Shown here: in pieces, positions 1 through 64,000 of the stretch
Numbering within the stretch: the stretch's first letter is position 1
Layout: each line of letters opens with the position of its first letter
Assembly: GCA_023078555.1 (NCBI GenBank)
Contig: CM041200.1
Location: 7,479,361-7,543,360, forward strand
Direction: 5' to 3'
DNA: 64,000 nucleotides
From: Ulva prolifera
Taxonomy: Eukaryota > Chlorophyta > Ulvophyceae > Ulvales > Ulvaceae
Notes under the pieces: model-generated
What the model was told of the DNA's origin: nothing
The model's input: the letters and a program-made list of their open reading frames with translations, nothing else
Databases searched by the model: none
Position numbers and translations under genes: made by a program

Positions 1-2938
1 TATTGTGATAACCTTCAACGATCTCCGGGGACCTTTTCCGAGTGATGGGTGTTGGCATTGCTCTCACGATGCATCCCATCGCGATGTCGAGACAACGCGT
101 TACCCCGTGATGTCGGCCGTCTCCTCGGATCTGGCGTTGCAGTGTCTGTGCCACAGTGCCGGATTCGCGATATTTGCGGTACCTTGTTGCTCTGATGTTC
201 AGCGCGACAACCTCCACCGGCGCACACGCAGCCACGCAGTGCATGGCTTTCTACAGCTGGACCACCATGCCCGCCAGGCGATACATTTTTAGCCACCAGT
301 GTTGATCGCAATTAGCACAAGCAATGCTTATCAAGCACACACTTGGGCCCGTCTGTGCGGCCGGCAGTGCACTCCCATGATTGCCTGGCATCGCATCTGC
401 TCGGTGCACTCTCCGCCGAGGGTTTCCTTTGGCACCGTCACCTGCTGATGATGACAGCGCAATTGAATCGCGTTCCATGCCATCTGCGTGCACCTTGCTC
501 GTCCGCAAGCAACAGAGTCACTCCGTGAGGCAGGTTCCACTTGCACAGATCAGAGTGAATCCCGTCGACACATTTACAATTGTCGTGTGAATACGGATCC
601 ATCTGCGGTACAATGCAGCAATCACAGTCACCAAGCGAGTGGGCAACAGTAGCTGCGGCGATGACGACGGCCTACCTTGCCCCGAACATGCTGTGCTTAT
701 CAAACTCATGACCAAGTTGAAGAAGCCTTGACTGTGCTTCAGTTCGAGTTGTCTCCCAGCCAGGCAGTGGATCACTTTGGGCGCGCGTGGCACGGCATGA
801 ACGATCGTCGAACTGGGCCGAAACTGTGGCAGTCGCAGCGACGGTCTCGCGGACACGTCTATCCCTCCTGCACTGCAACCCCATATATATCCGAACGAAG
901 CCAGAACACTCCGGCGTAGCGGATGATTCCAGGTGCAGGCCCTCGCAAGGAGCTTGGTGCCATGAATGCTACGGCTTGCAGAGCTGTGCCGAGAGAAGTG
1001 CTTGTTACGTTTCCGGCACGTACCCTCTTCGAACTTGCGAACTTATGATTATAGTGGCGATGCATGATAGATAAGATCTAGATGGCGCTAGTTCCGGACA
1101 GCGGCTGCATGCTGCATGTGCTGGGAGCACTTTGGCTGCAAAGGTCAAAACGCCGATCGCGTGCGGCGCATGCCTCTGAAAATTTTGTTATTGGAAGCTT
1201 GTTTGAGCATACTGATCCGGTGTTGAGGGAGTGCTCCGGTCTGATCCAGTCTTGACCGAGCGTGTGGCCAAAGCGAACGAACCAGCATCCCGCGGCCCTC
1301 GACGCAATGGTCCTGGACCGGGCACACATCCTCCCGCCTATTAGCTCTCCGCCAATTTCATGTCCGGTGCTTGCATATGGCTGCCCCAGTAGTCATTCTG
1401 CTGCGGGCATGCCTGCCTAACTGCACTGGCAGTTTCTCTGGCTGCCCTGTCTGGACAGTGTCCAGTGGACATCGCTTGAAATGTCCAGAACCTATTGCCC
1501 CATATGTCTGCACTGCTGCCTCCACACGAAATGCTACTGCAGCTTCTACCACAACAACAACTTCACTCTACCCGTCGAGGTAATCAGCATACGTACCCAG
1601 TCTAACAGAATGCAATTGAAAGCTGTGACAAGGTACCTTTCAGAACTATGACCGACCCGTCGGAACGATCAGCATGCTAAGCATCATAGCATGCCCTCAG
1701 ATCCCACACTCTGTAGGGATGGATACTTCATTTGATTGGCCACCTGTGGTGCAACAGATGCAGGCGGATTACAATGCACACTGGACACCGTGGATGAGTA
1801 TGACGACACGTGGAGATGTGTTCTCATGGTCAGATGTGGGAATTGCATACAGTATTTGCAAGAGGAACGGGTGCGTTTCCGGGGAGTCTGCATCGGAGTA
1901 ACTGCGTTGATGTCTCATTGAACATGTGCCTTGTTTACATTGCATGCTGCTCAGCAGGATGTGCTGCCCTTGCACGCACTGACTCGGCAACGGCGCCATC
2001 ATGGAGGAGGATGTTCCAGAGAAGAAGACATTTCACAATCACAATGACTTCCTCTCATTCATGGCGCCCTGATGTGACTCACGTTTCATTTCTGTGTGCT
2101 TCATCACTCTCAGATCACAGGATGACTGGCACCATGATTGACAATGAACACATGCACTGATGGACCCTGAGTGGCCACGCTTGGAGAACCTCGACCGTGT
2201 TCAGAACAGAAAAGGGCAGTGTGCAGACATTCAGATGCGCTCACGCCAATACCTGTTGTATTGGCAGGGTCATCATTCATCTCGTGGGTGCGTGGCATTT
2301 TTTGGGCGCCTGCCAATGGCACTGCTCCACACAGTCAGGCCACACAGTGCATCGTTTTCACATGCGGATGCTGGTTACCAAAATCTGGCCTTCTCCAAGT
2401 GCATGCTTCCATCAGCGGTGGCTGTGAAGGCAGGCCCCTGGAGTGATGAATCATGAATGTCTGCAAGGTCTGCATGAATAAGCAGCACCTGGGCCGCACC
2501 CAAGCTTCCTGCCCGGGAACAACCCACTACACCGTCGCCTCCACACACCCCTGTCACAAAGTCTGTCTATCACAGCCTGTCCATGCAGCACCCTCCCAGC
2601 CTGTGGCAGCAGACCCAATCCTCTCCCCTTCCAGCCTAGCTTGCTTGCTCAAACATTCAGGATCCTCACCGCCCGACCCCCAGCGCCATGACTCAACACG
2701 CAGCGCCCTTGCTTGCTAGCTTGAGGAGGCCACCACTTGAGGCTGCGCTCGAGGGTTCAGTAATCCAGTAATCCAGACATGCATGGCCAACAAGCCATCA
2801 CTTGTGCACCAGCTCCCGCACCTCCCAGCCCCCCCCCCTGCAGACCCACCCTCCCCAGCGAACCTGCAACCCCCAGCAGCAACTGCCGAGGACCCTTGCC
2901 ACGGCCACGCCTGCCCCAGCCCGAGAGCCCCCATAACC
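1..2938. other. Intergenic, no gene seen
   Basis: I see no reading frame here with coding character: the open frames overlap each other on both strands, are short and have no recognisable motifs. From about 2500 to 3000 the plus strand becomes strongly C-rich with runs of 8-10 C, which would be a G-rich tail on the minus strand just beyond the GTPase gene. The last part is probably its 3' untranslated region. Confidence 0.6.
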
Positions 2939-2943
2939 TTACA
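2939..2943 (-). promoter_or_regulatory. Putative poly(A) signal TGTAA of the GTPase gene
   Basis: The minus strand reads TGTAA about 150 nt beyond the stop codon at 3091-3093. TGTAA is the usual chlorophyte polyadenylation signal, so this is a plausible 3' end for the GTPBP-like transcript. A pentamer alone is weak evidence; position and strand make it credible. Confidence 0.45.
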
Positions 2944-3090
2944 CCCCCCCCTGCACCACCTGACCGACCACACCTGTTGAACCACACATCTCGAGGCCAT
3001 GCGCATAGGTCAATCAGCACACTCTGACACGACCCCAATGCAACCCTCGGTTGCACAAACCCTTAGACGTGGACATCAGACACCGCCACG

Positions 3091-6000
3091 TCACGCCCCG
3101 GCGCCGCCCTTTGCACCAGCAGCCTTCGCCTCCGCTGCAGCCGCCTTGGCCTCCTCCGCCTCGGTACCGACAACGACCCCGATGCCCTTCGTGCGGCCCT
3201 CTCGAAACACGAACCGCGTCGCCGGGGTGACGTACTCGGGGTGCTGCAGGAAGCGGAAGCGCACCGTCGCACGGTCGCCGGAGCGTAGCCGCTCGCGGTC
3301 CATCGCGACGACGCGCGCCGCCTGCCGCACGATCTCGCAGTGGATCATCGCCTGGTAGCGCGGCTGAATGGTGGTCGCGTGCGTGAGGATCGAGATGTCG
3401 GCGTTGAACTCCCACGATGCCGCGGGGCGGAGGTCTCGATGGGCGAGGACCATGCCCTTGCGCACCTGCTCCCGCTTCACCTGCACACGCCAGCGGGGGC
3501 CGTGTCGCGCGGAAAATGAGGAATGGGGTGCATCATGCATGCCGCCATCCACTGCGGGTGCGTCACGCGTGGGTTGAAGTGCCACGGCCCCGTATGACAG
3601 GGGCACAATCGATTGGCACACAGACGCATTGGGCACAAAGGCGTGCATTGTGCATGCTGCGATAGACCGCAGAATGATGCGATGTGGGGTGAAGTACAGC
3701 AGACCCTGAGGCTGCGCGGCGGTGCATGGTGTGGCTACAGTGCCGGCACCTCCGCGGATTCACGAGTGGGGTGCTTTTCGTGCTGTGTAGCCGTGCATGC
3801 CGCTGACGCACACTTCAGAAGAGTGCAGAAATTTGGGTGCTTCAGAGTCACAGGCCCTCCACAAAAATACGCCTCAACTGTTGATGAAACGGATGGGGAT
3901 GCAGCAGCGGTCAGGGGTATGGGTGGGGAGCAGTGTTGCCTCGTCCGGCCCAATCACATACAACGATACCAGAGTAACAGGTCCAAAATAATAGGTCCAA
4001 AACCTGGACCCATATTGTGTCAAGTTTTTGAACTTGATGACAGCCATAGAAATGCTGCAAGGCAATAAGGCAACACAACACTAGAAGGAAGGCGGACCTT
4101 CTTCAGAGCGATCGCGGCAGTCTGGCCCGCCACCACCTCCGGCACAGCGAGGCGCTTGTAGTGGATGGACTTGACGGACGCCGCCGCGAAAGAGCCGTCG
4201 GCGATGCTCGGGCCAAGCATCAGCGGCGTCTGCACATCGCACGCAGACATCAGCTCTCGGGGGGCGGTGCAAGGTTTGCTCGCGCAGAGATCACATGCAC
4301 ATGCTTGTGTGAGCATACGTGACGTCTGAACCCAGCATGCATGCGAATGTGAATGTACACAGCCTCTGCACCGCCCGGGTGGCATCGGCGCATGGCCCAA
4401 ACATCAGCGCCGCAGCATGGCAAAGCACACGAACACCAGCTGGACGCATGTGGCGATGGCGGCCGAGAACTGCAACACTGGGGATCTGCACACACGGGGT
4501 ACCCCCCCCCACACACAGTTCACCCACAAAGAAACTGAACCGCAACGCGTCGGGCTACAAAAAGGAATAATCGGCACATGCTGAGTCGCAGCTCACTTAC
4601 TGTGTAGCATGGCGCATCCACGCGAAGCAGCCTGCCAGGGCTGTTGTGCGACATAGGATACAGGTCGGGCGGACACACTGGCATGCATCGTCACTCGCGC
4701 ACCAGATCCACCCGACACCAATTTGCGTCTGTGCATGACTGCCAAGCCAGAACCTCCGGGACATTAACAGCTCTGGAACGCAGGACCAGTCGAGGTGTGA
4801 AAGCCAGACGCTGCCGCAACCTTTGGCCGACATGATAGAGGGAAGTGAATGGGCGAGGCGCACGTGGAGGTTGAGGGTGCCGCGCTTGAGGGTGCCGGCG
4901 ACGACGGTCCCGACGCCGGGCACGCCGAAGGTCTCGTCGATCATGAACTCCGCGGGCTCGCCCTGCACGTCGCCCCAGCGGCGGCGCAGCGGCGCGAGGT
5001 CCACAAACAGCCGCAGCAGCGTGAGGCCCTGGCCGGTGACGGCGGAGGTGAGGAAGATGGGCGCGAGCGACTCGGAGGTGATCGAGAGCGCACACGTCAG
5101 CACGTCCTGCAGGTGCGCTGCACGCATGTAGTCACGCATGCATGCATGTTTTGATGGCATTGAATCGGCGGCGGAGAGATGGGTGTCTGTCTGACTGTCT
5201 GTTGCGCACGGGTATCCATGTACAGGTGTATGCACGACGTGTGGACAGAGATTGATTGAGGTGGCGGCGTTGCCAGAATATTGCGCATGGAGCAAGATTG
5301 TGGAGCAAGGGCACGAAGTAGTGTGGAAGGCAAAGAGTTTGTTGTCAAGACTGTTGTCAACGTTGTCAAGGCAGCAGGGAGCGTTTGAGCCGGGCGGGAG
5401 CTTGCACTGCAAAGAGACCATGCGCCTCACATGCTGACAATGCATGCTCACAATGCATACACCAGCAGAGCCGCATGCCGAAAAGACCAACGGCAGGCGG
5501 GCACCATGCATGCGCGCACCTGCACCGTGTTGACGACGAAAGGCCGCTTGCGCACGCCGGGGCGCTTCAGGATCGCCGTCAGCTGCTGCAGGCTCTGGCG
5601 CAGGATGTGGTCCGGGCAGATGTCGACCTTGGTGACGACGAAGAACACGGGGACCTTGAGCGCGAGCGCGACGCCGAGGTGCTCCTTGCACATGCCCACC
5701 ACGCCCTGCACGCGCAGCACGCAGCACGCGTCACGCACAGCACGCGGGCAGGTGTTCTTTTTTGTTGGATGAAAACAAGAAACCCCCGCAAGGACACTTG
5801 TGGCAGTTTCGCTGAAGACGAGATCAAAGCTGCGTCGGGCTGCGATGGGTGAGATGTGGAGGCTGATTGCAGACCGGTCAGTGGGTGTCGTGGGTGTGAT
5901 GTCGAGCGGCGAGCTGCCACCGCTTGAGCGTTGAGGCAGCAATGCAGGCTGGTTCGCCGGTGCTGACGGTGGGGTCGCGAAGCGCGGATCGAAATCTCGC

Positions 6001-7753
6001 GATTCTGGAGCCGCGATGCACTTGCACCGCCCGCATTGGCACGCGCCACGGAAGCAGCTGCTGCCGGGCGCTTTCGGTGATGAGCGGCAGAAGCTCACCA
6101 GAAAAAAGGCACACAAGTTGACACACGAGGCGCACCGCGTTGGCGCCGACGAGGAGGCAGGCGAAGTCCGGGAGGTGGCCGGTGAGGCCGTAGGCCGTCG
6201 TCTTGAAGTAGCGCTCGTGGCCGGCGAGGTCGACGAGCGTGACGACCTTGGCGGAGCGCGCGACGTAGTCATGTGACGTCGACGTCTTGAACGCCGCGTC
6301 GTTTAGGATCTTGCCCTGCGGCGGCGCGCGAGCGGGGGTCAGTGGGGGGATGCAGGCGCGATGGCTTCCAAGCCTGTCGAAGGGATCTCATGTCTCGTCA
6401 GATAGTGTGTTTGCCAGCGACTGTTCAAATGAAGTCACAGCACTGTCATGCTCTGCAACTGAGTATCAGCCAGCCGCAGAGGAAGATGTGATGTGTAAAG
6501 GGAGTGAGGTGTGGGCGTGGGCACTAGTGTTTGGTCGCTGTGCAGGATTTTCAGGGCTGCCACCCAGAAATTAGCCCTGAATATCAGGAATTTTTACATG
6601 TGATCGGGCCTGACGGCCCAACACTGGCGGGCGCCCGGTGAAACGGCTGCGCGGCGACTGTATGGGTGCGATCGTGCAAACACTGACACAAGGCACGCAT
6701 GGGCCACAATGTCTATGCAGGGGCATATGACACCGTGGCAGGTCATGAACGGGTGTGTGCACGTGATGCAGCGGAAGTGGAGACACCGCATGGCGGAGGG
6801 GGCAGCAGTCGGCTCACCTTGGAGTCGAGGCAGAGGTTGTGCTGCCCGATCGCGGACGTCCGGCCCGACTCGTCCTCGTGGGAGTGCTTGAAGACCTTTG
6901 ACCGCGCACCGCCGCGGCCGTTGTCCAGCACGCTGCGGGTGAGCACCCCCACCATCGTCGATTTGCCCGAGTCCACGTTGCCGATCACCGCGACCCGCAG
7001 CTCCAGCGGCATGCGGCCGTCCCCGCTGCGGCGCCTGACGAGGATGGCGGAGGGCTGCTGCTCTGCCCCTGGGCCAGTGGCTAGAGGGGATTCAGTGGCT
7101 TCGGGGGCTTGGGCAGGGGCCTTGTGGCCGTTGGCCTTGGAGGACTTGGCACCGGGCTTGTCTGGTGCGGGCGCTGGGCTGGGTCCGGTGATGTCGGCAG
7201 AGATGAGCGTGGCGTCTGCATCAACCTGGACGAGAGCAGGGCGTTCAGGTCGTGTCGCAGAGTTACCTTGGAGAGATGTCTTCCAGGTGGTGGCGCATTG
7301 TTATCGGGATCATGCAGTGATGCCTACACAGTCTGGGCAAGAAGCAGCCGGAGAGACGCCGTCGCGACATTACACTGCATTAAAATTTCCGGCTGGCTGT
7401 GGCAGCGTCTGTGAAGCATGGAGTCTGCAGCGCTAACACACCTCGTCAGCAACGGCCTTGATGCGCTCGATCACGGTGGCGAGCTGCTCGTCGGTCAGGT
7501 CGCCTGTGACGACGCTGCGGCTGCCAGAGAGCTTTAGGAGAATTTCTCCGATCACCGGGACTTCGGCTCGAATGGAATTCTCCACGTGTTGGAGTTCCGC
7601 ATCGAAGCGTTGCTCCTCCGTGAGGGGGGAACCGTCAAGGGATATGTGCTGCTCCGCGATCACGTTGGCCTTGGACGTGCTGCAGCGAAAGCAAGCATCT
7701 GTTATTCTCTGTGGCTCGTGGACTGTGCGGATTTTCGCCATATGCAGTGTCAA
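3091..7753 (-). CDS. GTPBP1/2-like: GTPBP1/GTPBP2-like translational GTPase (multi-exon)
   Basis: EF-Tu/EF1A-superfamily GTPase of the GTPBP1/GTPBP2 branch, cytosolic proteins tied to ribosome rescue and mRNA surveillance in animals. Exons, each joined in phase: 7442-7679, 6818-7225, 6136-6315, 5520-5705, 4864-5106, 4098-4229, 3091-3480. Visible motifs in order: G1 GNVDSGKST, switch I region [12 protein letters not shown]3 [13 protein letters not shown]4 TKVDICP, G5-like SAVTGQG, then domain II ([24 protein letters not shown]) and domain III ([32 protein letters not shown]). Exons give about 590 aa, close to animal GTPBP2 at about 600. The tail after VFREGRTKG is a short Ala/Glu/Lys-rich stretch. 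The 5' end is uncertain: a good acceptor sits at 7680-7681, so an unseen first exon is likely, or an in-frame start upstream to 7753 is used. Introns carry two hAT-type MITEs. No key residue is missing. Confidence 0.93.
3931..4083. mobile_element. hAT-type MITE, long variant, in GTPase intron
   Basis: It starts CAGTGTTGCCTCGTC and ends in a degraded complement (GGCAACACAACACTA). Internally it shares the block GAAATGCTGCAAGGC with other family members. At 153 bp it is about 50 bp longer than its relatives because of an extra central segment that itself contains the inverted pair GGTCC...GGACC. Flanking octamers agree at five of eight positions, so the insertion is old. It ends only 14 bases from a splice donor of the GTPase gene. 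Confidence 0.6.
6525..6626. mobile_element. hAT-type MITE in GTPase intron
   Basis: It is 102 bp with left end TAGTGTTTGGTCG and right end CGGCCCAACACTG, matching the family consensus with a few changes. The flanking octamers GTGGGCAC and GCGGGCGC agree at six of eight positions, consistent with an aged 8-bp target duplication. It lies within the intron between the GTPase exons 6818-7225 and 6136-6315. Confidence 0.65.
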
Positions 7754-9614
7754 ATTCTAGTTTGTTGAACGCGAAAGCACATGCTCAAAATCTCATACAC
7801 TCGCGTCACGAAGCAGGACGCACCTTCACAGGAAAGCATACAGCAGCAATACACAATGACAGCGCTGCTCGCGGCGTTGCGATCTTCAAACATGCACGCT
7901 TCCGGCACCAAGCGCACCTTTCGCGACCTTCCACGTCACAGTCCACGGCTTCCCACGCCGTAGTGCCAGAAGCCTGCTGTGCAGACTGGGAGAGATGATG
8001 TTGCACCATTTTGAGTGCTGTTATCACCTAGTTAAAATGTAAGGCGTGCAGTAGTGTCTTCTCCGTTGTAACCTATGGTCCAGATGTCTCCGGACGGTCA
8101 ACAAGAATGAGAAAGAATGGGTCGCTGAAGTGAGCATGTTCACCAAGAAACTGAGTTAGATCTGCCCCATAGCGATGCTGGCAGATGCAATGGCAAGATG
8201 CCTGTTCTTCCTGTCGTGACAGTCTCTTACAGCGTAGACATTGAGCACACATGTACGAATGACGGCATCGAATGCAATGAGTGTATATATTGAGGATCAG
8301 TGTCAGGCTAGCAGGGGTAACAATCGGCCGGTGCGAAACGGCGAGGCCACATGGACGCATTCGCATGCACCACGGCTGGACAAAGCTGGCTCACATTCCT
8401 GGCAGGTCGCGGGATACTGCACACCCCCTGGGTGCTGCACCCCTCGGCACCTCATTCACACCGTGAGCAATGGTTCCACACACGTTGCTCAGTTTCGTTC
8501 GCGTGCTGACAGATCACAGCAAGATCCATTGCATGCTGGTGATCATGACATTGCTTGACACTGTGCTGCAGGGTACGGTGGCACCTCTCTCCACAAACAG
8601 CGACCCTTGACAGCGACATGACTTACAGTAGCAGGTACCATGAAACTACCGTGCTTTCTGGGCTTCAGATGTGGACGACAGTGCAGGCGGTGGAGCAGCA
8701 AGTCTCGTTGCCATGGAGGCAGCATGCATAGATCGATGGTTACATGCTAGCACGTGCCTGTAACATGTGGGATATAGCCACCGTGGTACTCTAACTTGTG
8801 GAAAATCAGGCTGCATGCGGTGGGGCTGCTCCCTGATCAGTGTGGGGCCTGCAAGAACTGGCATGCAGCAGGACATGGGTAGCAAGGCCCGCTGAAGTGC
8901 TGTACTTGCACTTGGTGTTGATGGATGGGCATCACAGTATGGTCCAAAGCACTGCTGGTTGACGGGGTTGCAGGAGCATCGTTATCGGCACCTCGAAATA
9001 TGAAATGAGTGCACGCACCCGCTGGCACCGAAAGTTGCTGAGGACAAATAGCCGGCAAGCTGGAGATGCAGGTGCCTTGTGGCCACCTGTGTCCCGTCGG
9101 AATTTTCCGACAGGGGCGTTGTCGCAAATGATTGTAGAACATCGTGTAGCCCGTCACTGAATGCAAGGCGAGGCAGCGTGCTTCAGTCAACCTTCCTTAA
9201 CAGCAGCACGAAGTCCAGCTCGCGTGTGTTGCCGCGGCCCACTTCTTGTAAAGCTCGAGGCTTCGACGTTCAGCTCGATACCTTACAATCTACTGCTCTA
9301 TTTCCGTGCGGAAAGAGCTTTACTTCCTGAATTCCCTGCTCCAATATAACAGTGATGAGGCTTCATGAGGGCCGTCCAGCGCGTGCATGTCCATGTCGTC
9401 AGGCAAGCCGTCCACGTTCGTTTCACCGACAACGACACTTCCCTGCGCTTCTGGACCTCACGGAACGACACGAGCGGTGCATCAAGACGTCTGCTGCTGC
9501 TGCAGTGAGTGACGATCCGTTCAATGGGGATCAAGGTGCGCCATTGTTCACGTCGTACAGCGGGAGCAAATTCAGCGTTCTCTGACATCACGCCGTTGCA
9601 CCGCAGAGGTGCAG
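7754..9614. other. Divergent intergenic region
   Basis: About 1.9 kb separates the minus-strand GTPase gene from the plus-strand 312-aa gene and must hold both promoters and possibly undetected first exons of either gene. I found no clear TATA box, tRNA or repeat. A start-proximal exon of the GTPase gene may lie between 7754 and 8030. Confidence 0.5.
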
Positions 9615-11779
9615 ATGGCGCTGGACGAGAGCTTCGAAACCATCCAGGAGATCCTCGAGCACGTTTGCAACAACATGGTCGCAGAGAACGCGGTCGCTTT
9701 CGTCACAGTCTCCCCAGCTGATCAAACACCAGCCAAGCTGATGAGCCAAGCAGTAGAAGAGAGGCTCAGCAGGTTCAATCAGATGACGCTGCACACCATC
9801 CACAGCCTGCTTGCATCTCCCACGGTGAAGCAGAACCCCCAGACGGAGGTGCTGCTGGAGATGATGAAGAAGGAGATCCTGAAACAAGCTGGCCACGCCC
9901 TACCAGTCGAGTTGCAGACTCTAGACCGGCTCATCAAGGAGAAAGACGACGACGCCCGCGCAGAGGTCATCAATGTACGGCCTTACACCACTTCATGCGC
10001 CATGTGCGGCTGTGCTATGGTCTTCACGGCGAACGTCTGCACCGCAAGTGTTACAGTGCCGCATGCCTGTCTCCAGAAGTAATTAAAAAAACTGTGCTGC
10101 ACAGAATAGCACTACTTCTATGCCGTGCTCCGCAGGGCCTACGTGCCCGCGTGCGGGCCCCTACGCTACCCGTCATCGACTTGCTTCCCTTGTACGGAAT
10201 CATGGCTGCGCCAGCTCAGCGGAGCAGGACCTTGTTTTCGTGTGGAGAGTTGCCCACTCCAACATACACCCCCGCTCTACAAGCACCCCTCAACCACGTC
10301 GTCTCATACAACAAGAACAAGTTCCTGTGTGCTGATTCCGCGCAGCTCTGCAGCTGGTCAGTCTGTGTATCCACGTGCATCCCAGGTCTACGCCTTGCTG
10401 CGCTGACCTCGCGTAGCATCAGGCAGACATGCAGCAGAGTCCCGGCCAGCACACCCATGTATCGACACCTGCTCCGTAACAGCCACCATCACGGCGGCAG
10501 CCCGGCCTCTCTACCCACTCGATCGCATGTGCACCACGCATGGCCACCATGCATATGTTCCACCATGCATGCGTGCCATGCAGGATCTGCCAGAGGACCT
10601 ACTCGAGGGCCTCGCGCTCGCGGCGGGGCAGGTCATCTCGGACATGGAGGAGACGCCGGCCATCGCCGACGTGCCGCTGCTGTGTGGTGTGGCCCTCGTG
10701 CGGGACGACGTGCTGCGGCGGCTGGAGGAGCGCCGCGCCGGCGCGGCCGCGGCCGCGCGCAAGGGCCGCGCCGCTGTGCCGGAGCAGATCGCGGCCACGA
10801 TCAAGGAGCTCACGCTCGTCGCTGACGCCGTCACGCGCCGTTCGCAGCTCTTCGGGTGCGTGCTGCGTGCTGCTGTTGTCGCGTGGGTGAGAAGGGGCGT
10901 GTTGGGGGGTCACGCGTCCACGCCGGGTGCCCGCCGTATCTATCATCAATCGTGCCTTCGGGACTCTGACCACATGCCATGCGGCGGGGTAGTTTGCCTC
11001 GAGGTAAGGCTACGGCGCGGCCTGCGACACGAGAGCTGGGCGCTTTCGTCTGCTCTGTGCGGCACTGCTGCAGAGTGTGCGTTTCTGGGATGTTCATCAC
11101 GTCTCCAGGGTACAGCGGGGAAGGTGTTGGCAGCTCGCAGCATCAGCACTGCGCCATGGCGATGCCGAGGCAGCTGCACACTCACACGCTCATGCCATGT
11201 GCCCCTCACAACGGCATGGCCGTGGTGGCTTGGAGCGGCTCTGCGGTGCAGCCTGGTGGTGCAGTGTTCCTGGGCGGCGTCACCCGCCACTCCAGCTTTG
11301 CCCTCGTAAACAGTGTTGGGTCGCCCTACAGCATGCTGCATTTTTCAGGGTGACCATCCAGAAGTCTAACCTGCACATCCGGATAGGTTTCAATTGATCG
11401 GACCCGGTGCTGCTCATGCCCAATGCATGCTGGCGCTCTGTCACGTGACATACGCCCGGGCGCTTCGTGCAGGATTCTGCAGCAGGGCTGTGAAGCCCCA
11501 GAGGCTGCGAAGGGCGCAGGGCCGGCAGCGGCCTCGCACGGGCACGGCGGCGGTGGAGATGGTGACGGCGGCCTCGCCAACGCAATGCGCCCCGGCGCGC
11601 TCCTCTACTGCATCGACATCATCCGCCACGAGATGGAGATCAACCCTCCGGCCGCCGCCGGCGCGCCGACCTCGGCAGCGGCCGTGACGCGGCGGCTGGC
11701 GGAGATCAAGGACGACGCCGTGCACGTCGTGCGCTCGATCCGCGACGGCAAGCTCGCGCATCTGTCGCCGAAACCCTGA
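9615..11779 (+). CDS. Unrecognised conserved-looking protein, three exons
   Basis: Exons 9615-9974, 10584-10855 and 11473-11779 join in phase (donors GTACGG and GTGCGT, acceptors ATGCAG and GTGCAG) into 312 aa. I do not recognise the family. The first exon encodes an amphipathic helical segment (SFETIQEILEHVCNNMV, LLEMMKKEILKQA). The second begins DLPEDLLEGLALAAGQVI and has an Arg/Ala-rich helix followed by PEQIAATIKELTLVADAV. The third opens with a Gly/His/Asp-rich low-complexity stretch and closes with a helical LYCIDIIRHEMEINPP and RRLAEIKDDAVHVVRSIRDG. No signal peptide or membrane segment is visible, so a soluble protein is likely. An acceptor-like CCGCAG just before the ATG leaves room for an upstream exon. 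Codon use, strict phase agreement and absence of stops argue that it is real. Confidence 0.65.
11311..11412. mobile_element. hAT-type MITE in intron of the 312-aa gene
   Basis: Left end CAGTGTTGGGTCG is a perfect match to the family; the right end CGGACCCGGTGCTG is a degraded complement. Length is 102 bp, equal to three other copies. Flanking octamers share only CTC at their start. It sits in the second intron (10856-11472) of the 312-aa gene. Confidence 0.6.
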
Positions 11780-12674
11780 CGCCAGCGGCGGGTGCACCCT
11801 GTCGGCATCGGGCATGACGCAGAGCGTGCCCCATGTGGGGTGCCATCCAGAAGCTTCCCCTGAACACCCAGGCGCGTGATCGCGCGCATGCAACTGCGGA
11901 GGCGCTGGCGGTGATCAAGGTTCCAAGACGAACACGATGGAGGTGCACTCCCCACGCTCCTTATGATGCGGGGCTGTACCACTCCGGCTCCCGAACCCTA
12001 GCCCCGACGCGGCGTTGAGGTGTTTCATCATGCTGTGATACCCGCAGCGTGCCTTACTGGTGGGCGCCTGGTACGACGCTGAAGGGGCGGCCGCCTGGGC
12101 CCCAGCATCCGCACGCCTTCGGATTCCAGGACACAATGTCTGCACGCCATGGACCCCCAGGCCACAGCATGCGCAGCGCGTGTCACGGCTGCACATGGCT
12201 GTTTAGCGAGTGAGCTGTTTTGGGCGGTTGGCGCTTGTTCTGTGTTGTTTGATCCACTGTGCGTTGGCCCCGGGCTGCCGGGGTGTTGGTAGTCCTCGGA
12301 TGTTTTGGGCTGGAGATGCTGTGCAGACTGGCCTCCCGGCACGCTACACCCATCTATGCCACGGGCTGCTTTCCCTGGCTGTGTAAGTTACGCAGTGCCA
12401 CGCAAGAGGCTTGGGTCTGCATGGCAAGACATACCCTGTGGGACCCTCACACGGCTGCCGGCGAGACAGGCGAGAGGCTTGCCAGAGCGGAATCAGCAGC
12501 ATTGCCTGAGCCTGATACACTGTGACGCTTGCGGCATGGGGCTGCCTTGAGTGTGCATGCAGTCTGTTCATGTGTGTTGCTCCTACGAGCCTCACTCCTG
12601 CACGTGGTCGTCAGTCGGTCAATGCAGGGCATTTCATGCCCTGTGAATGAGAAGCGCCGAAGTGCAGTGTCACT
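11780..12674. other. Noncoding, downstream of the 312-aa gene
   Basis: I see no gene. The first few hundred bases are probably the 3' untranslated region of the upstream gene. A TGTAA occurs near 12382, about 600 nt past the stop, and could be its poly(A) signal. Confidence 0.4.
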
Positions 12675-12722
12675 TGTTTCGGTCACACTCGGCTGGACTG
12701 TTTCGGTCACACTCGGCTGGAC
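12675..12722. repeat. 24-bp tandem duplication
   Basis: Two perfect adjacent copies of a 24-bp unit beginning TGTTTCGGTCACACTCGG. It precedes the 79-bp minisatellite by about 50 bp but does not share its sequence. Confidence 0.9.
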
Positions 12723-12772
12723 ATGGCCGGTACCACTGCTGTAATAAAGGCCCTGCAGGGTATGGTGGCATT

Positions 12773-13571
12773 GCACCGTGTCGATGCATGGAAACTGTGC
12801 CTTGACGTGGGTATGGTGCCGCCATGCTCTGCAGGTAATGCTGGCGGCGTGAGCACATGTCGATGCATGGAAACAGTGCCTTGACGTGGGTATGGTGCCG
12901 CCATGCTCTGCAGGTAATGCTGGCGGCGTGAGCACATGTCGATGCATGGAAACAGTGCCTTGACGTGGGTATGGTGCCGCCATGCTCTGCAGGTAATGCT
13001 GGCGGCGTGAGCACATGTCGATGCATGGAAACAGTGCCTTGACGTGGGTATGGTGCCGCCATGCTCTGCAGGTAATGCTGGCGGCGTGAGCACATGTCGA
13101 TGCATGGAAACAGTGCCTTGACGTGGGTATGGTGCCGCCATGCTCTGCAGGTAATGCTGGCGGCGTGAGCACATGTCGATGCATGGAAACAGTGCCTTGA
13201 CGTGGGTATGGTGCCGCCATGCTCTGCAGGTAATGCTGGCGGCGTGAGCACATGTCGATGCATGGAAACAGTGCCTTGACGTGGGTATGGTGCCGCCATG
13301 CTCTGCAGGTAATGCTGGCGGCGTGAGCACATGTCGATGCATGGAAACAGTGCCTTGACGTGGGTATGGTGCCGCCATGCTCTGCAGGTAATGCTGGCGG
13401 CGTGAGCACATGTCGATGCATGGAAACAGTGCCTTGACGTGGGTATGGTGCCGCCATGCTCTGCAGGTAATGCTGGCGGCGTGAGCACATGTCGATGCAT
13501 GGAAACAGTGCCTTGACGTGGGTATGGTGCCGCCATGCTCTGCAGGTAATGCTGGCGGCGTGAGCACATGC
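12773..13571. repeat. 79-bp minisatellite, about ten copies
   Basis: The marker AGCACATG recurs exactly every 79 bases from 12852 to 13563, giving about ten units. Apart from the first unit, which differs near its start, copies are almost identical, pointing to recent expansion or homogenisation. Each unit holds the inverted pair GCCGCCA and TGGCGGC separated by 17 bases, so each could fold into a hairpin, and each carries TGCATG. Because 79 is not a multiple of three, long stop-free frames run through all minus-strand phases; these are by-products of the repeat, not genes. Confidence 0.95.
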
Positions 13572-14083
13572 ACCATTTAGTAGTGCCATGTCACACGGCC
13601 CATGTGTTGTGCATGCATGCATGCGCACCAGGCCAGCTCGCGCGTGGCGTAAGGCCTTACACGTAGTAGCCCTGGGAACACTCATGCACAACGTCACCGT
13701 GGTCGCCACACTAGGCATTCCTGTCCGATTGCTTTGAACTCCCCGTCCAGCAGACCACCTTGCAAATGATACCGGCGAGGACGCAGTGGCACATTTATTT
13801 TGGGCAGGTGTATACCGGCATCGACGATCAGAAAGATTGGGGACTGTGCCTGCATTTGACTTGCTGCTGTGGCTGATCACAGCTCCGCGCATCTTCAGGT
13901 GGCAGCTGCTATACCTGGCCATGGCGGAGCGATACATGATTGCCTCACTGATCGTCGACTATGTTCTTACGCGAGCACACTGTAGAGGCCAGTATAAGGG
14001 AAGGGTAAGAAACATATTATACTTCGACCTTCTGCAGCGATGCTATGTACATGCATTATTCAGTCCGTGACTTCGAGAGAGCC
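13572..14083. other. Noncoding; one unassigned 94-codon frame
   Basis: The start is a TGCATGCATGC palindromic tract (13611-13624). A 94-codon plus-strand frame at 13786-14070 has hydrophobic stretches (LLLWLITAP, MIASLIVDYVL) but no recognised motif and no splice context, so I do not call it a gene. Confidence 0.35.
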
Positions 14084-14278
14084 TGTGAGGTATGGAGGGA
14101 ATGGTTGGACCTAGACCACGTGTGTTTATTCCACAGCCCTATGTTTGGGATATAAATAGACATGCTGAAGTCTAGGTCTTCGGACTCTACATGCAACTCT
14201 TTCTTCTTTCCGGGACACTGCCGTTGCTAGCGGCAAGTCTCCTCTGAATCCTTGCTATGAGCGAGATAACTCATAACA
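14084..14278 (+). mobile_element. LTR-like fossil
   Basis: The segment begins TGTGAGGTATGG and ends ACTCATAACA, with a TATA box (GATATAAATAG) followed by a pyrimidine-rich stretch, the layout of an LTR promoter. The ending CATAACA is the exact complement of the start of the second LTR-like segment near 19.75 kb. No coding part of a retroelement is recognisable nearby. Likely an old solo or truncated LTR, family undetermined (Copia-type ends possible). Confidence 0.3.
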
Positions 14279-17200
14279 GTACAGATGAAACGGTAGATGT
14301 ACTGCAGTTGTGGTTGATGTGGTGGACTTGAGTCATGCGATCTGCATCAAAGAATGTGTATAGCGGGAGGTGTGTTCTTACTACATGCATGTCTGCCCTC
14401 GTCACACCCCTGGAACACAGTGGATTCAGCCAACTCACAGTAAGCATATTCATGCAATTGATTTTTACACAACACCTCTGCGCATGTAGCAGATAGCTGC
14501 ACCATGCTGGGATCCCTGCAATTCAGGTCTAAATAGCATCGCGTGAGGGGGCGGCGCTACGCGCCTCCACGGCTCACTGGTAACAAATATGGGCGTCCCA
14601 GCACGCTGAAGCTGCAGCACTCATCAATCTCATGAATCACATCCCTATGGGCCGAGCCTGTGGGACCGAGGCCAATCAGCTCTCACCCGCCCACCTCAGC
14701 ACCTCCGCACCAGCAGAGGGCATCGTTACGGAGGTGCCTGAGACCCACACATTGCTGGTGTGGTCGGCACATTCATCTCAACCAGGCTGGTGAGACACAG
14801 GCTTCACCACCAGCTGGTCAAAGACCGGCCTTGAATCACAGGCGATGGTCAACATCTGCTGTCGCTTGCACTCTGCTTTCCACCGCAATGGGAATCCTAG
14901 AGGACTCAGAAGGACCAGGCTTGCTGATACCTATTGAAAGAACCAGCGTGGAGAGCCATGCTAGTCAAACATTTGCAGCAGCATCGGGCCAGCGGGCCAC
15001 TGTCACACCATTCATCTCGCCACCTGCCACATCCCGGGTCAATGCACTGCGCCATCGACTGATAAATGAAAAAAAAATCTCTAATCTAATATCTGCGCCT
15101 AAGCTACAGCCGTGGCCCTTCAGCAACTCACCAGAAATAACCTCTGCTCACACGGAAGCGTAAAAAGGTTGCCGTAGCAACTTCACATGGAGGTAGCCCA
15201 AACTACGTTTTGTGGGCCACCATCATGCAGCTATGCATCGCCATTGCACCGATCGCCGGTGCAGTTGGTGCTGTATCCGCAACATCCGGTGACCCAGGCA
15301 CATGACCAGCCCGAGTGATCATGTCCCAGATACGGAGCGCCGTAACATTTTTCAGGCAGGCCACCGGTCATACTGCCGGTGTTGGGTCGAAATCAAGTTA
15401 CGTGTACCTGCAAGCGCTGACTGCGTCGCACGCGTGTACATATTTGCCGTGAAGTCAGGGCCGTGTAGGAAACCGCCGCAGAGCAGTACCAAAATTGTGC
15501 AAGAGCCACACCGATCTGGGCGAGAAAGAGTCGTACTTGTTCGGCGTAGCCCCTGCCCGATGATTCTCAAACCAATCCCCACTGTCAGGCCATCCAGGGG
15601 AAGCGTTCGGAACTTTCTGCAGACGCAAAGCATTGTGACAAGGAGCCAGGCGTACCACGCAGAGAAAAGTTGAGCTTTCGAGACGTCAAGTCTGAATGAT
15701 GCCGACAGCAGTTGAGCGCCGCGCGAAGGCCGTTCGCGCGCCTGGCTGCGACATGACACATTCTGTCGAGCATTGGGGACCGCAATAAACGCCAATCGCA
15801 TCCCACAGGCGCTGATCACCCGACTATATCTGACCTGTCAGGGACTTCTGGGCGCGCAGGGCACATCCTGCTTGAAGTTGATCCGCGGCAACGCATGAGT
15901 GTATGCTTCAACAACACAGCTGATGACCCATCGCATTGATTCACGGGCCGTGCGACACTGATTCCATTGCACCACACCACGAAATTTACTGCCCTGGGAT
16001 ACGTGTTTCTTTTCTTGTGCCGTGCTCCTGACCCAGACAAGCAGCACGACAACCATCGGCACGTCATGTTAACGTGGCGCGAGACACGCAGAACCGCCTT
16101 GACTAGCTGAAGGCGAAAAAACTAAATCTTGCTACTGCTGTCAAAGTGAACTGCCAAGGTCTCGCACCGGCCTGTTGTCCTGAAAGAAGAAACGATTCGA
16201 GATGCCTTGATCGACGTCATGGGTCCAGTCGGTCCAACATGACATCAAGCTAAAATATAGAGACGAGAAACATCCATATCGAACATCATGGACAGCGGCC
16301 ACAGGCACATGTGGCCGCTTCCTGGGTCGCTTGTCCTCGACGTTGATCCTCACAGGCTGCAAACTGCTGGGACATGCGATCACTTCATCGACACTAATAA
16401 TCGAGCCACTGTTGCACAGCGTTGATCGCTCCGTGCTGGGGGACTCCGATAGAAGTTTGCTGTTTGATGCTGAATCCGCGCAACCACGGTCGGGCAAATG
16501 TGAGGATCTATGAGACCCACCGTCCATGTGCCCTATACCTGACGAATACATGCCAATGTAACCTATTTTTAGGCGTACTGCGCAGTATCGAAGGACCCGC
16601 TCAGAATCGCGTCAGACCACCAGAGCTAATGGTTGCTAGCCACGGCTACCGCTTGCCAAGTTGCCAGTGCAAAGGCCGATAGAACAAAACTGTTGTCTGC
16701 CCAGCATCGGGAAAGAATATTCACTACTACCGAGCGCGCGAGTGTGTGTCTGTGCTGAGGAATGACTGCTCCAACATTTCCTACACTTGCGGGATAATCG
16801 ACGGGCGGCTCGCCGCCGTTTCCAGGTTTATGCATGCTGATCCATGCATGATACGATGCCGCAGCCAACCGCGTTTGCAAAGCTCAGTTGTATCGCGAAC
16901 CTCATTTGTCTCGAGAGCTCTGGGCTTGCGGGAAGCGGGCATATGATTGTTGCATAGCATCCCACTCAGCTGGACCACCCGTGTGCACGTGCGTACTTGT
17001 TCAGGCGCCGCCGAAGGCTGAGAAAGAATTTTGGCCTTTGAGGGTTGAAGCGATGTCAGTATCAGACTGTCGCTCCAAGTTTGCGATCCAGGGTAAGACT
17101 CGCCGACCCCATGGGAAAATAACATGCGAAGGCGGAGGCGCCATGCACCATAAGGTATGGGCCATAACTATCCGTCTCACACCGTCTGCAGGCTGTGAGC

Positions 17201-19000
17201 GTCTGGGATGAAAGGGTGCACGCATGCATTTCGCTGCATATTTGCAGGATATCCATATGGTGTGAGATAACCACATGCGTAGCGTAAGGATGCACTAGGC
17301 CCTGCAGCTAAGCTGTGAAAGAATTTTGGCCTTAAGGAGAAATTTGACGCCTGCGCACGGCGATTGGCGAGCGCCTGACAAAGCGCGCGTGGTCAGGCAG
17401 CGCCCTGCCTGAGACTGGAGAGTCCAGTGGAGACTGCGGCCAGGCATCACACGTGGGGAACCAATTCTCACTTTTTCCTCCAGTTCACGCCCCGCAATTG
17501 CGTGGCGAGGGTAAGTGCATATGTGGTCTGTGCCCACGCTCATCCCCAACGCTATGCCCGTGCACCATGGTGAATCTGCGCCAGATACGCATACACTAAT
17601 TGCGTACAGCTTGTCTCGCCGAGTTAGCATTGCTGGTCTCGCCTACATGTCCCAGCAAAGGTGGACTGGGTGCTCGTGTTACAGCGACCGAGCTTACATT
17701 CTCTTGTTGCTTCGTGAGGGGCTGTGTGGGGTTTTTTTTTAGCCCACGCGTGCTGTGCTGTACATACATGCACTGCGACGAAGTACCCGTGGCAGCGCCA
17801 CACGAACCGCAACTCAGAGCGCCCCACTGCCATGTTAGCATGTAATAAAAACGGTGTGCATTATCGAAGGCTCTGGCACATTGCATGTCCACGCATCGGT
17901 GCCGAACGCCACAAGTGTGGCTGCCCACGCACAGTCTAAGATCAAGCGCGCGGGATAGATACTCATTACCTCTAGCGGCTAGCGCTGTGGCTGATAGCTA
18001 CTTTTTGCCGTGACTGTCTTGACCGCCTGTCTGATGTCTTTTCATGTCCTGCGCGTCAGGGCGACCATCTTGTAGACCAGCTTTGGCTGGCTGTGACCAA
18101 CAACTTGCGGATGATGAGCCGCCCAGGGGGTTACTACAGCGTTGCAAATTGCGGGTTACCAAAGTCATGTCAGGCATGATACGCTGGAGGTTGGGGATGT
18201 GCGTAAGCTAAGCTGTAGATGGCTATAATGGACTGATTCATAGCTGTGGACTCGTATTGGTGAATTGAATTGAATTGATCGCTGCGCTTTCGATATGGTT
18301 CCTTGCAGACATTGTAAAGCTGTTGTCCATTGGTGCCTATGCTGCTGCTGACCCACCCACTGCCTTTCACTGTGCTGAGGGACACAGAGGGGCTCCTCCC
18401 CAGCAGTAGCAAAAGCGGAACAGAATCGTAATTGGCGCATGACAGACAGGATTCACACAGAGGCTCGTGCTATATGTGAGCCCGCGATTCCCTAGTCTGG
18501 CCTACATTACCTCCGAAATACCACCATGGAAAATTGCAGCACCTTGGATTCTCGGGGAACCTTTTCCTGTCATGTTGCCAACGGTATGAATGCATACAGT
18601 CGTGAAGTGTCGCTGTCGATTGCAATTGGTGCCACAGTTGTAGTCGGAATGGGATCGTTTGCTGGTGGGGAATCCACTGGGGATCAAAATGCCTCTTCAT
18701 TCACAGCCCGAGGTACAGAGTTGCCCCTTCAGGCTGATGCTGTATACCTGCTCTTCAGAGCAACTCGAACGTGGGCTGTATCATGGTCTACCATGCACGC
18801 ATGTTTGACCAAGGATCACCTGACATGACCACACGGTCAGATTTGCAGGACTTCACACATCATGGCAGCACTGCCTCGTGTTGTCATTCTAACCACTGAA
18901 TTTCACAGATAATGCATGACTCCAAAATAACATCGTTTCGGTGTGCCAAATCAAGCCAGGTTCACTGCAGGACTCATTGCATCTGGAGATTGGACCTGCA
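14279..19000. other. Gene-poor region, no supportable gene
   Basis: Lower GC than the exons and no frame with domain content. A 167-codon plus frame at 14660-15163 is Ser/Thr/Pro-rich and unrecognised. A 22-base motif starting GAAAGAATTTTGGCCTT-like sequence occurs twice, near 17018 and 17313, an imperfect dispersed repeat of unknown kind. A short GAATT pentamer run lies near 18263. Confidence 0.4.
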
Positions 19001-19113
19001 CAGTATTGGGTCGTCAGGCCTGATCACAAAGGAACCATCTGAATCAATACGATTAGTATCTGGATGGCAGCCCCGACCATGCTGCAAGGCAGCCGAAGAC
19101 ATGCGCCGGCATC
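19001..19113. mobile_element. hAT-type MITE, degraded
   Basis: Left end CAGTATTGGGTCGTCAGGCC matches the family with one change and continues with its TGATCACA subterminal sequence. The body keeps the block ATGCTGCAAGGC seen in the 3931-4083 copy. The right terminus is eroded, so the end coordinate is approximate. Confidence 0.45.
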
Positions 19114-19748
19114 CCACAAGCATCTCTCTCATGTGGTAAGGCAGCATAGGATATGGTGGTGATGTGACTCGCACAAGACGTCAGTGGCAAGTCACCATCG
19201 GTGCCCACAGACTGCAACCCACAGCCAAGGCGACTTATCAGCGCATGCATGTGCTGCATGTAACCACACCAACGCATGTCCCCCAACACAGGCAGCCATG
19301 ATGATGTGAATGCTGTTAATTTGGATTATTTCACTTACAAATAATAAACAGTGTAATTACAATTTTGTATTACGCTATAACTTGGAATCTGGAGTCTGTG
19401 ATCAGCAGCCTTACATAGGCTGTGAAACTGGAAGAGAGGTTTGGCCGCACCGGGAGTGGGCATGGACGCTCAGCAACGTCTGCCCGGACGAAAGTGAACC
19501 ACTCGAGTCATGCATGCCTACCCCAAGGGGCGTTCATGTGGCCCGATGATATGAACACGTAGGGGAGGAGAAGTGGTGGCTCACTGTTGCGCCCAGCTCC
19601 TTTGTCACAGAAATTTCCGGCAACACCTTCCGTCTGGCCACGGTGGGTGTTGATGTGAGTGATCTGGTCAGCCCTACATAGTGAGATACATGCATGAGAC
19701 TTGACTGTACACGGGACTCGCGTTGAGACCGTATATAAGGACACTACC

Positions 19749-20072
19749 TGTTATGTCCTACGGGGATTATTACTGTAATTCTGGTCAAGTCATTTCGCCT
19801 CACAACAGGTGTTACGTGATTCCGTCCTTGATTGGGCAGGATTAGGACCAGGTGAGGTATCAACGGGTACAGAAGTTGAACAGGCTGGTATATTATGGGT
19901 TTGAACCATAGGCCCCACTCTGGAGCCTATAAATACACGTGTGCTGTCCATCAGCCATCAGTAACTCTCTTCTCCCTGTTCCACAGCCCTCTGAACTGTC
20001 ACCTCTGCGCCTAGCTGCCCCAATCTACATATCAGTGGGCAGCCACGTATTCGTGCCCTGCCATTAGCAACA
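19749..20072 (+). mobile_element. LTR-like fossil
   Basis: It begins TGTTATGTCC and ends TTAGCAACA, giving short inverted ends TGTT/AACA. Inside is a TATA box (CCTATAAATACACG) followed by a CT-rich initiation-like region. A TGGAACCC sequence starts at 20075, placed like a primer-binding site. It shares the GAGGTAT element, TATA box and pyrimidine-rich layout with the segment at 14084-14278. No matching partner LTR or coding region was seen; probably a solo or 5'-remnant LTR, old. Confidence 0.35.
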
Positions 20073-21483
20073 AATGGAACCCAGATGGCCCGGGCTGTTG
20101 CAGCTGTGGCACTGTGTGGCTTGAGGGACAGGAAACAGGGCAGCTGCTGTTACACGCACTTCCGGTCACGCCACCACGTGGCAGCAACCCCACACACCAC
20201 CTTGTGCCCTCCTACAGGCCTTGCTGGTGAACCCACAACACAAACGAAGCTCCGAGAGATGGAAGCTGACGTTTCTAGCTTGCCAGCTTCAATACTGTAC
20301 CGCAACAGCTCCCGCATTGGAAGGTTCGGCAGCACCGGCTCCCTGGCTTGCCATGAGCACCCGCAAGATCAGGCATGCTCCCCACGATTACCTAGACATT
20401 CAGACACGCGCCTGAAGCTTACACGCTTTCTCGCGGCTTCCACCCGGAGCGCATGCACAGGCACACCTCCAGTGCCCGTTCAAGCGGGCACGGTGCATGC
20501 ATGCGCGCATGCATGCTCGCATGCTGAATCTTTGACTACACAGAGCTCTAGTAGCTCAGCCGCGACCCGGCGACGCGCGGTGCCTGCCTCTCAAATACAT
20601 GCATGCATGCCCCGCCGTACCTCCCACCAGCCCGGACCCGTGCGGCGCGGGTCAAAGTGGGGGGGTGCAGGGGCGGCGGCACACCACCCAGGTACCGGCA
20701 GGCGCCGGCGGTTTCGGCGGCAGCAACTCTGCCATGCCGCAGAATATATATATGTATTTATGCGTGGCGACGGCCACTATCAGCGGAACGAAGACGGAAA
20801 AAAACGATCCAGGCCTACCAAGGCATACCACTCCACGGAATGGGCGCGTGGAGGCGAAATAGAAATACAACGCGGCGGAAGGGCGCGGGAAGGGGGGGGG
20901 GGGGGGGTGGGGACCCCCACGGCGCGTAGAGGGGTTGCGTCTGACGCAGTCCCCGGAGGACTGGAAGACCTTAGCACCGCATTGACCCTGGACCCCCCCT
21001 GAACCTTATACCCCAGAACGCATGCGGATGGCGCCGCATGCCATGCAGGCTTCACTGCGCGCCTGCCGCTGGCTCTGCAGTTGGAGCCTCCCAAGGAGGT
21101 GCTCGCGCTGCAGCATCTCGCACTGCCGTGCACAGCCTGTGTACAACCGGCCACGGCAGAGCCGCCGCAAAAAGCCAGGGGTGGCAGCAGGGTGCAGCCG
21201 TGCCGCCGACGCACGGGCAGGTGCCACATTGGTGTCATGTGCCCTCGACCACCGGTAGGAGTATCGAGGTGTCGGGTCTGGCAGTCGGACGCCAGCCCTG
21301 ACAACTCAACGATGCGACACGGGCCGCCGAGCGCGCTGCTGCAATGGCCAATTGCAGATCGCAGAGCCCCGGTGGCATCTGTGCACCACCCAGCCGCGAA
21401 CGTGGCTTGTTGGCCCCCTGAGGCCACGTTCTCGAGAGCACACGCCCCGGGCGTTCTTGCCGCTGTGAGCCGCTGCGAGGCCG
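20073..21483. other. Noncoding with palindrome tract and G-run
   Basis: Contains a dense GCATGC/TGCATGCA palindrome cluster (20493-20524 and 20597-20610), an AT stretch (ATATATATATG, 20742-20752) and a run of 16 G at about 20892-20907. A 305-codon plus frame spans much of this but is built from these simple tracts and has no domain, so it is not called. Confidence 0.5.
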
Positions 21484-24400
21484 TCAGGTGGGCGTGCTTG
21501 CCGTCGGCCGCGTGAGGCGGCGGCACGTGGCGGCAAACGCGGCGACCGACATGCGCCGCTCCGGGTCGCGCTCCAACAGCCGCAGCACAGCGCCATGCAG
21601 CGCGGGCAGCGGCGCCACGCCGGGGCCGCCCCCCTCTGTCTGCGGCTCCCACGGGAGGGCCTCGTGGCCGAGCAGCTGCCGCATCATCTGCACAGCACGC
21701 AGCACGCGTCACGCTCCTGCCAGCCCCGCGGCTGCGGAGCCCATGAGGCGCCGGAGGCCATGCAGCCCAGGGGCCTGGGCTTGAACTTATCTGGGGGTTC
21801 GGGGAGTGGCGGCCGTCGCACAGGCACCGAGATACCGATGGTATCACACCACGATGCCTGAGATCCAAAGCGGCGGCTGCCTGAGAGACGATGCTGCGCT
21901 GCGTGTTGATGTGTCAGGGGTCATTGTGATGAAAAATGGTTAAGACCCACTGACTCTTCCATGACGTGTCTGGGATGCAACTGCAGAGGCTCGGGGATTA
22001 AGCAGAATGTCAGGGGGGCGCCGCGAGCTGGCACAGCGACATACCTGGTTGACACCCTCCTCAGCCGGTGTAAACAGCGGCTGGCCAGAGAGCAGCTCGT
22101 GCGCGAGCACCCCGAGCGCCCACGCGTCGTGCGCCTCCGCCGCGGGCGCCTCCGTCTCCCCGGACGCGTACGCGCGCGCCACCTCCGGCGGGGCGTACGG
22201 CAGCCGCAGCTGCAGCGGCGCGGCGGCAGCGGTCGCGGCGGACGCGTGGAAGTCGACGACCATCCACCGCCGGCGCCGTGGCAGCCACAGCACGTTGGCG
22301 GGCTTGACCGCGCGGTGCACAAAGCCGGCGGCATGCATGTCCGCGAGGCGCGCGGCGACGGCGGAGAGGATCTGCGACAGGGGGAACCCTGTCAGCTCGC
22401 TGCAGGGGGCAGTGCTGCGCAGTGCTGTGGAAGTGCGGAGATGACCCGGCATCGCCACAGTGCTGAATCTAGGGATTCGACCCCAGGTTCATGGGTGGGT
22501 GGGCTTGACGTGCGGGTGACAGCAACCTATTGCAAATCACGCTTGCGCGATCCGTTAAACAGGGCGTTGGCCGAACAACAAGTTGTTGATGACCAAACGG
22601 CATGGCGGTGAGTGAAGCGCATGCCCAGGAAGATATAAACAATGTGAGCTTGTCATGGAAGGCGACAGGCATGGGAGTTGCCAACAACAGATTGCCTGGC
22701 CTGATGCGTTGTGCGCGCAAACTTGAGGCGTGGAGACACTCCAGGCCGTTCCCCTCTCAAGTGACGCACACACTGCTCAGACACAACTTTAGTTGTTGTC
22801 AGCAGCGCAGATTAGCTTCATGGATGCACCGCATCGGCAGTAGGCTGCGAGACTGCTCTCGTGTGTCAGCCTTCGACACAAATGCTTCTGATATTTTTTT
22901 CTTTCTTGGAACCCCACACGGCAACCCGAGCCACACAAGACGGCAACTCGAGCCACACAAGTTCGAGCCATTGCATGGCAGAACGCCAAGCCAGACATTA
23001 ATTGACAAGCATTGCCTGCGGCTGTAGATGCACGAAAAAGACCGGTGCCGAGGGGCCGCTTGGGGGATCCCGGGATGCTAGACATCAAAGCTGGAAACAG
23101 CGGCCGTGTATGACCGCAGGATCCTGCGTGGTGCCGCACCATGCAGCACTGCGCCGTGCGCGCGTCCCCCCGCAGCTCCGTCCGCGCCGCCCAGTCCTGC
23201 AGGCTCTCCCCGCGTTCCAGCGCGACGCACGGCGGCAGCGCGTGGCGCGGCACGCCGTCGACCCGCACGGCCGTCGTGCGGCTCGCACGCACCGCGCCCA
23301 CCCGCGGCACGAACCGCACGAGCGCCGCCTGCGCGTCGCGGCCCTGCTGCTGCAGCACGCGCATGTACATCGCGGCCTCGGCGGCAAAGTCGGCGTCGCG
23401 CGCGAAGAACTTGATCGCGACCGCGGCGCGCGCGTCGACGTCCTCCGCGAACTGCACCACTGCCTGGCCTGCACGGCAGCTCACGCCACGTCGGCGTCGG
23501 AGCGGCGAACAAACGCGTGCAGGTCGCTTCATCGGTGAGGCGCTGGGTTCGGTGTCAAGGAGGGCGTGTGGCTGCGTTCCCCCAAAAGTAGCCCAGGAGT
23601 GGACACACGTACGCCCGCGCAGCCTAGCGGCGTGTCCTGAAGGGTGCCGCAGCGTGTGCATGCATGCGGTGTGTCCACGGGGCCGTGTGCACAGGGACAG
23701 CGGACAATGGCGCCCGCAGCGGAAACAGAAAACGAAAAGCAACAACTGACCTGACGCGTTGGGGTGCTCCTCACCCCCACACGAGCGCATTGCACAGCCG
23801 GGCCAGGTGGAGGCGGGGTTTTTTTTTTAATGCTGGCCGCTGCGAAACACAGAACAAGGGGGAGGTCGGCGCACCTCCGAAGCGGCGCTCGTGGCGGCCC
23901 AGCATCTGGTATCGGCCGCACAGGAGCACGCCCGACGGCACGCTGTCCAGCGCAGCGCACACAGCACGCAGCGCAGCCGTGGCGGGCATGTCGGCGCCTG
24001 TGCTCTGCGGCGCCGCAGGCAAGGCGCCCCCCGGGAACTCGCCGGACACGACCGCCGGGCCCTCCCGCGGCCTGCTCGGCGCAAGAGGGTCGTCCTCGCT
24101 GGCGCGTGTAGCGTCGCGTAGCCGGGGGGACGGGATTGCAGTGGGCGTGCTATCGCGCCTGAGTGGCTCGGACTTTGGCCCGTCTACGCGGCGAGCACCT
24201 GGGCGGCCGATGCGGGAGTTTGCCCCCACGCGGGCCTCTCCGACTGCGCGCCCGGGGCTGCCCGGCCCGGCCCATCGGCGCTGTATCTTTGCGGTGGAGT
24301 GTAGGACCTGCGCGCTGTGGGGTCGCGACAATGCGGAGAGTCCGCGTGGGGGGCTGAGCTCGAGGGAGTCTGAGCTGGATGGCCGATGTGGTATTGCCGA

Positions 24401-27400
24401 CGCGGCAGGGCGAGCGGCGGAGCGGCCATTGCGGATGGCACCGTCTCCAGCTCCACGGCCAGTCTGCGCGATTGGGGTGGCCGTGCGCCCGCGGGTGGCT
24501 GTGGCCAGGCGCTGCCCCCCACTTCTACCGGCACTTTCCAGCACGGCAATGGCGCCTCGGGGGTCAGGGGGGGTTGGGTCCGGGTGGGCGTGGCCGGCCG
24601 CTGCGGCGAGCACGGTGTCCGCGCCGGTGTCCAGCGTCTCGGTCGCCCAGGCCTGCAGTGACGCTGGCTCCGGGCCGGCGGCTGCGTGCAGCTGACCCAT
24701 GTCCAGCTCCGCCGGGATTGGCAAAACGGCGGCGTCGCTGCGCGGCCCCGCCGCGAGGTCAGGCGCGGCCCGGCCGCCGCCGGCCGGCGGCGCCGGCGCG
24801 GCGCTTCGCGGCTCCGCCGCGACGGAGCCGTGGCTGCTGACGCTGCAGACGCCGCCGCTGCGCACCGACTCGAGCTGCTGCGACGACGTTCGTGACGGCG
24901 GCCACCGCGGCGGCGGCGGTGAATGCGGCGTCCCCGGGCCCCCCGCAGCCCGCCCGGCGGTCGGCTGTGCGCACGACGGCGATGCGGGGCTGCAGGCGCT
25001 TGTGCGCGCGATGTGTGCGCTGGCCGTGGACCGCTCCACCTCGGCTGTTGCCTCCCCGAGCATCGCCGCGATGTCCGCCTCGAGCAGCCGCTGAGTCACC
25101 CCAGGCGTTGACGGCACCGAAAACGCGCTTGCGGAGAGCTGCACTGCACTGGCCATGCCGCCTGCGCCCCCGGCCCGCATGCCACCGCCCCGCCCCTCGA
25201 GATCCGGGGACTGTGCGGGCGCCGGCGGTGACAGGGGTGCACTCCCTCGAGCGAAGGAGTCCCCTGCGCCCATCGTCGACATCGCGCCGTCACCGCCGCG
25301 GCCCTCTGCGACAACCTGCGGCAGGGTGCACCCTGTGAGGTCCGTTCGGCCAGAGTCCGCATCGTCCCCCCGCTCGGAGCCGCGCAGTGGCACGCCATCC
25401 ACATCCAGCCCCACCCTTGGGCTCATGACGTCTTCACAGCGCTCCCCCGCTGGCGGATGCGACGGATCCGCCGCTGTGGCACTAACGGCTCGCGTGGAGC
25501 CGCCTACGGACCCCGACCCATCGCGCTGGCGCCAGCTGCCGTGAAACCCTGAAGCCACTGACGATTCACCACCATGCGGGAGGCTCGATGCCTCCGACGC
25601 AAAGTACGCGGACGTTGCCAGGCTCATCTCCGAGTCCACACTGACATCCCCCCGCGGCAGCAGATCCCGCTGTGCCTCTTGGCTGTGTAGAAACCCGGCA
25701 CGAGGCTTCGCGGCAGCCCCGCCTCCCCCCTGTACCCCGCCCCTCCCTCCATGCCGCCCCCGCGGCGGCGGCCACATCAGCGCCTGCGTGCCCGGCGCAC
25801 GCGGCGCGCGCAGCGCGCCCAGCGCGGCGCCGAGCGATGCCGCCGGCATCGCCACGCTGCTGGCCACCGTCGACGCGATTGCACCGCTGCTGCCCGCGCT
25901 GCTGCCGGCGCTCCCGGCAGCCCCCGCCCCTGGCAGTAACCCCCGCTTCGGCGACGTCTGCGACAGCGTCCCCAGCGCCGCAGACCCCTCGATGTGTCCA
26001 GACGCCTCTGCGATATATCCCGAGTCGCTGCCGAGCCGCTCCGACTCGCCGAGCACCGGCTCGAGGATCGCCGGCAACCCTGACGTCACCCAGGGGAACC
26101 CCGGCGTCATGTGCACGCCGAGGCCGAGCGCCTCTGCCTCGTGCGCAGCCGCCGCAGCCGCGGCGGCCGCGAGCTCCCCGCGAGCCCCCGCAGAGCCCCC
26201 TGCCGGCGTCGGCGTGCCGTCCACCACCCCGGAGTCGCTCCCGACCGGCTCCTCGCGGGGGCTCTCCAGCAGCGCGGACTCCCCGGCGACATACCCTGAG
26301 TCGCCGTCATGCGCATGCGTGCGCGCCGTCGCAAGGCCAATTGTCGGCGCCGCGAGCGGCATACTGACACTGCTCCCGCCATGCATGGAGTCGCCGAAGG
26401 CGGAGCCGGCTCCGGGGATGCTGCTCCACGCGCTGCGCGATTCCCCGGACAACCGCGACTCCCCCGTGCCGCTCTCACATGACACAAAACTCACCCCCTC
26501 CTCATCTGGTTCCACCCCCGCATCCCGGTCGAGCTGCCAACCCGCGTTTTGCAAAACGGCGCCGTGTGGCCACGGGTGCGCAGGGACTGCCGAGGCCACA
26601 GGTGACCGCACCGGGGAGCCCCGGCCGTATGGCGACCCCGGCCGCAGCGGGGACCCGCCAATGGCAGCCGGATATGCGATGGCTACAGGTGCGATGTGAC
26701 CCGGTGCCATAGGGTTTGCAGAAGCCATCGGCGACGCGATCTGCACGGCTTCGAGCATCTGCATCGGAGACCCGTGCGGGGAGAACTGGAACGACTCCTC
26801 CGGAGCAAGAGAGTCCCCCGAACTGTCAGACCGCGGCGTGGCCGGCGCAAACCCTGGCACAGCCGCCGCCCGCAACGCCGCGCTGTCAGCTGCGGGTGCC
26901 GCGGGCACCGCCACGGGCTTGCGCGGCACGACCCCGGACCAGTCGCTGACCGTCTGGTCCGCCGCGGCGGCCGCGAGCTCTGACGTGGAACCCTGAAGCG
27001 CAAACGTGCCAGTGGAGGAGCTCTGGGGGCTGAGGTCGCGACCAGTGGGGATGCGGCACGCGGGCGGGCCGCCCGCGACGCGCTGCGGCTCAATCTCCCC
27101 TCGCTGCGGCTCTGCACGTGCGGTGTCGCACGTGATGAAAGAGGCTCCGTCGCTGAAGATCGGGGAACGGAGGGGGCCAGGGATCCAGGAGCCATCCGCC
27201 GGAGGCATGGCCTCAGGGGCGCCGAGAGCGAGTATCGGGACGGCCGGGATGTGGAAGTCTGGGCCGGAGGACGGCCGCGGGATGGCGCTCGAGTTGCTGA
27301 AGGACACGCTCGAGCTGTCGTGGCGGCTGTCCGGAGGCGGCACGAGGTGGCCGAGCGACGCGACGACGTCCAGCCGCTCCTCGGCTAGGGGTGCTGCGGC

Positions 27401-30400
27401 GGCTGCAGCCTCAGAGAGGCTCGCGGCGGGGCCGCGGCCGCCGGATGCCGGCCCGCGCGGCCACCCGTTGATGGCAGGTGTGTCTGGGCCCATCAGCCCG
27501 GAGCTTGCACTGTGGGAGATCGCCTGCGAGCGGCTGTGCAGGGTGCGGGTGCCGGCGTGGGAGACGACCTCGGCGGTGGAATCGCACGGTGACGACGGTG
27601 CCGCCGCGGCGGCCCCGCCGGCGGCGGCTGCCGCTGCCGCTGCGGAGGCAGCGGCTGCGTCCGGCAGCGCGAGCGACGCGCTGCACTCCTCCGCCACCGC
27701 CGCAGCCCCCGCCGCGGCAGCCGCGGCAGCGGCCTCCGCCGCCACGGGGCTGACGTCGCTCACACCGGACGTCGCGGTGCGCCAACTCGCGTCCGTCGCG
27801 AGGCCGCCGGCGGCCTCTGCCGCGGCGTACTCCGCGCTGGCCATGCCGGCCGCCGCCGCGGCGTCGGTAGGGGGCGAGAGGATGTCGTAGTAGTCCGACG
27901 GCTGTGGGCTGACAGCGGGGGAGGTGGGGGGCTGTGAGAGGGCAGTGGAGAAGACGTCCTTGCCGGTGTGGCCCGCGGATGCGGTGGACATCGTGCTCGC
28001 GCCGCCTTTGTACGAGGGGTCCTCCCTATCAGAACCGGCCATCGACCGCATGCCCTCCTCGATGTCGTTCTGCACAGACATGCAGCCTGTTGCCACCGTG
28101 ACCCCCTCATGCATGCACCAAAAATGACCTCCCGGACGAACTCATCACAGCACACGCGCGCACAGCACAGCACAGCACTCGTCTCGGCAGCGGCTGCTTG
28201 GCTCGTCCGCCCCGCGTCTCATGAGGGGCGGTGCCATAGCTGCGAACATCTGTGCATGACCGCAAACTACACTCACCACCGTCCAGTCACATGTCCGCCT
28301 CTGTCCACGTGACATCACCAGCAGCATGCCCAACCGGGGCAGCTAGCCCTGGAACGGAAGCGTTCCGGCGCATGTGCGCGTCCGCACCTTGTGCACCCGG
28401 GGCTCCTCCCTGTTCGCGGCACGCCTTTTCGCGCCACAGAGCACAAAGACGGCCGCGACGGCCGCCAGGACCGTCACAAACCCGACGACGAGGGCCACGG
28501 TGCCCGGGACGCCGATGGAGGTGCCGCGGGGCCCCCCGCGCGGCGGCTGCAGGCCGGGGCGGCTGCCGACGGCCGCCCCGGCCACGACGCCGGACGCGGC
28601 AGGCCCCCCCAGGTCCTCTGGGGCGGAGAAGTCCGGAAGCGCCTGTACACTCGACTGTGTTGTGGCGCAGTGACAAATGAATGCCATTAAAGCAAAGAAT
28701 TCAAGCGAATGTGAAGCGCGGTCAAGTACATCCAGATTTACGGACCCAGTGTTGGTGCACAGCGCCTGAGGGGGTAAACACCGGCAGCACATGACCAAAC
28801 GCTGGTCAACATGCCGGATCCAAGAAGCGTTGCATCCCGGTTCAAAGTTTTCACAGGCACGTTTGCGCCGTCCGTGACGGAAGGGCAGGAAAACAAGAGG
28901 CCCCTGCCCACCCTTCTGTTCAGAGCAGGACAGCGCAGGTCAGAGCAGCAGAGACTCACCTCCCGAAGCGCAAGCAGCCAGGGGTCCTGCGGCGACAGGA
29001 ACGGCACGGCCTCTACCTCCTCCACCTCCGCGAGCTGCCGGCTCCCGCCCACCCCCGCCTGATCCGCCGCCCACCCACGGTCCCGCCCCGCCGCACTGCT
29101 CGCGCCCGCAATCACATCCGCAGCCGCCGCATCGACATCCTCCCCGCCCGGCGCGCCGAACGGGTAATCATCATCAAACAGCGCGTCTTCGATGACGTAA
29201 TCGTAATCCGCATCCGCCGCCGCGCGGGTGACGATGGCGCCGCCCGCGGGTCCGACAGCCGTGGCCGGGTCGGCGGACTCGGGCACCTCGGCACCGGTGT
29301 CGTCGGTGGCGTAGGTGACGTCGTCGAAATAGGCAGTGCCGGCGAGCGCGTCCTCGTCGGCCGCGGCAGCGGTGCCGGCGGCGGTCGTGTTTACGAGGGT
29401 GACGTGTCGCCAGCGCGCCGCGGACGCGAAGGAGGCGTCGACGAGGGCTTGCCGGCTGATGTGCGTGTGGCGGAAGGCGGACTGGGTGAGGAGGGCCGAG
29501 CTGCGGTCGAAGAGGAGGATGGGGGAACGGCTGCCTATTATGTGGGAGAACACGCAGTCTGCAGCAGCAGTCGATCGAATGAGAGACGCAGCCGGCGGCA
29601 GCGGCCGTTGCACGAACACACGCAGACGGCTCAGCATTCGTTTCATCAAGACACGAAGTCTGCAGCAGCAGCCATAAAAGGAAGAAGTCGTATACTTTAC
29701 GAGCCAGGGTGCTTTTGGTTGCATATGTGGTCAACGTGCTCAGTCAACTACTGTTGGGGTCACTTGAACTCTGGGGTACCTCTGAGGGACACCCCACAAG
29801 CCAGCTCTGTGGACCGTCCCCAAGACGTATCCCAAAACTCAGACGACGGACACTCTGGGTGAACACTGGTGCAGTGTTGGGGACTGGGACTGGCATGCTG
29901 GCATGCTGCGGGACTGGCATGCTCATGCTGCGTTGACTTTCTGTAGCATGGCTGGTGTGATGCCCGTAGGTGGCCTTCATGGCCAACCTTGCAGGATGAG
30001 AGAATAAATGAGTAAACAAGGCCAAGCCTGAGAGGCATACAATGTATGCACCATTAAGTATGCAGGCTGCACAATCCGGGAGTGTTCACTGTTGTATGTG
30101 ATGAGATCTTGATGCTGATGAGAAGTCTCGGTGAACCTGAGCCAGTATGGAGCTTGTTCACGTGGTCTCATGCGTGGCAGGCTGCTGCTCTCTGCGAGGA
30201 CATCTCAGCAACAGACAAGCAACAGGCTGCATGGTCTGCAGGTGAGCTCATGGAGACAGGCGCCCCTGCAGCAAGGGCTGTGGTCCATGGTCCAGCGCTG
30301 GTATCTACAGGGATACCTGCACCCATGCACATGGCCATGCAGGGCTGACAGAAGTTACCTAAGATGTGCACATGCATGGCAGGAGGTGGCAACAGAAAGC

Positions 30401-33400
30401 AGGCCTGGCACTGCAACTGACTGAAACCAGGTCTGGGGCAGAAGGCCGATGAGTTCCACCAGGCCACACATTTGCTTGTGTGCCATGCATGGCACTGGAT
30501 GCATGTGGCAGTGAAGCCCCCAAAGGTGAGGTACAAACTAGGGCCATCAAGGAAGCCAGGCCTCCACAGCAGTTTCCGGTGTGGCCTCCACAGCAGTTTC
30601 AAAAGTGTGCAGGGAGATTGTCTGCATTGAATACATATCTGCATTGACATCAAGTGCGGGGGTACTCCAGCCTCTAAGTTGTAATGTGTGTTTTTTTGTT
30701 AGTTTTGATAAAGCTTTTTTTTGAGTAAGTTGCTCTGCGTCAGGCAACAGCTGTAGTGGGGTGTTGCATGTTCATGCTGTGTGCCTGTCCCTCTGATCTG
30801 CTGCAATCTGGCTAGCCGCACTGCTGCACCGTGTCGCCGGCCTGTGTCCAGGCACCATGCAGCAATTGCAATTGCGTTAACGCAAGTAATAGCAACACAG
30901 TTGTCTAATGTGCCGTTCATGCATGCTGTACACACCTTGCAGCATCACCGCAGACGCCTGCCACACCCGCAGCGGCTGGATCTGCGGCGTGCTCGGCCCT
31001 GAGAACGTCGTGTTCGTGAGGTACACCGCTCGCCCGCCCGGCCTGCCGCTCTCGGTGGGGGTGTTGATGTCCCACACCGCCAAGCCCGGCGGCTCCTCCA
31101 GCACCGCGCCGCCTTCTGGCACCCTCCACAGCATGGCGACGTTGTCCACCCACAGCCTCTTGGAGAACACGCGGAAGGCGGAGCGCTGTGCCGAAACGAT
31201 GCATTGGCGTGGCTTCAGGGGGTCCTTGGGCTTGCCACCGGCAAAGGTGGCTGGAGGGGGCTGCGCGCAGTTCCCCTGCATGCACATAGCGCTAACGCCG
31301 GCGTTCGGGCAGCTGCGGCCTGATCATGGAACCTGTATGCACTGACATGACACCTTCGATACATCTTTGGATCGCGGTATGCGTTCTACGGTGCAAGACT
31401 GGCTCTCGAGATCTCGTAAACAGCTCGGGTGTGTCGATGTGTTCCGCCGAGCGTACCCTGCTACCATCGATGATACCGTATTCTTAATGACATGCCGCAA
31501 CCAATGCATGAATATCATGCATGGGCATGATATGACGTGTACCTCCGAGGCTACGCCGCGAGGCGACGTGCCGCGACGCAACAGAGCGGAGGCTGCATGC
31601 ATGCATGGGGCTGGCAAGGCACCCAGACTTGGCGAAAGGAGCATTTCGCTGTGCGATCTGCGGATTACCTCATTCGGGACTTTGGCGCGTGCATGCCAGC
31701 CTGCCTCGCCACCTGTTGATTCAAATTTTGGAGGGCAGCATGTGGCGCAGCGCTGGCAATGCCTCATCCGGGTCTATGGCTAAGATCAACGACCACTTGC
31801 AGCAGGCGTGTGGAAGCATGGCTAAAGCGGCAACAGGCATGACGTGATGCAGGTCAGCAGCGACGTGAGCAGCGATCAGTCGACTGTGTGACGTCTACGG
31901 CGCGCAGGAACACACCGGCGCTTTCCCACACAAGGCGCACACCCGAGGCACTGCTGTGACATAACCCCGTGCAACTTGCAACGCCTCGGCCGAGGTGACC
32001 GTTGCCCGCATGCACCAGTTTCAGCAGCGCAGCCCCCGCATGCGGCTAGCCGACGGCGTGCAACCCCGCCACATGACTGCTGCGACGGCACATGCACGAG
32101 CCGTGCTGTCACTTTATGCGCTACGTCCGGCGGTGATGACGGTGAGAGCACGTGACGGGGGCGTGCGTGTAGATCAGGCGACTCCACTTACTGGGTGTGA
32201 CTCAACCTGACTAAACGCGCTCAGTCAATCTCGCGGCGGTGGCCAACAGCACGGCCTGGGCCCCTGCTGCCGCGGTGCCCGTCAGACGCGGGACCTGCGC
32301 CCCGCCGTGGTCCGGGTCGAACTCGACGGAATGCGAACAGGCGCCGTGTTCCCAGCGAGGACTCGCCGGGCAAGGCCGGAGACATCGCCGCGAGGCACGG
32401 GAACAGCACGCCCGCCACTCCTTCGCATCACAAGCGCTGTTGCGGCCCGGAAGCTGCCAAGATGTGCATGCGTTGCCGTCCTGGCCATCGTCACATGACC
32501 CGGTGCCGCTATAATGAGCGCGCAACCGTTATTCCGCGCACTTGCGTGCGGCCCGCGAGAACATCCCCAGTAATGCTGTGAGTGACAGACTCTGAAGACA
32601 TCGTGGAGATGTCAGGCACAGTGAGCGGCGGGCACAGAGCTCGTGCAGGGAATAACATGCATCACGGCAAGGACAGGCACGCACGACTGCCACATCCAAA
32701 TCATGCGACCGCACAGCGTATGCATGAACACGACACAACTGCAAAAGCATGAACCAGAAGCTCCATGACGGTGTAGTCAGAGCGCCTCTGCAGTGCGTGT
32801 GCGTACGAGCTTACAGGCTGCTACCTTCAGCTGCCGTGTGGCGCAGCTGCAGAAGGCTGGCCCGACGTGACTCACGACCCCACGTAGCCACAGCCATAGC
32901 AATCGGCTGGTACAGAGCTGAAGCGCATCATGGTGACAGACAGCATGGCTGTGTGGCTGTGGCCGGCGCGAGTGCTGGCGGTGCGTGGGTGTGTTGGTGT
33001 GTGATGCGTGTGGCTTGTTGCGTGGTTCCCCTGGTTGGTGCTCGCGGTGCTACCTGCCTTGCTTGCTTTGTCCTTGTAACACACATAGCATGGCATAGCC
33101 CGGTTCTATTGCTGAGCCTGCGAGTGGAGCCAGTGAGTGCCTGTGAGCAGTACACGCACACATGTGCAAACAGAGTGCATCAGCCTGACGCACATGGGCT
33201 CTACATAGGTTGCCACAGCACAGGACCGCCCGTCACTGCCCCTGTCCTTGACACACCACACTCCTCAATGTGACAAGCAATGTGGAACAATGTAGCACAG
33301 CATCACTGCAGTGCATTTGAACATGGTAGCCTGTGTCTCCACGGAAGGTGCAGCCTCTCCAGAGCGGAGGTCCAGTCTGCTTTGTCCAGGCTGCTCTGAC

Positions 33401-35777
33401 GAACAAGCAGGGGAACACTCATGCACACTGGTCAACTACACTGCATGGGCAGAGACCGCAGTACGTAGTGTGAATGTGGTCCACATTGTCCTTGCTGCAC
33501 TAGATCGGTCTGTACGGACAGAGACAGGGAGAGGGACAGCGACCATTCACAGTGCGAGCCACGGCCAGTGACGCACCCTGCCCAGACCGCCGGCACCTCG
33601 TCTGTCTGTCTCGTGCAGCTGGCGACCCCCTGGCCATACAGGTATGTGGCAATCCAGTGATATGGCCACTACACCACTGGACCCTTGCACGTCGCGGGCC
33701 CACTGTACCACGCACGAGGACACTGGATAGAAACGACACTATAGAATCGGTGGACTACTTGCCTGCGTGCGGCAACACCCTGACGTCACTGCTGCTGCTT
33801 GCAGCACTGCAATGACCCCACCACCGCCACAGTCGGCCCTGGCAGGAGCAGTACATGCGAGTGAGTAGTTGAGTCTTTTGGGCGGCGACACCGCCGAGCT
33901 GCATGAGACAGACCGACGAGGTGCCGGCCTGGCATGCATGTGGGGCTGCCACCGACCTCCCATCTGAGGTACAGGCACTGCTGAATCAATAGACCTATCA
34001 ACAGACGTATCACAGCCACATCATCAGTTCTGGATTCCATCCACACGACACACGGAAGCCCGGCAGCAGCTGGATTGTGCAGCAAAACTCATTGAGGATA
34101 GACCACACTGCCGCAGGCTCCAGGCTCCCTGTACAACCCAATCTAGCGGGCCAGAGGGCGGGTTGACCGCCTGATCTCGCTGCTGGGAAGGATGACACAG
34201 ACAGCATTTCAAAACTCCTCAAGCGCAAAACCCACCAATACAGAGACCTCATACGTAGAAGACGGACCTGGCAGTTGTGACACAGGCACGGCCCCACTCG
34301 GGCTGTGCCGCCCGCACACACGAGGGCATCTCCGCCAGCAAGCAGCTGAGGCCCGCCCCAACGCTGCGATGGCAGGTGACTGCAAAATGGAGGCCTCCCG
34401 GGATGCATGGAGGCCTCCGCGGCAGCACCTGCGTTGTGCTGCACGGGGCAGCGCCTACACCCTCGGCCTGGCTCCAAACGCTCACGGCGTCACACCGCAC
34501 AGACATCCCATGGCATGCATGTCGTTACAAAGGACAGTGGTCGGGCATCGAGCCGTGCCTCGGAATCCACTCGCACACCCACTCACTCATTCAGGGCACG
34601 AGCACGTACCTCAGCCCTGCCGGTGATTCCAGCCAAAGATTGAAGCCCCGCACGGAGCACAATAGCGTTCCGTTTGCACACCGCCACACTCAACGGGCGC
34701 AGCGCATTCGTCACAAACAAACCGCGGTTCACAACACCACACCGAGACGCAACCTCCGCCAGCACCCATGTGTGTATGCATGATCACATAGCCGGAGCAG
34801 CCGTACACATGAGGACGTGGGAGCACGCTGTGTAGAGTTCAGTCTCGTCGCCCCCCTCACCTGCGGCGGCGCGGATGACGGGTGCGACAGCGTGAGCCGC
34901 TCCTCACAGACTGTCCCAACCCAGGCCGCACAAGGGCTGCGCTGTGTGGCAGCCTTGTCGCGGCGTGCGAGCGTCCAGTGGTGCAGCTGCCGTATCACAG
35001 CCACTGCGTATCTACTGCCCACAGCCACTGCGTATCTACTGCCCACAGACACTGCATATCTACTGCCGAGTGTGTACATAGATCGAGCTACTCGCATGCG
35101 TATGTATCTCAATGCTGCTGCTCGGCCCCACTGCCGGCGTGAGTGGACGTGGCCTCGAGCGGCAGGGCTGGCGGAGACGGCAGCTGGGTGGATGCGGGTT
35201 CGGCAGGCGGTTCCAGGGGTGGGGTGCACTGGCCGGATGGACCGCGGACGCGAGACGACTGTCACCCCCGGCACACGGGATCGCATGGTGTGAGGAGACT
35301 GCAGGCCGAGGCGGGCGTCCGTGATGTCTCTGAGAGACACAAGCGGCAGGTAGAGAGCGGTGGCGCACCCGGAGGGACCGCGTCTCGTGGTGCACGATAG
35401 CAAACACGAGCCTCGCCTGCGCCGCGCTGTTGTCAAACATGCCCTGCCGGGCCACGGGGATGGGCACGGCGGGTACATCCTCCAGGTCGAGGTGCGCCCG
35501 GATCTCGATGTCTCGAGCGCCCGAGAGAAGCGCAGCCTGCAGCTCCGCTGCCGTGCTGACCACTGTGATGTCCCGAGGGAGAATAGGTGGTTCAAGCGGG
35601 CGTGCACGCTTGGGCGTTGGGGACACAGTGCCACTCTGATCGCCGTAGGTGATCTCCGATAGCGTGCGTGTTCCAACTGCAGTGCTGCTGTCTACGAGGG
35701 TAGCGCTGCTCGAGGGTCCGTGTGAGGTGGACTTGACTGAATCAAGTTGCAGAGCTGGGCCCTCGTCCATCGAAAAC
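21484..35777 (-). CDS. Receptor-like beta-helix/transmembrane protein with C-terminal probable pseudokinase
   Basis: Exons, all in phase: 35369-35777, 30936-31275, 28960-29558, 28388-28642, 23875-28069, 23140-23468, 22045-22371, 21484-21687, about 2,215 aa from the ATG at 35767. Order: VVSTAAELQAALLSGARDIE opening typical of algal right-handed beta-helix ectodomains; repeating short strands (VYLTNTTFSGPS, VMLQDCVFSHI); Asp/Ala-rich stalk; one membrane span near residues 493-516 with a stop-transfer GAKRR; a Ser/Gly/Ala/Pro linker of about 1,390 residues; kinase fold. The kinase keeps the family loop RRFGGQAVVQFAED, the VAIK lysine, an alpha-C Glu, APPE and DAWALGV, but has HRAVKPAN for HRDxKPxN and DFH for DFG, so catalysis is doubtful. 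Chlorophyte relatives normally have HRDIKPxNVLW and DFG. A signal peptide is missing from the rebuilt protein; an upstream exon is likely (candidate near 36.1 kb). The first intron is 4.1 kb. Confidence 0.85.
33645..33693 (+). repeat. Dispersed 49-bp hairpin repeat, copy 1
   Basis: Contains the inverted pair TCCAGTG...CACTGGA around GATATGGCC, followed by CCCTTGCACG. A near-identical copy lies at 43456-43504 and a diverged reverse copy near 34963-35000. It lies in the first intron of the receptor gene. Possibly the end of an undescribed short transposon; no partner end was seen. Confidence 0.6.
34963..35000 (-). repeat. Dispersed hairpin repeat, diverged copy
   Basis: On the minus strand this reads TGTGATACGGCAGCTGCACC followed by ACTGGACGCTCGCACG, matching the copies at 33645 and 43456 with several substitutions. 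It also lies in the receptor gene's first intron, next to a 24-bp tandem array. Confidence 0.5.
34996..35067. repeat. 24-bp tandem repeat, three copies
   Basis: Three adjacent 24-bp units beginning CACAGCCACTGCGTATCTAC; the third has two substitutions. Located in the first intron of the receptor gene. Confidence 0.9.
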
Positions 35778-38700
35778 CTGCATGGTCGCAGGTCAAAGGT
35801 TATGGCAGCGCGATTGCTTGTTGTTGGGAGTGCCGTGGATGCAGCATGGCCAAGTTCGGCTCTACACACGCGGCTCAGATGAGTAAGCTGTGTTCGTAGC
35901 CAGTGTGTGAAGTACGCGTAGATATGCGTGAGAAAGCCATGTCTGCAGGCAGAGAACATAGGCTTCGGCGGCAAGAACGGTGTAACTGCAAGGCAAGCAG
36001 GACGATCGCTAGGTATCGTAGATAGCAGGTATCCGCGAGATGATTGCGTTCGCCGACTGCACGAGGACGCATCGTCGCCTGCGCAACGTCCCAGGCAACA
36101 GCAATAACAACAGCAGCATGCAGCATGGATATGCTAAATGTGGCATGCACTTCAATGCTGACTTTGAGCTCGCGTCAAGGCTGTCGAAGCTATCAAACTG
36201 GCGCAGGTCCAATGCCGTGCTGTCGCGGTTGACAAGAGCTCGTGAAAAGCTGACAATACTCCAGTAGATGGAAACGTGCACAGCCATGCCTTCTATTCAT
36301 ACATCTTTGTGGTCGCCTTGGTCTCTTCCCAGGACGCAGGCGCCAGGGCCCTTGGTTGAACGTGTTACTGGCCGCTAAATCCTTGGCTGTGTCATGACGC
36401 GCCCTTCGTGTACAGAATTGTTGCTCGCAGCTTTTAGATTGAAAGCAAAATCGCCGCGTCCCGTTGAACAGTCGCTGGGACTTTCGGGTTGGCCATGCAG
36501 CACGATTTCATACAAGACGACCGCGTGTGAAGGGGTCAGTACACAGGCCTAAACGTAAACCCAGAAGAGAGACCAGAGTGCATATAAATAGTCTTCAGGT
36601 CAAGAAAATGGCATATCATGTCGCCATGCGTTGAGGTTGAGCCCTCAAAGTCATGGTGCACCAGAACGAGCGTGATGACCCACTCAGCTGCAGCTGGCAA
36701 CACTCCATGGTACCACAATAGCATGTCCGAAGCATAATGCGATGATGGAGAGATGGCAGAGTTTAGAGTCGCGCACGTGATGTCGCGGCGGACACAAGTG
36801 TGTTAATTTGATCAGCACGACGAGCTATCCATTGCGCTGCCACGCGTCAAGGCACGAGCATGCAGCGCATCGAGCACTTCAGCGTCAATAATAAACATTT
36901 CCAGGATGTGGTTTGACTGGCGCGCATGCCGCCAGCAAGCAGGCAATACACCGCTTGGAACGCACCCGCAGCGGTCCGGAGACCAAGCCTTGGCCTAAGC
37001 TGACGTACTCAGTTGAGGCACCAAGTCTTTAATCATCAGTGATATGCACGTCTTCCTCTGCGGTGACTCGGTGCGAAGGTACTGGTGCGCCATACAGCGA
37101 GTCAGAGAGCTCTGTGCCATCACACGCGCTGAACGTTTCCAGCATATACCCACGCAAACTTTCCACACTAGCCGTGAAATATATCAAAAAGATGGATTGC
37201 CATACGAGCGCTGGATCAATGCAGGAATTTGTACACAGAGAGCTGCCGATGTCTTCCGCGAAGTCAATACACCAAATAGGCATCCAGGCAGAGCAGGCCT
37301 TTTCCTCCAGCACGTATGCCTCGAACTGTGAGCTGTAATCTGCAGACTACCGGCCAGCGCCGATCAAAAGCTTCACCGCGCGCGTTGACCCCGCGCGAAC
37401 ACAGCAACAACCGCATGCGTATGCATGCACCGTCGCATTCCAACTGGAGGCAAGTTTCATCCCGTGCGCAGCACATTTCTCCTCGGAGCCTATCTCTCAA
37501 ACCCAGTGTGCAGGTCTGCTACGCTTTCCGTGTGTACAACTTGTCCAGTTCTCTTCATAGTATGACTAGATACCGATCGCATCTGCCAGCAGGTATCAAT
37601 CGGCGAGCGCTGAGACGCGCCCAATCCCAGCAGCTGAAATGAATCTTGTGCACGCAGCTTACGCACATCCACTTTGCCGCAGCAAGTCTTTGTTTGGGCT
37701 GTGCATGCAGGAAAGGCGCCCAAATGTGCTCACTGCGCTGCGCGGCCTTCGACGCAACGAAATGCGTTGACTACGGAAGATGACTCTTGTTTCCAATGAT
37801 ACGGACGCCGAAAGCAGTCTCATGCAGCAACACACAGCAGTGGGCAACCGCACAAGGATTGGATACGGGTATGCGTTCCTGGTTTGTGGTGTAGACCCCG
37901 CCCGGCAAATATCAATACACGGGCGTTTCTCTCCACACATTCCGGTATTCGCTCGGCCCGTGCTCAGAAATCTTTCGCACGCCTTGAAACGTGTCGCACG
38001 GGGCGTGGAGGATGCAGATGTGCAAGGTTCCGCCTCAACCAAGATCGGGCGTTTGTCAGCTCTGACTGCGTGGGTGATTAAGGCAACGGCCTCCGATTGC
38101 GTAACAATATCGGTTATTGCCTGCCCCGTGTCGACGCCGCATACAGCATGCCGCATGCCGGGGGGCGGTCGTCGCACATGCATTTCGCACATGCATTTGC
38201 AGTTTGCCGCACGTGACCACACATAACCATGCATAGCGCCGAATCCGTCGAGCAAAGTCTCTTCGTGGCGCATGCAAGTACGCATTCATGTACATGCCAT
38301 GTCCATCGTCGACAGTTCCCCCGATATCTCGCGCGCCTTTGCCCTCAGATCGCCGGATCGCCGGAACGAATCCCTCATCAGCACCGTGACGTCTCTTACA
38401 CTGGCGCACAATGGCGTACGACGGGCCGATGCCTGCTGCAACCTATGTCCGTACAGCTCTGTTGATGTCAGGTGTACGTAACTACGTTTGTGTGAGCAAT
38501 CCTGTGGCGTTCTACGTGAACGGGCGGCCAGAGCTCGCGAGCGCACACGTTAAATCATTCCATGATGTGCGTAGCGCGGCCGACGTGCGCTTTTGGATTG
38601 ACGTGCGGGGCCTGGGCCCATCTGGGACCACATGCATCCACATGCATGTGCACCCTAGGGCCTGTTGACATCGATCGAGACCGCGAGCCCCTCGCAGCGC

Positions 38701-40594
38701 GCTCCCTGCGCGGCGCCTGCACATATCTAGGCTCACACTTGTCCGTCGTGAGGTCGATCCGCGGCGTCCGGCAAATTAAAAAAATTATCGATTAGAAAGT
38801 CGAGGTGGTGCTATAGTGGACGCGGGGCTGGATCCTCGTGACGGGATTTGACGTTCAACGTTAGTTACCGGGCGGCCATGGCAAAGCGTTCGCGGCGGAG
38901 CGCGCCGTGGATGTCGAGATTCCGCCTGCAACTAGATTCTCCACACAGCTCGCTTTCATGAAATCGGCCTCACGCAGAATGAAGTACACCGTCCATTGCG
39001 AGTGCACGTGCATGTATTCAATTAAATTTCCCCGGCAGCTTGAAAGCATCTTGAGTGCCAGTTGCCACGTGGCACGCTCCGATGCGCGATCACGCTACTT
39101 GCCCAGCATTGCACGCCTGAACGTCACGTTATCTTAAGCGTAGGACGTTGAGCTGGGGTGAACGAATCGTTTCAAAGTGTGCGAGGGTGAACGTCCATTC
39201 TCAATATGTGCTGTGCCACATGTGTGTGTACCCCGCCGGTGATATCCTTGATGCTGCATGCATATTCGTCGGAGGGCGTTGGAGGGAGACTCGGATGGGG
39301 AACCTCCCCTGAAGGTGCAACAGCATGGAGGCCAACACCGAATCTGGTGAAGCCATTCATGCCAGCAGCGAGGGAGAAGAGTGTCAGGTCAACAGCAGTG
39401 CACACATCTTTTGGCACATCCCCACCAGACAGCTACAATGTGACAATTTGATTGCCAGTGAGCGAGTGTATACACAGGTTCGTGACACTCAAGATCTTGA
39501 GATGTGATACCCATGCAAGGACTCCCGCAACCTCAGCAGGGCCTCCATCGAAGCATGCAGTTCAAGCCACAGAGACATCAGGCTCTGACTCACCTCGGAG
39601 GTCTCACATTGATCAGCACAACCCTACCACCAGGACATGCATCGCACTCCTACGCTACTGGCCTGCTCTATCGTAGACACTGTGTGTCTACTGGGGGCAT
39701 CCCGTACCGGGCCACCACCACGCATGGCCCCAGGAAACTATCAAATGTGCACCCTATCTCGAGATATGCCGATTCAACCACTGCACGGGCCATGTGCACA
39801 AGCAGGGGCCTGTGCACTGCCCCTGTAACAAGGTGAAAGGGCGGGCACGTGCACTCTGGAGCCAAAGCCACGCAAGACTAGCTGCGAGCGTGACCGTTTC
39901 GGCAACACTTTCAAAATCGTTTATTTTGCCTACCAATTGCCTATTGTTTCTGTTGCTCGAGCACACTCATACGTATACAGAGCTCGCGCGGGTGCCTGCC
40001 CAGGGCCACTCGCAACACCATTCAACCCTACCGTATCCCCTCAAATTGGCACTTGAAGCCACCTGAAACTATAGCTACAAACCTGTGGGCGGCCAAGCCC
40101 TCACAGAGTCCTCTCGTGAGGATCACCCCACCACGTCTACATGCATGCGTGTGGGTTCATCATGCCCACACCGCCTCCTGCAGGGGCCGTTGTACCGGCT
40201 GGGGGAGGCCGGGGTCACCACAATGCCACAGTCCATGCATGGATCCATGGATCCCAACCGCGCTGGCGCCGATCACGGGTAGAGCCCAGGCACTCACGCT
40301 GGCCGTGGCCAGAGTGCTGCCGGAGACACTGCTCGAGCACTGGCGTGGTTGCCGCTGGCCGCACGCTGGGCGCGCGCCGCAGTGCAGAGCTCAGCACGTC
40401 CTCATGCCCCGTGCAACCGTGCTCATGCATGCGCGGGGGTGCCGGTCAACCCGCCAGACCCTGGGCTCAAATGCCGTCGATGGATGCTGCGTCCGCCGCC
40501 CCTCTCCAGGACAGTCAGCACGGCTGTGATCCCACACAACACGTACACCCACCCCTTCGCCCCACTAATGCTAGCATGCATGGGACAAGCGCAA
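35778..40594. other. No supportable gene; possible signal-peptide exon
   Basis: A minus-strand stretch near 36.09-36.14 kb encodes MLHAAVVIAVAWDVAQA, which looks like a secretion signal and could be the first exon of the receptor gene, but I could not find a convincing donor in the right phase. Elsewhere several 60-200 codon frames occur on both strands (minus 37659-38285, minus 37029-37313, plus 37780-38226) without domains. A minus frame near 39.6 kb ending in LINVRPPR meets a GTGAGT donor and might be one exon of something decayed. Confidence 0.35.
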
Positions 40595-42472
40595 CTACTC
40601 CCTGCGTTCCCCATTCGCCACTCGGGCCTGCTCTGCCGCAAGCGCGCGTGCGCCTCCACCCACGCTGCCCTCCTGGCCACCCCCCTGTAGCAGACCAGCC
40701 GTCGCCGCCGCAACCACAGCCACCCCACCCGCCTGTGGCCCCACCTCAGCTGGCCCTTCTGGCACGGAAGCGTCAGACGAGGTCGCGTCGGGGTGTGGCC
40801 GCATGCATCGCGTCCATGCATTTGGCGACAGCACCCGCTTGCCCCGACTGAACCTGCGGAGGTGTTCCGGCGGCACAGGGCCCCCTGTCGGACTGGTGGC
40901 AGGGGGGTGTGCAGCCGCGGCATGCGCTTCCGCAGGCACCGCGGCATCGGACATATGCTGCAGCGGCTGCGAATGCCCCCCTCCCAGCTCCCCGGCACTC
41001 GGCGGGTGCTCGCCGTCGCCAACCCTAATTGACCCGGAACACCTGGAGTGTGTGTCCAGAGGCGCGGCGGTGATCTCGGGCACCCGGATCGGTTCGGAGC
41101 CGCCGTGTGCATGGCCGTTGGCGTATGCTCGTGCCGACTGCGCGGCCATGCGCGACTCCGCGGCACGCCTGATCCGGTCCCGGACGGTCGTCGGCAGCGG
41201 CTTGCCAGCCTCCGGCGGCCCAACACCAGCCTCCACCCCCGACGGGGATGAAGGGTCCCTTGTAGACACGTCCCCATCGCCCGGGCCGCCGCAGCCTGGG
41301 GCCCGCCGCTTGCCGCGCCCGGCCGGCCGGCAGTCGCGTACCGTGCTGCCGCGCCTGTGGACACCCTCATCGCTCTCCCACACAAGCTCCGAGCTGTCTG
41401 CCAAGCCGCGGCATGCGCGGATGGGCGCGGAGGCCTGCTGGCGCCTGCTACTCTCGCCCCGCCGCAGCGGCGACGTCGCACGGTCAAACAGACCCTGCCG
41501 CATGGACACATGCTTGGTGTTCGCCAGACGGCTGTACTCCTTCCGTGGCCCCGTGAATGAGGGCCTTGGCTGGGGCTTGAGTGGAGAATTTGGCGCCGCG
41601 GCCGCGTGAACCGCGCCAGCTCCGGGCGTGAGCGACCGGGAGCGGACGGTCGCGCTAGCGTGAACTGCGCGGCGCGTGCGCGTGAGCACCTGAGTCGAGC
41701 GGCCGCCGCTGCTGCGTGTCGTGGGGGTTGTCGGGCCTGCGCCGCTGTCTATGGAGGGTCCGCGCGTCCCTGCGGGAGCGGCGGACGGTGACGCCGCGGC
41801 GTCGGTACCCGGTAGTGGGGAGGGCGGGGTGTCGACCGGGGGCTCAGACGCGCCGCGTCGGCGCGTGCGGTTCTGCACCTGAGCAGTCCAGTCCAAGCGG
41901 GACGGTACACCGGAGGGAGTCCAGACGGGCCGGGGCTTCAGGCCGGGCAGGGCTGCAGGCGGCCTGAGGCTCGGCGATGCATGCGGCCCCTGTGGCGGTG
42001 CTGCCATGGGCGAGTGTGCCTTGGCCGGGGACTGCGTGCGACTGTGCGCCTTGACCGCATGCAGCGGCTGCGCCGCCGCCGCACGCTTCAGCGGCGGCGT
42101 GGCGGCGGGGGCCGCCGCATCCACCACCGGTAACGGCGGCCCCGGCGGCGGCGGTGTCGCCGCCGCGGCGCCCGCGGCGCGCGCTGCGCGCGACAGCGGT
42201 GTCAACGGCGTCAGCGCGCGGTCGTGCGCCTGCAGGCGCTCGGCCGACAGCTTGACCCGGCCCGGGCTGCCGCCGCCGGCGGCAGCGCCGCCGGCCGGCG
42301 GCCCGGACTCGGGCCGGTCGTCGATGTCCGGCGGCGGCCAGGTGCCGCTGTCGGACGGCGCAGACATCTCCCAGGGGTGGGAGGAGGACGGCGAGATGGA
42401 GGCGTCTGAGCCACTGATATCAGCTGCAGAGGACACGGACGACGCCGGCGGCGCGGACGGGTTGGCCTCCTT
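40595..42472 (-). CDS. Disordered Ser/Pro/Arg-rich exon, probable tail of receptor-like relative
   Basis: A 625-codon open frame from an acceptor CGACCCAG at 42473-42475 to the stop at 40595. Composition is Ala/Pro/Ser/Gly/Arg-rich with many SP and TP sites, basic patches and no hydrophobic segment, so an intracellular disordered region is likely. It follows, on the same strand and in the same phase (0), the membrane exon ending at 47551, so I join them tentatively across a 5-kb intron. Codon bias and lack of stops over 1.9 kb support coding status, though high GC also favours open frames. I found no kinase domain downstream, unlike the gene at 21484-35777. It could instead be an independent gene. 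The true 3' end may be a splice donor before 40595. Confidence 0.5.
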   Translation of the reverse strand, partial: KEANPSAPPASSVSSAADISGSDASISPSSSHPWEMSAPSDSGTWPPPDIDDRPESGPPAGGAAAGGGSPGRVKLSAERLQAHDRALTPLTPLSRAARAAGAAAATPPPPGPPLPVVDAAAPAATPPLKRAAAAQPLHAVKAHSRTQSPAKAHSPMAAPPQGPHASPSLRPPAALPGLKPRPVWTPSGVPSRLDWTAQVQNRTRRRGASEPPVDTPPSPLPGTDAAASPSAAPAGTRGPSIDSGAGPTTPTTRSSGGRSTQVLTRTRRAVHASATVRSRSLTPGAGAVHAAAAPNSPLKPQPRPSFTGPRKEYSRLANTKHVSMRQGLFDRATSPLRRGESSRRQQASAPIRACRGLADSSELVWESDEGVHRRGSTVRDCRPAGRGKRRAPGCGGPGDGDVSTRDPSSPSGVEAGVGPPEAGKPLPTTVRDRIRRAAESRMAAQSARAYANGHAHGGSEPIRVPEITAAPLDTHSRCSGSIRVGDGEHPPSAGELGGGHSQPLQHMSDAAVPAEAHAAAAHPPATSPTGGPVPPEHLRRFSRGKRVLSPNAWTRCMRPHPDATSSDASVPEGPAEVGPQAGGVAVVAAATAGLLQGGGQEGSVGGGARALAAEQARVANGERRE

Positions 42473-43455
42473 CTGGGTCGCCAGGAGGTGTATGGGGTGG
42501 CTTGGGGAGTGGCAGTCGGTGTGGCGGTAGAGGTGGCGACCCTTGGGCTCCAGGGTTGCGGTCCTGGAGGCCTTGGTTCTGCCAGTGAGCTCGTCGGTAA
42601 GAGGGTCCTGCACACCACGACCGTGCATGTTGTTCTCAAGCGCGCGCGGCGGGCGTGTTTCGTGGCAGTCAGGCCACGCCGCCCATGTTGGGGGCTGCCG
42701 CTAGCACCAACTACGCCCAAGGTCGTCACACCGGACCCGCGGTCCTGGGCTCATGCTGATGCGGACCGGAGAACAGAGCCGGTGGGGCAGGTGTGTGATC
42801 GATTGGTTGACTTCAAGTTGACGCCAGCAGCAGGTGGAGGGTGCAGCAGTGACGGCGCCGCGGCACAGGCGGAGCGTGGCTTTCATGCCCCAGCTGCAGC
42901 TGTGAGTGAATTGTATCCTGGGGTGACAGGCCACTGAAGCCCCATCGGAGCGCGATGCTATGCTGGATTCACGCAGCCTGCATGACGCAACTGGCGTTTC
43001 TGTGTTGGCGTGCATAAACATCGGTCAGCCTCACGAGAAGCGCCACCTCTGGCCACCTCTGGCACAGACCAGTTGACATACCCAGAGAGCACTGGAGGCA
43101 GCTGCTGTGCTACCCGGACAAAGCAAAGCCAGGGAGGCAGGTAGCACTGCGGGTCACAGCCAGAGGAAACTCGCACCCACGCAACCACCACCACCACCCA
43201 ACACAGATCAACACACCCATGCATGTGCATACTCCACCACCCGCCCAGGCCGAAGCCGGACACACACAGGCCCCGCACCCACAGCCACACCTACTGGAGG
43301 CAGCATGTGCATGTGGTACATGCGATGTGGAGAGGTGCCCCCTGCTTCAGGCCTTCACCAATATAGAAGCCAATGCTTTGAGGATGCAGAAGTCACACTT
43401 GCCAAGATGCAGTGCTCATGTTGGGGTGACGTCATGGTTTAGGGAAGGTGACATT

Positions 43456-43504
43456 TGTGGCAGTCCAGTGATATGGCCGCTGTGCCACTGGACCCTTGCA
43501 CGTT
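43456..43504 (+). repeat. Dispersed 49-bp hairpin repeat, copy 2
   Basis: Nearly identical to 33645-33693, including the TCCAGTG/CACTGGA stem and the CCCTTGCACG tail. The two copies are about 10 kb apart and share little flanking sequence, so they moved or were copied as short units. Confidence 0.6.
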
Positions 43505-43540
43505 GTGTCAACAGCTGTGTGTGAAAAGCTGTGTCATTCC

Positions 43541-43660
43541 CGGTGAGGAGCTCAAGTGCCTGGCCAGTGCGCAAAGCATGCCGCGAAGCTTCTTGGAGCT
43601 TCATTGCAGGTGAGGAGCTCAAGTACCTGGCATGGTTGTGGCAAGTGCGCAAAGCTGGCA
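43541..43660. repeat. Imperfect 69-bp tandem duplication
   Basis: GGTGAGGAGCTCAAGT and CCTGGC followed by AGTGCGCAAAGC recur 69 bases apart with drift between them. Function unknown. Confidence 0.55.
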
Positions 43661-45215
43661 GCAGCAGCTGTGTGTCACAACGGCAAACATGCACATGTTG
43701 AACATGCACATGTTGCCGGTCCGTGATGTTCATGTAATGCAGCATCAACCAGTGAACTTTCTACCTCAGTACACATGTTGTTACAATGGACAGAGGCAAA
43801 CCCAATCATGCATGTGCCATAATCATGGCGCAAGGAGCAGCAAGGAGCACGCAAGCACAGGCGCATGTACCGCAAGCCTGGAGTGTGAATGTAGTTACAA
43901 AGGACAGAGGCCACGCACCGCCGTTTCTGTTTCTACGTTTCTGTTTCTGTTTCTACGAACCCACTTGCACATCCACTCAGTGTGCATGTATGTGTATATA
44001 TTTAGTACATTTAGTATATAATTAGTATATATTTATGTATGCAGGATAACATGTGTGGCTCCCTGTCTGTGCCTAGCTGCCTCCCCCACTTGCGTGCTGC
44101 CTCTCCCGTGTTGCTGTTGGTGTAGGAGGTCGGGGTCAGGTCTATTCAGGTCTACACAGGCTTTTGCTTTGCTTTGCTGCTGTGTGGGTCCCCTGTGGGT
44201 ATCCCGGTTCCTCCCCTGCCCCTCTACCTGCCCCTCTACCTGCCTCTCCTGAGGGTGGGCACACAGTGTAGTTCTCACTGCTGCACCACTTTGCACCACT
44301 TCGCACCGCTTGCTTCACACTGCTGCACTGGTTTGCTGCCTCGCACTGCATTGTCTTGGATTTGACGATTCTGATCTGCCAAGTGAACAATTCAAAATCC
44401 GCTCAGCCGATCAGGCCATCCAAGCCCAGGCCAAGATGCATGTGCGTGACGAAGGAGAAAACAGTGTATATGGCAGGTGTGGGAACATGGCCAGCAGCTG
44501 CAGCTGCCAAGGTTTGCAGAGGACATGCTGTTTCCACAATACAGCTATACCTCTCCAGATGTGGAAGTTGCCATTGAGTGTCATGTCACTTGGTGGAAGT
44601 AGCTGCAGATTGCAGTGAAGCTGGACTGGCCCTGGTGGGACCTGTGTTGACCTGTTGGATGAACTGTATGTTGACCTGTGCGTCTCGACCTGTGTGATGG
44701 GCAGTGGGTGGGTCAGAAGCCAGAGCTTCACCTGCTACCTAGCTGCTGTGAAAGGATAGATGACTACACACACCTACAACAAAGAGGATTGCATATCCAT
44801 GTTGCATGTATATATTTATGCATTAGTTTATATACATGGCTGAAAAGTGAAGATGCTGGATCTTTCATTAGCACCTGGCATGTGAGTTGTGCCCATCTGG
44901 ATCAGCTGTATGATTCATCACTCAGCTTCAGCCTAGGCCATTAAACCACCAGCCTCCACACTGGTCCCCAATGCCATGAAGTCATGTATTGGTGGACTGC
45001 AACAGCTGATGAGTAAGGGATGGCTGCGCCCAACTGTGTGAAGAATGTGTCAAGGTTGTGTTACCAACCTGCAGATAGGAAGCAGCAGCATGATACCATA
45101 TGTGTGGAGACTGTGGCTGGACATGCTCTGACAGAATCTAGTCTGAAGTCTCAATAGTCTGGCAAGAATCATGCAGCATGATGCATTATACTAACTTGGC
45201 AGAGGCTGTCTATCC

Positions 45216-45317
45216 CAGCGTTGGGTCGCTTAGCAGCAGTTCCAGGACTAACATCCAGAATCTAGACCTGAATATTCGGAAATGTTCTATGTGATCTGGC
45301 CACACGACCCAACACTG
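45216..45317. mobile_element. hAT-type MITE
   Basis: It is 102 bp from CAGCGTTGGGTCG to CGACCCAACACTG; the right end is perfect and the left has one change. Internal CTGAATATTCGGAA and TGTGATCTGGCC match other copies. Flanks share TCTATCC/TCAATCC, an imperfect target duplication. Confidence 0.75.
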
Positions 45318-46526
45318 TCAATCCCATACTGTGCTGCTGACACTCAGTCATCTCAGCTCCCACATGACTGAGATCATGCAGAAACTGACAGCATCCAGCA
45401 ATCTAGGCATAGCACTCCAGCACTCATGTGCATCAACATGAAGCTATCCTCCCTAAACCTAGTGATGCACGGAGCTGCTGAGCCCTAATTACACTGCCCA
45501 GGCAGCTGGTGCAGGCCTATGCCACCACCCATCTGTGTACTGACTCAGCTGCATGCAGCTGTCTACCAGGGCACCTGCACCATGACTTCTGCACAGCCAT
45601 AGTCAAGGACCATCTACATGTGTATGAAGGACCATCTATATGTGTATCAAGGGATGCAGACAATGCTGGGCCCCTGTGCACATATACATATTACCTCAAC
45701 GTACATCACAGCAGTTGAACAAACAAACAGGTGTCAGGTAATATACAACATAGCATGTGCTGAACTGTCATGCTCAACGCCACGCAGTAGCCAGCCAGCA
45801 ATGGACAGGTGCTGTGTGAACTGCTTGGCAGTGTGACTGGTCACCTTCTCACAGCAACTTCTCACAGCATGCATGAAGCCAAGCTTCCGGGTCCCTAGGA
45901 TGACACAGCAGGGAACAGCACATCCTAGGTGAGATCTTCCTAGGCACATGGTGCAGGATTCAATCCTGCATGTGAAGGAGCAGTGTGAAGCAGCATGAAG
46001 CCAATTTTGCTGCTGTCATGTTAGCCCATGCCACCTCTGTGCACTCAGGCTCCCCCCCCCCCGGCTGCTCCCACAGAGGCCTCTGCTACGGCCACTTCTG
46101 CTCAGCCATGGGCACTGCTGTATTGAGTGCGACACAGAGGCAGTGTGCCTGGTGCTGTGATGGATTGCAATGGGGTGGGCACAGATGAAGCCGCTGCTGC
46201 TGCAGCAAAGGGCCGAGCCAGAGAGTCCGGTAGAGTCTGGTAGAACCTGGGCTGCTGGTAGCTGGGGCTAGCTCATGGGCATGTGCCAGGTACCATGCTG
46301 ATGAGCTGTCAGCTTACCACTGTGCAGAGCCCATGTGGCACAGCTTGCAGCCATCATGGTGGCTGCACAAGCCAGCAAAGCCACCTGACGACGTGGCACT
46401 GGCTGCAGCCAGTGAGCCAGACACCCACATACCCACAGTATCTGTCAAGTGGAGTAAATTAATCTGAACTGCCCTCAGTGCTTCTGCTTAGCGATTATGC
46501 TCTATGTTGGTGTGCGATGTTATGCG

Positions 46527-46562
46527 GGTGCCGGACACCCCTCCCCATGGGTGTCCGGCACC
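46527..46562. repeat. Perfect 14-bp inverted repeat
   Basis: GGTGCCGGACACCC, an 8-base spacer, then its exact complement GGGTGTCCGGCACC. Strong enough to form a stable hairpin in RNA or single-stranded DNA. It lies just beyond the 3' end of a transposase-like frame on the minus strand, so it may belong to that element. Confidence 0.9.
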
Positions 46563-46990
46563 ACATTTGTGCCACATATGTTACAGTCTGGATTTGGAAC
46601 ATCCACCCTTCACCTGTTTCCCCTTGCAGGCAGGCCAGGTTTCATTCCTTCCGTGTTTAACGATTGTCACATGCCAGTTGTCTGATGCACAAGCACTTAA
46701 CGGCTGCCCATGCCGGGTATTGGTGATGTCCCAGGGCTGACGCTTCCGGTAGTGTTTCACACAAATCTGTTGTCTTTGACCTACAGATGAGACCAGAGCG
46801 CTGAACGCTGCCGTAGGCCTGATGGTCACATCGGTGATCCAGAAGTCCTCACACGCAGCCGTGTTATGCCCGCTGGGCCATGCAGCCCTAGCACGTACGG
46901 CGAAACTAAACAACATTGCATCACGACAGTGGTGTGTTGCGTTGTGGCCGCATCGCATCAGCGCCGAGAAGAACCGAGACGATAGTGTCT
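46540..46990 (-). mobile_element. piggyBac-like transposase remnant (C-terminal part)
   Basis: The minus-strand frame down to 46581 ends with an HVTIVKHGR, WPACKGKQ, CSKSRL arrangement; shifting frame by one base just before its stop gives CNICGTNVVPD. This His/Cys order (H, CxxC, then RxxCxxCxxxVP) resembles the zinc-binding tail of piggyBac-type transposases. No DDD core was recognised, so only a fragment remains, with at least one frameshift. A TTAA lies near 46460. Family assignment is tentative. Confidence 0.3.
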
Positions 46991-46994
46991 GATG

Positions 46995-47097
46995 CAGTGT
47001 TGGGTCACCTGGCCCGTTCACATACAACATGTCCGAAAATTCAGGTCTTATTTTCCTGTTAGCAGTCCTGGAAATGCCGCAAAGCGACCCAACACTG
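46995..47097. mobile_element. hAT-type MITE with perfect 8-bp target duplication
   Basis: It is 103 bp from CAGTGTTGGGTCA to CGACCCAACACTG. The octamer GTCTGATG stands immediately before and immediately after it, an exact 8-bp target duplication, which is diagnostic for the hAT superfamily together with CAG...CTG ends. This copy is therefore the youngest of the family here and defines its limits. It lies just upstream of the transposase-like remnant. Confidence 0.9.
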
Positions 47098-47550
47098 GTC
47101 TGATGTGCGCGTATCATCGGCCAGAAGAACACCCACGCGCGGCTACAGCACGGCGCTCACGGCGACACGGTGGACAGCCCACAGGCGGCTGTGAAGCAAA
47201 TCGACACACGGGAACACATCGTCCGGGCCCAAGGCCAGCGGCCGCAGAAGCCCTGATTCATTCGCATGGTCAGTCGTGCCGCATTCCACAGACGTGCCTC
47301 TCGCGAGACGCACCCTGCAGAGGACCACACAAACCCTATACCCGCGCAACTAAAAAAAACACAGCGAAACGAACCATGCGGAGCAGCCATGCGCGTAGGC
47401 ACACACGGCGGTGAACCTCGATGCAGATGCACTGCGGTGCACCCTAGCACCCCGCCGACGCAAGTGCACACCGCAACCGCCTCTCTGCTGGACGCCCGAT
47501 GGTCGGGGCGGGGGGCCGGGCAGCTATAGCATGCAGAGCACGGAGCGCAC

Positions 47551-48553
47551 ATGTGCGAGCGGCAGGCTCGTCGTGTCCTCGCCGGCGCCCTTCACCGGCA
47601 TCCGCATCGCCGAGTCGAGTGCCCACAGGGACTTCGAGCGGCTCGAGCGGCGCGCGTCGAGGTCAAGCGTCTCGCCGGTGCCGCGGTCAGCCCCGGAGGA
47701 GCCGCCGACGCGCCGCGCGGCGGCCGCCGCGAGCGCGTCGCTCGCGTTTGGGCTCGAGCACGGCGTCTGCCGGGGGGCGGGGGTGTGGGCCATCAGGAGG
47801 TGTTCAGAGGAGCCGCCGCTCGCGTTGAGGCCGGAGCGCGAGCCACGGAGGTCGACGGAAAAGATAGGGTTGTCATTGCCGAGCGGGCGGATGTCGTACA
47901 CAGGATTGTGGTGCATCTGGCTGGAGTTCTGCAGTTTGTCGTCACTGCGGCTGCTGAGCAGGGCTTCCGCCGGGACGGCGGGGCTGAGGGGGGCAGAGTC
48001 GGCGGAGAGCGGCGGCGGGGGGGCGGCGGCCACAGCCGCCGGGTCGCCGTCGCCGTGCGGGGTCAGAGTTTCGAGCCACTGCTGCACGCGGACGGCGGGT
48101 TTGAAGGTGCCGGGGGGGATGGCGGTGGGAAGCGCCACGGGCGCAAACGCCTTCGCGGGGGGGGGGGGGCGCTGCGGCGGGTGTCGGCCACCTGGACGTC
48201 CGGGAGGGGGACACGGTGCGTGGCGGGAGGGCCTTCGCGGTGCGGAGGCGCTGATGGGCGCGCACGTACACCAGGCAGAGCAGGCCGACGAGTGCAAGAA
48301 GTGCGGCGACCGTCACGCCGATGATGATCGGCCATGGGATGCCAGACTCTGCAGACGCCGAGGCCGGGGCTGGGCCGGGAACAACCTGCGGAGTCTGGGT
48401 GACCCGGATCGGGGGGTAAAGGGGAAAGGTATCCTGCTGGGGAGGGGAGGCGTCGGGTGTGAAGTTGGTGGCTACAGGGGGCACCGTTGGTGTGTCGGCC
48501 TGGGCGGGAGCGTTGCGGAGAGACCGGCGCTGGAGCTGGACATGAGGGAAGGC
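47551..48553 (-). CDS. Membrane exon of a receptor-like relative, frame-shifted at a poly-C run
   Basis: Acceptor CTGTACAG then AFPHVQLQRR opens a Pro/Thr/Gln-rich extracellular stalk, followed by one membrane span (WPIIIGVTVAALLALVGLL, CLVYV) and a basic stop-transfer RAHQRLR. The receptor gene at 28388-28642 has the same acceptor sequence and phase before its own membrane exon, so the two are probably related. The cytoplasmic part contains NPVYDIRPLG and NPIFSVDLR. Between the span and these motifs lies a run of 13 C (minus strand, about 48157-48169); the frame before and after agree only if it were 12, and the exon length is one more than a multiple of three. This may be an assembly error, a length polymorphism or a real frameshift. 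The donor after SLPLAH is GTGCGC. No ectodomain exons were recognised upstream. Confidence 0.55.
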
Positions 48554-51500
48554 CTGTACAGTTACAGAGACAGGTTTACAAACGCAAGAACTTGGAAGTG
48601 AGAGCGTGGCGGGGTCGAGGTGCTGGTCAAGAGGCTTGCTGCTATGCAGGGGCAGTTGCTTGTGTAGCATGAGCCCACGAGTGGACGCACGTACGTGCCA
48701 CTGGTGGCAATATGGCTGTATGGCAATCAGCTTGCTGTGGAAAGCCGCTGGGGTGGTGCTTGGCATGCGCGATGCAGCGCCATTGCAACAACATCGACTT
48801 GCTGGAGATTCAAGCGCATCGCCATTGAGCGCACGGCGCACGCTGCCAGCGCAGGATGCAGGATCACACCATATTGAGATCCTCAGTCCCTTATTTGGCC
48901 ATGTAGGTCTGCAGCGGCAGCGCTAAGGGCGTCGTGTTGCGACAATCCGCCGGGCTTGCTCAAGCGCGGGGCGCTGCAGCGCACGCCTGGCCTGCCACCA
49001 GCAGGCACCCAGACTCAACATACATGTGAGAGAAGCTCTGTTTACAGCAGAGACGAGCAAAAATGTGTCATGTCTGCGAGTGCTGGCCACCCGCGAACGA
49101 GCACGTCGAGTCAGCTCAACACCCGGCCAGGCCTTCGACGTCAAGAAACACGTGGAGCGCTGCCTCAATCGACTGACAGGTACCACTCCAGGTTCTACTA
49201 TTACTTTTCGCGCGCCCTGATGGCCCGGGCGACGCTGGCGCATGGTGAGCGCTGCGAAACTGTTCGACCCGTCGCGCAGTCCGTCGGCATCGCGGCCCGC
49301 CCGCGGGGCGCAGTTGTTCGTACTGAACTAGGCTTGCCGGCCAGGGCTCATCAGCCGGCGTGGACGCGAACAAGCTGGCGTCAGATGCTGAGGGCGGCTT
49401 TCGTGGCCGACCACCGCCAGCCCCAGCCGCAGGCCCGCGGGCGTGGCGTGGTTTCTTGCGGGGCCCGCGATCCACGCGACCGCGATGCCGCGACAAGAAC
49501 GCAGAGGAAATGTCCGCAACGGCCTGTGGCCGTGCGGGTTTGGCAGCTGGTGCACGATCGCTGCAGCTTGGGCGAAGCAGCTTCACACGATCGCAAGAGC
49601 AGCAGAGTTGCGGTCGACAACGGGTGCACCATACGCATGCCCACGCGATACCCGACCGGCCCCTGTCCGAACCACCCAGCTCCGTACATGGCGCCATTGC
49701 GACCCTCGGTCACTCTTGCGATAGCTTCTGGTGCATTTTGCTGCGCAAGCATTGCGTCATACGCGCTGCAGCGTGCGCAATGCTGTGGTTACACGGTCTT
49801 TCGTACGTGATCTCCTGTGCGCACGCCGTTCGAGCACAGTGACTGGTACTGACGCCCGATCCCCCTGGTTATAATTACCATACCCTCCTGCTTTGGCGTC
49901 GAACGCGATGTTCGGCGGTGTCGTCTGCCAGTGCGCCATTTTCCGGTACCGGCATCGACATCGCTGCGCTGCCACCCAATAAACGAAGCACCGCAAGTCC
50001 TGGGACGTGCGTCAAAATACAAGGATGAATTAAAAATGATGTTCGTGTTCATGATGAGCGCTTGTCAAAAGGGCGCAGAACACGCGGAGCGTGACGGACC
50101 ATTGTTTTCGACGAGTCGCACGATCGAGATATCGGGTGATATTTGATCAGCAGTGCCTGAAGCGTAAGACGGTCCTGTTACCCACGTACCTTCAAGATAC
50201 TGCAGGCACTTATACGTCTGGGCGGACACCGCGCATTGCTCCCGATAAGCATGAGAGTACATGAGGAGGTAGCTTGCGTGGAACGTTTATCAACCGCAAT
50301 TGTGTGGTGCACACTGCCGGAATGACGTGATGCGCGGGCATGAAGCCGGGTGAGACTCGAACTGGTGTTCACCTGAATTCAGACTTGCTGCGCGCTGATA
50401 GACAGGACGCCAGATTGAAGCACCTCTACAATCGTGCTTCCCAACCTTCACATCAACTAAGTCCTTTCAGTCTGATGCTGCCTATCTGGATTTCTGCTAT
50501 GCAACGGCACGAGCTACTGTGTTCGTTTCAACCAGGAGCGCACCGTCGAATTATCGATTGGCATGGCACAGGTGACACAACCGGGGTTCAACCGCGGCCA
50601 TGGTACGGTCGCCTGCTGCAACAGCATGGACAAAGGTAATGTTGCAGCAACTTGTAGCCATGCTGCGGCGAAAGCTGGCCCAAATTCGCCAGTGAATGCG
50701 CCGCGCTTAACGGCCTCCTCGGACTGTCACCCGTTAATGCCCTGTCACCCGTACACGTTCTCTGCGTGAACGTACGATTATCCTATGTCAAGCTGCACTG
50801 TGAGTCTCCGCTGTGAAAATTCGTCCTCGCCTGCAGCCTGGGGATAAACTGCGGAAGACGGATGTCGGTGTCGATTGCACTGCAGCAGAGGCACGATTTC
50901 CCCCAATAATTGCCGGTCCAGCTTGATGCAGGCACTTGAAACCTTCCTCTTGTCAAGTATCTGCCGCGGCCTGTAGTTCTGGCCGAACGACAACACGACG
51001 TGCCAAACACGCAGCGACAGCTACAGACGAAGGACAGTTCAAGAATGACTGCATCTGTCCTCATGTCGAGATCATGGATCAGCATGATCGCGCTGCACTT
51101 GCATCCTGGCAATTGCGGCATCCCACTGCACACCGGCAAATGCTGCTTACGCCGAAGTCGCGCGTCGGAGGCTACAATGGCCTGAATCACACGATGCTCA
51201 ATCCCTTCGACCTGTCTGGGCTGGTCACGGCGGACCGTGCTACTATCTGCGGCTGGGACGGTCATCTGCGTGTTACGGTCTGCACCAGCTTGGCCATCGT
51301 TGCATTCACTTCACAGCCGCGACTCTGACTCAGAAAGCGTGATGCCATGTCATGACTGACTTATTCTGGGGTTTCGCATGCCTGTGGTCCAGGACTGCGC
51401 GTGGCGAATGCTTTCGAAATCACTGTTACCACACACAGATCAACACAGCACAGAGGGAAAAGGGCACCAGCTATCGCCACATCTAACATTCAACCACTCT

Positions 51501-52200
51501 AATGGACTTCCTGCTCCATGCCACAATATATCCAAGACCGTGCTGCCAGAATGCGGAGAAGGGATGGCCACTGCGCTCCCCAGGCAGAAGCCAGAGGCAT
51601 GCAAAGCCACAACTCCATTAGAACTGATCGTCTCAGTGCATGGTAGGCCTATCTGTACCTGCAAACACAAGTCAGATGGGTAGCGACAGAACCCTTCCCT
51701 AGGACCTAGTGATGGTAGGACCGCAGCATCCAATCCATTTGGGTCCACTTGGTGTGCTCCTCGGCATCATCAGAGACTGCCTGATGGCACTGTCAGCCAG
51801 TGAATATCAATACCCCTGCTGTGTAATTGTCTGTGTCCTCACACGCTTCCCAGATGATCCATCTTCTGAAGGGCAGGGCAGCAGCATGCTCTACATCCAC
51901 CATTTTCGCGTGAGCCAACCACATCAACAAATCCAATCCTCCGCGGCCCTGATCCACTGATCATGCCTTTCCTCACTCCATCCAGGGGTCGCAGCAAGCA
52001 CATCAGCACGGCCGACTCACACCATCTGCACCAAACACACCAGCCACCATTGTTCACGGCCACTGAGCCCTCGCTCCCCACCGCCCTCAGCCAAATCAGT
52101 GCCGGCCGAGACGTTAGACTCCGCCGTAGTAGCGGTCCACAACCTGTGGCGCTCCACACCATCCCATGCCACATCAGCGCCGCACGGCAGCATCGCTGAG
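48554..52200. other. No supportable gene
   Basis: Long overlapping frames near 49.0-49.8 kb on both strands are Arg/Ala-rich and without motifs. If the membrane exon at 47551-48553 belongs to an intact gene, its ectodomain exons should be here, but I could not recognise any. The last few hundred bases belong to the 3' flank of the tandem membrane-protein unit. Confidence 0.4.
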
Positions 52201-54471
52201 TCACACCCCGCACGCGCCATCTACCGGTAGCGCAGCGCCTTCAAGTTGTGCCCCCTGTTCATCCCCGGCCACAGCTACAGCGCCGGAGTCACTCACGGCG
52301 GCAACCCGGGTGGGCCGGCGCAGGGCTTTCGTGGCCGATCGTAGCAGCGCGAGCAGGCGGCGCATGCCGAGGACGTTGGCCACGAAGCCCGCGATCGTGA
52401 AGCAGCAGGAGACGAGGGCGAAGGCGGCCTCGCTGCGCAGGCGCGCCGTGTCGGCGGCGGCGGGCTGGCGCATGTCGGAGAAGATCTTGAGCACCGCGAT
52501 GGCGACGCTGGCGACCTCGAGCAGCGCGATGGCCGCGTTGGCCCTCACCGCGACCTTGAACCTGCACCCCAGCAGCGACCCTGCAGTTCATCAGGTGCAG
52601 TCTCCTGTGAAGGCTGAGCTCAGCTCTGTGGCTGTCATGACCGCCGTGGCTCTGGCTGAACTGCCGTGACTGTGGCTCGTGAATTCAAATTACCTTTACA
52701 TGCACTGTCATGAGTTCATACTGATGGCACTATCATGTATTTCCATGATTCACAGTGTCATGAGATCCCTGCTGCCCTGTTTACATCATGATGATCCAGA
52801 TCTGCACTAGCCCTGTCTGCGGCCAGGGTGCAGCTACTGTTGCCCTTCAAGCGAGCCTCAGAAGCCTGCCGTGTATCTCAAGCAATGTACATGACGGCGA
52901 GTGCGGCGTACGACAATCCTGGGTCAACCTGGGCGGCCATCTGGATGCTCTTGGTGCTGTGTTTCGATCACAGGTGCATTGCCCTGGAGAAGTGCAAGGC
53001 GGGAGACACCGAATGTGAGGTTGGAGGTACTGAGCCGCATCCTGACCGGAGCTGGACGAGTCCGGATAGCCCGGACCGCATGCCGCAGGGGTGGACCAGC
53101 TGGGAAGCCCATCCAGGCAATCGCACGCAGTTCATAGGGCCTCTCAAGTGCAATATGAGGTGGTCGCACACAGCTGCTGTGTCACGCACAGCTGTTTCTA
53201 AGCGAACACAGAACAGAGCCCACGAAGGTCTGAAGAAGGAGTGAGTTCTGGTGCCGACCTCACCCCATTGCACTGATGTCACCGGGTCCAGTCACTGAGC
53301 AAAGCTTACTGGGAATGCGCTAAGCCTGGAAGATTCCTGGGCTACAATCACACGCCGTATGTGCCCAGTCGCCCAGCCGCGGCACTTCTGCTGAGAAGGA
53401 GTCAAACGTCCGGCAGGTGCGATGTCAGCACCAACAACATGTCTGCAGGTGGAGCCACCCAGCCGGGCCAGAAGTACACCTACGTAATTCTGCGGAACGA
53501 TGTTCGCGCAGGCATGCCCCACGTCGAAGCTCATACACGGGATGTTCTAAGGACACACAACAGCAGAGTGGTATGTGCACACAGGACCGCCGCAGAGGGA
53601 AAACACAAGGTCACAGCAGCACTGACAGAGTAGACGCACCATTTGCCTGCGCTGCTGCTGAGCATCTTTTGACCACCCCATATCATTACAGCTGAGATCA
53701 GGATCATGCTGACAAAGGACATTGTACCACTGATAGCAGCGAGCCGGGTGAAGAAAGCACATGGCACCTCCTCTCCATACCAGACACACACCGGCCCCTG
53801 CAGCGGCGCATCGGTCTGATAAGAAATACAAACAATGCTGCAGGGATACGGATTCGTGGCAGAGCGTTCTGTGGCCTGGCGGGCGCCACACCCAGGGCCC
53901 ATGATTCTGTCAGAGTGGAGTAGCACACCTGTGTAAGCAGGATGCGGCAGAAGCCTATGTCTGTCATGACGTCCATGATCCGCATGGTGCCAAAGCTAGC
54001 ATTCATGAGTGGGACCCAGATTGTATGGTACGGTTGCACGGGGTGGTCTGACGCGTTGGCACCAAGTGCGCTCCAGCTGAGGTCTGCCATCAGGGACACT
54101 GCTGTGCCGGAAACGTTGAGTAAGCGACTTCCAAGTGGTGTGTATTTCTGAGGGCCGATGAAAGAAGCCGTCACCATGGTGGCAGAGCAGGCGATGCGGG
54201 TCACCGAAACACAGACAAACAGTGGGTTCTTTGGCGCAGCCGGACCGATCCGCCACAACCATGAAACCATCAAAAGACCAAGCAGTTCAGAGACCAGGAC
54301 AGGGATCTGGATTATTGGTGTCAACCATGGAACGGCTACGCCATACATAAGTAACGGGCCTGCAATTGCAATTGCACTGGCAGCGAAGCAGGCGTAGAAT
54401 ATGGTGTGCGGATCTTCGTGCAGCTGCTCCCATCCGGACATACGGTCCATGCCGCGTGCAGAAGACGACAT
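52201..54471 (-). CDS. Unrecognised multi-pass membrane protein, copy 1 (intact)
   Basis: Exons 53929-54471, 53583-53815 and 52201-52561 join in phase (donors GTGTGC, acceptors ATCAG and GTGCAG) into a 378-aa protein starting MSSSARGMDRMSGWEQLHED. Roughly seven to nine hydrophobic segments are visible, among them FYACFAASAIAIAG, IIQIPVLVSELLGLLM, GTMSFVSMILISAVMIW, AIALLEVASVAIAVL and ALVSCCFTIAGFVANVL. Conserved between copies: GWEQLHEDP, SFIGPQ-YxPLGxRLLN, DHPVQPYHxIWVPLMNA, DIGFCRILL, GPVCVWYGEEVPC and IFSDMRQP. I do not recognise the family and propose no function. Last-exon conservation is much higher than elsewhere. The C-terminal 30 residues differ between copies, so the gene might continue through a GTGAGT donor after RRPTRVAA. 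Confidence 0.7.
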
Positions 54472-55585
54472 TGCTCAATGGCTGCTTCCAAAATTCGGAA
54501 GCTGTGAATGTGGTGGAGCCTGCGGTTGGCAGTTGTCTCAGACGGCCTATAATTGTGGAGCCCGAGGTGTTCAACTGTTGCAGATATGTTGGAAGGTTAC
54601 CAATAGAATCAGCTGGATCACTTTTGACCTCTAATTCCGAGCTCGTGGTTTGCGAGAGCACTGCCTCGGGCATGTCCATGGGATCCAGGCGACGACATCA
54701 CCAGACGCTCACTAGGCTGGCGACGAGTTTTCGACCGATATTTCTTCAATGGCTACTTTACGAGTGTGCATCATGGCTTTTGCAGATACCTATTCGTGCA
54801 GCACGAGCATGTGCCTAAGAAGACACAGCATGTAGCGTATTCGAAGACACATCAACTCAACAGATACATGCACTAGATACGAAGTCACGATATCAAATGC
54901 GCGCTGTTGCGATGCCCATCCAAGATGCTAGTCGCATCATAGACTGTACATGCAGAGAACCACCGCGCTTGCAACTCAGCATCACCAAAAAGGCAACTTT
55001 TTCCGGTCGCAACTCGGTGTATGTTCGTCTTGGAGGATGCACCATTCAGGCCAAAGCCGTCGGAGCCTGGAATGTCCGTGTCTACAAGGTTGCTTCAGGA
55101 GCATGCACGCGGATCCTGGCGGGTGCAGGGCTGAGGGATCAACAGGTGATCCACAAGCACACTGAATTCCATTCCTTCTATCATTAGCTGCCATTTGAGG
55201 TGATGCGGACAATCCAGTGGCTGCACAGATGTAGGGCCGCTGCTGCCGCTCTGTAGTGCAGTCTGTTGGTCAGGACACTAGGGCTGCTTCATAATATTGA
55301 CCCGTTCAAAGCACAGCCTGCTCATGATGTGCCAGATGTGTCCAAACATCCTCTGAACATCTGACTTTGACTTGCAAAGATAGTCAATGCAAAACGGTAT
55401 TGGATCCACATGCATGGGTCATTGAGATGCCAAATTGGCCACGTGCACAGGAGAATGACGCAGAAGCGTTCACAGCAGCGGATTCGGTACATAAACGACT
55501 CACCAAGACACTCTCACGGTAGCAGTCACCTTAGATTTACTTGCTTTTGAACAATGAGTCGACTTACGTTGGAGAGGCCACTGTA
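54472..55585. other. Upstream region of copy 1
   Basis: Contains the block (about 54.93-55.48 kb) that also precedes the other copies, so it probably carries the promoter and 5' leader. No TATA box or other defined site was seen. Confidence 0.45.
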
Positions 55586-57171
55586 CATAGGGGGGTCGGC
55601 AGTGCCGACTCGGCACTCAGGCCTCATGCACGTCCAATTGAACCGCGAGCACCTCAGAAAGCTCCAGACAGCGCGGAAACGTCCTATAGGCTCGCATTAA
55701 CCTCTTGAATCGATTGTAAGTGGTCTGGGCGAAACAGGTGAAAACGCCCAGCGAAACCGGGGTTTTTGGACCAAACCCCACGTTTTGCCCAGCGAGGGCT
55801 CAGATGGCCTCAAGCGGTGCCCAGCGTATGCCAATCGTGATCAGTGGGCAGAGAGCACTTGAAAAAAACTATAATGTTATGCACCGATGTTCCACTGTCT
55901 GCCGACTCCACTTGTGTCACCGTGCGGTGTTCGCGTCCGACCAACATCATGGCGGGCTAACATACTGGCGGGATGAATCCCAACAAGTACCATGGTTTCC
56001 GCGAGCTTGACGAACTATTAGCAAATATGCAGCTGTCTTGTGTGGTGAACAAAGAGCAAATGAACGAGGTGCTCCTTGCACAGAGAGACTCAAAACATCG
56101 CAGCAGCTCCAGTGTTGTGAGCTTCACCTTCAAACAGTATTGTTGTCAGGCTACCTATAATTTGATGCCTGTCCATACAGTACTGCGTGAACCTCCGGAT
56201 CAGTCAATGTAGCATGCTACACTGCATAGCAGTGCTCCTTTACACCTTTAGATCGCAGGGACAGCAACACCACCGACCAGGAATGTTCATCAAAAGCGAT
56301 CAGAATATGAAATTGGATGTACATGTACATTCCTATCATCAGCATGCACTGCAAGCAGGCACCATTCTACAAAATGGGAGGCTTACGTAGGCAAGTCATT
56401 GTTCGCCTGAGTCCACACTCACATGCAGTAGAGCCACGCACAGTTTTACGGGACACAGCCTGCCATGGTCCTAAACAGTGCCTGATCTGCTGAAGAGGTC
56501 GATACACTACTCTCCAGTGGTACAGAGTCACACATGTATGCAACATGGTCGTCACACATAAGCTGGATGGAAAGAAAGTGTCACATATGCTGTCAGGACG
56601 TGCCAATCTTAAGTGCTGCAGAGTCTGTGCCTGGCACTGTTGTGATTTACTGTTGACAACGCCCAGCACTATGGAGTACAAAACGCAGCAGCCAATCTGC
56701 CCAGCCAGACCGACAGAGAGCAATCAATAGTCTCGCCAGACCCGAAAAGACATCTCAAACATCTCCGGTAGTTACTCTGTGCGTGCCAGCTCCTAGGGAC
56801 GCGGTCGATGGCGTCCCAGGGAAGCAAACATGGCAGAGCATGCGCTGTACCGCCGGCAGCAACACAACAGACCATTTATAACGCATCAGGATGCATTAGA
56901 GGCATACTAAGGGTGTTCTGAGCCCATTGGGCATGCTTCCGGTATCGCTGGGCGCGTTTTCGTGCTCACTGGGCACAATGGGGCTTGTTGCCCAGCCATG
57001 CACGTGGATTTCGGGCAAAGGTCGAATTCGCCCAGCGACTTAAAACAAAGATACAGCAGCATTCAGGATGTTGCTGTGAGTCTACAGACGTTCCCAGCGC
57101 TGTCTAGAGCTTTCTGAGGTGCTCGCGGTTCAATTGGACGTGCATGAGGACTGAGTGCCGACCCCCCTCTG
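55586..57171. mobile_element. DNA transposon with long terminal inverted repeats, TA target
   Basis: The ends (CATAGGGGGGTCGGC at left, complement of CAGAGGGGGGTCGGC at right) are flanked by TA on both sides. The inverted repeats continue inward for at least 150 bases: TCATGCACGTCCAATTGAAC and CACCTCAGAAAGCTC are exact in both arms, then similarity fades through GCCCAGCG-rich motifs to about 250 bases. The left arm has an extra 14 bases near its tip. The 1.6-kb interior has a short frame at 55973-56212 without a recognised transposase, so this is probably nonautonomous. TA duplication suggests Tc1/mariner-like, but long arms are unusual for that group. It lies exactly between the first and second tandem membrane-gene units. 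Confidence 0.8.
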
Positions 57172-57604
57172 TAAATCACTTCGTATGTTTCACTCCCTTC
57201 GCTATTTGGCCGCGGGAGCCTCCACCGGTGAATTCTTGAGGCAAAAAAATCTGCGGCCAATGCAGCCAATGCATCACGATGCTTTCCTGATGTGAAGTCA
57301 TTGTTCAGTAGCGTCGCTGAACCAGGCAGATTGACCAATAGCGGCTCTGCCTCCTACCTCCAACAAAATATTGGCCCAGAGTTGGCAGGCTTGAACAGGC
57401 TCCGTGCAGACACGACTCTGTGCCACCTGTGGTGATTTTCAAGTTGTCCATACAGCCATGGCCACTGGCCATGGTGTATGGCATACACCAAATCCACATG
57501 TACTATTCATTGCTTCCTCCGGAAAAGTTGCTGCTGCCAGCAATGTAGACGACATGTCGTCTGCGGCCACGGAACCCATCGCGTAACCTTCGCCCTCAGC
57601 CAAA

Positions 57605-59648
57605 TCAGTGCCGACAAAGTGCAAGTGCGAGCCACAGCTTCAGCGCCATTGCAGCGGTCCATAAGGCTTCGCGCTCCCATGCTCCACGCCGCACCACGCC
57701 ACAGTAGCGCCTCGTAGCAGGGCCGTTGATTTGCATCCAGCAGCCTCCCATGCACCAGCCACCGTTGACACAACGCCCTATGTGCAGCTGCTCACTAACA
57801 TTAACTGACACAACGCCCTGCTTTGTGAGGTGCGCCACACCGACACCGCCGGATTCACTCCCAGCCACGACCCGGGTGGGGCGGCGCAGGGTGTGCGTGG
57901 CCGAGCGCAGCAGCGCGAGTAGACTATGCAAGGTGAGGACGTTGGTTGCGAAGCCCGCGAGGGTGAAGCAGCAGGAGACGAGGGCGAAGGCGGCCTCGCT
58001 GCGCAGGCGCGCCGACTCGGCGGTGGCGGGCTGGCGCATGTCGGAGAAGATCTTGAGCACCGCGATGGCGACACTGGCGACCTCGAGCAGCGCGATGGCC
58101 GCGTTGGCGCTCACCGCAACCTTGAACCTGCACCCCAGCAGCGGCGCCTATGGACCAAATCGTTGTCTCCGAGACTAGTTGTCACAGGAGACTGCAATCT
58201 GGAGTCCAGATTGTAGTCTCCTGTGAAGGCTGAGGTCAGCGTTGCAGTGGTCATGAGCAGTGTTGGGTCGTCGGGCCCAATCATGTGTAACCATTCCGAA
58301 TATTCAGATCTAATTCCTGGGTCGTAGCCCTGGAAATGCTGAAAAGCGACCCAACACTGCACATGGGAGCCACAACTCTGTGGCCGCACCGCCCTCACTG
58401 CAGCCAGTGCGTCCAAATCAGTATGACAGTTATGACGTTTTCTTGCATAGTCAGAGCTGGCGGTCCCGGATGAACCATGATAACACCGATCTGTCTGAAC
58501 CATGATAACACCGATACGCAATTCCCCACTATAGTCAACTGTCCTAGAGGTGCTATGTCAACAGCTGCAGATGATGCGCACACCACAGGCGGCGCCACGT
58601 GGTACGTAGTACCCAGCCAAACCCAGTGTAACCTAGTGTGAGCTTCAGTCCGTCTGCAATCGGCTGTGCTTGCAGCACAGCTCCCACACAGCCGCTGACC
58701 GGTGTCCAGGGCAGATAGTACACCGTGTAGCATGCGCACAGAGGATTGCCGCTGAGGGCGTACAAGATGGGGACAAAGCGACACAGACGGTAGCGCACCT
58801 CTTGCCAGCGCTGTTGCTTAGCTTTGTTTGACATCCACGCAGCAGTACAGCTACGATCAGTATGAAACTGAGGCAGGATATCGAGCCGCTGATGATCGCG
58901 AGGCGAGTGTAGTACAGTTCACAGGGCACCTGCGCTCCATACCAGACACACAACGGGCCCTGCAGTGGCACCTCGGTCCGGTCAGAAACTGAGAATTATA
59001 CACCTGCTAGGATGGATATGTGTTACTCACGATGGTCTGTGGCAAGCTGGGCGACTCACACGTATTTTCACATCCATGCTCCTGGTGTAGTCGTGAGGCA
59101 TACCTGTTCCAGCAGGATGCGGCAGAAGCCTGCGTCTGTCAAGATGTCCATGATCCACATGGCGCTGAAGTTAGCATTCATGAGGGGGACCCAGATTGCA
59201 TGGTACGGCTGCACGGGGTGGTCTGCTGCACTGCCAGCCAAGAGCGGACCAGCTGAGGCCGGCTATCAGGAACATTGCTGTGCCCAGAACGTTGAGTAAG
59301 CGGCTTCCGAGTGGATTGTATTCCTGGGGACCGATGAATGAAGAAATGATAGTGGTGTCGATGCATGCAATCTGTTTCACAAAAAGACAAGCAAACACTG
59401 GTTGCTTTGCTGCAGCAGGACCTTTCCGCCACAACCATGCACCCAGCAGAACGCCAAGAACCTCAAAGACATGGAAGGGGATGTGGATGATGGGTGTCAA
59501 CCATGGGACGACTATACCATACACAAACACAGGAACAGCCAACGCCAATGGCGCAGGAGGCAAAGGAGCCATAGAATACGGTTTGTGGATCTTTGTGCAA
59601 CTGCTCCCATCCGGACCACCAACCCGAGCCATTCGGTAAAGAAGACAT
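57605..59648 (-). pseudogene. Multi-pass membrane protein, copy 2 (decayed)
   Basis: Exon 1 (59104-59648) begins MSSLPNGSGWWSGWEQLHKD but is two bases longer than copy 1: one extra base lies just after FYGSFASCAIG (near 59.55 kb) and one near 59.24 kb in the SALG/DHPVQ region. Exon 2 (about 58742-58977) has lost the acceptor AG (GG instead) and the donor GT used by copy 1. Exon 3 (57605-58127) is still open and close to copy 1 over the IALLEVASVAIAVLKIFSDM block, but its end runs into an unrelated longer tail. A hAT-type MITE sits in its second intron. Together these defects make a functional 378-aa product unlikely. Confidence 0.75.
58258..58359. mobile_element. hAT-type MITE in copy-2 intron
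   Basis: It is 102 bp with perfect ends CAGTGTTGGGTCG and CGACCCAACACTG. The octamers GTCATGAG and CACATGGG flanking it agree at five of eight positions. It has no counterpart in the equivalent introns of copies 1 and 3, so it inserted after the duplication. Confidence 0.8.
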
Positions 59649-60470
59649 TGTACAGCTGGTGAACTACTATCAACGCTCGGCAGCTGTGAATGTGGTAGCG
59701 CTTGCCGATCGCTGTTGTATCAGATCGCTTGTACCTGTGTGCCCCGAGGTCTCCAATTGATACAAGGACGGTAGAGGATTGCCAAAGGAATCAGCTGGGC
59801 AGCTGCTGACCTCTTATGCAAAGTTCGTGAAGTGTGACATAAATTAATGCTCAGATAATCACACCGGGCGCCTCAACGGCACCTGGAATACGCCACGACA
59901 TCGCACGCTCACCAGGCTGACGATGGCGTTCGCAACAACCGCATTCAGATGGCTTACACAATGTGTAGGCTGGCTTCTGCAGTACTTCTGTTCATCCTCT
60001 ACGATCATCCTGCACGTACACCCAAGCCGGTACGTGCCTGACATGACGAATCACGCAGCATGAAGCATCTTCGGAGGCGCACTAGAAGATGTCACAATGA
60101 TGCGTGGTACGACATGCATCCACCCAACAGCAATTGCGCGCTAGGTGCCAGAGCCGAGCCAACATGCTGGGCCCATCACAGACTGTGATTGCAGACAGCC
60201 GCCGAGCTGGCAAGAATCAAGGAATTGGCGCGTTGCTCGATCGCAGCTTGTATTTACGGTCGCCTTGGCAGCTGTACATTCCAGGCCAAAGAAACCGGAG
60301 CCGGGGGAATGCGTGTCTACAGGGCTGCCTGTTTCAAATGCACCTGAAGCCTTGCGGGTGTAGCGCTGAAGAAAGGAGTGATTAACAAAGTGAACTGGCT
60401 GCAGCTTCATTGTTCGCATCCTTTGTTAATTGGGTGCCACTTGGGCTGACGCAAACATCGCAACACCAGC

Positions 60471-60772
60471 AAAAGCCACCGATTGCCATCACCATGATGA
60501 CAGAAACTGCAGTGCAGGTCAACGAAGTACAGGCAAACAGTCGGGTCCTTGGCGCAGCCGGACCGCTCCGCGCAACGATGTACCCAGGAGAACAGCAAGC
60601 AGCTCAGAGATGAGGAGAGGGACGTGGGCGACTGTTGTCAACCTCATGGGTCCGTTGCTTATGGAATGGCTATGCCATCCATAAGCAACGGAACGGCAAT
60701 GCCATCCATGAGCAACGCACCTGCCCATGAACAACAGTCAATTAGATTAACAACACTGGCTACTGTCTCCTG
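60471..60772 (-). pseudogene. Ectopic exon-1 fragment of the membrane-protein family
   Basis: The minus strand carries about 300 bases matching the middle of exon 1 (copy 1 near 54.15-54.40 kb), with frameshifts and an internal tandem duplication of about 27 bases (GCCATCCATAAGCAACGGAA-like). It interrupts the shared upstream block; the bases on its two sides (GCCACTTGGGCTGACGCAAA and GCCACTTCCATTGATGCGGA) resemble each other and the single uninterrupted site near 55.19 kb in copy 1, as if the target was duplicated on insertion. Confidence 0.65.
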
Positions 60773-61623
60773 TGTCAATTGATCGCCACTTCCATTGATG
60801 CGGACATTGCAATAGCGGCACAAAGGGCTGCTGCTGCTCATGATGCAGCCTACTGATCAGGAATCTAAGTCTGCTCAGCAAAATTTCACCCACTCAAAGC
60901 ACAACCTGCTCACAGTGTGTCGCTTGTAGCCACGTACTGATTGCATCTGCCTGAACTTTGTAAACTCAGTTGATGCAACAGGATATTGGGAACCAAGTTA
61001 TGGGCCCTGGGAGCATGCGAACAAGCCTCTGCTACAGCGAAATTGCTACATCTCGGAAAGGAAACCTCATGCTAGCAGTCAGCCTCTGTTCACTGACTCA
61101 GAACTTGAAGAAGAAGAGGAAGAAAACTTTGCAGGGGTCACTTTGCATCACATCATATGTTGCACCTGCTGTGCTTCCTGGCCTGCGCCGGCGCAGGTGC
61201 ATACATCTGTGACCGATGCAGCCGATACAGCACTTTCATTTTCTGGTTTGCCATTTTCTGGTTTGCCAGTAGCAATACTGAGCAAGGCCGAGTAAACATC
61301 AGCGGATGTGGACCTGCCTCCGACTCCAACCAATGTAGGCCCAGAGCTGGCAGGCTTGAACAAGCTTCGTATACCCACAATCGAATAGCCACATCCGTAT
61401 TCCAGGTCCACTTGAGAATTGCGTTGATACCCTCCAAAAACGTTGCTGCCATTGGTGTTGACGATCTATTGTCTGCGGCCACGGAGCCCGTGGATCCCCC
61501 CCGCGCCCTCAGCCAAATCAGTGCCAACAAAGTGTAAGTGTAAGCTACGGCTCCAGCTCCATGACAGCGGTCCACAGGCACGGCGCTCCTGTGCTCCACA
61601 CCACGCAACGCCATAGCAGCGCC

Positions 61624-63225
61624 TCATAGCAGCGTATTTGAATGATGACACCCAACAGCCTCGCATGCGCCAGCCACCGGTGGCACACCGCCCTGCTCAT
61701 CCACCGCCACACCCACACCGCCGGAGTCACTCGCGGGCACAACCCGGGTGGGGCGGCGCAGGGCATGCGTGGCCGATCGTAGCAGCGCGAGCAGGCGGCG
61801 CAGGCCGAGGACGTTGGTTGCGAAGCCCCCAAGCGTGAAGCAGCAGGAGACGATGGCGAAGGCGGCCTCGCTGCGCAGGCGCGCCGCGTCGGCGGCGGCG
61901 GGCTGGCGCATGTCGGAGAAGATCTTGAGCACCGCGATGGCGACGCTGGCGACCTCGAGCAGCGCGATCGCCGCGTTGGCGCTCACCGCGACCTTGAACC
62001 TGCACATGTATGTTTCTCAAACCAGCAGCACCTCGGCTGGGTCCTTAGTCTGTCCGGACAAGTGCACTGCAGGGTCGAAACGCCGACACAAGCCCACTGG
62101 ATAAGCTCACTGAGACAGGCCTACTCCACAGGCGCCCTTGCAGAGCGCTAGTCATTTGACCCACAGGTACGATGTCAGCAGCCACTGATGCTGCGCGCCA
62201 CCTTGGCGCTACGCACCCAGCTGACTCAGACCTACGCTCCCTGCGTACGGAATTTGTGAGCTCTCAGCCCGGCTCGCACACAGCAGCTCACACACTAGTT
62301 ACTGTCATGCCATAGAGTGTACAGGGTGGCATGTACACACATGACCGCCGCAGAGGGCAAGAACGGTGGGGTCAAAGCGGCACTGAGGATAACACACCAC
62401 TTGCCAGCGCTGCTGATGAGGATCGTCTGACCACCCACTAGTATGACTGATGCGATCAGGATCATACTGAGGAAGGACATCGAACCGCTGATGGCAGCGA
62501 GCCGGGTGTAGAAAGCACATGGTACCTCCTCTCCATACCAGACACACACCGGGCCCTGCAGTGGCACACCGGGCTGACCAAAAAACATATGTATATATAC
62601 AAGGATGCAGGTACGTGGCAACATTTCTAGTGGCCTGCCGGGTGACTCATTCAGGGCCCATGGTTCTGTCGAAGTGGAGATGCACACCTGTGTCAGCAGG
62701 ATGCGGCAGAAGCCTATGTCTGTTATGACGTCCATGATCCGCATGGTGCCAAAGCTAGCATTCATGAGTGGGACCCAGATTGTATGGTACGGCTGCACGG
62801 GGTGGTCTGATGCATTGCAACCAAGCGTGGACCAGCTGAGGTCTGCCATCAGGTACACTGCTGTGCCAAATATGTTGAGCAGACGGTTTCCCAGTGGAAT
62901 GTATTCCTGAGGGCCGATGAACGAGGCCGTGATCATGATTGCAGAGCATGCAATGCGGGTCACCAAAGCACAAATGAACATGGGGATTTTGGCCGCAGCC
63001 GGACCGCCACAACCATACAGCAAGGAGGATGCCAAGTAGCTCAGAGATGAGGAGGGGAATGTGGATCACTGATGTCCACCATGGAATAATGATGCCATAG
63101 AACAGCACTGGAGCTGCCAATGAAGTTGCACAGGCGACGAAGCAGGCATAGAATATTGTGTGCGGATCTTCATGCAGCTGTTCCCACCCGGAAACACGAT
63201 CCGGGCCAAGCGCAGCAGGTAACAT
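61624..63225 (-). pseudogene. Multi-pass membrane protein, copy 3 (frameshifted)
   Basis: Exons 62688-63225, 62341-62573 and 61624-61999 mirror copy 1, with start MLPAALGPDRVSGWEQ and intact splice sites (donors GTGTGC and GTGTGT, acceptors GTCAG and GTGCAG). Exon 1 lacks five bases relative to copy 1 near 63.01 kb (after LLAVWLWR), shifting the frame; after that point the copy-1 frame continues cleanly as PAAAKIPMFICALVTRIACS through exon 2. Exon 3 is open for 125 codons. Its 114-nt first intron happens to be open and a multiple of three, so exon 1 and 2 look fused in one frame. Either a pseudogene, a strain polymorphism or a shorter protein from an internal start. Confidence 0.65.
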
Positions 63226-63689
63226 TGATGAAAGGCGACCTGTCAGGATTTGGCATCTGTTCATGTGGTGGCGCCTGCGGACAGCTGATGTCATAAAAGG
63301 CTTTTGACTCTGTGCCACCAGCACTCCAGCTATTGCAACGTTTCCGGCAGGTTACCGATAATTCTCCCCACACCACTGCAAACGTTCGATTCAGGGCTCT
63401 GAATTGAGGGACCAACATACCGGGCAGCTGCATGGCACTGCACTACTCGACGACGTCGCCGCGTTCGTCATGCGGACAACGATAATCCATTTCGATAAGG
63501 AGCAATTCCATTGTTGCAGACTTTCGTTTTATGGCTGATGCTGCAATTCATTCAGAAAGCAAATATGCCTGACAAGATTGACCACGCAGCACGGAGCATC
63601 TTCGAAGGAATGCGTTGGCAATCAATTTCACATACGTTTGACAATATCACGAAATGAATCACGCGGTAGCGGGGTGCCATGGCTGAGTC

Positions 63690-64000
63690 GAGATGTGGGC
63701 GCATGGCAGACTGTACATGCAAGGACAGCGACCGAGCGTGCAAGTGAGCATCACAAAACATGCCGTCATCCCTGAATGCATGCAACAGATGCGATGGAGG
63801 ATTGAGGTGGCAGGTATACATTTCAGGCCAAAGGAAACAGCATCAACCAGTGAACTTTCTACCTCAGTTGATACAAAGGAAACGTCGCAATGAGTTTCTG
63901 TGTCTACAAGGACTCCCGCAACGGAGCCTCGCGTGTGCAGCGCTGAGAAACGTAACAGTTGACAGGTACAGCACGCTACGCTCCATTCTCTATTTCTAAT
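63690..64000. other. Upstream flank of copy 3 with a short inserted repeat
   Basis: The block matches the upstream flanks of the other copies but is interrupted near 63839-63890 by a segment containing CATCAACCAGTGAACTTTCT, also found near 43742. The window ends before any further gene start is seen. Confidence 0.5.

Follow-up and report, generated by a model that had tools for sequence, protein, structure and literature searches.

A giant receptor-like gene of Ulva prolifera with a putative pseudokinase domain, and its place in a large family of paralogous kinases

The window, a 64,000-nucleotide stretch of the genome of the green alga Ulva prolifera (GCA_023078555.1, contig CM041200.1), carries on its minus strand a receptor-like gene (21484-35777; hereafter the window gene). 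Its predicted product consists of an ectodomain, a single transmembrane segment, a linker and, lastly, a kinase domain from which two catalytic residues have been lost. The question raised by this locus is whether such a gene is decaying or maintained and, if maintained, how it might signal. On balance, and with reserve, the window gene is read here as a single-pass receptor-like pseudokinase of a large algal receptor-kinase family, one that would assist competent paralogues either allosterically or as their scaffold.

Architecture of the window gene

The spliced model comprises eight exons (35777-35369 through the stop codon at 21484) and seven introns with GT..AG ends and compatible phases (Table 1), as the original prediction had described. 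With a tentative first exon added, the product is 2,247 amino acids long; this exon is the weakest part of the model. Exons 2 and 3 join in phase 0 (TRSLR/GNC). Two solutions are possible for the junction of exons 7 and 8; the one chosen comes nearer to the spacing seen where a paralogue match stays in a single frame.

Table 1. Exons and kinase landmarks of the window gene
Feature	Position	Strand	Content	Support
Exon 1 (tentative)	35987..36072	-	Start Met, hydrophobic signal-peptide-like stretch (CYLRYLAIVLLALQ)	Donor GTTACA, phase 2
Exon 2	35369..35777	-	Ectodomain, N-terminal part (VVSTAAELQAALLSGARDIEIRAHLDL...)	Own-genome matches to exon 2 query
Exon 3	30936..31275	-	Ectodomain (GNCAQPPPATFAGG...)	GT..AG ends, paralogue matches
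Exon 4	28960..29558	-	Ectodomain (DCVFSHIIGSRSPILLFDRSSALLTQSAFRHT...)	Paralogue exon alignment
Exon 5	28388..28642	-	Juxtamembrane region and transmembrane span (GTVALVVGFVTVLAAVAAVFVLCGAKRR)	Kyte-Doolittle
Exon 6	23875..28069	-	Long Ala/Ser/Gly/Pro-rich linker, its end already encoding the start of the kinase (GRYQMLGRHERRFG)	Open frame
Exon 7	23140..23468	-	Kinase N-lobe: GQAVVQF loop, VAIK Lys, alpha-C Glu	
VAIK Lys codon (exon 7)	23412-23410	-		
Exon 8	22045..22371	-	Kinase C-lobe: HRAVKPAN, DFH, YAPPE, HDAWALG	PF00069
Ala of HRA (exon 8)	22311-22309	-	Lost codon	
His of DFH (exon 8)	22248-22246	-	Lost codon	
Exon 9	21484..21687	-	End of kinase domain and stop codon; RDPERRMS region readable	

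The single hydrophobic span, at approximately residues 518-551, reaches a Kyte-Doolittle maximum of 2.89 (19 residues). The linker, counted as exon 6 together with the residues that lie between the span and this exon, measures about 1,396 amino acids, close to the roughly 1,390 first proposed. Its exon stays open over 1,398 codons, against 15.1 stops expected under a first-order Markov model (never fewer than 4 in 500 draws), and the frame runs straight into the kinase start GRYQMLGRHERRFGG with matching phases. A Pfam search with the open frame gave no match. The composition of the linker exon is odd.

A beta-helix fold, which the original prediction had attributed to the ectodomain, is unproved: no Pfam family scored above its cut-off, also with exons 2 and 3 alone, the best match among PDB sequences had an E-value of only 0.52, and a profile of four exon 4 sequences retrieved nothing from the PDB at E <= 10. 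A single-sequence structure model of an ectodomain piece (pLDDT 34.6) was worthless. Exon 4 is 31-34% identical to three aligned paralogue exons.

The proposal that ectodomain and kinase exons form one receptor-like gene is supported by the recurrence of a same-strand ectodomain before the kinase in many paralogues. Most of exon 2 with the start of exon 3, used as a query, gave 90 own-genome matches; 42 lie on contig C5, and 32 of these are followed, on their own strand and at no more than 10 kb, by a kinase of the family. For a query of exons 3-4 the corresponding figure is 28 of 31 C5 matches, a count that takes in the window gene's own two rows. Of 34 ectodomain matches, 30 are followed within 10 kb by a same-strand kinase and two by an opposite-strand one, while 13 have a same-strand kinase upstream; in the reverse direction, a homologous same-strand ectodomain was found upstream of only part of the kinase matches.

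The kinase domain and its lost residues

The kinase query matches PF00069 (E 3.8e-15, 56.4 bits, cut-off 31.7) far better than PF07714 (20.5 bits, below the cut-off of 23.1), and its best PDB sequence is PknB (E 4.4e-11). As originally reported, and as read on the minus strand, the VAIK Lys, the alpha-C Glu and an APE-type motif (APPE) are retained, together with the catalytic-loop Asn and the DFG Asp, while the HRD Asp, the catalytic base, is replaced by Ala (HRAVKPAN) and the DFG Gly by His (DFH). A pseudokinase is a protein kinase fold that lacks at least one of three residues, the Lys of VAIK and the Asp of HRD and of DFG (PMC4718504); the window gene combines a kinase fold (PF00069) with a lost HRD Asp.

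The losses stand against a largely intact background. Across 70 conserved paralogues, 35 columns are at least 97% conserved, 28 of them non-catalytic and seven catalytic; the window gene retains 26/28 and 5/7 respectively, its two catalytic losses being the HRD Asp and the DFG Gly, though with the window gene taken by itself this contrast falls short of significance (Fisher p 0.17). The other two changed residues are Ile to Val directly before DFG (Ile in 68/70 conserved rows) and Gly to Ala eight residues past the DFG Asp (Gly in 69/70). Retention does not reflect mere closeness to the consensus, since at poorly conserved columns (<50%) the window gene matches it in only 9/47. Also retained are the His of HRD, the Phe of DFG and, four positions past the alpha-C Glu, a Tyr, which we take to be regulatory-spine positions. 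The general make-up of this spine has been reviewed (PMC4718504). Kinase exons have a GC3 of 0.92-0.96 against a GC2 of 0.52-0.61, and the C-lobe GC3 of 0.92 lies within the range of conserved paralogues (0.62-0.98, median 0.875). A structure model of the C-lobe exon was uninformative (pLDDT 49.6); the order of its helices and strands presumably fits a kinase C-lobe.

Paralogues and degenerate arrays in the same genome

The kinase query gave at least 137 matches in its own genome at E <= 0.01 (132 of 483 candidates scored), three of which are the window gene. At least 107 of those listed are C-lobe matches, three of them on a contig that is perhaps a duplicate; 94 of the 107 were read (91 distinct rows and three duplicates) and 13 remained unread. 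The other 30 include two window gene exons, five unread matches that span the catalytic loop and one that perhaps spans it partly, the rest not spanning it. L009, L010 and L019, which are the window gene (entered once from its own exons), and the near-duplicates L013, L065 and L027 were left out before counting.

HRD, the catalytic Asn and DFG are all retained in 70 of the 91 distinct rows, which bears out, for this genome, the expected family form (HRD[LIV]KPxN and DFG); the remaining 21 are degenerate. Leaving aside L102-L107, which were picked in or near suspected degenerate regions or were unread on C5 and proved degenerate in all six cases, the count is 15/85, and 10/85 rows are pseudokinases under a strict rule. 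Among the 91 rows read, the window gene alone combines HRA and DFH, so a clade sharing both motifs, the presence of which had been proposed as a check, did not appear in this genome (0/90 other rows, with 18 further loop-spanning matches unread). C-lobe identity of the window gene to seven paralogues is 49-57%, the upper value being that of L021. Conserved paralogues (for example L021, L030 and L043) have a homologous kinase with the same landmarks, including the G-loop GQAVVQF in most rows read, and an ectodomain upstream at many loci; they differ in retaining HRD and DFG and in their shorter ectodomain-kinase spacing (23 measured). Within the C5 cluster the window gene sits in a gap, with approximately 100 kb separating it from the closest family kinase among those listed.

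On contig C7, all eight listed matches between 635 and 725 kb (L064, L080, L090, L095 and L104-L107) are degenerate members of one clade, and each of them has DFD and, in place of the catalytic Asn, a His. They form a supported clade with L078 (97/86). The window gene resembles them in its lesions of the catalytic loop and DFG Gly and in retaining most fold positions, but does not share their His and DFD; forcing it into the clade costs 27.7 log-likelihood units, with a borderline AU p of 0.054. The original prediction had not noticed that the family repeatedly contains degenerate kinases, nor that these are arranged in arrays at other places in the genome.

Titles and abstract openings, with subscription papers mostly outside their scope, contained no description of this algal kinase family. 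Chlorophyte RLKs have been reported from nine of 18 chlorophytes, with 1 to 4 per species in the table rows considered (PMC10868138), counts that follow RLK definitions and are not directly comparable with the at least 107 C-lobe matches found here. So many matches of one family, many behind an ectodomain absent from Pfam, would amount to a largely unread green-algal receptor repertoire, and a family with 10/85 strict pseudokinases would offer a natural experiment in repeated turnover from kinase to pseudokinase. Viral contigs scanned for outside relatives with alignment A1 yielded 36 stretches that fit a pattern, none of which was confirmed. A guanylate cyclase was considered as effector of the C4 ectodomain cluster and rejected, as none of the three PF00211 matches in the genome lies on C4.

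Decay, maintenance and comparison with known pseudokinases

The family tree needs at least seven changes between the conserved and the degenerate state. The window gene sits on a long end branch (per column, 1.19 changes in one tree and 0.99 in another), and end branches are in general longer for degenerate than for conserved rows (median 0.86 against 0.21, p 2.8e-4), which relaxed constraint would also give. Compared with its nearest paralogue, L021, the window gene has a C-lobe pS of 0.47 and pN of 0.29, a ratio of about 0.6 that mixes both branches and suggests constraint that is at most weak. The window gene lacks a close copy. Other degenerate copies form seven close pairs (dS < 0.56) with dN/dS of 0.18-0.36 and look maintained. 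A grouping of the window gene with L097 and L103 (90/70) is weak and disagrees with the 85-row tree, whose bootstrap had not settled; as it joins long branches and differs between trees, it is not relied on.

Early decay, with the window gene a functionless member of a birth-and-death cluster and its kinase substitutions neutral, would suit these long branches, the pN/pS, the many copies of a large family and the position in the cluster gap. It is nevertheless unlikely given the stop-free linker, the intact splice sites and phases, the GC3 of the kinase exons and the near-invariant residues kept. The earlier notion of a pseudokinase or scaffold under constraint is partly supported: intact frames and splice sites, GC3 and conserved positions favour it, and the long branch weakens it. 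Simple decay appears less probable than a receptor pseudokinase that has been maintained for docking to partners or regulating them. An active atypical kinase, working without the HRD Asp, is improbable as well. Such an enzyme would explain the retained Lys, Glu, Asn and DFG Asp, and active exceptions occur among proteins first called pseudokinases (PMC9403797, PMC4718504); however, the lost Asp is a catalytic residue present in 70/70 conserved rows, a set defined by it, and the DFG Gly is lost too.

A smaller chance still is given to a decoy or sensor function, in which the dead kinase would mimic the target of a pathogen, mating or self-recognition partner, following the decoy idea for ZED1-type plant pseudokinases. 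The repeated, array-wise degenerate copies do resemble fast-evolving recognition families, but nothing found here links the family to immunity or mating. It is very doubtful that a receptor gene and a separate kinase gene were wrongly joined: the ectodomain-kinase distance of 7.1 kb exceeds the 2.8-6.3 kb of paralogues (23/25 paralogue matches having a pair), and the linker exon is unusual in composition, yet ectodomain-kinase order and strand recur in paralogues and the linker frame enters the kinase in phase. That the two motifs are artefacts of sequencing or assembly is hardly credible. For the Ala of HRA the window gene reads GCG, against GAC (68) or GAT (2) in the 70 conserved paralogues; for the His of DFH it reads CAC, against GGC (46), GGG (17), GGA (5) or GGT (2). 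Each of its two codons is at least two bases away from every codon of these paralogues, with frames intact.

Under the favoured reading as a receptor-like pseudokinase, loss of two catalytic residues from a mostly preserved fold suggests that the window gene probably signals by partner binding rather than by phosphorylation. Its kinase would be unable to phosphorylate efficiently but could still close into a DFG-in state, possibly with nucleotide bound, like the one suggested for ILK, and might serve as allosteric partner or scaffold of catalytically competent paralogues; the long linker could provide reach or hold docking and phosphorylation sites. A wider and more speculative scheme would see a chlorophyte receptor system independent of land plants, in which approximately 100 or more kinases and pseudokinases act in mixed complexes, kinase-dead members have arisen at least seven times, some multiplying as dedicated arrays with a new pocket signature (His for the catalytic Asn plus DFD, perhaps with a changed way of handling nucleotide or metal), and the window gene, a singleton, is a giant-linker hub or co-receptor.

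Among known pseudokinases, ILK is not known as a membrane receptor, STRAD is not known to have a membrane span, and CORYNE and BIR2 are members of the land-plant RLK family; the window gene kinase shows no clear RLK/Pelle affinity in its Pfam matches (PF00069, with PF07714 below its cut-off). CORYNE and BIR2 resemble the favoured reading of the window gene in having a non-catalytic kinase domain and in working with active receptor kinases, as described for BIR2 (PMC10868138, PMC4718504). In ILK, as in the window gene, the DFG Gly is replaced and the DFG Asp kept; the replacing Lys contacts phosphate through its side chain, ILK is probably locked DFG-in and, unlike the window gene, it has Ser for Asn171 (PMC4718504). 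STRAD-alpha, which binds LKB1 and shows cation-independent ATP binding, has an altered DFG and carries His where Asn171 would be (PMC4718504); in both features it resembles the C7 array. The window gene retains Asn171.

Gene structure and coding evidence

The window gene is real and probably encodes a functional receptor-like pseudokinase; both its lesions and its linker are out of the ordinary for the large algal family to which it belongs, where degenerate kinases recur. It was rebuilt on the minus strand, one exon at a time, in the window (C5:7479361-7543360) of an 88.9 Mb genome whose large contigs carry light-harvesting genes and Rubisco small-subunit matches, in keeping with a green alga. 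The seven introns with consistent phases described in the original prediction were recovered, all eight exons having GT..AG ends and matching phases. Two solutions are possible at the exon 7/8 junction, of which the phase-0 one was taken because its spacing is nearer to that of paralogues with both lobes matching in one frame. The predicted product has 2,247 aa. The 1,398 codons of its linker exon contain no stop; a first-order Markov model predicts 15.1, with no fewer than 4 in any of 500 draws, and the remaining five frames contain 7-20. In the kinase exons, GC3 is 0.92-0.96 compared with a GC2 of 0.52-0.61. The linker had no match in Pfam and is inferred to be disordered from its composition (Ala 19%, Ser 13%, Gly 12%, Pro 11%).

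Features of the window gene, the window and related regions (positions without a contig name are those of the window)
Feature	Location	Strand	Remark
Eight exons of window gene	35777-21484	minus	
Extra first exon	36072-35987	minus	Hydrophobic N-terminus; plausible, without homology support
Longest intron	31276-35368		About 4.1 kb; separates exons 2 and 3
Membrane span	about aa 518-551		Single; follows ectodomain
Linker	to about aa 1947		
Kinase domain	to end of protein		
Open frame	12447-13937	minus	Long; no Pfam family above its cut-off
Open frame	40595-42628	minus	Long; no Pfam family above its cut-off
Open frame	47411-48601	plus	Long; no Pfam family above its cut-off
Ectodomain region	C4:6333751-6715190		31/90 N-terminal ectodomain matches, none within 15 kb of a listed family kinase (132/483 kinase candidates scored)
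C7 array	C7:635521-725224		L064, L080, L090, L095, L104-L107
C5 array	C5:7880311-7911732		L079, L089, L093, L102
C23 (28 kb) counterpart	C7:625964-638974		Three kinase matches each; equal scores, near-equal spacing
Degenerate kinase L062	C2:5070500-5075000		

Kinase family and ectodomain pairing

The kinase query, which matched PF00069, gave at least 137 matches in the same genome, a lower bound since the search ran exon by exon and 132 of 483 candidates were scored. Forty C-lobes, including that of the window gene, lie at C5:7.20-8.72 Mb, and others are found on contigs including C7, C1 and C2; between the window gene and the closest of the other listed family kinases there are ~100 kb. Contig C23 appears to be either a haplotig of its C7 counterpart or an unplaced copy. 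No description of the algal kinase family was found in the literature searched.

The strongest evidence at hand that the ectodomain and the kinase are parts of a single gene comes from pairing statistics, which cover part of the kinase matches. The exons 3-4 ectodomain query had a same-strand family kinase ≤10 kb downstream in 30 of 34 matches (28/31 on C5, including the window's own two rows), against 13/34 for same-strand kinases upstream and 2/34 for opposite-strand kinases in the downstream direction. With the N-terminal ectodomain query, a downstream same-strand kinase was found for 41 of 90 matches (controls: 20/90 upstream, 3/90 opposite-strand); 31 of the 49 matches lacking one are located at C4:6.33-6.72 Mb, perhaps a receptor-like cluster without the family kinase, and guanylate cyclase had no match on C4. 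Ectodomain and kinase are 7.1 kb apart in the window gene, compared with 2.8-6.3 kb in the 23 paralogue matches, out of 25, that have a pair.

Catalytic lesions and proposed role

The motifs claimed for the kinase domain (VAIK, alpha-C Glu, HRAVKPAN, DFH and YAPPE) are all readable. The HRA Ala codon is GCG where 70 paralogues with conserved motifs have an Asp codon (GAC in 68, GAT in two), and the DFH His codon is CAC where these have a Gly codon (GGC 46, GGG 17, GGA 5, GGT 2); base-calling error is very unlikely because at least two base changes separate each codon from its paralogue counterparts. By sequence, the catalytic base is lost, with Lys, Glu, Asn, DFG Asp, HRD His and DFG Phe kept. 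In ILK, a Lys replacing the DFG Gly touches the phosphates, and absence of the Gly probably locks the DFG-in state (PMC4718504). The window kinase domain may still bind nucleotide and be held in an active-like shape, potentially serving as an allosteric or docking partner for the conserved paralogues, and the long linker may extend its range or carry sites for docking and phosphorylation.

Recurrence of degenerate kinases and constraint

Among 91 distinct catalytic loops read, 70 have HRD, Asn and DFG, and HRA and DFH occur together only in the window gene. By the broad definition of degenerate, 21/91 rows have lost one or more of four residues (HRD Asp, catalytic Asn, DFG Asp, DFG Gly); loss of HRD Asp or DFG Asp, counted from motif tables, affects 14/91 under a strict pseudokinase rule that omits the VAIK Lys, read in part of the rows only. 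Without the six last-chosen rows, these values are 15/85 and 10/85, close to the ~10% of the human kinome given for pseudokinases (PMC4718504). On a tree made without the motif columns, in which long rows leave some branches unsure, degeneracy needs nine changes, at least seven forced by starred branches (eight and five in the first, 85-row tree); these are read as losses, though counts alone cannot separate gain from loss. No sister of the window row is well supported. Constraining the tree so that this row joins the degenerate clade of C7 lowers the log-likelihood by 27.7 units (AU p 0.054), a borderline value that does not clearly reject the grouping.

The original prediction also favoured constraint over simple decay, and this stands in part: intact frames, splice sites and GC3 favour maintenance of the window gene; comparison with the nearest paralogue, L021 (pS 0.47, pN 0.29), demonstrates neither strong constraint nor its absence. 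Across 35 near-invariant columns (97% line), the window row keeps 26/28 non-catalytic and 5/7 catalytic positions, a contrast not significant for this row alone (Fisher p 0.17); the alpha-C Glu, also kept, falls just under the line (52/54 conserved rows). Other degenerate rows have lost 59/124 catalytic and 44/403 non-catalytic cells (p 4e-17, a guide only, as rows are related and were picked for catalytic loss). Constraint on degenerate members, judged by sequence divergence, is weaker than on conserved ones yet present, because median dN/dS is 0.49 over 165 degenerate pairs (dS < 1.5) against 0.33 over 2,144 conserved pairs, seven degenerate pairs with dS < 0.56 have values of 0.18-0.36 (next pair 0.84), all from C-lobes only with strong GC3 bias and non-independent pairs, and end branches are longer (median 0.86 vs 0.21).

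Two arrays consist wholly of degenerate family matches. All eight in the C7 array have catalytic Asn replaced by His, as in STRAD-alpha (PMC4718504), and DFG by DFD; these eight and L078 group together in a supported clade (97/86), their close pairs have dN/dS of 0.24-0.36, and they possibly represent a new pocket type. The four in the C5 array have Asn replaced by Lys or Ser (KPxK/KPxS) and DFG by GFS or SFT. HRD Arg is replaced by Gly in L093, L105, L106 and L107, and HRD-to-HGX changes are common among pseudokinases (PMC4718504). Outside both arrays, degenerate kinases comprise L062, L022, L077, L078, L086, L094, L097 and L103, with HRN, DFA, DYA, NFC and DLA lesions scattered over several parts of the tree.
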